Source of the DNA: Methanosaeta sp. PtaU1.Bin060
Lineage (GTDB): Archaea > Halobacteriota > Methanosarcinia > Methanotrichales > Methanotrichaceae
Assembly (NCBI GenBank): GCA_002067365.1
Contig: MVRK01000032.1
Span: 1 to 38,362, forward strand
Direction of reading: 5' to 3'
Length of the DNA: 38,362 nucleotides
In this document: piece after piece, positions 1 through 38,362 of the stretch
Layout of the letters: each line of letters opens with the position of its first letter
How positions within the stretch are numbered: the stretch's first letter is position 1
Notes under the pieces: model-generated
Seen by the model: the letters and a program-made list of their open reading frames with translations, nothing else
Told to the model about the DNA's origin: nothing
Databases searched by the model: none
Position numbers and translations under genes: made by a program

Positions 1-67
1 ATACTTGAAAGCCTTAAGCATCGCTGCATTTTATGCTTTTATGGTATAAATAAATTTGTAGCATAAT

Positions 68-127
68 GGAAGGACGCCGCTTTCATCCCCACTGTGAACG
101 GTGGGGTCTTCTCGCTCCGTCCTTTCC
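68..127. other. Nested inverted repeat (terminator or IS200/IS605-like end)
   Basis: An outer stem GGAAGGACG (68-76) pairs with CGTCCTTTCC (118-127, one bulge) and encloses an inner stem CCCCAC (87-92) / GTGGGG (101-106) with an 8-base loop. The core resembles the subterminal hairpin seen at the ends of many archaeal IS200/IS605-TnpB elements. It also lies 33 bases downstream of the thioesterase stop on the minus strand and could simply terminate that transcript. No transposase gene is present, so the IS reading is inference from motif memory. Confidence 0.4.
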
Positions 128-159
128 GATCCTGCTAGATAAATACGGGACGACATTGT

Positions 160-576
160 TCAGAGGAAGGGCAAAGGGTCCTTCTTTCTGTAGGCCAACG
201 TCTGACAGATCGCGACGAGCCTTCCTCCCTCTCCAGTGACTCGGATCTCGCAGGCAGAGATCCTCGGGGATTTATTAACCTCTTTGCCCTCTGCCAGAAG
301 CACCTCTCCTGGGGCTGCTGCATTGAGGTAGCTCACATTCAAGCTCAGGGCCACAGCCACAGTCCCGTGTGAGTTCACAGTCAGCTCAAAGGCTGAGTCT
401 ATCAGGGAATAGATCGCAGCTCCATGAACCATCTCGAAGATGTTGTTCATCTTCTGTGTGGTCTTCATCCTGACCACGGCGCGGCCAGGCTCAATCTCAA
501 CGATCTCCAACCCGAAGATCTGCGCATACGGCTCCTTGCGGAAAGCCGCCTCAAGAGCCTTCAAGGAATCGCTCAT
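160..576 (-). CDS. PaaI-family hotdog-fold thioesterase
   Basis: This predicts a 138-residue cytoplasmic hotdog-fold acyl-CoA thioesterase. The hallmark helix segment is visible around residues 48-62: MVHGAAIYSLIDSAFE, matching the family HG-G--L-D-A pattern in which the His-Gly and Asp/Glu shape the thioester site. Length is normal for the PaaI/YbgC-like single-domain group. A GTG three bases upstream (579) is possible, but the ATG at 576 sits six bases after a GAGAGAGG ribosome-binding site, so it is preferred. A TATA-like GATATAACC lies just upstream on the minus strand, between this gene and the divergent neighbour. The substrate cannot be named; aryl-CoA or general acyl-CoA clean-up are the usual roles of the family. 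Confidence 0.85.
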   Translation of the reverse strand: MSDSLKALEAAFRKEPYAQIFGLEIVEIEPGRAVVRMKTTQKMNNIFEMVHGAAIYSLIDSAFELTVNSHGTVAVALSLNVSYLNAAAPGEVLLAEGKEVNKSPRISACEIRVTGEGGRLVAICQTLAYRKKDPLPFL

Positions 577-680
577 CACATACCTCTCTCTGGTGGTATC
601 TTCGAAATGGTTATATCTGCTCCGCCCAAAACTGGGGTCTCATGCCCTGTGCTCCGGGCGTCAGGCCTGAGCCAGTGTCC

Positions 681-1145
681 ATGGAGCTTGAAGGTTCAGC
701 CGTTTCCATAATCCTGACCCAGGGCTCCATAAACATCTGGTTCGGAAAGAACTTCGACAGGTCCCTCATCGCCAAGATCCTGGTGATAGTATCGAGAGTT
801 GACTCTGCAACGGAGCACGAGAAGGAGGTCATCTGCCCCTTCGAGGAGATCAGCGAGTTCGAGAGCAACGGCTACATCCTGACATCCTATGCCAGGAGAG
901 GGGATAAGTACAGGGCGATATTCGTAGTGCCTTTCTCCAACACTCGCGCCCTGGAGAAGTTCATCGAGTCCATTTATGAGGATACAGAGCATGAAGATGT
1001 GCGCTTCACCCTTTACTGGCGGGGCGGCAGGGCCAGGATGAACATCATGAAAGATGAGCTTGGGCGGCTCAACTGCTTCAGCACATCACATGTCGTTTAC
1101 AGGGAAGACCTGAATGGAAAAAACCTGAACAGAAACCCTGGATAA
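681..1145 (+). CDS. Conserved-looking hypothetical protein
   Basis: A 154-residue soluble protein if it starts at ATG 681 (MELEGSAVSII...); an upstream ATG at 642 in the same frame would add 13 residues of less protein-like sequence. I do not recognise the family. The body alternates beta-like hydrophobic stretches (SIILTQGSINIWFG, YRAIFVVPF, VRFTLYWRGGRA) with charged helices, consistent with a small alpha/beta domain. There is no signal peptide, membrane segment or Cys cluster. It is divergent from the thioesterase gene and ends 18 bases before the aminotransferase start, so cotranscription with that gene and aIF5A is likely. No strong ribosome-binding site marks either start. Confidence 0.6.
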   Translation: MELEGSAVSIILTQGSINIWFGKNFDRSLIAKILVIVSRVDSATEHEKEVICPFEEISEFESNGYILTSYARRGDKYRAIFVVPFSNTRALEKFIESIYEDTEHEDVRFTLYWRGGRARMNIMKDELGRLNCFSTSHVVYREDLNGKNLNRNPG

Positions 1146-1163
1146 AAATCAGAGGAAAGTGCC

Positions 1164-2267
1164 ATGAGATTTGCAAGCTGTACGGGGAAGATCGAGATCT
1201 CGGGTATAAGAAAGTGCTTCGAGGGGGCCGGTCCCGGGGCCATCAACCTGGGTCTCGGCCAGCCTGACTTCGACACTCCTGATCACATCAAGAGGGCGGC
1301 CATAGAGGCTATCGAGCGGGGGCAGACGGGCTACACGCCCAACTGCGGCGTTCCTGAGCTTCGGGCGGCCCTTGCAGAGAAGTTCAGGCGAGAGAACAAG
1401 ATTCAATGCTCTCCTGAGGAGATCATGGTCACCAGCGGCGCGAGCGAGGCCCTGTTCCTGGCCATCGCTGCGCTCGTGGACAAGGGCGATGAGGTCCTGA
1501 TCGCCGACCCGAGCTTCCTCTCCTATGCAGAGCTGACGAAGTTGGTGGGAGGAAAGCCCGTGGGCGTTCCCCTCGACGAAGAGCTCAGGCTCTCTTCAGA
1601 GGCTGTTCTGTCGAAGGTGACTGATAGGACCAAGCTGATAATAATGAACTCGCCCTCGAACCCTACGGGCGCAGTCGGGACTGCTGAGCAGGTGAGGGCG
1701 ATCGCAGAGCTCGCCAGCGACAGGGACATCGGCGTCCTCTCCGACGAGGTCTACGAGCACTTCATCTATCAGGGGGAGCACATCAGCCCAGCCCGGTTCT
1801 CTGACAATGTCATCACAGTCAATGCCGTCTCAAAGACCTATGCCATGACGGGCTGGAGGCTCGGCTATCTGGCGGCCCGAGGCTGTGCCCTCGAACAGCT
1901 TCTGAAGGTTCATCAGTATGTCCAGGCATGCGCCAGCTCCATCTCCCAGGCGGCTGCCCTGGCAGCGATAACAGGCCCCCAGGAGTGCGTCGCCAGGATG
2001 AGGGACGAGTTTCGGTCCAGGAGGGATCTCCTGGTGAATGGCTTCAAGGAGATGGGCATGGACCTCATAGTTCCAGATGGCGCTTTCTACCTCTTCCCCC
2101 GCGTCGGAGACGGTGACGCTGTGGCAGCACGCCTCGGGAAGGCGGGCGTGATCACAGTTCCAGGATCTGCCTTCGGGGCGGGCGGAAAAGAGCACATCAG
2201 GATCTCATATGCTGCCTCGCGCGCGAGCCTGGAGGAGGCTCTGCGGCGCATGAGAGACATCCTTTAA
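1164..2267 (+). CDS. Class I/II PLP-dependent aminotransferase (aspartate aminotransferase-like)
   Basis: A 367-residue fold-type I aminotransferase, probably using aspartate or another amino acid with 2-oxoglutarate. Visible family motifs are GLGQPDFDTP near residue 30, the Y-T-P-N-G-PELR segment at 57-66, SGASEAL (91-97) for phosphate contact, NSPSNPTGA (162-170) with Asn166, SDEVYEHF (193-200) with Asp194 and Tyr197, the Schiff-base lysine Lys224 in [13 protein letters not shown], and a C-terminal HIRISYA arginine for the substrate carboxylate. The start is preceded by GAGGAAAGTGCC. It lies 36 bases upstream of the aIF5A gene and may share its transcript. A paralogue with the same motifs lies at 14248-15390. 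Substrate specificity is not determined. Confidence 0.9.
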   Translation: MRFASCTGKIEISGIRKCFEGAGPGAINLGLGQPDFDTPDHIKRAAIEAIERGQTGYTPNCGVPELRAALAEKFRRENKIQCSPEEIMVTSGASEALFLAIAALVDKGDEVLIADPSFLSYAELTKLVGGKPVGVPLDEELRLSSEAVLSKVTDRTKLIIMNSPSNPTGAVGTAEQVRAIAELASDRDIGVLSDEVYEHFIYQGEHISPARFSDNVITVNAVSKTYAMTGWRLGYLAARGCALEQLLKVHQYVQACASSISQAAALAAITGPQECVARMRDEFRSRRDLLVNGFKEMGMDLIVPDGAFYLFPRVGDGDAVAARLGKAGVITVPGSAFGAGGKEHIRISYAASRASLEEALRRMRDIL

Positions 2268-2302
2268 ATAGGAGAGTCGCAATCGTCGCTAGGAGTGATG
2301 AG

Positions 2303-2686
2303 ATGAAGGAGCAGGTTGAGGTCAGAGAGCTGAAGGAAGGACGGTATGTGATCATCGATGATGAGCCCTGTATAATCAAGGGCATATCCCACTCTAAGCC
2401 CGGGAAACATGGGTCTGCCAAGGCCAGGGTGGACGCCATCGGCATCTTCGATAACCAGAAGCGATCCATAGTTCAGCCTGTGACAGCCAAGACTTACGTG
2501 CCCACAGTAGAGCGAAGGACTGGTCAGGTTCTCTCCATCAGCGATTCCTCTGTTCAGCTCATGGACATGGGCACATATCAGACTGTGGACGTGCCCATCA
2601 GCAAAGAGCAGAAGGAGAAGATAGAAGAAGGAAAAGAGGTATCCTACCTCTCCGTCATGGGCAGGACGAAGCTGGACCTGCGGTAG
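2303..2686 (+). CDS. eif5A: Translation initiation factor aIF5A (hypusine-containing)
   Basis: A 127-residue protein of the usual archaeal aIF5A length. The N-terminal SH3-like domain carries the exposed loop SHSKPGKHGSAKA; Lys35 in PGKHG is the residue that deoxyhypusine synthase modifies in this family. The C-terminal half is the OB-like domain (SVQLMDMGTYQTVDVPI). The factor binds the ribosomal E site and helps peptide-bond formation at stalling sequences such as proline runs. The start is fixed by AGGAG ten bases ahead of ATG 2303. The preceding aminotransferase ends 36 bases upstream, so both may be on one transcript. Confidence 0.97.
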   Translation: MKEQVEVRELKEGRYVIIDDEPCIIKGISHSKPGKHGSAKARVDAIGIFDNQKRSIVQPVTAKTYVPTVERRTGQVLSISDSSVQLMDMGTYQTVDVPISKEQKEKIEEGKEVSYLSVMGRTKLDLR

Positions 2687-2796
2687 ATTCTTTTCGTCTT
2701 CAGGAGGCGACGTCTCATCAGCTGCTTCCTGGGGACTTCGCCATCAGCGGCGCAGGAGATGCTGGCCGCAGGGCCATCGAGGTGAGACGGCAGGCC

Positions 2797-2928
2797 TCAT
2801 CTGCGATGCATCATCTTGAATGCCTTCACCATCAATATGGGCAAAATCAGCACGAGGGCAAGCTTTGAGAGGCCCCACATGATCCGAAAGGGAAGGGCGA
2901 CCAGGCGCATCATCAACTTGAAGAACAT
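2797..2928 (-). CDS. Candidate 43-residue membrane protein
   Basis: This small minus-strand frame begins MFFKLMMRLVALPFRIMWGL and ends KAFKMMHRR. It contains one strongly hydrophobic helix (LSKLALVLILPILMVKAF, about residues 20-37) flanked by basic residues, so it reads as a single-pass membrane peptide. A GGTGGGTG stretch lies about ten bases upstream of the ATG. Farther upstream, an AT-rich AAAAAATATATCAAATA near 3017-3037 on this strand could be a promoter with a leader of about 70 bases. The family is not recognised. The reading rests on hydrophobic pattern and context only, and another frame overlaps here. Confidence 0.45.
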   Translation of the reverse strand: MFFKLMMRLVALPFRIMWGLSKLALVLILPILMVKAFKMMHRR

Positions 2929-3151
2929 CTCTTGACACCCACCAGAATTCATTCAGGATATCTCGAACAGCCGAGTTCCTGCCGATATTCGAGTCTCCTC
3001 TCGATATACTCCTGCTTTATTTGATATATTTTTTGCGGTAGTTGGTGATTTATGCATAAGCCCGGACGTATTCGTCTCGATCTCCATTAAGCGCACTAGA
3101 CAGCATATACAGCAGGCTAGAAGAGGTCACAGAAGAGATTCAACTGATGGA
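2929..3151. other. Noncoding stretch between small membrane ORF and RNase HI
   Basis: This stretch is AT-rich around 3010-3040 (TTTATTTGATATATTTTTTG), the likely promoter for the minus-strand small gene at 2797-2928. No other coding frame with a ribosome-binding site is seen, and there is no tRNA-like T-loop. Confidence 0.4.
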
Positions 3152-3592
3152 TCAGACGGGGCGAGATCGCTTTCCTCCGCGGCTCCTGTACCTCTCGTAG
3201 CCCACCCTCGAAAGCCTGTCCGCCTCCACGTTCTTCTCCCTCGGCACCCAGGAGAAGCTGACATCCTTGCCCTGCAGAAGCCTCCTGATCTCGGGTACGT
3301 ACTTCCTGGAGGTTGCTGAGTTCACCTTCCACTCCCCCTTCATCTGCCTGATGACCAGCTGGGAATCGCCCTTGACTTCAAGCCTCTCCACGATCCCCTC
3401 ATCGATCACCCACTGGACTGCAGCCTTCAGGCCCTCATACTCCGCGACGTTGTTGGTCATGCCCTTGCCTTCGCCCACCGCTCCAAAGCCCCTGTGGATC
3501 AGCTCACCGTCGCGGTAGATGAGGTATCCGTAGGCTGCCACGCCACATGGGTTCTTTGGATAGCACATTCCGTCGAAGTAGATGGTGATCAT
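3152..3592 (-). CDS. rnhA: Ribonuclease HI (type 1 RNase H)
   Basis: From ATG 3592 this gives 146 residues that fit one RNase H fold. The four catalytic acidic residues are in place: Asp7 (YFDGMC), Glu51 (NNVAEYEGL), Asp76 (KGDSQLV) and Asp125 (NVEADRLS). The enzyme cleaves the RNA strand of RNA-DNA hybrids, in R-loops and replication primers, with two metal ions. The C-terminal tail is Arg/Lys-rich (YRSRGGKRSR), which may help nucleic-acid binding. A TTG at 3613 would add seven residues; the ATG at 3592 is preferred because the fold begins directly with MITIYFDG. It stands alone between noncoding stretches. Confidence 0.93.
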   Translation of the reverse strand: MITIYFDGMCYPKNPCGVAAYGYLIYRDGELIHRGFGAVGEGKGMTNNVAEYEGLKAAVQWVIDEGIVERLEVKGDSQLVIRQMKGEWKVNSATSRKYVPEIRRLLQGKDVSFSWVPREKNVEADRLSRVGYERYRSRGGKRSRPV

Positions 3593-3742
3593 ATCATCGC
3601 CATCTCTTTTCAATGTAGCTTAAAAAGCTGTGGCCGAATGAGACGCATGGGATTTCCTGGATCTCAGCCCACAACCTCTATCAGGAAGGATCTTTCATGG
3701 TTTCTCATCAAATAGCCTTAAGGTCTCCGAGGAATCTACATC

Positions 3743-3838
3743 ATGGACGGAGACCGTGGGATCTATGAGCAAAGGCGATCCTTTAGGTCTCCTGTGAAGA
3801 GGAAGACAAAGATGAAGACTGAACTGACTGGAAAGTGA
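3743..3838 (+). CDS. Possible 31-residue leader/small ORF
   Basis: A short frame MDGDRGIYEQRRSFRSPVKR... follows GAGGA with a nine-base spacing. Its TGA stop overlaps a GTG (3835) that opens the oxidoreductase frame, a GTGA arrangement common in translational coupling. The peptide is very basic and has no recognised domain. It may be a leader peptide, a decayed gene fragment or chance. Confidence 0.25.
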   Translation: MDGDRGIYEQRRSFRSPVKRKTKMKTELTGK

Positions 3839-3855
3839 AGGGGGTCTCAAGGTTC

Positions 3856-4926
3856 ATGAGAGTCGCAGTTATCGGTGGAGGAGTCGCTGGCGCAGAGCTG
3901 GTGAGGACTGCCCTGCCCGGCCCCCTGGACATCACCCTGATAGAGCCGAAGAAGCAGATAGAGCTGCAGGCGCTCTATCCCGAGTACCTCGCCGGGCTCA
4001 CGAGAATCCAGGACCTGGCAGCGCCCCTCGCTCCCTTCTGCGAGCGAGTTGGCGCTACGTTTCTGAACGATAGGGCCTTGCGGCTGGAGGAGAAGGCGGT
4101 CGTCTGCGAGCACGGCCAGGTGGAGTTCGACTTCGCAGTTGTGGCTGCCGGAGCTTCGCAGAACTACTTCGGGATCAAGGGTCAGGAACACACATTCTCC
4201 ATCAACACCCTGGAGGAGGCCAAGAGGGCGAGAAGGTTCGTGGAGGACAGGAATCCTGAGCGCATCATGATCATGGGATCGGGGCTGACGGGCGTGGAGG
4301 CGGCTTGCGTCCTGGCTGAGAGCCTGGATGCGAGCATCTACATCATCGAGGCAAGAGAGAGGATCCTCCCCCAGTTCTCGCCCAATACCTCAGCGCTCAT
4401 CGAGAAAGCGCTTTCCAAGAAGGGTGTGAACATCCTCACATCCGCCCAGGTCAGAGAGGTCAGAGAGGACTGCATCCTCTTCGCGGACAGCAACGGCACA
4501 TGCCTCGACTGCGACATGGCGATCTGGACAGCAGGCGTCAAGCCCTCCAGCTTCATCGAGGGGCTTTCTCTTCCGAAGAAGAAGGGCTGGGTCCTGGTTG
4601 ACCCCTTCCTTCTCGCGAGGGACGACGTCTTCGCCGTGGGCGACTGCGCCTGGATCGAGGTCGATGGACGTCTCGCGACCAAAACAGGCCTGGAGGCAGA
4701 GCGTCAGGCGAAGCACGTCGCCCGCAACCTGACACACCTGGCCGAGAATAGAGCGCTGGAGAGGTACTCGGTTCGCGCCAGCACCGACAGCCAGGTGGCT
4801 CTGATCTCCCTGGGATGCGACTGCGCCGTCGGCGTCGTCGGGAAGATGTGCATCGGCGCTCCGACGAGGCTGATCTACTCGCTCAAGAGCTGGATAGATA
4901 AGTCGTTCATAAGGAGATTCAAGTAA
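3856..4926 (+). CDS. FAD/NAD(P)-dependent oxidoreductase (NDH-2/pyridine nucleotide-disulphide family)
   Basis: A 356-residue flavoprotein with two Rossmann motifs: VIGGGVAGAE at the N-terminus for FAD and MIMGSGLTGVEAA near residue 144 for NAD(P)H. The second FAD-binding motif appears as DDVFAVGDCAWIE near residue 264. WTAGVKPS is the usual ATG-like segment of this family. There is no redox-active CxxC, so it resembles type II NADH dehydrogenases or sulfide-quinone-like enzymes rather than disulfide reductases. The C-terminal end KSWIDKSFIRRF could be an amphipathic membrane-association helix. ATG 3856 follows AAGGGGGTC; an in-frame GTG at 3835 overlaps the stop of a small ORF. The electron acceptor is not evident. 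It is convergent with hef. Confidence 0.85.
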   Translation: MRVAVIGGGVAGAELVRTALPGPLDITLIEPKKQIELQALYPEYLAGLTRIQDLAAPLAPFCERVGATFLNDRALRLEEKAVVCEHGQVEFDFAVVAAGASQNYFGIKGQEHTFSINTLEEAKRARRFVEDRNPERIMIMGSGLTGVEAACVLAESLDASIYIIEARERILPQFSPNTSALIEKALSKKGVNILTSAQVREVREDCILFADSNGTCLDCDMAIWTAGVKPSSFIEGLSLPKKKGWVLVDPFLLARDDVFAVGDCAWIEVDGRLATKTGLEAERQAKHVARNLTHLAENRALERYSVRASTDSQVALISLGCDCAVGVVGKMCIGAPTRLIYSLKSWIDKSFIRRFK

Positions 4927-4998
4927 AACACAGGTGCGGTTAAACATTATTTTTCAATCAGTCATTATGGCATCTTTTATATAATATTTGGGCCCGCG

Positions 4999-7281
4999 TC
5001 ATCCTTTGTATTGCCCGCCCACCAGCTCTCTGATCCTCTCGGCGATCTTCGGTCCCACCAGCTCAACCTCTTGAAGCTCTTCTGGAGAGGCCGCCACGAT
5101 GCGCTCCACAGAACCGAAGTGCCTGAGCAGGTTTCTTGCGACCGCAGGTCCGACGCTTGGCATTGATGCTACAAGATATTCCTGCTGCTCCTTGAGCGTC
5201 CTGGCTGTCTTGTGGCCGTGAATCTTGGGAGCCCTGCCATCTTTTCGCTCCCTGGCCGAGAGAATGGCGATCACTTCCGCAGTCTCCTCTTGGCTCTCAG
5301 TGGGGATGATGGGAACCCCGTAGTCCACAGCCACAGAGGCGAGGGCCCCGCGAATGGCATTCGGGTTGACCTGGCGCGTATAAAGATCCCTGCCCTCGAG
5401 GATCAGAAGGGGTCTCTCGTAGGTTCTCGCGAGGTCAGAGATCTGCCGGAAGAGGTTTCTCTGGGGGTCCATCATGGAGACAACAAAATCCTGCGCTGTC
5501 TTGCGCTCCACTGCCACACGATCGCTGATGACGTAATCCCCCACCTCCAGATTCTTCATGGCCACCTGCAGGCCCCTCGTCTCCAGGAGCTTGCCCATCT
5601 CCCTCTCTCGCAAATCGACGAAGATGGCGAACGCCTCGCTTTGGGCCTGAGGGCTGGCTGCTGTGCACTGAATATTCGACGCCCTGGCATCCTGTGCATC
5701 GGTGATCTCTGCCTGCCTGGTCTGTGGTTGCTCAGGCGTCTCGAACTGGGCCTGGTGCTCCTTTCTGGAAAGGCCGCGGATCTGCCTTTGCATCGTCTTC
5801 TCTTTGCGGTCGCTGATCCAGTGGTATGCCTCGTCGCGGGTTCCTTTGGCCATCAGAACCACGACCCGCCCCGCCCTGGCCCTGCCGGTCCTGCCCTTGC
5901 GCTGAATGCTGCGGATCTCAGAGGGAACAGGCTCGTAGAAGAGGACGAGGTCCGTAGATGGGATATCGATCCCCTCCTCGCCCACAGAGGTGGCTATGAG
6001 GACGTTGTGCTCCCCTGATCTGAACTTCTGCAGGATCTCAGCCTGCTTCTTCTGCGTCAGGCCGCTGTCGTCCTGGCGGCTTGCCTGGCCCACAAACCTC
6101 ACGGCCTTGATCACCTGGTCCTGCTTCAAGAACTCCAGGAGGGCCGAGGCGGTGTCCCTGTAGTTTGTGAAGACCATGATCCTCGAATCGGGCTCCGCCT
6201 CGATCTGCTCGTGAAGGATCTCCAGAACCGCAGAGAGCTTCGGGTGCTCGGCCTTCGTCTCTGCCAGGTCTGCCATGACCTTTCCGATCCTCGGGTCCTC
6301 GATGATCCTGCGGGAGGCCTTCGAGCCGGATCGGGAGAGGGCCTCGCCGTGAAGCCTCTGCAGGTACCTGCCCAGCGCACCGGGCCCCTGTGTCTCTGCA
6401 AGCTCGACTGCGTGCTGAAGCTTCAGGATCTCGGCCATGAGGGAGATTCCGCGAAAGAGAGCAGGATTTGGCTGTCTGGCCACCCCCGTTCTGAGCATAG
6501 CCTGGAGCCCGAGAAGCTCCTTCTTCGAGGCCCTGAGCTCGATCCTCGCAGGCGAGATTCCAAGCCGGTTCAGCTCATCCATTCTGGATTTGAGGACATC
6601 CTCGATGGCCGTCCGGATCCTCAGAAGCTCCTCAGGAACAGTGAGCCGGATCCATTCGACCTCCCTCTGATGCACGAAAGGCATGACGTCCGGATCGCTC
6701 TCGGTTCTGGTCAGGATCTTCTCGATCCCTAAGGATGCGCAGATCTCTGCGATCTTCTCGCCTTCGCTTCCGGGGCTGGCTGTGATGCCGAGCACAAGAG
6801 GGCTTGATGCCTCGCGCATATAGCGCTCCGCTATGTAGACATAGGCATAGTTTCCCACTGCCCTGTGGGCCTCGTCGAAGATGACGAGGGAGACATTCTC
6901 AAGATCCATCCTGCGGGAGAGAAGGTCGTTCTCGATGACCTGGGGCGTTGATACTACAATTCGGGCACTCTTCCAGATCTCGCCCCGCCCTTCGGCCTCT
7001 GTCTCACCCGTCATGAGGGCCACCATCCCATCGTCCGCGAGGACCCTGCGCAGAAAGGAGGCGTGCTGCTCCACAAGGGGCTTCGTCGGGGCGAGGAATA
7101 GGATCTTTCCCTTCTCGATCCTCCCGAGAAGGACCATGAGGGCGATCACAGTCTTCCCGAGGCCTGTTGGCACCACCACGAGGCTGGACGCCTTGAGGGC
7201 CCCTGCCGCGAGGTCGAGCTGGAAGAGACGCCTCTCCACGCTCTGGGGCCTGAGCAGAGGGTGCTCCAGGTATGTGGTCAT
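4999..7281 (-). CDS. hef: Hef: archaeal XPF/FANCM-like helicase-nuclease
   Basis: A full-length 760-residue Hef, which processes stalled forks and branched DNA in euryarchaea. The N-terminal superfamily 2 helicase has Walker A PTGLGKT (about 38-44), DEAH (about 135-138), TSVGEEGIDIP, and the arginine-finger motif QRKGRTGR (about 457-464). The C-terminal half is an ERCC4 nuclease with GDYVISDRVAVERKTAQDF (about 579-598), the metal-binding GD-n-VERK-D motif. A tandem helix-hairpin-helix domain ends the protein (MPSVGPAVARNLL and ELVGPKIAERI). The linker at about 490-545 is Gln/Ala-rich and looks flexible. It is transcribed alone and converges on the oxidoreductase gene. Confidence 0.97.
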   Translation of the reverse strand: MTTYLEHPLLRPQSVERRLFQLDLAAGALKASSLVVVPTGLGKTVIALMVLLGRIEKGKILFLAPTKPLVEQHASFLRRVLADDGMVALMTGETEAEGRGEIWKSARIVVSTPQVIENDLLSRRMDLENVSLVIFDEAHRAVGNYAYVYIAERYMREASSPLVLGITASPGSEGEKIAEICASLGIEKILTRTESDPDVMPFVHQREVEWIRLTVPEELLRIRTAIEDVLKSRMDELNRLGISPARIELRASKKELLGLQAMLRTGVARQPNPALFRGISLMAEILKLQHAVELAETQGPGALGRYLQRLHGEALSRSGSKASRRIIEDPRIGKVMADLAETKAEHPKLSAVLEILHEQIEAEPDSRIMVFTNYRDTASALLEFLKQDQVIKAVRFVGQASRQDDSGLTQKKQAEILQKFRSGEHNVLIATSVGEEGIDIPSTDLVLFYEPVPSEIRSIQRKGRTGRARAGRVVVLMAKGTRDEAYHWISDRKEKTMQRQIRGLSRKEHQAQFETPEQPQTRQAEITDAQDARASNIQCTAASPQAQSEAFAIFVDLREREMGKLLETRGLQVAMKNLEVGDYVISDRVAVERKTAQDFVVSMMDPQRNLFRQISDLARTYERPLLILEGRDLYTRQVNPNAIRGALASVAVDYGVPIIPTESQEETAEVIAILSARERKDGRAPKIHGHKTARTLKEQQEYLVASMPSVGPAVARNLLRHFGSVERIVAASPEELQEVELVGPKIAERIRELVGGQYKG

Positions 7282-7704
7282 CAGCCAATTATGGGGATTC
7301 GATCCTATTTAAGACGTAGATCCCCATAACAATCAAAAATTTTTATGATATATCAATCGGATGGGCGATCGATCATCGCAATCTCAAGCAAAGCCGGTCT
7401 TGAGACGGGCCACCAGACTGCCGCCAAGAGAACAATCTTACATTTCTTATATTGTATAATTGGATTACATTTGGATATATACTTTCAATTATAGGTTTTC
7501 CGAGATGAATATTGGTGTCAAACCGAAATTCCAAACAGATTCTTTTGATTCAACGAATAATAATATGCTCAAAGCGAATATAGGTTTAAAATAGCCCGCC
7601 TATCTGTAATATGATGATATTATTTTATTTGACTTCTTTATCAATCTACACTCGAATTCGGCAACGTATTACTTTATCATGAAATTCCCAAAGCTATATA
7701 GAGT
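7282..7704. other. AT-rich noncoding stretch upstream of hef
   Basis: This stretch holds the hef promoter side and long AT-rich segments (for example TTATATTGTATAATTGG near 7448-7464). I see no coding frame of useful length, tRNA, or clear repeat. Confidence 0.4.
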
Positions 7705-7708
7705 AAAA

Positions 7709-7716
7709 TTTATATA
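7709..7716 (+). promoter_or_regulatory. Archaeal TATA box for the yjbQ leader or a small RNA
   Basis: AAAATTTATATATGAT is a good archaeal BRE/TATA arrangement. A start about 25 bases downstream falls at 7736-7740, exactly where the GGATCCGGG stem begins, which suggests that the transcript starts with structured RNA. Confidence 0.5.
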
Positions 7717-7737
7717 TGATAGAGGATAAGCTGGGTA

Positions 7738-7842
7738 TCGGATCCGGGATTTCAAAGACTTTTAAAGTCATCCATCCCCTCAAGATGAATAGACCCGGAT
7801 CCTCCCCTCGAACAATGATCTCAAAAGCTCCTGGCTTTTTCG
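7738..7842 (+). ncRNA. Candidate structured small RNA or 5' leader
   Basis: GGATCCGGG (7740-7748) is perfectly complementary to CCCGGATCC (7794-7802). Inside the 45-base loop, GACT/AGTC around TTTAA can form a second small hairpin. A third hairpin AAAAGC-TCCTG-GCTTTT (7823-7839) ends in a T run, like an intrinsic terminator. A TATA box lies at the expected distance upstream. If the terminator works, the product is about 100 bases and ends well before yjbQ at 7967; otherwise it is the 5' part of the yjbQ leader. No known riboswitch class or guide RNA boxes are recognised. Confidence 0.4.
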
Positions 7843-7966
7843 TCCCTGATCTCCCAAAACCTCCCAGTTCCTCGATTTTTATGGGATTTCCGGAGGTTCA
7901 TTCAGCTTTTTTCCGGGCCCGCTCAGCTTAAATTCTGAGCTGCCAAGGTCAGATCGGTGAGACGGG

Positions 7967-8365
7967 ATGATTGAGATAGAGACCAGAAAATCTGTGGAGG
8001 TGGTGGATCTGACGCCCTTGGTCGAGGCAGAATTGAAGAAGAGCGGAGTCGAAGCAGGCATCTGCCTCGTCTACACCCCTCACACCACCACAGGTGTGAT
8101 CATAAACGAGGCCGACCCTCGCCTGATCCAGGATATCCTGAAGCTGATCTCCGACATGGCGCCAGAGGGGGCAGGCTACCAGCACGACAGATCAGACGGC
8201 AATGCTCATGCCCACCTTCGGGCGGTGCTTCTAGGAAACAGCGCGAGCATCCCTGTGGAGAAAAATAGGCTGGCCCTCGGAACCTGGCAAAGAGTCCTAT
8301 TCTTCGAGCTGGACGGCCCGAGGCCGCGGAGGGTTTTCGTCAAAATCCTTGCCGATTCGAATTGA
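7967..8365 (+). CDS. yjbQ: YjbQ family protein (UPF0047)
   Basis: A 132-residue protein of normal length for the YjbQ family. The signature blocks are YTPHTTTGVIINEAD (about 41-55), NAHAHLRAVLLG (about 83-94) and GTWQRVLFFELDGPRPRR near the C-terminus. Conserved His residues in these blocks cluster in the active or metal-binding pocket of the trimer in known structures. Some members show weak thiamine-phosphate synthase activity when overexpressed, but the physiological role is open. The ATG follows GGTGAGACGGG. Upstream DNA has an inverted repeat GCTCAG-N8-CTGAGC just before the gene. It is convergent with ilvE, with about 80 bases between them. Confidence 0.9.
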   Translation: MIEIETRKSVEVVDLTPLVEAELKKSGVEAGICLVYTPHTTTGVIINEADPRLIQDILKLISDMAPEGAGYQHDRSDGNAHAHLRAVLLGNSASIPVEKNRLALGTWQRVLFFELDGPRPRRVFVKILADSN

Positions 8366-8444
8366 CAGGCTGCAGAACCTCGAAAGAGGCTCAGGAGAAA
8401 GGACACGGGCCTCGATGTCGATCTCGCCCGCCCCTCTCAGCACC

Positions 8445-9311
8445 TCAGATAGGAGTTCCCGTCGTTTTTGTCAGCTCCCTGAAGGCCGCCATCAGCTCCT
8501 TCGTGACGGGCCCAGGGACGCCCTTTCCGATGGTTCTGCCATCCACCTTCGTGATGGGCGCGACCTCCGCAGCAGTGCCTGTGACGAAGACCTCGTCGCC
8601 CGTGTAGAGATCGAAGAGCCCCAGATCCCTCTCCAGGACTTCGTATCCGGCTGCCTGTGCCAGCTCTATGACCGACTCGCGGGTTATGCCCTTGAGGTTG
8701 TTGATGGTGTGGGGAGTGTATATCTTCCCGTCCCTGACGATGAAGATGTTGTCGCCGCTGCCCTCGGAGAGATTGCCGTGAGCATCAAGGATGATTGCCT
8801 CGTTGCCGCCCTTGATGTTAGCCTCGATCTTTGCCATGATGTTGTTCAGGTAGTTGAGGCTCTTGGTGTTGGGAGGCAGGGCGTCGGGCGCATTCCTGCG
8901 AACTGTGACTGTGACAGCCGTCAGCCCGAGATCGTACAGGTTGCCGTACATCGCACCCCACTCGGTGGAGATGATCAAAACCGTCGCCTTGCTGCATTTT
9001 ATGGGGTCAAGGCCCAGGTCGCCGATACCTCGGGTGACTATCGGCCTGATATAAGCATCCTTCAGGTTGTTCTTGCGCAGAGTCTCCCGGATCTTCTCGC
9101 ACATCTCCTCCTGAGTCATTGGGATGCAGAGCATTATGGCCTGGGCCGAGTCGAAGAGCCTCCTGACGTGCTCCTCCAGCCGGAAGACGCGGCCGCCGTA
9201 GGCCCTTATCCCCTCAAAGACCCCGTCGCCGTACAAGAATCCGTGATCGAAGACCGAGACAGCTGCCTCTTCTGCAGGAACAAACTTGCCATTAACATAG
9301 ATGAGATTCAT
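8445..9311 (-). CDS. ilvE: Branched-chain amino acid aminotransferase
   Basis: A 288-residue fold-type IV PLP aminotransferase that makes or degrades leucine, isoleucine and valine. It shows [18 protein letters not shown] near the N-terminus, the lysine for PLP in [12 protein letters not shown] (about residue 150), and [13 protein letters not shown] and [10 protein letters not shown]-like blocks ([11 protein letters not shown]), followed by [11 protein letters not shown] for phosphate binding. A longer frame starts at 9323, but GCATTTATCC near 9341-9350 on this strand places transcription start near 9320, leaving a very short leader before the ATG at 9311. All catalytic motifs are intact. It is monocistronic and convergent with yjbQ. 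Confidence 0.95.
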
Positions 9312-9404
9312 AGGGCATCTCATTTCGTGAGAATTGCCAAGGATAAATGCGTTTTGCTTATGGCAGGCACAGGTGAAATGCCACTTTTAGGAGGGTTGTG
9401 CGCG

Positions 9405-9524
9405 ATGGTTGTCATCGAGACGGAGGATGGAAAGGGTAGCCTCAAAATGACAGCATTCTCCGAGATGAAGGTCAACAGAAAAAACAGGATATGCGCGAGA
9501 TTATCAAGAGAACACATGATTTAA
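9405..9524 (+). CDS. Possible 39-residue small protein
   Basis: MVVIETEDGKGSLKMTAFSE... is preceded by AGGAGGG with a ten-base gap to the ATG, one of the strongest ribosome-binding sites in the window. The peptide is charged and soluble with no recognised domain. It is divergent from ilvE. A longer in-frame extension that runs antisense to ilvE is not credible. The call rests only on the ribosome-binding site. Confidence 0.28.
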   Translation: MVVIETEDGKGSLKMTAFSEMKVNRKNRICARLSREHMI

Positions 9525-9575
9525 CCCAGACTGGACGAGGCGACGGCGACAAAGGAAAAGAAGAACCAGGGGATG

Positions 9576-9596
9576 AACTCAATGCTTCTTTGAGTT
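9576..9596. terminator. Possible hairpin terminator
   Basis: AACTCAA and TTGAGTT form a seven-bp stem with a seven-base loop, between the small ORF and the convergent secreted-protein gene. There is no T run on either side, so a terminator function is tentative. Confidence 0.3.
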
Positions 9597-9653
9597 GGAC
9601 CCCAAGAGTGAATTGATCATAAAAATGGCAAGAGATGAAAAGGAAAAAACGAT

Positions 9654-10310
9654 CTAGGCGTAGACCTCCATGCCCGGCTCTACGTGAATAACCTTCTGGA
9701 GACCTCTTTGGAAATATATGGTCTTTGGATAGTCGAATCGTCCATCATAGACCCTTATATCATGGTTCTGGCCGCCCACAACCTCGAAACTGAAGCTTCC
9801 GTCCAAAGCATCACCACCAGTTCCCTCTGTCCCAATGTAATTCCCATCCAGGAATACCTGATATCCTCTCATGCCCTGGGAAACTATAGTCACTGGAGTA
9901 TCCGCCGCGATTGATGGGGGAAATTTCACGACAGGAGATGCAGAGCTTGATACTGGGTATACCTTGAAGGACGATTTTGTTTGTGCATATTCCATAGTTT
10001 CAGACCAGTTCTTTTGGAAGGGTCTCCAATTCATTTCAGCCAGAGAATTCAATCTGAAATCGGAATAATAAGGCAATACTGGATTGTAGGGATATACACC
10101 ATAGGGTCCTGGATAAAACCCAGCCTTCGATTGGTATGTCTGACCAGCTACAGGATTAGAGTAGAAGATGGGATCGGTGAAGTATAAGCCGATATCTCCT
10201 CTATATGGTCCGACATATCCACCCTCAAGCCAGTCATCACCACAGACGATTCCGATTAACAGACATAAAATGTGCGCTGACAGATACAGGACGATTTTTC
10301 TGGGCATCAT
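9654..10310 (-). CDS. Secreted protein with C-terminal PEGA-like domain
   Basis: A 218-residue protein with a signal peptide: basic MMPRK, then the hydrophobic IVLYLSAHILCLLIGIVCG, with cleavage likely near GIVCG-DD. The mature N-terminal half is unusually rich in Tyr, Pro and Gly (YVGPYRGDIGLYF, GFYPGPYGVYPYNPVLPYY). The C-terminal 80 residues (GYQVFLDGNYIGTEG ... HDIRVYDGRFDYPKTIYF) resemble a PEGA-type beta-sandwich common in archaeal surface proteins. Cysteine in the signal region is not in a clear lipobox. The Tyr-rich part suggests contact with the S-layer or polysaccharide, but this is inference. No partner gene is evident. Confidence 0.6.
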   Translation of the reverse strand: MMPRKIVLYLSAHILCLLIGIVCGDDWLEGGYVGPYRGDIGLYFTDPIFYSNPVAGQTYQSKAGFYPGPYGVYPYNPVLPYYSDFRLNSLAEMNWRPFQKNWSETMEYAQTKSSFKVYPVSSSASPVVKFPPSIAADTPVTIVSQGMRGYQVFLDGNYIGTEGTGGDALDGSFSFEVVGGQNHDIRVYDGRFDYPKTIYFQRGLQKVIHVEPGMEVYA

Positions 10311-10676
10311 ATGACTTCACTAAATGCTATCAGCGCTAAAGGAATTTAATAGTTATCCCATTTCAGGGGGACATTTTTCGAAAAAAACATGATATTTGAC
10401 GGCATGACGACTTCGAAAAAGGACCCTAGAACGACCATAGAGACTATATGGATTTATGTAAATGATTTGACGGCATTTTATATAATGTGGCTTCGACATC
10501 GGTTGAATAAATCCTATTTGGCACAAAGGCTCTTATAGTCTGGGGGGCGCTCAACCGCGCCTCGGCGGGCAACATTGTGGCTCCATGCGTCAAGTTCATT
10601 ATTGATAAATTGCTCTTTTAAAGATTAAGAATTGCTCGTTTCAGAGCTGATCTCCAATAAGCACCAGAGCGCTGCC
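10311..10676. other. Noncoding stretch with 12-bp direct repeat
   Basis: ATTTGACGGCAT occurs at 10393-10404 and again at 10465-10476, the second copy ending directly at the TATA-like TTTTATATAA (10477-10486). The repeat could be an activator or repressor site for the downstream Cys-rich gene. No coding frame or tRNA is seen here. Confidence 0.35.
10477..10486 (+). promoter_or_regulatory. TATA box upstream of the Cys-rich gene
   Basis: TTTTATATAA fits the archaeal TATA consensus. Transcription would start near 10510 and give a leader of roughly 170-220 bases before the Cys-rich protein. Confidence 0.35.
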
Positions 10677-10677
10677 T

Positions 10678-11307
10678 GTGGCCTGCAACGTTCTGCCTGT
10701 AGCCATGTGCCAGAGCTTCGAGAGCGTGATGATAGACATGAATGATGCATCAGTTCCGTTGGCTCATCCCACGACTGAGGATCTCTCGCGGACTGACCCT
10801 CAGAAGATTACGCCCGTTTCGAGCAGGGCCCTGGCGAGATATCTAGAGCTGGAGGCATTGCTTCGCAATTTTTTTGAGCAGTCTGGCTATTGCAAAGAAC
10901 ATTTTGGCAGAACCTGCAATGGTTGCTGCAACGAAAATGTAGCAGGACATACAGAGTGTCAGGGTGACAGGGAGTTGGATGCAGAGAGATTGAGAATTTA
11001 TGGCGTGGGCAACTTAACAAGGAGCTGCCCTTATTCGAGCGATAATGGCTGTGTTCTCGAGACACATAAGGCTCCTATATGCATAGCCTACGTCTGCCCT
11101 CAATTCACAAGAGCGCTAAACGAGCAAGGCATAGAGTATGACTGGTTTGAGATTCAGACCCTGCTCATCAGCGTTCTTAACGAAGCCAAATTCGACTGGC
11201 TGTGTGATTCTAGAGTCGAATCTTACTGCATCAGCGATGAGGAATTCAGAGAGATCAAAAAAGAATTTGAGATATCACTAAAGCCCAGACCGCAGGACTC
11301 AGGATAA
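10678..11307 (+). CDS. YkgJ-like (CxxCC) Cys-rich metal-binding protein
   Basis: A protein of up to 209 residues with a Cys pattern like the YkgJ/UPF0153 Zn- or Fe-chelate domain: Cys72, Cys80, the CNGCC group (80-84), Cys94, then CPYSSDNGCVLETHKAPICIAYVCP (Cys117, 125, 135, 140). The conserved K-P-like turn before C-----CP is present as HKAPICIAYVCP. These Cys probably bind a metal or an Fe-S cluster. The role of the family is unknown. The 3' end continues as an acidic helical tail. The frame opens with GTG 10678; internal ATGs at 10705 and 10729 are equally plausible because no clear ribosome-binding site is visible. It has no operon partner. Confidence 0.6.
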   Translation: MACNVLPVAMCQSFESVMIDMNDASVPLAHPTTEDLSRTDPQKITPVSSRALARYLELEALLRNFFEQSGYCKEHFGRTCNGCCNENVAGHTECQGDRELDAERLRIYGVGNLTRSCPYSSDNGCVLETHKAPICIAYVCPQFTRALNEQGIEYDWFEIQTLLISVLNEAKFDWLCDSRVESYCISDEEFREIKKEFEISLKPRPQDSG

Positions 11308-11382
11308 GATCAAACTGCGTGCGGTCCCCACACACCTACCTTCGCCTGCTTTCCCAAAATGTGCACTGAATCCTGAACTCCA

Positions 11383-11450
11383 CTGCGCGAGCCCCTCGGC
11401 GGAAGGTTGGGCCCGCCATAGGAGGCGGCCGGCAGGCCGAGAGGGCGCAG
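11383..11450. other. GC-rich nested hairpin
   Basis: CTGCGC (11383-11388) pairs with GCGCAG (11445-11450), CTCGGC (11395-11400) with GCCGAG (11436-11441), and CCGCC (11413-11417) with GGCGG (11424-11428), leaving a six-base loop. Outer CACTG/CAGTG can extend the base. The flanks (about 11330-11520) are far more GC-rich than the neighbouring genes. It could be a structured RNA or a remnant of foreign DNA. No guide-RNA boxes or known RNA family were recognised. Confidence 0.4.
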
Positions 11451-11520
11451 CAATCCAGTGCGAGCACCCAGGACCTCGCCGGTCTTCCAGCTACTGTGAA
11501 GATGGAGGACCCGGGAGACC

Positions 11521-13335
11521 TTATAGCAACTCGTTTGTATCCTGAGCAAAGGGAGGCTTTATATCAGCTCGTTTGTATTCCGGGTAAACATTCCAGATTA
11601 TCCTCTTGGGGTCCTCGCCGATTCGGTGATCCAAAGCCGACACATCGCTGACAGTGCCTGAAACGATGATCTTGCCATCCTTCTCAGCCAGAATAAAGCT
11701 GACAACTCCGCCACCCAAGTATGAAGTACGCACATCTTTGGACCAGAAAGGTGGTTTTTCAATAATGAAATCAGCTCCAGAAGCTATCAGCTTCACCTTC
11801 AGGATGTATTTGAACTCATCTCCTGCGAAATACTCTCGCACGCATGCTACCACATATGGCGAATAATCCCTGCCATTTGGCACTGTCGTGATAGAAGTTA
11901 TAAAGGCATCAATGGCATCACTGACTTTCGTACAGGTGTTGACTATTCTTTGTGCATCCCATATCGATTCACGAATCGCTTTTATCTGCTCAGTGGCGTT
12001 ATTGATAGCTTCTTCCAGACCCGCCTTTGCCTCTTCGTCGTTCGTAGCCAGGCTATCCACCAGTTTCTCATTCAAGCTGGTTATATGTGCCTCCAGGGCA
12101 GTAATTTGAGTAGTAGGCACTCGATTTTCCTTGATATGCAGGAGTTCCTCATCGACGCGCCCAATCTCTTCTTTTAAAATTTCTTTTGAATTGCAGTCGC
12201 CATTCGCAACCAAATCAACCATCTTGGTCTGGTACAGCTTTCGCTGATCGGTGAGCGATTGCACTTCAGCTTCCTTTAGCGTCTTATCGGCAAGCTTCTC
12301 ATTGATTTTATCGACCTCAGCTTGCAGCATTTTTATCGAGTCCCTTGGGTTATTCTTGAGAAGCTCTTCTACCATCTTCGTTCGCAGGCCGGCAAGGTAT
12401 GATTCAAGGCCAGCAATTTGAGAATCTGGCATCCGGTTCCTCTGGAAATCCTCTAAGGATTTTGTTTTCCCAGCAATCTCTCTGCGTAATTCGTCGCTGA
12501 CCTTCTTATCCATCTTTAGCAGGGCGTCCGCCAGTTTTTCTCGCAGTTTTGCTACAAAAGCATCGAGCGCAGTTGCCTGCTCAGTCTGTGCATCGATTTT
12601 TGTGCTCTTGATCGACTCTGCACAGGCCAGCATAGCGAATTTCTGAATGATCAGAGTATTAAGATCCCGTATCAGTGCTGAATCTTTGAGTGAATGAAAG
12701 TTGATGAGATACGCATCTAGGTTGGCTCTGTGCAGGCTATCGGCCACCAGAGCCTGAATATAGATATCTTCTGGAACGGTTAAAGTCTGTCCTCGGATCT
12801 CATAGTCGGAGCGGAAGAGGCCAACTATATCACCCACACCACCAAGGAATGCAGAGACCTGGGGAATAGCCGCCATGGCAGCCGAGACTAACGCCGGGAA
12901 AGCAACAAGGCTGAATCTGCCGGTTTCTTCCCATCGGCCTTTCTGAAGACGTTTTTCTTTGGACGGCGTAATCTTTTTAGAGCAGCCGTCCAGAGCATCT
13001 TTGGACAGCTTCAAGAGGGTATCCAACTTATGGCGGATATCCAGATATAAAATCTCGTCCGCCGCGAAATCCATCTCGTTGACTATAAGGATCTTGCCCG
13101 TGCTCACCTCTGCAGTTATTGATTCCGCGATAGTATCGCTCGCCTTTTGCAGGGCACGCAAAGAGACGATCTCAGCCAGGAATCGTTTATTCTCATCGGC
13201 TGTAACCACTCCCTCATGAGGCTTAGTTATGCTGGAGGGGACGCTATCAGGCGTTTCACTGCTGCCTATGGCCTCTGATCCACTTCCATCGTTTGTTCCA
13301 GTCGAATTTTCTGCTGTATTACTTTGCTCACCCAT
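11521..13335 (-). CDS. Coiled-coil protein with four ~51-residue tandem repeats
   Basis: About 605 residues; the family is not recognised. The N-terminal 45 residues are a low-complexity Ser/Thr/Glu/Asn tail. A helical region follows, then a hydrophobic stretch at about 143-175 (SLVAFPALVSAAMAAIPQ...) that could enter a membrane or form a core. Residues about 257-456 hold four degenerate tandem units, each like LE--L--LR-KMV--L--N----K--L--EI-----E-L--IK-NR-P--QI, predicted to be long coiled coil. The last 140 residues look beta-rich (YILKVKLIASGADFIIE, VVSFILAEKDGKIIVSG). There is no signal peptide. Two ATGs are adjacent; the second (13335) is six bases after GGAGG. A helix-hydrophobic-helix layout recalls alpha pore-forming or scaffold proteins, but that is only a resemblance. 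Confidence 0.7.
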   Translation of the reverse strand: MGEQSNTAENSTGTNDGSGSEAIGSSETPDSVPSSITKPHEGVVTADENKRFLAEIVSLRALQKASDTIAESITAEVSTGKILIVNEMDFAADEILYLDIRHKLDTLLKLSKDALDGCSKKITPSKEKRLQKGRWEETGRFSLVAFPALVSAAMAAIPQVSAFLGGVGDIVGLFRSDYEIRGQTLTVPEDIYIQALVADSLHRANLDAYLINFHSLKDSALIRDLNTLIIQKFAMLACAESIKSTKIDAQTEQATALDAFVAKLREKLADALLKMDKKVSDELRREIAGKTKSLEDFQRNRMPDSQIAGLESYLAGLRTKMVEELLKNNPRDSIKMLQAEVDKINEKLADKTLKEAEVQSLTDQRKLYQTKMVDLVANGDCNSKEILKEEIGRVDEELLHIKENRVPTTQITALEAHITSLNEKLVDSLATNDEEAKAGLEEAINNATEQIKAIRESIWDAQRIVNTCTKVSDAIDAFITSITTVPNGRDYSPYVVACVREYFAGDEFKYILKVKLIASGADFIIEKPPFWSKDVRTSYLGGGVVSFILAEKDGKIIVSGTVSDVSALDHRIGEDPKRIIWNVYPEYKRADIKPPFAQDTNELL

Positions 13336-13452
13336 CATTTCCCTCCAACAGCGATACGAGCTTCTTTTATGATAACATGTATCACTACCAAAAAGCTTAG
13401 AGATGATAAATCTATCTTATTTTGAATTGAGGTGGGGTGCACTGGCAGCAGT

Positions 13453-13512
13453 TCTGGCATGCTCTCCTGGCGACCAACGAGTCGGCCGGCTCGCCCGGAG
13501 GAGCTGGCCAGA
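13453..13512. other. GC-rich long imperfect hairpin
   Basis: The arm 13453-13473 is largely complementary to 13491-13512: TCTGGC/GCCAGA, CTC/GAG, TCC/GGA and GGCGA/TCGCC pair in order with small mismatches. The surrounding 13430-13675 is GC-rich and has open but unconvincing frames on both strands. A second hairpin GGGGCCC (13646-13652) / GGGCCCC (13665-13671) lies at the other end. Together these suggest a structured transcript or foreign DNA. Confidence 0.4.
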
Positions 13513-13678
13513 AATGCAGATCGGATGTGGCGCTTCGACGAAGGGCCCCGAAGGCAGCGCCCCTTCATGGAATATCCGAGGGCTGGACGGAGCCATACCA
13601 ACTCCGCGAGATGGCCCCGGCTCAAGGAAAGATATTAGAGGAGACGGGGCCCCTGGGCCGCAGAGGGCCCCCTCACTC

Positions 13679-13718
13679 GTGACTGGCATACCCTAAATGT
13701 GACTGGCATACCCTAAAT
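13679..13718. repeat. Two perfect tandem copies of a 20-bp unit
   Basis: GTGACTGGCATACCCTAAAT occurs twice without a gap (13679-13698 and 13699-13718). It lies at the right edge of the GC-rich block and ahead of the ribH promoter. A tandem duplication of this size could be a replication slip or the footprint of an insertion. Confidence 0.9.
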
Positions 13719-13840
13719 AATTGGGGTTCGGTGTTAGCAGGAGTTTCCCGGAATCATTTTTGATCTACGAGTTCTCTGGAATCGATGGGTTTATTAGCAA
13801 AGGAGGGAAGCATCAACGCTACTTCACGGGGTTTGGAGTT

Positions 13841-14251
13841 ATGGCTCGACTTGGTTTTGTTGTCTCGGAGTTCAACAGGGATATCACATATCAGATGGAG
13901 CTGTTGGGGAAGGAGCACGCCCAGTTTCTTGGCGCTGAGGTTGCGGACGTCATATATGTTCCAGGGGTCTTCGATATGCCCATCGCTGTCAAGAGGCTGC
14001 TGGGCCGCGAGGAGATCGATGCGGTGGTCGCCATCGGCTGCGTCATCCAGGGGGAGACGGCCCACGACGAGATAGTGGCGCAGCACGCAGCGCGAAAGCT
14101 GATGGACCTCTCTTTGGAGTTTGATAAACCTGTTACTCTGGGAATCACTGGCCCGAGGATGTCTCGGCCGGACGCCCACAGGCGCGTGGATTATGCCAAG
14201 CGTGCTGTCGAGGCGGCAGTAAAGTTGCTCATGCGCCTTGGAAGGGATTGA
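13841..14251 (+). CDS. ribH: 6,7-dimethyl-8-ribityllumazine synthase
   Basis: A 136-residue lumazine synthase, which joins ribitylaminouracil with dihydroxybutanone phosphate in the penultimate step of riboflavin synthesis, also feeding F420 and FAD supply. Motifs visible are the N-terminal [19 protein letters not shown] (about 40-49), and [14 protein letters not shown] (about 66-79), which carry the substrate- and phosphate-binding residues. The open frame extends upstream to 13721, but the fold begins at MARLGFVV, so ATG 13841 is chosen. A TATA-like GGGTTTATTAGC at about 13786-13797 supports a short leader. The stop overlaps a TTG that opens the next gene, so the two are probably coupled. 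Confidence 0.95.
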
Positions 14252-15390
14252 GCTTGGTATCCGCAAGGCTTGCCTCCATTCACGAGTCAACGACTCTGAA
14301 GATCTCGGCCATGGCAAAGAAGCTCAACAAAAGCGGACTGGACGTCATAGACATGGGCGTGGGAGAGCCCGACTTCGATACGCCCAAGCACATCGTGGAG
14401 GCGGGATGCAACTCCATCAGGATGGGCGAGACTCACTATGCGCCCACCGCAGGCATCCCCGAGCTGAGGGAGGCGCTCGCCGAGAAGCTCTGCGACGAGA
14501 ACATGCTTGATGTCACCGCGGACGATGTGGTCGTCACTCCTGGCGCGAAGATGGCGGTCTTCTCCGCAGTCCAGGCGCTGATGGAGGAGGGGGACGAATG
14601 CGTTCTGATCGGGCCATCATGGGTGAGCTACGAGCCATGCGTTGCCTTTGCAGGCGGCAAGGTGGCCTGGGCAGATGTGGACGAGAACTTCCTGCCCATC
14701 CGGCTCGCTGATGCCATCACCCCAAAGACAAAGTTGATCCTGGTGAACTCGCCCTCGAATCCCACAGGCACAGTCTTCGAGAAGCCGGTCCTCAAGGAGA
14801 TCCGAGACCTGGCATGCGATCACAATCTTTTCGTCATCACTGATGAGATCTACGAGAAGATAATTTACGGGCACGAGCACATCAGCATCGGCTCTCTCCC
14901 GGACATGGAGGAGAGGACAGTCACCATCAATGGTTTCTCGAAAGCCTATGCCATGACCGGCTGGCGGCTGGGCTACATGGCGGGCCCGCGGAATGTAATG
15001 AAGTGGGTGACGCGACTTCTGTCTCACTCTGTCTCCCAGGCGACGACCTTCGTCCAGCGTGCGGGCGTGGCGGCTCTTCGCGGTGACCAGGAGAGCATCG
15101 GCTCGATGGTCGCAGAGTTCGAGGCCCGAAGGGATCTGCTGGTCTCCGGACTCCAGGAGCTGGGCATATTATGCAATCTTCCCGGAGGCGCTTTCTACGT
15201 ATTTCCTAATGTGGCAGAGCACGGGGGTGGAGATGTCTTCACAGATAAGCTCCTCAAGGATGCCCTGATAGCTGCCACCCCGGGCTCAGCCTTCGGGCCC
15301 GGCGGAAAAGATTATGTGCGCTTATCCTATGCTACGTCTCAGGAGAGGATAAGAGAGGCTTTAAAGAGGATGGAGAGGATTCTGGGCTAA
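14248..15390 (+). CDS. Class I aminotransferase (aspartate aminotransferase-like), second paralogue
   Basis: A 380-residue fold-type I aminotransferase. It carries [11 protein letters not shown] (about 36-46), [18 protein letters not shown] with Asn171, ITDEIYEKI with Asp199 and Tyr202, the PLP lysine Lys232 in [15 protein letters not shown], and a C-terminal YVRLSYATS for carboxylate binding. It is clearly a paralogue of 1164-2267, but more like archaeal AspB enzymes in its N-terminal [16 protein letters not shown] helix. The start is TTG 14248 (TTGA overlap with ribH) or TTG 14254; GGAAGGG just upstream serves either. The pairing with ribH is probably only transcriptional. The substrate is likely aspartate or an aromatic amino acid. 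Confidence 0.92.
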
Positions 15391-15447
15391 AGAGTTGGCC
15401 AAAAATGGCCCAGATGAATCAGGCAGGCCGGATTTTCCCACATATTT

Positions 15448-15984
15448 TCACGCGAAGAGTTCGCCGATCCGATTGACGATGAACCTGGCACTCTGCTCGG
15501 CTGAGAGGGCCGTAGTATCGACATCGATCTCAGGGGCCAGGGGCTCCTCATAGGCCACATTGACGCCGGGAACCGCTGCCCCTTCCATGGCAGCTTTTTT
15601 GTAGATCCCCTTGGGAGAGAAGGCGGCCTTCCGCTTTGCCTCGCGGGCTACGCACACATCCAGGGGAGCTCGGATGAAGACCTCTCCGAATTTTGGGATG
15701 AGGGACCTGGCGAAGTCCCTGTAGCGTCTCCTGTTGGCTGTGGCATCCACGATCACATTGACTCCTGCCTCGGAGAGCAGCTTGGCCATATAGGCCAGGC
15801 TCGCGTAAACGATCTCGCGCTCTTCATCAGTATATCGAGGGCAGGGCGTTATCGCCTTTCGGATCTCGTCAAGCTGAAGCACCTTAACGCTCGTTCCATT
15901 CTTGGCAAGCATCGCCTCGACGCGCTGCGCGATGGTGGTCTTGCCGCAGCCCGGAAGGCCTGTGAACCACACGACCCAAGCCAT
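15448..15984 (-). CDS. cysC: Adenylylsulfate kinase-like P-loop kinase
   Basis: A 178-residue protein of APS-kinase length. It has Walker A GLPGCGKTT (9-17), a following QLDEIRKAIT where typical APS kinases have LDGDNVR, RYTDEEREIVY, and AFSPKGIYKKA as in the family lid (F-PKG-Y-KA). These indicate phosphorylation of adenylylsulfate to PAPS or of a related small molecule. There are no sulfurylase or PAPS reductase genes nearby, so the pathway in this organism is unclear. A nucleotide-binding loop and lid are intact. The replacement of the usual DGD by DE is worth noting. The gene is convergent with the aminotransferase. Confidence 0.8.
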   Translation of the reverse strand: MAWVVWFTGLPGCGKTTIAQRVEAMLAKNGTSVKVLQLDEIRKAITPCPRYTDEEREIVYASLAYMAKLLSEAGVNVIVDATANRRRYRDFARSLIPKFGEVFIRAPLDVCVAREAKRKAAFSPKGIYKKAAMEGAAVPGVNVAYEEPLAPEIDVDTTALSAEQSARFIVNRIGELFA

Positions 15985-16125
15985 GAATGGTCGAAGAACC
16001 TTGCTGGATAAAAAACCATTCCTCCGGATTCATCCCCAAAAAGGCTTTTCTCGAATGAGCACGCATCGCTTTGCGAATTTATGGGATGGCTAAATACAAA
16101 CAGTCACTAGATTCTGAAATCGAAC

Positions 16126-16140
16126 AAAAGATTAATATAG
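16126..16140 (+). promoter_or_regulatory. MC1 promoter (BRE/TATA)
   Basis: AAAAGATTAATATAG is an archaeal BRE-TATA arrangement; a start near 16160 gives a leader of about 50 bases. A second TATA-like GATATATAG lies close by. GAGAGAGGT precedes the ATG of the MC1 gene. Confidence 0.4.
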
Positions 16141-16210
16141 GGTGTTTGATATATAGTAGTGCAGCAAGGTTTATTGTGCAACGCACACGTATTTGAGAGA
16201 GGTATAAAAT

Positions 16211-16483
16211 ATGGTCGAAAAAAGAAACTTCGCACTGCGGGATAGCGATGGGAATGAGATAGGCGTATTCTGTGGCAAGCAGCCTAGGCAGGCTGCCCTG
16301 AAGGCAGCGAACCGCGGCTTCACCGACATAAGGCTGCGCGAAAGGGGAACCAAGAAGGTTCACATCTTCACTGGTGAGCGCAAACAGGTGCCAAAACCCG
16401 CCAATGCCCCGACGTGGATGCCTGCCAATATCTGGAAGCCAAGCGTAAAGAAAATTGGCATTGAGAAGCTCGAAGGACTTTGA
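16211..16483 (+). CDS. Chromosomal protein MC1
   Basis: A 90-residue basic DNA-binding protein. RNFALRDSDGNE-GVFCGKQPRQAALKAANRG matches the MC1 family almost residue for residue, followed by RLRERGTKKVHIF and the Trp/Pro-rich WMPANIWKP tail that contacts DNA. MC1 bends DNA sharply and compacts the chromosome of Methanosarcinales and haloarchaea, which supports the taxonomic call. A strong GAGAGAGGT ribosome-binding site precedes the start. It is monocistronic and converges on the ABC-2 permease. T-rich DNA around 16509-16525 should end the transcript. Confidence 0.97.
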   Translation: MVEKRNFALRDSDGNEIGVFCGKQPRQAALKAANRGFTDIRLRERGTKKVHIFTGERKQVPKPANAPTWMPANIWKPSVKKIGIEKLEGL

Positions 16484-16599
16484 GTCTGATATCAGTATCT
16501 TATATCATCTTTTTCAATTTTTGCTTATCTACAAGATGAATCTTTTCGATGTGAACTTTGTATCGCAATCGCGAGACGAAGTCGTTACTTCCAGTCATA

Positions 16600-17391
16600 T
16601 CACTCAATGATCTTCTTGAAGCTGATCGATGCCACAGCAAATATAATCAGATCAAAGATTATCACGGCCGAGAAGTCCAATGTGATGTTCGTCACATCTC
16701 CGCTTATCATCAGGCCCCGGACTGCATCCACTGCATATGTCAGGGGGTTGACGATGGCTATGGACTGAAGGAGCGGGGGCATGAGTTTGATGGGATAAAG
16801 AGCATTGCTGGCGAAGAAGAGGGGCATGATCATCGCCTGGCCGATGCCCATGAAGCGCTCTCGGGTCTTCATGAGGGAGGCCACGAAGATCGACAACCCG
16901 GCAAAGCCGCCTGAGATCATAAACAGCATCAAGAATGCTGCGATGATGTAAACAGGATCGGAAATGAACTTAACCCCGAGCAGCATGGCGACGGGGAAGA
17001 TTATCAACGCCTGCACAACCGCCCTGACGCCAGAGGCGAGGGCTCGGCCTATGACTGTGGCGTACCTGGATGCGGGGGCCACAAGCAGACGCTTCAATAT
17101 CCCGGTCTCCCTCTCCCAGACGAGGGTCAAGCCATAGAAGACCGAGACGAAGATTGTGGACTGGAGAAGGACTCCCGGCGTAATGTAATCGATATAGGGG
17201 ATGCCGTTGGTTGGAATGTCCCTCACATGGCTCATAACACTTCCATATACGGCAAGCCATAAGATGGGCTGAATCGCCCTGGTATAGATCTCAGTTCGAT
17301 CGTGCTTGAGCCGCCTCATCTCAAGCTCGATCATGGCAGACATCTCTCTCAATGAATCACTAAGCATTGTGGCAACCCCACACGACCTCAT
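16600..17391 (-). CDS. ABC-2 type transporter permease
   Basis: A 263-residue integral membrane protein with about six transmembrane helices (ILWLAVYGSVM, STIFVSVFYGLTLVW, ALIIFPVAMLLGV, YIIAAFLMLFMISGGFAGLSIFVA, AMIMPLFFASNALYPI, AVIIFDLIIFAVASI). The ERETGILKRLLVAPASRYATVIGRA segment and the SNALYPI loop are typical of the DrrB/NodJ-type ABC-2 family. A shorter start at 17367 is possible. It lies downstream of the ATPase at 17474-18484 and a second permease. Together they form an ABC exporter of unknown cargo. Because three dockerin binding proteins are upstream on the same strand, the cargo may relate to them, but no direct evidence shows it. Confidence 0.88.
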   Translation of the reverse strand: MRSCGVATMLSDSLREMSAMIELEMRRLKHDRTEIYTRAIQPILWLAVYGSVMSHVRDIPTNGIPYIDYITPGVLLQSTIFVSVFYGLTLVWERETGILKRLLVAPASRYATVIGRALASGVRAVVQALIIFPVAMLLGVKFISDPVYIIAAFLMLFMISGGFAGLSIFVASLMKTRERFMGIGQAMIMPLFFASNALYPIKLMPPLLQSIAIVNPLTYAVDAVRGLMISGDVTNITLDFSAVIIFDLIIFAVASISFKKIIE

Positions 17392-17473
17392 ATTTAATCG
17401 ACCAGCCGATCTGACCCGCGTTCCAGATCCATCGAAATAAGATCAAACGCCTGTACGCCTGCGCCAAAGATCA

Positions 17474-18484
17474 CTAAGTTCTGCTTTTACCTCCTCCCTT
17501 CACAGGCAGCATTCCTGCATATCTCAAGAAGACATCATCCATCGTTGGCCTTGCCCCTTTGATCTTTTGTATTGTGATGCCTTCGCTCCTCAGAACTTCG
17601 ATAATTGCCGGCAGCGCAAACTCGCTGTCCTCGACCACCACATGCAAATTCGAATCGTGCATTGATGCATCGTCAATAAAATCAAGTGCTTTTATCCTCT
17701 CCAATAGGCTCGATTCCCATCTCAGACCGGCAGAGGCAGGACCCCGGAGAGCTGAACCAATGTCGCCATGATCGATTGAAAATGTCAAGATCTCACTGTG
17801 AAGAGAGCGCTTGAGCTCACATGCGGTCCCCGATTTAACGATTCTTCCCTTGCTGATAATGGCGACCTCATCTGAATACATATCAGCCTCATCCATATAA
17901 TGAGTATTGAAGAAGACAGTGGTGCCGTACTCATCCTTGAAAGACATCAGGTTCTCCCAGACAGCCTTTCTGGCGGATGGGTCAAGGCCCAAAGTAGGCT
18001 CATCCAGGAAGATCAGCCTTGGTTTGATCAGAAGTGAACAAGCTATCTCAAGACGCCTGATCATTCCTCCCGAGTATTTTTTAACGGGGACATTTGCAAC
18101 CTCGTCCAGGCCCATGCTCTGCAGGGCGTCTGAGATGCTCTTTTTTCTGATGCCCGAGGGAACACCATAGATCTTGGAGTAGATGAGGAGATTCTCAAAG
18201 CTGGTGATATCCAGCCAGACGCTCATCTCCTGGGGAACGTAGCCTATGATCTTTCTGATCGAGGCGTCATGCTTGACGACATCCAGGCCGAAGACACGCG
18301 CCGTGCCTGTCGTTGGGCGGAACTGAGTGGTCAGGATACGCATCAGGGTGGTCTTGCCGGACCCGTTGGGGCCGAGCAGTGCGAAGATGCCTGCAGCTTT
18401 GACAGTCAGATCGACCCCATCCAGGGCGTTAATCTTGCCATCATAGACCTTGGTCAGATGGCTTGTCTCAATTGCAAGCTCCAT
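17474..18484 (-). CDS. ABC-2 exporter ATPase (DrrA/CcmA-like)
   Basis: A 336-residue ATP-binding subunit. It has Walker A GPNGSGKTT (about 38-46), signature YSGGMIRRLEIA (about 137-148), Walker B LIFLDEPTLGLDPSARK (about 157-173) and a switch His in FFNTHYMDEAD. The C-terminal 90 residues form an extra domain as in DrrA proteins. It should power the two permeases on either side. An in-frame TTG at 18490 adds two residues; ATG 18484 is preferred. A TATA-like CTTTTATACAC (minus strand, around 18525-18535) suggests its own promoter in the 200-base gap after the second permease. Confidence 0.93.
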   Translation of the reverse strand: MELAIETSHLTKVYDGKINALDGVDLTVKAAGIFALLGPNGSGKTTLMRILTTQFRPTTGTARVFGLDVVKHDASIRKIIGYVPQEMSVWLDITSFENLLIYSKIYGVPSGIRKKSISDALQSMGLDEVANVPVKKYSGGMIRRLEIACSLLIKPRLIFLDEPTLGLDPSARKAVWENLMSFKDEYGTTVFFNTHYMDEADMYSDEVAIISKGRIVKSGTACELKRSLHSEILTFSIDHGDIGSALRGPASAGLRWESSLLERIKALDFIDDASMHDSNLHVVVEDSEFALPAIIEVLRSEGITIQKIKGARPTMDDVFLRYAGMLPVKGGGKSRT

Positions 18485-18691
18485 TTTCAATCGTCCTTTG
18501 GGCTCATCCTTCGTCTCACAATTGTGTATAAAAGATCTGTGGTTAAAAGCATAATGATTAATCTAAAAAACTAGTTAGTTATTATTTAGTATTATTTAAA
18601 AATAGTTTACTCAACACGGGGATCGCACCAGGACAAGGGAAGATCAATTTGGTTCCTACGAAGATCCTGAAAGGCTGATGCGAGCCTTTGA

Positions 18692-19471
18692 TCACGCATC
18701 CTTTCTTTTTAGGACTAAGACTGCGCCTGACGTGAAGACGATCAAGAACCCGATCATGGCGAGGACCGACATCACAGGAAGAGGCTGGCCCAGAGCAGAT
18801 GCCCTGAGACAGATGCTCGAATGAGTAAGCGGAAGCAGATAGAGAGCATACTTGAGAGCCGATGGCGCATAGCTCAGGGAGAAGAAGGTGCCTCCCAGGA
18901 ACGCCATGGGCATGATGATTATGCTTGTGAACAGGATCATATCTTCGTACGACCGGGCCATCAGGGCAGAGAGCACGCCAAGGACGGAAAATATCATGCA
19001 GCTCAGGATCAGAAGACAAAGGAAAGCCAATCCGACATGAAGCCTTGGCGCAATGATCAAGGAAATCACTAGAAGGGCGACGGAGCTGACCAAACCTCTG
19101 AGGACCCCGATCAGGGCCTTTCCCAAGAGCAGCCATATATGGCCGATGGGGGCCATGAGGGATTCATCGAAGCTTCGCCAGTGTATCTGATCTATGATCA
19201 ATCTGGTCCCGGCACCATTGAAGCTGCTGTTCATGGCGGTCATGGCCAGGAGTCCAGGGATCACGAACTGCAGATAGCTCATGCCGTCCATCCTGATGTT
19301 TCCGCCAAGGCCAAAGCCGAATGCCGCCAGATAGAGCAGCGGGCTGACGACAGTGGCTATCAAGTAATTGGACAGGTTGCGCCTCAAGGCCATCAGATCG
19401 GCCCAGAGGATGGCAAAGGCCCCCTCTGCTCCGAGCTTCGAATTAAATGCCACTCCAGACATCCTCTCCAT
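18692..19471 (-). CDS. ABC-2 type transporter permease (second)
   Basis: A 259-residue membrane protein with about six hydrophobic helices (ATVVSPLLYLAAFGFG, FVIPGLLAMTAMNSSF, GLVSSVALLVISLIIA, GLAFLCLLILSCMIFSV, ILFTSIIIMPMAFLGGTFF, MSVLAMIGFLIVFTSGA). The ABC-2 signature region RRNLSNYLIATVVSPLLYLAAFG and MPMAFLGGTFFSLSYAP-SALKYALYLLPLTH are present. It forms a heterodimeric exporter with the permease at 16600-17391. It starts 51 bases after the stop of a dockerin binding protein, so it is probably read from the same promoter, which is an unusual arrangement for an exporter. Confidence 0.88.
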   Translation of the reverse strand: MERMSGVAFNSKLGAEGAFAILWADLMALRRNLSNYLIATVVSPLLYLAAFGFGLGGNIRMDGMSYLQFVIPGLLAMTAMNSSFNGAGTRLIIDQIHWRSFDESLMAPIGHIWLLLGKALIGVLRGLVSSVALLVISLIIAPRLHVGLAFLCLLILSCMIFSVLGVLSALMARSYEDMILFTSIIIMPMAFLGGTFFSLSYAPSALKYALYLLPLTHSSICLRASALGQPLPVMSVLAMIGFLIVFTSGAVLVLKRKDA

Positions 19472-19522
19472 TCCAGCCAGACATGCCCACCGCGGTCAGC
19501 TCCAAGATGTGCGCCTTGAGAT

Positions 19523-20776
19523 TCAGTCCCCCTTCGGGTAGACGAAGCATCCCAGCTCTCCTGAAGCATAGTCCTTCCCGCAGAACCGGCTCAGGTATTC
19601 CCTCTGAATCTTTTCGGGATCTATGTCCCGGAATAGATCTGGATGAAGCCACTTGGACCAGTACAGGAGAAGGACTGGATAATCAGTCCCGTAGCTGAGA
19701 TAGGAGCTCATAATATAAACTTGGCCGCTCTTCACGGCGTTGACCCTGGCCAGCTCAGCACGCCCAAGAATCTCATTTCGCAGTGTCTCCATCTTAGCAG
19801 GATCACTCATTTCATATCCGGAATCGTTCTTCTCGGCATACTTTATGATGACGTCCGGATTGCGTTTCATGACCTCCTCGGCATCAACAGTGGCAAAGGC
19901 TCCATTTCCCTCAAGATCGTAGAATGATTGCCTTCCTCCTGCCATCTCGACAAGCTTCTGAACTACAGAATTTTTATTATATGTCTTATAAGGTCCAGAG
20001 TTGCTTTCGACATATACGCTCGGGCGATCATCCGAGGAGAGTTTTTCGACCCGATCCCTGATGATATTTAAATATTTGTCGTGAAATTCATTGAAGTATT
20101 CCTCGACCCGTTCTCTTCTGTTAAGGAGATAGCTGAGCTTCAGCAGCTCATCTTTTGTTGTATCGGGAGTCGAAGAAGAAAATCCAAGAACTGCTACTCT
20201 ATCTCCTATGCTTTTGTCGATATTCTTTGCATGGGTACTGTAGACGATGAGCAAATCGGGTTTGATCTGCAGCAGCTTTTCCAGATCCGGATTGATCCAT
20301 GAACCCACTCCTGGAAGCTTGGAAAGCTCGGGCATGATCATCTGGTATTCTTTGCTCTCCTTGATGTTACTTGATACAGCAACTGTCATATTCTGCGCGC
20401 CAAGGACGCCGAGGATCTTTGCATCCCTGTCCACCAGAGGCACAACGCTCTCGACTGGCATATCTATTCTGACAGTCCTGTTGGCATCATCTATGAGGAT
20501 GAGCTGTTTTTCAGTACAGTTTATTATCCTTTGAACCTGCTCGATGTCCCTTTGGTCTATGCTTCCATCGCCATCGGCATCCGAGAGGAGGGTGGGCTTG
20601 TTGCTGGCGGCAATAACACCCTCGATGTAGGCGATATCCGCTTCATCAATCCTATCGTCCATATTCGCATTGCCGAAGATGCCAAGTGAATAGTCCGAAG
20701 CTGCAGCTGCAGGCACCGCAGTCATCAATGCAGACGATAAAAAATACATAATTAAAAAAAGATATAAGACTCTCAT
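19523..20776 (-). CDS. Dockerin-BtuF-type binding protein fusion (divergent copy)
   Basis: A 417-residue secreted protein: signal peptide (MRVLYLFLIMYFLSSALMTA, cut near AAA-SD), a type I dockerin at about 33-86 with two F-hand loops (NANMDDRIDEAD and DADGDGSIDQRD), then a BtuF/FepB-like substrate-binding domain to about residue 390 (MPVESVVPLV..., KPDLLIVYSTH, GQVYIMSSYLS). The C-terminus ends with EYLSRFCGKDYASGELGCFVYP, carrying two extra Cys absent from the paralogues. There is no lipobox and no C-terminal membrane helix. It starts one base after the stop of the upstream dockerin gene, so the two are cotranscribed. The ligand is unknown; corrinoid or metal chelate is the family expectation. 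Confidence 0.87.
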   Translation of the reverse strand: MRVLYLFLIMYFLSSALMTAVPAAAASDYSLGIFGNANMDDRIDEADIAYIEGVIAASNKPTLLSDADGDGSIDQRDIEQVQRIINCTEKQLILIDDANRTVRIDMPVESVVPLVDRDAKILGVLGAQNMTVAVSSNIKESKEYQMIMPELSKLPGVGSWINPDLEKLLQIKPDLLIVYSTHAKNIDKSIGDRVAVLGFSSSTPDTTKDELLKLSYLLNRRERVEEYFNEFHDKYLNIIRDRVEKLSSDDRPSVYVESNSGPYKTYNKNSVVQKLVEMAGGRQSFYDLEGNGAFATVDAEEVMKRNPDVIIKYAEKNDSGYEMSDPAKMETLRNEILGRAELARVNAVKSGQVYIMSSYLSYGTDYPVLLLYWSKWLHPDLFRDIDPEKIQREYLSRFCGKDYASGELGCFVYPKGD

Positions 20777-22069
20777 TCACTTCTTCTCCAATGGCGGATA
20801 GACGAATACTCCGCGCTTGTCCAGGTCGTAATCCAGCCTCTGGAATCTCGTCAGGTACTCCTGATGAATGACCTGAGGGTCCAGATCTTTGAAGAGGTCG
20901 GGGTGAAGCCACTTTGCCATATAAACTATGCTCAAGAAGTACCGTCCTCCGAAGAAGATATCAGCCGATTGAATGTAGACATTCCCGTCTCTAATGGCCG
21001 AAACATTGGCCAGCTCGGGTCGGCTCATGATTTCGTTTCGTTTATCCTCGAATTTGGTTGTATTGTCCTTCTCCAGAGAATAGCCGCCAATATTGCTGAT
21101 TTTCCAGATGATGAACTGGGGATCTCTTTCGACAAGCGCCTCTGGATCAACTGCGACATCCCCTGAAGTATCTCCAAAAATGTTCCTTCCGCCAGCCATC
21201 ACAATTACATTATGCGATGAAGAGCCCGAACCGCCTGTCTGATAGAAGTCGCTCCGGCCACCTTCGTAGACTCTCGGCTTTGCCTCTTCAGGCACGTCCT
21301 CTAGAGCGCCCTTTATCTTGTCCATCTTGTCATCATACCAATCCACAAACTGCTCAGCATCCTCGACCTTTCCCACAATATAGCCAAGTTTCAAGATGTC
21401 CTCAACATAAGTCTCAGGCTTGAAGCAGTCCAGACCGATCACAGAAATATCCGGATTGGCCTTCTTGAGGGTATCATTGATGGTCTTATAGTCAGAGGTC
21501 CACTGAGTTCCGTAATAGACAACCAGATCTGGATTTTGCTTCAGAATCTTCTCAAGATCTGGCATCTTTGCCGATCCAACGCTTTCAACGCCCTGAAATT
21601 CAGGGAAGTAGGACTTGTCATTCAAAGCGGATTCGCTGAACCCGACGATGCTCTCTGAGGCCTTAATAGTCCTCAAGGCCTCTGCTGCATTTCTATTTAC
21701 AGGAATTATGCTCTTCACAGGCGTTTTGATCGTCACGACATTGCCTGATGAATCCCGAAGTATCAGTTTCGTCTCCTCTCTGGAGATGATCTTTTGAATC
21801 TGCTCTATATCCCTGTCGTCTATCGTCCCGTCGTAATTGGCGTCGCTCAAATTCGTGGCAGGATTTGTTCCAGATATCACGCCCCTAAGGTAGTCGATGT
21901 CCGCCTCGTCAATGGTATCGTCCATGTTGGCGTTGCCGAATATGTCAAGAGAAAAGCTCTCGTTGCTCTGAGCGCCCGACCCAACCCCCCAGGCGGCAGA
22001 TGATGCAGCCATGATGAGCAGAGCGACCAGACTCCTCTTCAAATCTGCTTTCATATCCTTTTCCACCAT
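20777..22069 (-). CDS. Dockerin-BtuF-type binding protein fusion
   Basis: A 430-residue secreted protein (or 425 from ATG 22054, which follows GGTGG with an eight-base gap). It has a signal peptide, a dockerin at about 43-96 (NANMDDTIDEAD and DANYDGTIDDRD, both with the Asp/Asn calcium ligands), and a substrate-binding domain of the BtuF/FhuD class beginning about residue 112. IIPVNRNAAEALRTIKA and LVVYYGTQW mark the first lobe. The last residues read LTRFQRLDYDLDKRGVFVYP, shared with the copies at 22337-23623 and 36739-38082. It is clearly a tandem duplicate of 22337-23623. The dockerin suggests attachment to a cohesin partner on the cell surface instead of a lipid anchor. Confidence 0.92.
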   Translation of the reverse strand: MVEKDMKADLKRSLVALLIMAASSAAWGVGSGAQSNESFSLDIFGNANMDDTIDEADIDYLRGVISGTNPATNLSDANYDGTIDDRDIEQIQKIISREETKLILRDSSGNVVTIKTPVKSIIPVNRNAAEALRTIKASESIVGFSESALNDKSYFPEFQGVESVGSAKMPDLEKILKQNPDLVVYYGTQWTSDYKTINDTLKKANPDISVIGLDCFKPETYVEDILKLGYIVGKVEDAEQFVDWYDDKMDKIKGALEDVPEEAKPRVYEGGRSDFYQTGGSGSSSHNVIVMAGGRNIFGDTSGDVAVDPEALVERDPQFIIWKISNIGGYSLEKDNTTKFEDKRNEIMSRPELANVSAIRDGNVYIQSADIFFGGRYFLSIVYMAKWLHPDLFKDLDPQVIHQEYLTRFQRLDYDLDKRGVFVYPPLEKK

Positions 22070-22080
22070 TAATTATGCAC

Positions 22081-22114
22081 TTATTCATATTAGCCTTATT
22101 TTTTGTATGAATAA
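22081..22114. promoter_or_regulatory. Inverted repeat TTATTCATA-N16-TATGAATAA
   Basis: Nine-base perfect arms (22081-22089 and 22106-22114) flank a 16-base spacer. On the minus strand it lies just after a TATATATA box (22131-22140) and covers the predicted transcription start near 22108 of the 20777-22069 gene. This is a good position for a repressor site. Confidence 0.5.
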
Positions 22115-22130
22115 CTACCTTCTTGAATAG

Positions 22131-22140
22131 CATATATATA
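22131..22140 (-). promoter_or_regulatory. TATA box for the dockerin gene at 20777-22069
   Basis: GTTATATATATGC on the minus strand matches an archaeal TATA box, with a start expected about 25 bases downstream and a leader of 40-50 bases. Confidence 0.45.
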
Positions 22141-22336
22141 ACTACCTCACAGTTCCTCTGCTCGACATTCCCGCATCATCTTCACCAGGGGGATTCAGAG
22201 CAGGAAGCCCCAATGATGCCGGGCGGTTCTCCAGTTTGAAGGGTCGCTGAATTGAGCATAAGACCATGCCCCCCCCAGATTCATGGATAGCTCTTTGGCA
22301 CCTTGTATCGCCTCTCCAAGGTATAGAAGACCAGCT

Positions 22337-23623
22337 TCATCTGTTATCACCAGGATAGACGAATACACCTTGCTTTTTCAGATCGTAATCCAGGTGCTGG
22401 AATTTGGTCAGATATTCTTGATGTATTGCATCAGGGTCCAGGTCTTTGAAGAGATCCGGATGGAACCATTTTGCCATATAAATGATGCTCAGGAAATACC
22501 GCCCACCAAAGAATACATCTCTCGCTTGAATATAGATATTGCCGCTCTTGACCGCAGAGACATTGGCCAACCCGGGTTTGTCCGTGATCTCTTTTTGTGC
22601 CTCTTCAAATTTGGCGGTATCATTCTTTTTCAGCAAATAGCCGCCGATATTGTTGATCTTACAGATGATGAACTGCGGATCTCTTTGCATCACATTCTCT
22701 GGATCGGTTTGGAAACTTCCATTGAAATTTTCGAAGATGTTCTTTCCACCCGCCATGACTATTAACTTATGTGAAATGGACCCAGTACCACCAGTGCGAT
22801 AGAAATCGTCTACTGTAGCACCACCTTCGTACACCTTCGGTTTCTCCTCTTCAGGAATGTCTCTGACTATATCCCGGATTTTATCCATCTTTTCGTTATA
22901 CCAATTGGTGAAATCCTTTGCATCGTTCGCTTTTCCCACTATGTATCCTAGCTTCATAATGTCTTCTGCATAAGTTTCAGGGTCGTAGCAGTCGAGACCT
23001 ATCATATCGATATCTGGATTGGCCTTTTTGAGAGTCGCATTGATGGTCTCGTAACTAGGCCATTTGCCGTAATAAACAACCAGATTGGGACTTAGACCCA
23101 AGATTTTCTCGAAGTCAGGCGACGATGCAGATCCAACGTTTTGAGCTTCGATTAATTCAGAGAAGTAAGATTTTTCACGCAATGCGGCATCGCTGACTCC
23201 AACGATCTTGTCTGAAGCTTTGATAGTTCTCAGGGCTTCAGCTGCGTTTCTGTTGAGGGGAATTATTCTTTCTACAGGCGTTTTGATCTTCACAACTCTG
23301 CCCGGCGAATCCAGAAGGACAAGTCTCGTCCCCTCTCCACTTATGATCTTTCTTATTTGATCGATATCCTGAGTATCGATCTTTCCGTCATAATCAGCAT
23401 CGCTGTAATTAGTAGCTGCATTTGTTCCTTTTAGAACTCCCTCGACATATGCAATATCCCTATCATTTATCGTGTCATCCATATTGGCGTTACCGAAGAT
23501 ATCCAGAGTAAAATTCTCCGTATTCTGATTTCCAGGCACAACGCCCCATGCACTGTGAGATACGGCCAGGGAGATCAGTACTATTAGAGCAATTTTCCAA
23601 GACGTATTTATCATATTTCCCAT
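22337..23623 (-). CDS. Dockerin-BtuF-type binding protein fusion
   Basis: A 428-residue secreted protein. The signal peptide is MGNMINTSWKIALIVLISLA..., followed by a dockerin at about 42-95 (NANMDDTINDRD and DADYDGKIDTQD) and a BtuF/FepB-type binding domain. Shared blocks with 20777-22069 include IIPLNRNAAEALRTIKAS, LGYIVGKANDAKDF, FFGGRYFLSIIYMAKW and VFVYP. An ATG at 23614 is an alternative start. A 14-bp perfect palindrome lies about 35 bases upstream of the ATG. It is separated from its tandem copy by 267 bases that carry the second promoter. The ligand is not known. There is no lipobox, so surface attachment again depends on the dockerin or on an uncleaved signal. Confidence 0.92.
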   Translation of the reverse strand: MGNMINTSWKIALIVLISLAVSHSAWGVVPGNQNTENFTLDIFGNANMDDTINDRDIAYVEGVLKGTNAATNYSDADYDGKIDTQDIDQIRKIISGEGTRLVLLDSPGRVVKIKTPVERIIPLNRNAAEALRTIKASDKIVGVSDAALREKSYFSELIEAQNVGSASSPDFEKILGLSPNLVVYYGKWPSYETINATLKKANPDIDMIGLDCYDPETYAEDIMKLGYIVGKANDAKDFTNWYNEKMDKIRDIVRDIPEEEKPKVYEGGATVDDFYRTGGTGSISHKLIVMAGGKNIFENFNGSFQTDPENVMQRDPQFIICKINNIGGYLLKKNDTAKFEEAQKEITDKPGLANVSAVKSGNIYIQARDVFFGGRYFLSIIYMAKWFHPDLFKDLDPDAIHQEYLTKFQHLDYDLKKQGVFVYPGDNR

Positions 23624-23656
23624 ATCCCTTATATCATTTTACTTTTAGCAGATTTT

Positions 23657-23670
23657 GTATGATATCATAC
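23657..23670. promoter_or_regulatory. 14-bp perfect palindrome, candidate operator
   Basis: GTATGATATCATAC is its own reverse complement. On the minus strand it follows a TATA-like CTATAAATT (about 23686-23694) by about 25 bases, so it overlaps the expected transcription start of the 22337-23623 gene. Its half-sites match E. coli NikR half-sites (GTATGA / TCATAC) but with a two-base rather than 16-base spacer, so the regulator is unidentified. Confidence 0.55.
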
Positions 23671-23996
23671 GATATTAGTTTTAAAATTTATAGTTTTCTG
23701 CTTTGTACTCAAGGGCGGTCTATTCTACATTCTTTGGCATGTTGATGAGTTAATTAATGTAATTACATATTTCCAAATCAGCCATTAATCACATGAAGAT
23801 TCCTAAAAACTGGCAAATTCCCCTGCGCATTTATAAACCATCTATAAGTCCGCAGCCAAAATCATAGGTTATTAGGAATCCTCACATATTGTATAATATT
23901 CTATAGTATTTATATTATCAGACTGCAAATTTATTCTTAAACGAATAATCTTTTCGGATAATCATCTAAAAAAATTAGCGAAAGTGTTTGAAGCTT
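23671..23996. other. AT-rich noncoding stretch between cobN and dockerin gene
   Basis: This stretch carries the promoter of the 22337-23623 gene at its left end and the 3' flank of the chelatase gene at its right end. A TTTTTTT run on the minus strand (23968-23974), 23 bases after the chelatase stop, should act as a U-rich archaeal terminator. There is no coding frame of useful size. Confidence 0.5.
23968..23974 (-). terminator. U-rich terminator after the first cobN-like gene
   Basis: A run of seven T on the minus strand shortly after the stop codon at 23997 fits archaeal intrinsic termination, which needs only a U tract. Confidence 0.45.
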
Positions 23997-26900
23997 CTAT
24001 GCTCCAAGCACCTTGGACATTTTCTCCTTCCAGGCAGCCACCTCATCTGCACTGATCACGTCTATTGCTCCTCCCTGGAAATCTCCGCCGACATCTCCCA
24101 TCTTCTCCTCCATCCATCCCTCGATCTCCAGGTAAAGATTCTTCAGAGCATCTATGACCTCGGGATCGGCCTTCCACAGCCCCCTCTGCTCGGCCTCCAA
24201 CAGCCTGCGACCCATCTCCTCCATCGCCCAGGGGTTGTTCTCCTGGAAGAACTTCCGGTTCTCCTCGTCCATGATGAATGTTTTGGCGATCTCATCGAAG
24301 ATCCAGTCATCCACTTCCTGGGTCGTGGCCTCCCAGCCGTAGACCCTCCCCACGCGCTTGGATATGTCTCCGGCCCCCTTGTAGCCGTGCCGCTTCATTC
24401 CCTCGATCCACTTGGGATTGAGAAGCTTTGTGCGCACAACTCGCCTGACCTCATCTGCAAGGGTGCGTACCTCCACATGATCGGCATCGCGCGTATCGCC
24501 ATAGTATGCCTCCACCTCATGGCCTGAGACCTCGCGGGCAGCAATCGTCAGGCCCCCGTGGTTTCCGAAGTAGCAGCAGCATCCGAAGAGGTCCTTCTCG
24601 TCTGTGGCTGTCTTGTTGAATGTGACGTCCACGCTCTTCAGCTGCTTGACGAGTTTCTCCTGGGACTCCTCTCCGAAGAAGCCCTTGCCGTAGGCATAGC
24701 CGTTCCAGTAGATGAAAACATCTGATAGGTCCTTCTCCTTCTTCCATGCTGACGCATAGACCGCCAGGTTAACCCCGTTCCCGTAGGTTCCAGGCTTGCT
24801 GGCGAAGATTCGAGGCATAGGCCCATTCTCTATATCATGCTTTCTCAGATAGTTCATCTCCGGCGGCTCATCGAGCGCTGCAACCTCCTTCATCGCCTTG
24901 TCGACGGTCTCTATGCAGTTGTAGAAGCAGTCGCGGGTGATGCCCGATGCCCGAATGGTCAGGTCGATCCTGGGCCTCCCAAGCTCCTCCAGTGGGACGA
25001 CCTTGTAGCCCTTGAGCCTCGCTCCATTCCACACTGGCTTTACGCCTATCAAGTGGAAGATCTGGGCCATCTGCTCCCCATCGGCGTACATAACATCACC
25101 AGCCATCCAGAACATGGCCACATTCTCGGGCAAGCGGCCCTGCTCCTTGCGGTACTTCTCGATGAGGCTCTCTGCCAGTCTTTTGCCCACAACCCAGGCA
25201 GCTTCTGTCGGCACAGCCTCCGGATCGAGAGAGTAGAAGTTGCGACCTGTGGGCAGGATCTCGATCTTGCCTCTGGTGAGCAGGCCGGAAGGCCCGGGCT
25301 CGATATAGCCTCCCGAGAAACCATGCAGCAGGCTCTCCATCTCCATAGAGTCCTCCAGGCGACGGCTGAGATCCTCCACCCTTTCCCGCAGAGCAGCTAG
25401 AGAGCCGTTTCCATTCAATCCTTTCGTCTCCAGAAGCTTTGGCAGCTTCATACGCCAATTGTCGCCATCTCGATCCTGGCCCGAAGGTGGCATCATGGCA
25501 GAGACCAGCTCTTTGGAGAGCAGGTCGATCTCCTGCAGCTCCTCCATCTTCGTCGTCACCTCCTTGCCAAGAAGCTCCGCCGCAGTCTTTCGAAACTCAT
25601 GACGCAGAACCGAGCGCATCATCTCCTGCCGCCTCTCGCCCTCAGGCAGAGCGCCGAAGATGTGCATGCCGTCGGGAATCTGGGTGTTGTAGATCTGGGA
25701 GATCTTGTCGTGAGCCCTCTCCAGGATCTCCTCGAAGCTTGCGCCCGATGCTGTCAGCCTCTCCAGATTCATCTCCTTGGCCATGTTGCTCTTCTCTAAA
25801 AGTTCCAGGATTATATGCTCCAGAGCATGAGCCCTTGCGCCATCCGAGATCTTGGCGCGATGGTACTCTGCGATCTTCTCCTCCAGAGCCTTCAGATCTC
25901 CATAGAGGTCCGAGTCCGTCATCACAGCCTGCATATGGTCCACGAGAGTGGCATAGCTCCGACGCTTGGCGATTGTGCCCTCAGGAGGATTGTCCGAGTT
26001 GTAAATATAGAGATGAGGCATATCCCCTATTACAATATCCGGATAGCAGTCAGAGGAGAGGCCCACCGACTTTCCGGGCAGGAACTCCAGGTTGCCATGG
26101 GTGCCCACATGTACCATCACATCTGCACCGAATACCTTCTCGATGTACCTGTAAGTTGCGATATACTGATGGGTTGGTGGAACCTCCGGGTCATGCAAGA
26201 TCTTGCAGACCTGGCCGTCGCATCTGGCTCCTGCACATCCTCTCTTGGGCTGAACGCAGACGAGGGCATTGCCGTACTGCACGCCTGTGATCACTATCTT
26301 CCCCTGATAGAGCATAGCAGCCGGAATGCCGTCCTTCTCCTCGCCCGGCGGATTTCCCCATGCCTCGCTGACCCTGCTTTGCACCTGAGGCGAGAGGCAT
26401 CTGAACCACTGCTCATATTCCTCTTTGGTCAAGTATGCCAGGGCCCCACCCTTGGCCACTATCTCCTCGATGGGCGTCCAGCGAAACTCGGAGATGGCCT
26501 TCCTGCCCATTATAGTCTCTATCAGCTCTTTTCCATTTGCGGGAACGTTATTTAGAGAGTATCCTGCCTCAGACATTCTGTTCATGATGCGAGCCATGCT
26601 CTCAAGGGTGTCGAGATGAGCCCCGCCGCCGACTGCCGCCTCTACAGAGACACATGGATTGTTGTGCAGGATAAGAGCTACACGGCGCTCCGATACGGGC
26701 TTGTTCTTGAGGGCGATCCACATTGAGACTCGGCTGCATACTCTCGAGACCCTCTCTGGAATAGGCACATGCATCTCGATGAGGGCGCCGTCCGTCTCAG
26801 ACTTGTCTGTCACTCCTGCGATCAGCGGCTCTATGACGCCCTCGAACTCGGGCATTGCCACCGACCAGCCCACCTCGCTGCTGTTGAGGCCGTGGATGTC

Positions 26901-27716
26901 CTCATGCCATTCATCCTCTGTCTTGTGATAGACCATGAGGGGATGGAAGACAGGGACATCGAGCGATTTCAGTATGCTGGCAGATTCCTCGATGTTTCGT
27001 GGACGAAAGATTGGGAGAAGGTTGATGACAGCATCGACCCGGCCCATGAAGATCTTCTCGGCCACCTCGGCACTCGACCAGGCTCCAAGATCCCTGTCGC
27101 CCATTCCGAAGCAGAAGACGGGAAGCACCGAGTACTGCTTCTCCAGCTCGGATATGAAGGCATCCACCAGGGCTGTGTCCTTATTGGACCAGTAGGTTCG
27201 CGAGAAGACTATGCCCACAGTCGGGCCTCTCAGTGCGCCGTACCATTCGAGATATTCATCAAGGGATGCAAAGGCAGCTTTTGCACGGGGATGATATAGA
27301 CCCTGCCATAGCAGTTTCTGTGGCGGATCGAATTCGAAGTCCAGCCCCAGAACCTCCTTGCAGGCATATTTAAGCATGTTCTTATAGTTCTCCGGGCCAC
27401 CGAAGAGGACATACTTGTTGACCGCCTGGGTTATCTCCAGGGGAACATTGGCCACGGCCCAATGAGTTGGGTTTCTTCCGAAGGAGATCACCGGCGTCCC
27501 TTGATTCAGGACGGGCATTATCTCATCCCAGCACGATTCATTGGAGGGATGGAGCAGGATAAGCTGGGCCTTCTTCAGAGATTCCAGACATCTTTCAAGA
27601 TCGTCTGGCCTGGATAGCTGGGATGTGGACCATAGGTCCATGTCCAGACCGATCTCTTTTGCTGCATTCAGCAAGAGGGGCAGCTCACCGCTCCAGGTTA
27701 TGGAGACCAATTTCAT
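23997..27716 (-). CDS. cobN: CobN-like cobaltochelatase large subunit (copy 1)
   Basis: A 1239-residue protein of full CobN/BchH length, the subunit that binds the tetrapyrrole and inserts Co2+ (or Mg2+ in BchH) with help from AAA+ partners. Strong blocks are HNNPCVSVEAAVGGGAHLDT, ITGVQYGNALVCVQPKRG, the active-site region HVGTHGNLEFLPGK (about 533-546), YIYNSDNPPEGTIAKRRSY, GPSGLLTRGKIEILPTGRNFYSLDP, GRPRIDLTIRASGITRDCFYN, and the C-terminal DEVRRVVRTKLLNPKWIEGMKRHGYKGA. The first 350 residues are the more divergent N-terminal domain. No frameshift is seen. GGTGG precedes the ATG. Archaeal CobN homologues often accompany ABC transporters and may act on corrinoids, F430 precursors or unknown chelates; the metal is not shown by sequence. 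Confidence 0.93.
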   Translation of the reverse strand: MKLVSITWSGELPLLLNAAKEIGLDMDLWSTSQLSRPDDLERCLESLKKAQLILLHPSNESCWDEIMPVLNQGTPVISFGRNPTHWAVANVPLEITQAVNKYVLFGGPENYKNMLKYACKEVLGLDFEFDPPQKLLWQGLYHPRAKAAFASLDEYLEWYGALRGPTVGIVFSRTYWSNKDTALVDAFISELEKQYSVLPVFCFGMGDRDLGAWSSAEVAEKIFMGRVDAVINLLPIFRPRNIEESASILKSLDVPVFHPLMVYHKTEDEWHEDIHGLNSSEVGWSVAMPEFEGVIEPLIAGVTDKSETDGALIEMHVPIPERVSRVCSRVSMWIALKNKPVSERRVALILHNNPCVSVEAAVGGGAHLDTLESMARIMNRMSEAGYSLNNVPANGKELIETIMGRKAISEFRWTPIEEIVAKGGALAYLTKEEYEQWFRCLSPQVQSRVSEAWGNPPGEEKDGIPAAMLYQGKIVITGVQYGNALVCVQPKRGCAGARCDGQVCKILHDPEVPPTHQYIATYRYIEKVFGADVMVHVGTHGNLEFLPGKSVGLSSDCYPDIVIGDMPHLYIYNSDNPPEGTIAKRRSYATLVDHMQAVMTDSDLYGDLKALEEKIAEYHRAKISDGARAHALEHIILELLEKSNMAKEMNLERLTASGASFEEILERAHDKISQIYNTQIPDGMHIFGALPEGERRQEMMRSVLRHEFRKTAAELLGKEVTTKMEELQEIDLLSKELVSAMMPPSGQDRDGDNWRMKLPKLLETKGLNGNGSLAALRERVEDLSRRLEDSMEMESLLHGFSGGYIEPGPSGLLTRGKIEILPTGRNFYSLDPEAVPTEAAWVVGKRLAESLIEKYRKEQGRLPENVAMFWMAGDVMYADGEQMAQIFHLIGVKPVWNGARLKGYKVVPLEELGRPRIDLTIRASGITRDCFYNCIETVDKAMKEVAALDEPPEMNYLRKHDIENGPMPRIFASKPGTYGNGVNLAVYASAWKKEKDLSDVFIYWNGYAYGKGFFGEESQEKLVKQLKSVDVTFNKTATDEKDLFGCCCYFGNHGGLTIAAREVSGHEVEAYYGDTRDADHVEVRTLADEVRRVVRTKLLNPKWIEGMKRHGYKGAGDISKRVGRVYGWEATTQEVDDWIFDEIAKTFIMDEENRKFFQENNPWAMEEMGRRLLEAEQRGLWKADPEVIDALKNLYLEIEGWMEEKMGDVGGDFQGGAIDVISADEVAAWKEKMSKVLGA

Positions 27717-27752
27717 TTACTACCACCTTAGGAGACATAATTGCCTTTGTTA

Positions 27753-27771
27753 TCATACACTAGCAATATGA
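27753..27771. promoter_or_regulatory. Short inverted repeat TCATA-N9-TATGA upstream of cobN
   Basis: TCATA (27753-27757) and TATGA (27767-27771) lie about 40 bases before the minus-strand cobN start, near its predicted transcription start. The half-sites resemble those in the other palindromes of this island, though in divergent orientation. Confidence 0.35.
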
Positions 27772-27949
27772 ATCATCTCCATTCATTGCTCTATGTTAAT
27801 AACTATTTCGGGATGAATATCACAAAAGAATAAAAATTCATGTGTCTGACCAGCTCGCCCCTGGCGAAGGCTGATGGAGCCGATCACCTTTGCTGCCTTT
27901 ACATTTCGGCTGCCACATCGTAGGACATTGACGATGCCCCTAAAAACCG

Positions 27950-27979
27950 ATGGCCAAAACATAAATGGCCAAAACATAA
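27950..27979. repeat. Two tandem 15-bp copies in the divergent cobN/SBP gap
   Basis: ATGGCCAAAACATAA occurs at 27950-27964 and 27965-27979. The gap 27717-28151 has no other coding frame; a duplicated regulator site or simple slippage are both possible. Confidence 0.9.
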
Positions 27980-28036
27980 TATCCCAATAGATTATATGGA
28001 GATTGGACCCTGTGATTGCGGCATCTCTTCTTATAT

Positions 28037-28054
28037 TACCGAAATGCTTATTAA
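28037..28054 (+). promoter_or_regulatory. BRE/TATA promoter of the dockerin-less binding protein
   Basis: TACCGAAATGCTTATTAA differs by one base from 31951-31968 upstream of the second ATPase-cobN operon. It fits BRE (CGAAAT) plus TATA (CTTATTAA), with a start near 28075-28080. A second TATA-like GTTATAAGA lies at 28081-28089. Confidence 0.5.
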
Positions 28055-28088
28055 TTGATATTCAAAATGCGTAGATTAATGTTATAAG

Positions 28089-28110
28089 ATATGATTCAAT
28101 TGGATCATAT
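28089..28110. promoter_or_regulatory. 22-bp near-perfect palindrome, candidate operator
   Basis: ATATGAT-N8-ATCATAT has seven-base perfect arms, and the spacer itself contains the palindrome CAATTG, so only one base pair breaks the symmetry. It sits just after the TATA-like GTTATAAGA and over or just beyond the predicted start of the 28152 gene. The half-site TATGAT is shared with the 23657-23670 palindrome, suggesting the same regulator. Confidence 0.6.
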
Positions 28111-28151
28111 GATGGCATCAAGATGCTGAGGAACGTAGGAGGTATTTGGAG

Positions 28152-29273
28152 ATGAAAACAAGGAGAACATGGGCCTGGTCGATGCTGGCGCTATGTCTTT
28201 CGCTGGTCATAATCGGCACAGCCCTGGCATCGGATAGCTCAGGCTCAGATTACCCGAAGAAGATCGTGGATGATGCAGGCAGGGAAGTCACAATCAATAG
28301 CTCTGTGCAAAGGATAATAGTAAATAACGGAGACGCCGCCGAGGCCATAGTCTTGCTTGGAGCGGGCGACAAGATAGTGGCCGTATCGGATACCGTTAAG
28401 CAAAAGGCTGGCTACTACTTCCCAACGCTCAAAAAAGTACCATCAGTGGGCACATTCAACAAGCTTGACTATGAGAAGATTGGAGCAATTGCCAAAGGCG
28501 ATAGCGATACAGTAACTCCGGATATCGTCTTCATAGGCTACAGCTACCCTGGAAAATCCTATGGAATCGATGCCCATGACAAGGCCCTTGCTCCTTTCGA
28601 GAATATAACCTGCATCGGCCTGGACTTCTTCTATCCCGAGAACATGACATCGGATATGAAGAAGCTGGGAGAGATCCTGGATAAGCAGGCTGAGGCTCAG
28701 ACGTATATAGACTGGTACGATCAGAAGCTCTCCGACATAAAGGCGGGTGTGAAGGGGACAACCATGCCCAATTTATATGTGGAGTGGGAGGCTAAAGGCG
28801 ACGATCTGTCAGGCATGGGTCCAAACTCCGGCGCAGGCCAGATGGTCAAAGCAGTCAATGCCTACAATATCTTCAGCGGACTGAACGACGCATATCCTAA
28901 GGTAGACTGGGAGTACATCGTCACGAAGAAGCCCGACATCATAATAAAGCGCCGGATATCGGGATCTGGTGCCAATGCACTGGGATGGGAAGCAGCTCCC
29001 TCCAACGATGCGCTCATCTTCGAGGGTGCTATCAATGAGATCATGGACAGGCCTGCTGCGAGCAGCGTGCCTGCGGTGAAGAATGGCAAGGTCTATGTCT
29101 TCAATTGGGACTTCATGGCGGGCCCCGATCAGATGGTCGGACTTACGTATCTGGCGAAAGTGATCCATCCTGAGGTGAAGCTTGACCCCGAGACGGTCTA
29201 TAAGGAGTACCTGCAAATGATAGGGCTCGAGTATCCCGAAGGAAGGATATTCGTCTACCCTGAGCCGAAGTGA
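28152..29273 (+). CDS. ABC transporter substrate-binding protein (BtuF/FepB type, no dockerin)
   Basis: A 373-residue exported binding protein. The N-terminus is a signal peptide (basic KTRR, then WSMLALCLSLVIIGTALA, cut before SDSSG). The mature chain starts directly with the binding domain: KIVDDAGREVTINSSVQRIIV, TPDIVFIGYSYPGKS, KPDIIIKRRISGS and GKVYVFNWDF are typical of the cobalamin/siderophore class. The C-terminal EYLQMIGLEYPEGRIFVYP is shared with the dockerin copies. ATG 28152 follows GGAGGT with an eight-base gap; a TTG at 28146 is not needed. There is no lipobox. It is convergent with an ATPase gene and near the only FecCD permease, which it probably serves. Confidence 0.93.
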   Translation: MKTRRTWAWSMLALCLSLVIIGTALASDSSGSDYPKKIVDDAGREVTINSSVQRIIVNNGDAAEAIVLLGAGDKIVAVSDTVKQKAGYYFPTLKKVPSVGTFNKLDYEKIGAIAKGDSDTVTPDIVFIGYSYPGKSYGIDAHDKALAPFENITCIGLDFFYPENMTSDMKKLGEILDKQAEAQTYIDWYDQKLSDIKAGVKGTTMPNLYVEWEAKGDDLSGMGPNSGAGQMVKAVNAYNIFSGLNDAYPKVDWEYIVTKKPDIIIKRRISGSGANALGWEAAPSNDALIFEGAINEIMDRPAASSVPAVKNGKVYVFNWDFMAGPDQMVGLTYLAKVIHPEVKLDPETVYKEYLQMIGLEYPEGRIFVYPEPK

Positions 29274-29301
29274 AATCTCAGGGCCGGAAGATAGCTCATA
29301 T

Positions 29302-29338
29302 GCTGCTGGCGTCGCAGCCAGCAGCCAAAAAATTTTTT
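29302..29338. terminator. Bidirectional hairpin terminator
   Basis: GCTGCTGGC (29302-29310) and GCCAGCAGC (29317-29325) form a perfect nine-bp stem with a six-base loop, followed by AAAAAATTTTTT. It lies between the convergent binding-protein and ATPase genes and can end both transcripts. Confidence 0.75.
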
Positions 29339-29345
29339 GTTACTC

Positions 29346-30137
29346 TTATGTCATACAGACTGCGCCACCATTCAAGGAGCGCAATGGTATAATGCACGGC
29401 TTATCCAGAGATCTCATGACCAGCGCTTCAACGCCATAGACATCGCTGATATTCTTCTCGCTCAGGAGTTCATCGGGACTGCCTGCCGCATAGACCACTC
29501 CCCTCTTGAGCATGACAAGCTTGTCAGAGAATCTGGCTGCCAGATTGAGGTCGTGGATGGCCATAACAGCCGAGATGCCCCTCTCCTTGACGAGAGCGCT
29601 TATAGTCTCCATCACCTCAAGCTGATGCTTCATATCCAGATTGGATGTCGGCTCATCCAGCAGCAATACTGAGGGTTCTTGTGCAAGGGCTCTTGCGATG
29701 AGCACCTTCTGCTTCTGGCCGCCGCTGAGCTGGGCGAAATCCCTCAGAGCCAGCTCCTGCAGGTTCAATAGCTCTAACGTATCAGCCACCTTGCTTATGT
29801 CCTTGTCAGAGACACGCCAGCTTATGCGCGGCCTCCTGCCCATGAGGACTGTATCGAAGACAGTGGTTGCCAGGGGCGCGGAGCTTGACTGGGGAACATA
29901 GCCCATCTGCCTTGCGATCTCCTGCTGTTTCATGCTCTGAACCTCCTTTCCATCAAGCAGGATGCTGCCCTCAGGCTTCAATATGCGGTCGATGCATTTG
30001 ATGAGAGTTGTCTTTCCCGAACCATTCGGCCCCACGAGGCTCAAGACCTCAGCATCGTCCAAGACTACGTTTAGATCGTCCAAGATCTTATTGCTCCCAT
30101 AGCTGAAAGTCAAATCCTTGATAGTGATCTTAACCAT
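29346..30137 (-). CDS. FecE/BtuD-type ABC importer ATPase (copy 1)
   Basis: A 263-residue importer ATPase. It has Walker A GPNGSGKTT (36-44), Q-loop VPQSSSAP, signature LSGGQKQKVLIARALA, Walker B VLLLDEPTSNLD and switch His in AIHDLNLAARF. It belongs to the iron-siderophore/cobalamin class and fits the FecCD permease upstream on the same strand (248 bases away). A 125-bp segment (29881-30005) is perfectly identical, inverted, to 32320-32444 in the second ATPase. Its ribosome-binding site is GAGGT shortly before the ATG. A CATATGATG... TATA-like element near 30158-30168 suggests its own promoter. Confidence 0.95.
   Translation of the reverse strand: MVKITIKDLTFSYGSNKILDDLNVVLDDAEVLSLVGPNGSGKTTLIKCIDRILKPEGSILLDGKEVQSMKQQEIARQMGYVPQSSSAPLATTVFDTVLMGRRPRISWRVSDKDISKVADTLELLNLQELALRDFAQLSGGQKQKVLIARALAQEPSVLLLDEPTSNLDMKHQLEVMETISALVKERGISAVMAIHDLNLAARFSDKLVMLKRGVVYAAGSPDELLSEKNISDVYGVEALVMRSLDKPCIIPLRSLNGGAVCMT
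29881..30005 (-). repeat. 125-bp perfect inverted repeat with 32320-32444
   Basis: I compared both segments base by base: 125 of 125 match after reverse complementing. The segment codes from after the Walker A loop through the Q-loop region of the ATPase. The flanking DNA of the two genes differs by many silent changes, so this points to gene conversion or a very recent local exchange. Confidence 0.95.
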
Positions 30138-30274
30138 TGCTACCTCGCGCTCCTTAATTGTTATATGATGTGATGATTGCCTTCCCTATGTTCCGATCTG
30201 ATTCACCTTCGGCATATGTTGTGAAAAGCAGCATCACGGCATAGTCACTGGCTTTCTTAATAAAACTTTCTGCG

Positions 30275-30293
30275 CATATGGTATTACCAAATG
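30275..30293. promoter_or_regulatory. Semi-palindrome upstream of ATPase copy 1
   Basis: CATATGGTATTACCAAATG is largely symmetrical around GGTATTACC and resembles the palindrome CATTTGT-AATA-ACAAATG at 31582-31599 upstream of the permease. Shared half-sites suggest one regulator for both genes. Confidence 0.4.
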
Positions 30294-30340
30294 AGAAATG
30301 GAACTGCCAGGGATTTGTGTATGAGATTATGAATAGATCG

Positions 30341-30382
30341 AAGAAAAAAGAGACCAAAAAAAGATGTGCATAGCCGATCGGC
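30341..30382 (-). terminator. Terminator after the FecCD permease
   Basis: On the minus strand the permease stop is followed by the perfect palindrome GCCGATCGGC (30373-30382) and then two T-rich tracts (TTTTTTT and TTTTTT). This fits a U-rich archaeal terminator and separates the permease from the ATPase gene downstream. Confidence 0.5.
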
Positions 30383-30385
30383 GGC

Positions 30386-31465
30386 TCACCAGAACTCCTT
30401 CTTGTGGCGCATGAATAGGTAGATGAAGAAGGGCACACCCAAGAAGGCGGTCATGATGCCCACAGGCAGGATCACAGGCGCGAAGATGGTCCTGGCCACT
30501 GTGTCTGAGGCCAAAAGCAATATTGCTCCCACCATTGCTGAGGCTGGAAGCAGGAATCTGTGATCACCGCCTATAACCATGCGGGTGATATGGGGCGCGA
30601 CAAGGCCTATGAAGCCGATGGTGCCTGTGAAGCAGATCACTGCTGCTGTGATCAGCGAGACCAGCATCATGCATATTACACGCGTCCTCTCCACATTGAC
30701 TCCCAGGCTCTTGGCTGTCTCATCGCCAGCACCCAGAGCATTGATGTCCCAGGATTTGAGGAGAAGATAGGGGAAGCAGATAGCAATGATTCCCGAGACG
30801 ATCCAAACCTTATCCCATGAGGACCTGCCCAGGGATCCCATCATCCAGAAGACCACCTCCTGCACCTGCTCAGCCTGGCCTATATACTGAAGGAAGGAGG
30901 TCATGGCCTGGAAGAGATACATTATGGCAATCCCTGCCAGAATCATAGTCTCAGGAGTGATGCCCCTGTATTTTGCCAGCCCATAGACAGCCAATGAGGC
31001 AAGGAGGGTGAATACGAAGGCGTTTCCCACGATCAGCCACTCGCCTCCTACGAGTCCTGCACCCATGACTATGGCCAGCGCCGCTCCAAAACCAGCTGCC
31101 GAGGAGATGCCCAGTGTGAATGGGCTGGCCAGGGGATTCTTGAGGATTCCCTGCATTACGGCACCAGCAACGGCCAGGCCGATGCCTCCCACAATGGCCA
31201 TGAGAATCCTGTGCAGTCGCAGACCCCAGACAATGGTGTCCGCGAACCAGGTGGATTCGAAGGTTCCAGGAAAGAACTTTGCAAGTATGGCCGTATAGAC
31301 TTCGATAACGCCTATGTTCGCTGAGCCTCGTGTGGTTGCATATCCGGCCAAAATTATGGTTCCCAGAATCAGGGAGATCATAAAGAGAAGCTTGCGGCCT
31401 ATGAACTTCTGATACTCAGCCCTCAAATCCGGCACAGAGGTATCCCTGGAATGCGCTGATTGCAT
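30386..31465 (-). CDS. FecCD/BtuC-type ABC transporter permease
   Basis: A 359-residue permease with about ten transmembrane helices, beginning with LLFMISLILGTIILAGYA. Family motifs are RLHRILMAIVGGIGLAVAGAVMQGILKNPLASPFTLGISSAAGFG in the N-terminal half, GAGDETAKSLGVN, and the coupling region FTGTIGFIGLVAPHITRMVIGGDHRFLLPASA that contacts the ATPase. It transports a metal chelate, siderophore or corrinoid. ATG 31465 follows GAGGT with an eight-base gap; a longer frame begins at 31507. It is the only FecCD permease in the window, whereas there are two ATPases and five binding proteins, so components may be shared. Confidence 0.95.
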   Translation of the reverse strand: MQSAHSRDTSVPDLRAEYQKFIGRKLLFMISLILGTIILAGYATTRGSANIGVIEVYTAILAKFFPGTFESTWFADTIVWGLRLHRILMAIVGGIGLAVAGAVMQGILKNPLASPFTLGISSAAGFGAALAIVMGAGLVGGEWLIVGNAFVFTLLASLAVYGLAKYRGITPETMILAGIAIMYLFQAMTSFLQYIGQAEQVQEVVFWMMGSLGRSSWDKVWIVSGIIAICFPYLLLKSWDINALGAGDETAKSLGVNVERTRVICMMLVSLITAAVICFTGTIGFIGLVAPHITRMVIGGDHRFLLPASAMVGAILLLASDTVARTIFAPVILPVGIMTAFLGVPFFIYLFMRHKKEFW

Positions 31466-31581
31466 CTGTTCATACCTCAGCAGAACAGAATAGGAATATG
31501 GTGGCAAATGGTCTCATATCTATCCCTCAATTGACTTTGAAGTCGATGCAGGATTTATGCATTGATTAATAAATCTGTCGG

Positions 31582-31599
31582 CATTTGTAATAACAAATG
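31582..31599. promoter_or_regulatory. Palindrome CATTTGT-AATA-ACAAATG upstream of the permease
   Basis: Seven-base perfect arms surround a four-base centre. It lies about 120 bases upstream of the permease ATG on the minus strand and resembles the site at 30275-30293. Confidence 0.45.
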
Positions 31600-31950
31600 G
31601 GAGCCACCCTTTTGCTCTTTTCGCGAGAAGCTCATTCAAACTATATTGTTTTTATCAGATCAAGTCGCGAAGGTTGTTGGAAAGCCCGACGGAGATTGCC
31701 CGAATATGGTCAGGGAAACATAGGAACATCATCGAATATAAGCAGACCAAAGAGACATATTGAGTTAAAAAAATTACACTTTGATGGCATATTCGCCGTA
31801 ATCCTGGGACAATTCTCCATGATCACAGTTCCCAGAGATGTACGGATGAGGCTGTCCGAAAGAAAGACCCTATTGCTCCAAATCCGACGCACGATATCTT
31901 ATTTTCGAAACTTTTATCCTTGATACAATTTTGATAAAAAATAGCAAATA
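31600..31950. other. Noncoding stretch between permease and ATPase-cobN operon
   Basis: This stretch has open frames in several phases, the longest on the plus strand at 31597-31923, but none has a ribosome-binding site or recognisable domain. I see no tRNA, repeat or insertion end. Confidence 0.4.
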
Positions 31951-31968
31951 TACCGAAATCCTTATTAA
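31951..31968 (+). promoter_or_regulatory. BRE/TATA promoter of the ATPase-cobN2 operon
   Basis: TACCGAAATCCTTATTAA matches 28037-28054 at 17 of 18 positions. A start near 31990 gives a leader of almost 200 bases before ATG 32188. Confidence 0.5.
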
Positions 31969-31977
31969 ACTTTGAGG

Positions 31978-31997
31978 ATGATGCATTATTATATCAT
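31978..31997. promoter_or_regulatory. Inverted repeat ATGAT-N10-ATCAT at the predicted start
   Basis: The five-base arms match the core half-sites of the palindromes at 23657 and 28089 and again lie over a predicted transcription start. The spacer differs (0, 8 and 10 bases), so common control is only suggested. Confidence 0.35.
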
Positions 31998-32187
31998 GAG
32001 GAATTGGATGGACACCTTTCCCGCAGGAAGCCAGTCCAGAAATCGACAGAGGGTGCAGACCACTGAAGGGGGAGCAAGGATCCAACGCCCTCAAAGCAGA
32101 ACGATGGCAGTCTTCCGCAGTTCTAACATGCAGGCCATAAATCCATCCCTCACATCCGGCAGTCCTCATATCGTCCCAGGAGGGAGA

Positions 32188-32976
32188 ATGGCAAGTATCA
32201 CCATCAAGGACCTCAGCTTCAGCTACAACAGTCACAAGATCCTCGATGATCTATCTATGGTCGTGGAGGACTCAGAGGTCTTATGTTTGGTCGGCCCCAA
32301 CGGCTCCGGAAAGACCACCCTCATCAAATGCATCGACCGCATATTGAAGCCTGAGGGCAGCATCCTGCTTGATGGAAAGGAGGTTCAGAGCATGAAACAG
32401 CAGGAGATCGCAAGGCAGATGGGCTATGTTCCCCAGTCAAGCTCTGCACCCCTGGCGACCACTGTCTTCGATACAGTCCTCATGGGCAGGAGACCTCACA
32501 TAAGCTGGCGTGTCTCTGACGAGGACATAAGCAAGGTGGCAGAGGTTCTGAAGCTTCTGGGGCTGGAAGATCTGGCCATGAGGGATGCGATGCAGCTCAG
32601 CGGCGGCCAGAGACAGAAGGTGCTCATCGCGCGGGCTCTGGCGCAGGAGCCAAATGTTCTTCTTCTGGATGAGCCGACGTCCAATCTGGATATGAAACAG
32701 CAGCTAGAGGTGATGGAGATCATTCACGGCCTGGTGAAAGAGAAGCACATATCTGCGGTGATCGCCATCCATGATCTCAATCTTGCAGCCAGATTCTCTG
32801 ACAAGCTGGTCATACTCAAGAGCGGCCGAGTCTATGCTTCAGGAACTCCAAGTTCGCTTCTTTGCCCAAAGATTATTCGGGATGTCTATGGAGTCGAGGC
32901 TGCAGTCATGAGCTACCATGACAGACCCTACATCATACCGCTTAGATCACTTAATGGTGATGTGACATGCGATTGA
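32188..32976 (+). CDS. FecE/BtuD-type ABC importer ATPase (copy 2)
   Basis: A 262-residue importer ATPase with Walker A GPNGSGKTT, signature LSGGQRQKVLIARALA, Walker B VLLLDEPTSNLD and the switch His in AIHDLNLAARF. The frame stays open upstream to 31972, but AGGAGGGAG directly before ATG 32188 and alignment with copy 1 fix the start. The sequence is almost the same as copy 1 over the nucleotide-binding core, differing mainly at both ends and around the helical domain. Its stop lies 10 bases inside the start of the second cobN, so import energy and chelation are translated from one message. It has no permease of its own nearby on this strand. Confidence 0.95.
   Translation: MASITIKDLSFSYNSHKILDDLSMVVEDSEVLCLVGPNGSGKTTLIKCIDRILKPEGSILLDGKEVQSMKQQEIARQMGYVPQSSSAPLATTVFDTVLMGRRPHISWRVSDEDISKVAEVLKLLGLEDLAMRDAMQLSGGQRQKVLIARALAQEPNVLLLDEPTSNLDMKQQLEVMEIIHGLVKEKHISAVIAIHDLNLAARFSDKLVILKSGRVYASGTPSSLLCPKIIRDVYGVEAAVMSYHDRPYIIPLRSLNGDVTCD
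32320..32444 (+). repeat. 125-bp perfect inverted repeat with 29881-30005
   Basis: This is the plus-strand partner of the repeat inside ATPase copy 1. The two copies are 2.3 kb apart in opposite orientation, so recombination between them would invert the permease and intergenic DNA. Confidence 0.95.
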
Positions 32977-35900
32977 GATCTCTTACATGGTCCAGCGATA
33001 TGGCCCTGCTTCTGCAGGCCGCCAGCGATCTGGGCATCGACCTTGAGGCCTGGTCGGTATCGGATCTATGCGATGAGAATCTGGCAGATTGCATCAGATC
33101 CCTCCAGGAGGCAGAGGTGATACTGCTTCATCCGCCCCATCAGGACAGGCTTTTCGATGAGGTCCTCTCTCAGATCAATAAAAATATACCCGTCGTCTCA
33201 TTCGGATTTGATCCGGCCCTCTGGTCTTTCTCAAACGTCTCTTCGAAGGTCCTCTCCACCGTCAATGCCTATCTAGTCTATGGAGGAGCGGACAACATAA
33301 GGAATATGCTGCTGTTCCTGGCCAGGGAGGTTCTGGGGGCTGACTGCCACTATGATTCCCCCAAAGAGATCCTCTGGCAGGGGCTCTACCACCCGGATGC
33401 AAAGAACGCCTTCTCCACAGTGGATGATTATCTGCAGTGGTATGGGAAGAGGCATGAGGATCGCGTTGGCATCCTCTTCTTCAGAACCTACTGGGCCAAT
33501 GGAGATCTGGCCATTGTGGACAGCCTGATCCGTGAGTTTGAGAAGGACTTCGATGTGCTTCCGGCATTCTGCATGGGATTGGGCGATAAGGATCTTGGGG
33601 CGCACTCCAGCGGCGAGGTTGTCGAGAGCTTCTTTAAAGGAAGGGTGGACGCCATAATCAACCTTCAGTCAATCTTTCATGCCGCAAATGTCGAGAAGTC
33701 GGCCCAGGTCCTGAAAGGGGTGGACGTTCCAGTAATCCATCCAGTGACTGTCTATCATAAAACTGAGGCGGATTGGCGACAAGATGTTCACGGGCTGTCC
33801 AGCTCTGAGGTGGGCTGGTCTATAGCCCTCCCCGAGTTTGAGGGACTGATCGAGCCGATCCTTGTGGGAGCCTCATCCTGGGAGGATATGGCGGGATCGA
33901 CCTGTGAGAAGCACAACGGGATCGAGGACAGAGTCCAGAAGATCGCCCGCCGCACAGGCAGATGGATAAGGCTTCGGAAGAAGCCACCATCGGAGAGAAG
34001 AGTGGCCATCATCCTGCACAACAACCCCTGTGCGTCGGCCGAGGCCACAGTCGGCTCAGGGGCTCATCTGGACACACTGGAGAGCGTTGCCAGAATCCTG
34101 CAGAGGATGAAGGATGAAGGCTATCAAGTAGAGGGCCCAGCCGACGGAAAAGAGCTGATTGATACCATCATGGACCGCAAGGCGCTATCTGAGTTTCGCT
34201 GGACTTCGGTCGAGGAGATCGTAAGCCGCGGCGGAGCCCTGGCCTTAATCGATAAGGATGAGTACGAATCGTGGTTTTTGACCCTGCCCCATGATGTCCA
34301 GTCAAAGGTATGCGAGGCATGGGGAGATCCTCCAGGCGAGGAGAGGGAGGGAGTGCCTCCCGCAATGGTCTATGATGGCCAGATCGTTGTCACTGGAGTG
34401 AGGTATGGCAATGCCATCGTCTGCGTCCAGCCGAAGAGGGGCTGTGCAGGAGCTCGCTGTGACGGGCTGGTATGCCGCATACTTCACGATCCTGCGGTAT
34501 CACCACCACATCAGTATTTGGCAACATATCACTGGATAGAGGAGGTCTATGGAGCAGACGTGATGATACACGTCGGCACCCATGGCAATATGGAGTTTCT
34601 GCCAGGCAAATCTGCCGCCCTCTCATCATCTTGCTTCCCCGACATTGCCGTCGGAGATGTCCCCTATCTCTACATCTACAATTCCGACAATCCGCCGGAG
34701 GGTGCCATCGCCAAGAGGCGCAGCTATTCGGTTATTGTGGATCACATGCAGACAGTGATGACCAGCTCAGAGGTCTATGGGGACCTGAAGGAGCTGGAGG
34801 AGAATATCGCAGGATACAACCTCTGCAAAGTCTCAGATAAGGGCAGAGCGCATGCATTGGAGCATGTGATCCTAGATCTCCTGAAGAAGACCGGCCTTGC
34901 TGAGGAGATGGATCTGGAGGCGCAGATGAAGTCAGGCGCTACATTCGAGAAGATCCTGGAAAGGGCACATGATAAGATCTCTGAGATATATACGACTCAG
35001 ATCCCCGATGGAATGCACATCTTCGGCGAGAGCCCTTCAGGCGAGAAGCGCGTGGATCTGATCAATGCAATCTTGCGTTTTGATTCTGAGAGCGCAAAGT
35101 TCCTTTCGGCACTCATGGATGAATCTGTGGATATCAAGGAGCAGGATGCCCTAGCCAAAGAGTTCATCAGAGCTTATCTTTCAGGCGAGGCCGATCCGGA
35201 GTCCCGCATCTTGGGTGGCCGGCTGAAGAAGCGGGATGACATAGCAGCCACCTCGATGAGAGAACGGGTGATGGAACTCTCGCAAAGAATCGAGGCTTCA
35301 GATGAGATGCAAAGCCTGCTTCACGGCATGTCCGGTGGGTTCATTGAGCCTGGACCTTCCGGCCTGATCACGCGAGGAAAGCCCGATGTGCTTCCCACAG
35401 GAAGGAACTTCTATTCCCTTGATCCTGCCACTGTGCCCACAAAAGCTGCCTGGCGTATAGGCCGAAAGCTCGCTCATCTTCTGATCACAAAGTACGAAGA
35501 AGAAAACGGCAGGACTCCTGAGAACGTGGCCATGTACTGGATGGCCAGCGATATCATGTGGGCGGATGGAGAGCAACTGGCCCAGATGCTGTTTCTAATG
35601 GGCGTCGAGCCCATCTGGAAGGGCAGCCGCGTGACGGGATACAGAGTGATGAGCCTTGAGGAGCTGGGGCGTCCCAGGATCGACATCACCGTCAGGGCCA
35701 GTGGCATCACCCGCGACTGCTTCTACAACTGCATAGAGCTTCTCGACAGAGCAATCCGTGATGTCGCAGCGCGAGACGAGCCCCCGGAGATGAACTATGT
35801 CAAGAAGCACTCTGCGGGAGGAGATGACCATCGCATTTTTGCAAGCCAGCCGGGGACATATGGGAACGGCGTGAATCTGGCGGTCTACGCCTCAGCCTGG

Positions 35901-36635
35901 AAGGAGGACAAGGATCTCACAGACGTCTTCATACAGTGGAACAGCTTTGCCTACGGAAAAGGCATCTTCGGCAAGCAGTCACACCAGAGCCTCGTCTCGC
36001 AGCTCAAGAGCGTGGATGTCACATTCAACAAGACAGTCACAGACGAGTATGATCTCCTGGGCTGCTGCTGCTATTTTGGGACGCATGGCGGCCTCACCAA
36101 TGCTGCCCGCGAGCTCTCTGGCCATGAGGTCTCCTCATACTATGGAGATACCAGAGATCGAGAGAGGGCCGAGATCAGAACCCTGGCAGACGAGGTCAGG
36201 CGAGTTGTGCGCACAAGGCTTCTCAATCCCAAGTGGATCGAGGGGATGAAGCGCCACGGCTACAAGGGGGCCGGAGACATCTCCAAGCGCGTGGGTAGGG
36301 TCTACGGCTGGGAGACGACGACCCAGGAAGTGGACGACTGGATCTTTGACGAGATCGCCAGGACATTCGTTCTGGACGAGGAGAACGCCCAGTTCTTCCA
36401 GGAGAACAACCCCTGGGCGATGGAGGAGATCGGCCGCAGGCTTTTGGAGGCCAGCGCCCGTGATCTGTGGAAGGCGGACCCGGAGGTCCTGGATGCCCTG
36501 AAGAGAAGGTATCTGGAGATCGAGGGCTGGATGGAGGAGAAGATGGGCGAGACCAGCGGCAATTTCCAGGGAGGCGCAATCGACGTCGTGCCGCTCGAAC
36601 ATGCCAAGGTCTGGCGGGAGAAGCTGTTGAGATGA
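32967..36635 (+). CDS. cobN: CobN-like cobaltochelatase large subunit (copy 2)
   Basis: A 1222-residue paralogue of the protein at 23997-27716, with the same blocks: HNNPCASAEATVGSGAHLDT, VTGVRYGNAIVCVQPKRG, HVGTHGNMEFLPGK (about 535-548), YIYNSDNPPEGAIAKRRSY, GPSGLITRGKPDVLPTGRNFYSLDP and the near-identical C-terminus DEVRRVVRTRLLNPKWIEGMKRHGYKGA. The middle (about 690-770) and N-terminal 350 residues diverge most, so substrate or partner preferences may differ. GGTGAT five bases before ATG 32967 is the ribosome-binding site and lies inside the ATPase gene. A dockerin binding protein and the start of an AAA+ chelatase gene follow, which fits a complete chelatase-transport cluster. Confidence 0.94.
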   Translation: MRLRSLTWSSDMALLLQAASDLGIDLEAWSVSDLCDENLADCIRSLQEAEVILLHPPHQDRLFDEVLSQINKNIPVVSFGFDPALWSFSNVSSKVLSTVNAYLVYGGADNIRNMLLFLAREVLGADCHYDSPKEILWQGLYHPDAKNAFSTVDDYLQWYGKRHEDRVGILFFRTYWANGDLAIVDSLIREFEKDFDVLPAFCMGLGDKDLGAHSSGEVVESFFKGRVDAIINLQSIFHAANVEKSAQVLKGVDVPVIHPVTVYHKTEADWRQDVHGLSSSEVGWSIALPEFEGLIEPILVGASSWEDMAGSTCEKHNGIEDRVQKIARRTGRWIRLRKKPPSERRVAIILHNNPCASAEATVGSGAHLDTLESVARILQRMKDEGYQVEGPADGKELIDTIMDRKALSEFRWTSVEEIVSRGGALALIDKDEYESWFLTLPHDVQSKVCEAWGDPPGEEREGVPPAMVYDGQIVVTGVRYGNAIVCVQPKRGCAGARCDGLVCRILHDPAVSPPHQYLATYHWIEEVYGADVMIHVGTHGNMEFLPGKSAALSSSCFPDIAVGDVPYLYIYNSDNPPEGAIAKRRSYSVIVDHMQTVMTSSEVYGDLKELEENIAGYNLCKVSDKGRAHALEHVILDLLKKTGLAEEMDLEAQMKSGATFEKILERAHDKISEIYTTQIPDGMHIFGESPSGEKRVDLINAILRFDSESAKFLSALMDESVDIKEQDALAKEFIRAYLSGEADPESRILGGRLKKRDDIAATSMRERVMELSQRIEASDEMQSLLHGMSGGFIEPGPSGLITRGKPDVLPTGRNFYSLDPATVPTKAAWRIGRKLAHLLITKYEEENGRTPENVAMYWMASDIMWADGEQLAQMLFLMGVEPIWKGSRVTGYRVMSLEELGRPRIDITVRASGITRDCFYNCIELLDRAIRDVAARDEPPEMNYVKKHSAGGDDHRIFASQPGTYGNGVNLAVYASAWKEDKDLTDVFIQWNSFAYGKGIFGKQSHQSLVSQLKSVDVTFNKTVTDEYDLLGCCCYFGTHGGLTNAARELSGHEVSSYYGDTRDRERAEIRTLADEVRRVVRTRLLNPKWIEGMKRHGYKGAGDISKRVGRVYGWETTTQEVDDWIFDEIARTFVLDEENAQFFQENNPWAMEEIGRRLLEASARDLWKADPEVLDALKRRYLEIEGWMEEKMGETSGNFQGGAIDVVPLEHAKVWREKLLR

Positions 36636-36665
36636 TGTGGCTGGCTTTCACATATTGATCTGGAC

Positions 36666-36720
36666 TTGTCAGATAATATTTTTTGCTACTATAACCGAAC
36701 AGTTTATTATCATCTGACAA
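36666..36720. promoter_or_regulatory. Inverted repeat TTGTCAGAT-N37-ATCTGACAA
   Basis: Nine-base perfect arms (36666-36674 and 36712-36720) lie between cobN copy 2 and the dockerin gene. The right arm follows the TATA-like TTTATTATC (about 36702-36710), and transcription would start near 36735. It may be a terminator hairpin for cobN, an operator pair that loops, or both. Confidence 0.45.
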
Positions 36721-36738
36721 TACAGCAGTTTGATCTAA

Positions 36739-38082
36739 ATGAGATACATGAAATACTCTTTGGCGCTGGCACTGTGTCTGTTGATAGCGGTGCTTCCAGC
36801 GCTTGGAGATGGTTACGTCCTGCATGTATTCGGCAATGCTAACATGGATGGGACGATAGATGCGAAGGATATCAACTATCTCAAGGAAATCGTCGCAGGA
36901 AAGCAGGATAAGACAGAGATGGCAGATGCCAACTACGATGGCAAGATCGATGATCAAGATATCGCACAGGTGGAGACGATAATCAACGGCAATGAGAGTA
37001 ATCTAACCATCCTGGATGGAAATGGCCTGCCGTTGACGATTCCGATGCCGGTGAAGAGGGTTGTCGTGGAATATCTGGATAATGCAGACATGATGCAGAT
37101 CCTCAAGAAGACCGACTCAGTTGTGGGCGTAGATCTGGCAGTGGCCAAATCTCCAGCAGAGTTCCCAGAATTATCCAAGAAGACCAATGTCGGTGCCATG
37201 TATAAGGACCCGGATTACGAGATGATCCTCGGGCTCAAGCCGGATCTCCTGATGACCTTCTCGAATGCCACAGATGAGAAGCAGAAGAACCTGCCTGGTG
37301 TATCTGTTCTCTTCGCGGGCCTTTACTATCCAGACCTGATCAACCCGGATGCATCTAAATTCACTGATGGTGTGCATAAACTCGGATATGTTCTGAATGC
37401 AAGACCCGAGGCTGAAGAGTACATCAAGTGGCACATCGATACCATTGACAGGATAAAAGCTCTGACAGATGAGATCCCAGAAGGTGAAAAGCCGAAGGTG
37501 CTTGTATGTGCATATCCGAATGCAGATGAGAAGGCTCTCTATACCTTCGCCAAGATAGACACATTGAGCAACATGGTCTCCCTGGCGGGCGGAAATACGG
37601 TTGCTGCAGATCTTCCAGACTTCCTTAAGTCAGCCTATAGGTTCAAGGTCGATCCGGAGTGGGTGATCCAGCAGAATCCTGACTATATAATCCTCCTGGT
37701 TGTGGCAACAACATACAGCGGAGTTATAATGGATCCGCCGAGCGGCTATGAGACAGACAATGCTTCGGGCATGAAGAAGGCCCTTGAGGCGTTCATGAGC
37801 AGGCCGGAGTACTCGAACCTGACAGCTGTCAAGAATGGGCATGTTTACATCCTCAGCGGCAATATGAGAAACGATGCCAGCAAAGGCCTTATCGGCGCAG
37901 CCTACTTGGCCCAGATATTTCACGCCGGAAAGCTCGGAGACCTCGATCCTGAGGCGATTCACCAGGAGTATCTGAAGAAGTATCTTGGCATCGACTATAA
38001 CCTGGATGAACACGGCGTCTTCATCTACCCTCCTGTGCAAAAGGACGGAAAGCTTGAGGGGGTGCCTGATAGCTTCAAGTGA
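36739..38082 (+). CDS. Dockerin-BtuF-type binding protein fusion
   Basis: A 447-residue secreted protein. The signal peptide is MRYMKYSLALALCLLIAVLPALG. The dockerin at about 31-83 has loops NANMDGTIDAKD and DANYDGKIDDQD. The BtuF/FepB-like domain follows (MPVKRVVVEYLDNADMMQI, KPDLLMTFSNA, GHVYILSGNMR). The C-terminus ends YLGIDYNLDEHGVFIYP plus a 15-residue acidic tail. No clear ribosome-binding site precedes ATG 36739, and the TATA-like element at about 36702 puts the start within a few bases of it, so the mRNA may be leaderless. A strong terminator follows. It is the most divergent of the four dockerin copies together with 19523-20776. Confidence 0.92.
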   Translation: MRYMKYSLALALCLLIAVLPALGDGYVLHVFGNANMDGTIDAKDINYLKEIVAGKQDKTEMADANYDGKIDDQDIAQVETIINGNESNLTILDGNGLPLTIPMPVKRVVVEYLDNADMMQILKKTDSVVGVDLAVAKSPAEFPELSKKTNVGAMYKDPDYEMILGLKPDLLMTFSNATDEKQKNLPGVSVLFAGLYYPDLINPDASKFTDGVHKLGYVLNARPEAEEYIKWHIDTIDRIKALTDEIPEGEKPKVLVCAYPNADEKALYTFAKIDTLSNMVSLAGGNTVAADLPDFLKSAYRFKVDPEWVIQQNPDYIILLVVATTYSGVIMDPPSGYETDNASGMKKALEAFMSRPEYSNLTAVKNGHVYILSGNMRNDASKGLIGAAYLAQIFHAGKLGDLDPEAIHQEYLKKYLGIDYNLDEHGVFIYPPVQKDGKLEGVPDSFK

Positions 38083-38122
38083 TGAAAAATGGGACCACCA
38101 AGGCTACTGCATGCTTTGGAGG

Positions 38123-38167
38123 ATCGATCGAGAGATCATCCGATGGAAGCCTCTCGATCGATTTTTT
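38123..38167 (+). terminator. Strong intrinsic terminator
   Basis: ATCGATCGAGAG (38123-38134) pairs perfectly with CTCTCGATCGAT (38151-38162) and is followed by six T. It ends the cobN2-binding protein transcript and separates it from the next gene. Confidence 0.85.
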
Positions 38168-38231
38168 ATATATACATAAATTGAAATAAGATATTAGCAC
38201 CAGTTGCTATTCCCCATTACAACGTAAAGTC

Positions 38232-38238
38232 TTATATA
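38232..38238 (+). promoter_or_regulatory. TATA box for the chlI-like gene
   Basis: AAAGTCTTATATACG fits an archaeal promoter; transcription would begin near 38262, about 12 bases before the ATG at 38274. Confidence 0.5.
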
Positions 38239-38273
38239 CGTATGCGATCCAGCAAAATAAAAAGGCGATCATT

Positions 38274-38362
38274 ATGCATCATCTGAGGAGAAGAACCATA
38301 CCATTCACATCGATCGTCGGCCAAGATGATATGAAGTTCGCCCTGATCCTGAATGCCATCAA
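38274..38362 (+). CDS. Partial AAA+ chelatase subunit (ChlI/BchI-like)
   Basis: Only the first 29 codons are in the window: MHHLRRRTIPFTSIVGQDDM then KFALILNAI. The PF-SIVGQ-DMK-ALLLNA pattern is the standard N-terminus of the magnesium-chelatase ATPase subunit I, just before its Walker A loop. In chelatase complexes this AAA+ subunit works with ChlD and with the CobN/BchH-type large subunit, so it fits the cobN copies nearby. The gene is cut by the window edge, and the Walker motifs cannot be checked. Confidence 0.75.
   Translation, partial: MHHLRRRTIPFTSIVGQDDMKFALILNAI

Follow-up and report, generated by a model that had tools for sequence, protein, structure and literature searches.

Among the described systems that come closest to this locus are those of class I chelatases, and for CobNST and ChlHID we know of no dedicated ABC-2 transporter. 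The HmuS heme dechelatase is a CobN-family protein that adjoins tetrapyrrole uptake genes. In passages of the 2025 paper on HmuS, archaea are described as lacking the aerobic cobalamin and chlorophyll pathways, and the use that they make of their many HmuS, CobN and ChlH homologues as unclear (PMC12583661). Corrinoid operon-2 of Dehalobacter restrictus, as outlined in excerpts of its published account, has a cobalamin riboswitch ahead of BtuFCD-like genes, two CbiZ genes, CobN and magnesium-chelatase subunits, and rises 346-fold on corrinoid starvation; it shares these parts with the gene sets described below and differs from them in that these excerpts name no ABC-2 gene (PMC4285132). Siderophore-type export and recapture systems are also comparable in that exporter-type and binding-protein genes stand together, as are the DrrAB-type and KpsM/Wzm/TarG ABC-2 exporters in sequence family and predicted fold. 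Among the literature matches listed (titles and starts of abstracts, open-licence literature), no ABC-2 transporter is described in a chelatase or corrinoid operon.

The window, that is, the whole stretch of 38,362 nucleotides analysed here, carries on its minus strand the chelatase large subunit CobN1 (23997..27716; PF02514 1254.5 bits), followed by three BtuF/FepB-type binding proteins, dBP6 (22337..23623), dBP5 (20777..22069) and dBP4 (19523..20776), with Peripla_BP_2 scores of 78.1, 73 and 82.9 bits. Next come permA (18692..19471), an ABC-2 (type V) permease of a chelatase-linked family, a DrrA-type ABC-2 ATPase (17474..18490; ABC_tran) with a TTG start and an alternative ATG six bases later at 18484, and its likely partner, the ABC-2 permease permB (16600..17391). 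Both permeases exceed the PF01061 cut-off of 26.9 bits (permA 76.5, permB 120.3). The five genes from dBP5 to permB lie where the original prediction had placed them, and the 51 bases between dBP4 and permA are borne out; the junction of dBP5 and dBP4, given there as one base, is zero, TGA being followed directly by ATG. Beyond CobN1 lie a further BtuF-type binding protein, BP8 (28146..29273, plus strand; Peripla_BP_2 95.4 bits), and, on the minus strand, a BtuD-type importer ATPase (29346..30137), whose corrinoid, heme and FecE-like NCBIfam matches are all under their cut-offs among the 25 of 191 matches listed, and a BtuC-type importer permease (30386..31507; FecCD 308.3 bits; BtuC PRK09535 264.7 bits, below its cut-off of 461). 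On the plus strand a second importer-type ATPase, BtuD2 (31972..32976; ABC_tran 117.2 bits), overlaps by 10 bases a second class I chelatase large subunit, CobN2 (32967..36635; PF02514 1259 bits), and the binding protein dBP3 (36739..38082; Peripla_BP_2 93.6 bits) follows.

Five window proteins pass the PF01497 cut-off of 27.5, at 73 to 95 bits. The dockerin-like repeat is clearest in dBP4, which alone passes the Dockerin_1 (PF00404) cut-off of 22.9 bits with 26.2; dBP3 comes near it (22.6), and dBP6 (15.4) and dBP5 (11.6) are lower. Cohesin PF00963 had 0 matches in this draft genome (G000, 97% complete), a search that returned matches in the control M. acetivorans and that divergent cohesins could escape. 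One binding-protein match (C134) carries a TAG.

The window genes look like two units, [dBP5-dBP4-permA] and [DrrA-permB], judged by spacers and relatives. The 51-base gap between dBP4 and permA is GC-rich and holds no good TATA-like match, and the two genes are probably on one transcript. The 201 bases between permA and the ATPase (18491..18691) are AT-rich (GC 0.37) and carry the TATA-like sites TTTAAATA and CTTTTATA on the minus strand, upstream of the ATPase; for both gaps the result comes from pattern matching without a shuffle control. Other gaps measure 82 bases (ATPase to permB), 267 (dBP5 to dBP6) and 373 (dBP6 to CobN1, AT-rich). A bacterial promoter and terminator scan of 16000-28500 was set aside as of the wrong type for archaea; with its bacterial models in an archaeal host it gave 18 promoter-like sites against 13.6 expected and 16 terminator-like sites against 9.3. 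The ATPase has its Walker A, signature, Walker B and H-loop intact, and permB orthologues, 79-89% identical, travel with DrrA. permA is absent from the fetched stretch of all 8 other full-length permB orthologues, several of them on short contigs, and in G005 (L076) permA-CobN and a permB fragment converge. A single three-subunit exporter of permA, DrrA and permB, as originally predicted, was set aside in view of the spacer, of the relatives in which permB-DrrA lacks permA, and of this convergent layout; the claim that exporter genes directly follow binding-protein genes holds for permA only. The ATPase and permB look like another, separate ABC-2 pair, less strongly tied to the chelatase module: counted module neighbours occur at 6 of 13 permB loci (two of the 13 being pieces of one broken gene in G004) versus 2 of 36 controls (p=0.0025).

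CobN1 is, by its sequence matches, a CobN-family class I chelatase with a putative role in ATP-driven cobalt insertion. It scores 1781.4 bits for NF004646 (cut-off 1468) and 601 bits for CobN versus 381 for HmuS, its nearest solved chain is M. tuberculosis CobN, and it matches PF02514 in full and contains the HxGxHG histidine motif of the superfamily, as expected of the CobNST/ChlHID kind; relatives carry ChlD/ChlI beside CobN. HmuS-like dechelation as the main reading is weakened by these ChlD/I neighbours and by a pattern search of CobN1 that did not find the domain V motif LSLDHxxEF, as that motif is given in the excerpted HmuS paper (PMC12583661).

CobN is permA's older neighbour. The original prediction had counted ABC-2 genes found alone in relatives against its pairing with binding proteins, and in 6 of 9 near-complete clade members permA indeed lies directly after CobN with no binding protein between; one of the others has a binding protein between, and two begin at a contig end. 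In L074, L075, L079 and L109 the CobN1 orthologue and permA overlap by 4 bases, and gaps of 5, 5 and 116 bases separate them in L076, L077 and L080. The three binding-protein genes that split the pair in the window are most simply read as insertions. Another locus of the same genome (L055) has the map order binding protein, permA, radical SAM, CobN, CbiZ.

Nevertheless, the predicted association of BtuF-type binding proteins with an exporter-type permease is real, recurrent and old. Within the family's genomes, a module neighbour (binding protein over 40 bits, BtuC, BtuD-type ATPase, CobN, ChlD/I or CbiZ within 4.5 kb) is found at 29 of 38 permA-clade loci, against 2 of 36 loci of other ABC-2 genes (Fisher p=1.7e-10), the window being left out and permease ORFs under 150 aa dropped. 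Loosening the CobN cut-off from 200 to 60 bits gives 29/38 versus 4/36 (p 9e-9), a control count without L140, whose permease is under the 60-bit entry limit; a weak CobN-like neighbour (80-109 bits) lies near the end of the fetched stretch in controls L140, L144 and L148. Counted neighbours are missing in 9 of the 38 loci, some at contig ends. ORFs were called as the longest of 90 aa or more, and neighbour types come from phmmer comparisons with proteins of the window and the loci, so that weak relatives are missed and many neighbours are untyped.

This gene order is conserved far outside the family. Across phyla, a permA-type permease with its own ATPase stands beside CobN, ChlD/ChlI, BtuFCD-type importers and CbiZ; taxa with the chelatase link include Bathyarchaeia, Methanomassiliicoccales, Clostridia and Chloroflexota. 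The arrangement is not peculiar to a methanogen. By title, 41 of 80 named loci are non-family (Methanothrix, Methanosaeta, Methanotrichaceae, Methanocrinis, Methanosarcinales, Methanocellaceae (L184) and 'uncultured archaeon' (L185) being counted as family). Within 6 kb, and with binding proteins over 25 bits, 34 of these 41 have at least one of CobN, ChlD/I, BtuC, BtuD-type ATPase, binding protein or CbiZ and 7 have none; a chelatase subunit is found in 27 and an adjacent ATPase in 36. By the same limits, 30 Bacillota loci picked by sequence alone from 26 genomes (three from G226, two each from G061 and G212, and Pelotomaculum locus L254 included) have counted neighbours in 20 cases, a chelatase subunit in 14 and none in 10, and only 4 have both chelatase and BtuFCD-type genes. 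In L243, importer, chelatase and exporter-type genes form one tight run. In L219, a single Dehalococcoidia contig, permA is followed by HemA, HemC, CobA-HemD, HemB and a HemL-like class-III aminotransferase; no such tetrapyrrole-synthesis genes were seen after permA in the few other loci with Pfam-typed neighbours. Surface proteins with SLH and DUF4430 domains follow permA in L249, L254 and L261, whose fetched stretches hold no BtuC-type gene, and in L254 a CbiQ/ECF-type set follows. Vertebrate transcobalamins are described as having DUF4430 at their C-terminus (PMC4350170).

Cobalamin riboswitches lie upstream of some bacterial loci. At least 10 of the 30 Bacillota loci have one sense-upstream within 6.5 kb (two listed matches under the cut-off left out) versus 0.21 expected under uniform placement; since B12 genes cluster and the null assumes uniform placement, this excess reflects the company of the genes and not independent events. 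In L254, L256 and L261 the riboswitch is followed by a sense-strand terminator ahead of the first ORF, and in L248 such a terminator precedes a divergent second set; none was found in L249. This layout is that of an off-switch, from which production of the transporter is expected at low B12. No riboswitch was found in the fetched stretches of 9 of 15 named bacterial loci or of L219, and the archaeal window has no Rfam match, cobalamin riboswitch included.

permA is predicted to have an ABC-2 fold (AlphaFold2 model, pLDDT 85.1). Its near fold matches include KpsM (8tun_C; Z 20.0, 245 aligned, rmsd 3.7), Wzm, TarG and NosY (7o12_E; Z 19.2, 226 residues, rmsd 3.9), in a comparison that re-scored Foldseek matches and so covers those families only. 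It differs from the known ABC-2 exporters in its company, which with the riboswitches points to corrinoids, and the NCBIfam cut-offs of DrrAB exporters are missed: the ATPase scores 296.8 for TIGR01188 (cut-off 312.45), and the permeases 156.3 and 78.9 for drrB-type TIGR01247 (cut-off 223.05). In a tree of 61 rows, with 27 family, 13 Bacillota and 21 named loci hand-picked for spread and sequences (L107) excluded unless 205-330 aa long and scoring at least 140 bits, window permA groups with CobN-adjacent permeases (support 100/100), and its Methanothrix clade has no adjacent ATPase and is nested among permAs that have one. Loss of the ATPase in this clade is the simplest reading of the tree, and is put no more firmly since the tree is midpoint-rooted and support for the branchings next to the clade is low (84/34, 84/38). 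permA may work with an ATPase in trans, either one of the family's own type, a fragment of which lies at a contig end (C66), or the neighbouring DrrA.

No permA match better than E 1e-40 was found in 14 of 36 family genomes, some incomplete, or in 23 class relatives (G037-G059; best E 2.4e-22). In G004 (2 contigs) all that is left of the orthologue, behind CobN1, is some 58 codons, so that it is dispensable there. A premature stop suspected in permA matches with one TAG (C30, G031) was rejected, as intact 247-aa ORFs start downstream of the TAG.

Taken together, the best reading is that permA forms the membrane half of an ABC-2 transporter and that this transporter works within a corrinoid/tetrapyrrole chelatase and salvage module, a reading to which we give a probability of about 0.5. 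That permA stands beside binding proteins is explained by an old gene set to which it belongs; this set is common to many anaerobic microbes and seems to serve the uptake, metallation and movement of B12-like rings. BtuF-type binding proteins and BtuCD would bring the ring in, CobN with ChlD/ChlI would handle its metal, CbiZ and radical-SAM enzymes would remodel it, and the ABC-2 transporter would move a ring or ring fragment across the membrane, most likely outward, clearing a product or an unusable ring that remains once uptake and metal handling are done. We infer the cargo (a tetrapyrrole or part of one), the outward direction and this clearing role. Against the reading stand the expected expression at B12 scarcity, which fits badly with plain corrinoid export, the loci without counted neighbours, the bacterial loci without a riboswitch, and the genomes in which permA is missing or a remnant. 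CobN, ChlD/I, CbiZ, BtuCD, cobalamin riboswitches and the L219 synthesis genes argue for a tetrapyrrole or corrinoid and not a peptide- or citrate-like metallophore, so that, on gene content, the transporter most likely belongs to this module and not to a classical metallophore system. As to the suggested check for chelator-biosynthesis genes, a Pfam scan of 20 window proteins recognised none, which, with ring chemistry instead, sets the locus apart from siderophore-type systems.

The originally predicted export and recapture would remain conceivable with a tetrapyrrole as the chelator: a metal-free ring would be exported by the ABC-2 transporter under B12 or cobalt shortage, bind metal outside and be recaptured by BtuF-type proteins and BtuCD, with CobN and ChlD/I handling the metal inside. 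The tight run in L243, the off-switch riboswitches and the synthesis genes directly after permA in L219 fit such a cycle, but we consider it unlikely, given that L219 is a single contig, with no riboswitch in its stretch and no counterpart among the few other Pfam-typed loci, that no secreted cobalt-binding tetrapyrrole is described among the literature matches listed, and that CobN1 is closer to insertion chelatases than to the dechelatase HmuS. Expression at B12 scarcity would suit permA and its ATPase taking corrinoid or cobalt inward, an improbable reading against which stand the solved ABC-2 proteins nearest permA, which we take to be mostly exporters or flippases, the BtuFCD-type importer genes already present in many operons, and the CbiQ/ECF-type set in L254. 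This inward reading draws on the DUF4430 loci without a BtuC-type gene and on the precedent of IrtAB, an importer of siderophores described as having an exporter fold (PMC10246721).

Export of a glycolipid or anchor that places the binding proteins on the cell surface would be consistent with KpsM, Wzm and TarG among the fold matches, with the SLH proteins after permA and with the dockerin-like proteins before it in the window; it is quite improbable, as the typed neighbours found most constantly are chelatase and importer genes (most others being untyped) and the genome has no Pfam cohesin. The resemblance to NosY and the gene-level coupling with the chelatase could instead suggest a NosDFY-like unit that carries no solute and drives membrane assembly or metal loading. 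CobN, however, is cytosolic and has its own AAA+ motor, ChlD/I, and the fold similarity is general across ABC-2 proteins, which makes such a helper very unlikely. That permA is a generic drug exporter in a chance neighbourhood is likewise highly improbable because of the neighbour counts in family, named and Bacillota loci: its drrB-type similarity and the fact that a minority of loci lack chelatase or importer neighbours are set against other ABC-2 genes of family genomes that mostly lack module neighbours (2/36, or 4/36 with the laxer cut-off) and a similar gene order across phyla.

The module reading of permA ties CobN-type genes, across two domains, to one transporter and corrinoid-salvage enzymes, in some bacteria to B12 riboswitches and in one contig to tetrapyrrole synthesis. 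It also cautions that binding-protein and exporter neighbours are not by default a siderophore system. It is unlikely that, when cobalamin or cobalt runs short, anaerobic archaea and bacteria build, export and recapture a corrin-like or porphinoid ring free of metal, with CobN and ChlD/I recycling metal and ring; if true, such a tetrapyrrole metallophore cycle would supply a role for the unexplained CobN-like proteins of methanogens. The link to a transporter makes the role of archaeal CobN-like proteins testable through its cargo.

The window is contig C32 of G000, a 2.78 Mb draft genome that is 97% complete. A minus-strand run of genes starts, in transcription order, with the class I chelatase large subunit CobN1 (23997-27716) and continues with the BtuF/FepB-type binding proteins dBP6 (22337-23623), dBP5 (20777-22069), and dBP4 (19523-20776), the ABC-2 permease permA (18692-19471), a DrrA-type ATPase (17474-18490), and lastly a second ABC-2 permease, permB (16600-17391). 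MC1 lies at 16211-16483 and, together with the nearest named relatives (mostly Methanothrix/Methanosaeta records), points to a placement in or near Methanothrix. To the right of CobN1 are BP8, BtuD, BtuC, BtuD2, CobN2, and dBP3, and a second importer-chelatase grouping is seen at 31972-38082, where a BtuD-type ATPase overlaps CobN2 by 10 bases and dBP3 follows. The ORFs at 11521-13338 (605 aa) and 8349-9524 (391 aa) have no Pfam match at E 0.001.

The original prediction noted an exporter-type permease behind binding-protein genes, and that gene run is indeed present; its finding ended at 22069 and thus did not include CobN1. It also treated permA, the ATPase, and permB as one ABC-2 complex, a claim that the gene arrangement speaks against. 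dBP5 and dBP4 abut (TGA followed directly by ATG), and the 51-base gap between dBP4 and permA has a GC content of 0.61 and a best TATA-like pattern match of 4/8. The gap between permA and the ATPase is 201 bases long and AT-rich (GC 0.37), with TATA-like TTTAAATA (8/8) and CTTTTATA (7/8) on the coding strand, by pattern match only. A DrrA-type ATPase accompanies all eight other full-length permB orthologues (79-89% identical; loci L111 and L165-L171), and permA is absent from the fetched stretch of all eight loci, several of which are on short contigs. In the genome G005 (L076), permA-CobN and a fragment of permB face each other in convergent orientation. The TATA-like pattern in the long gap, with which the gene order of relatives agrees, suggests that the permA side and DrrA-permB are two units rather than one.

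In relatives, permA is found directly after a CobN1 orthologue in six loci with near-complete orthologues (L074, L075, L076, L077, L079, and L080), the near-complete permA proteins being 71-74% identical over their whole length; the same adjacency occurs at a contig edge in L109. A 4-base overlap joins the CobN stop to the permA start in L074, L075, L079, and L109, and the gaps, with starts as called, are 5 (L076), 5 (L077), and 116 bases (L080). One binding protein separates the two genes in L078, two binding proteins precede permA in L107 in a window-like arrangement, and L081 and L082 start at the edge of their contigs. In a midpoint-rooted tree of 61 rows, the window's permA groups with these loci in a 10-row clade (100/100) that has weak forks beside it. 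The clade is nested in a set of 27 rows (99/96), and most of the remaining rows of that set have an ATPase gene next to permA. Most simply, the locus would have lost its ATPase, CobN would have become the neighbour of permA, and binding proteins would have been inserted later. Beside a permA paralogue at a contig end (G000:C66:3-287) lies a fragment that shares 76% identity with the last 95 residues of the permA-family ATPase, to which the window's DrrA is 39% identical. In the two-contig genome G004, a permA remnant about 58 codons long (G004:C1:1876995-1877162) lies right behind an open CobN1 frame (L112, 6254-9973).

The gene company of permA was compared with that of other ABC-2 genes in genomes of the same archaeal family (4.5 kb, window excluded). 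At least one binding protein, BtuC, BtuD-type ATPase, CobN, ChlD/I, or CbiZ was found at 29 of 38 permA-clade loci versus 2 of 36 controls (p=1.7e-10), short contigs being common and lowering the counts in both groups. By class, the numbers are 11 versus 1 for CobN, 17 versus 0 for ChlD/I, 8 versus 0 for BtuC, and 16 versus 2 for binding proteins. When weak CobN-like matches are included, the controls rise to 4/36 (p=9e-9). A counted neighbour is present at 6 of 13 permB loci. Near the control ABC-2 pairs L140, L144, and L148 lies a weak match to CobN2 (80-109 bits), which may represent a further chelatase-like family that accompanies ABC-2 genes.

A scan with the permA alignment covered 84,980 species, each represented by a single genome; among the best 80 of 340 relatives, 41 are by title outside the Methanothrix group. 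Within 6 kb, 34 of these 41 loci have a counted neighbour and 7 have none; a chelatase subunit occurs in 27, chelatase together with BtuFCD-type genes in 20, and an adjacent ATPase in 36. Bathyarchaeia and relatives share a recurring single-strand order of ChlD, BtuC, BtuD, CobN, CbiZ, ATPase, and permA; in L243, the stretch from BtuC to permA is tightly packed, its genes overlapping or at most 9 bases apart, and a 214-base gap separates it from ChlD. The order ChlD, ChlI, ATPase, permA, CobN1 is found in Desulfofundulus (L250), Desulfovirgula (L258), and a contig titled Deltaproteobacteria and labelled Myxococcota in the tree (L248). Their CobN proteins match CobN1 with 1491-1546 bits and are therefore close to the window's own type. 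A second set, an ATPase with two divergent permA-like permeases in tandem, occurs in or near chelatase loci (L248 2405-4876, L271 11752-14001, L273, and L294). A Bathyarchaeum operon (L226, 3365-6355) encodes a 996-residue protein that matches binding proteins and is apparently fused or duplicated.

The permA model (pLDDT 85, pTM 0.84) has an ABC-2 fold over almost its entire length. The solved chains near it are ABCH-9C (Z 21.9), KpsM (20.0), ABCG25 (19.4), NosY (19.2), TarG (18.4), and Wzm (18.2), most of which are exporters or flippases; these folds provide a prior for outward transport, not proof of it. As for the cargo, L254 and L261 have CbiJ ahead of the ATPase, and SLH/DUF4430 surface proteins are encoded after permA in L249, L254, and L261. 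In L219, the permA ORF (ending at 10732) is overlapped by an ORF from 10725 encoding a fusion of HemA with a siroheme-synthase NAD domain, and then come genes for HemC, a CobA-HemD fusion, HemB, and a HemL-like class-III aminotransferase, a run that leads from glutamyl-tRNA towards precorrin-2. On contig C30 of G000 (L055, 354-15083), the map order is BP, permA, a SPASM radical-SAM gene, CobN, CbiZ, BP, BP, CobN. These neighbours suggest that the cargo is probably a tetrapyrrole, a corrinoid, or a piece of such a ring. Radical-SAM genes also adjoin permA in L090, L198, and L204.

CobN1 scores higher against M. tuberculosis CobN (601 bits) and ChlH (513) than against the heme dechelatase HmuS (381), whose motif it lacks; ATP-driven metal insertion is thus likelier as its predicted activity than HmuS-type removal. 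The 2.8 Mb draft G000 shows a strong expansion of these proteins, with 57 matches to dBP4 (Peripla_BP_2 type) and 8 genes of the CobN family; a CobN-family protein of about 1850 residues on contig C55 (L064, 4922-10462) is far longer than the others. dBP3-dBP6 carry dockerin-like N-terminal repeats, and Pfam cohesin was not found in the G000 draft.

Export and recapture of a metallophore-like chelator, as originally proposed, could still apply in a changed form, with low probability, if the chelator is a tetrapyrrole ring; the reading itself is changed, as the gene company points to a corrinoid/chelatase module. We infer that permA belongs to a dedicated ABC-2 transporter of a corrinoid/chelatase salvage module, for which no description was found among the literature matches listed. 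Among published operons, operon-2 of Dehalobacter restrictus comes closest; the passages of PMC4285132 consulted on it name no ABC-2 gene. Proteome data on corrinoid starvation exist for this organism.

An Rfam scan of the window gave no match. Among 15 named bacterial loci, 6 have a cobalamin riboswitch: in sense before the ATPase-permA run (L249, L254, L256, and L261), before the second, divergent ATPase-permease set (L248), or before corrin and importer genes, beyond which permA lies (L260). A sample chosen without regard to neighbours came from the phylum to which G061 belongs: of 249 genomes searched, 26 carry a total of 30 permA loci with E values of 1e-70 or better. Ten of these loci have an RF00174 match sense-upstream of permA at a distance of up to 6.5 kb, and 24 have one at up to 20 kb to either side, against 0.21 and 2.4 expected under uniform placement, the loci being partly non-independent (three come from one genome and one is L254). 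An 11-pair stem with a T-run lies on the sense strand between aptamer and first ORF in L254, L256, and L261, and a 12-pair stem with a T-run precedes the second set in L248; L249 has no such sense-strand element. L254 (8257-8280), L256 (8213-8236), and L261 (1036-1059) each have one more, nearly identical T-run hairpin in the interval from riboswitch to first ORF. In this riboswitch class, an aptamer followed by a terminator stops transcription when B12 is plentiful. With this off-switch layout, the transporter should be made under B12 scarcity, which is the most puzzling aspect of these results.
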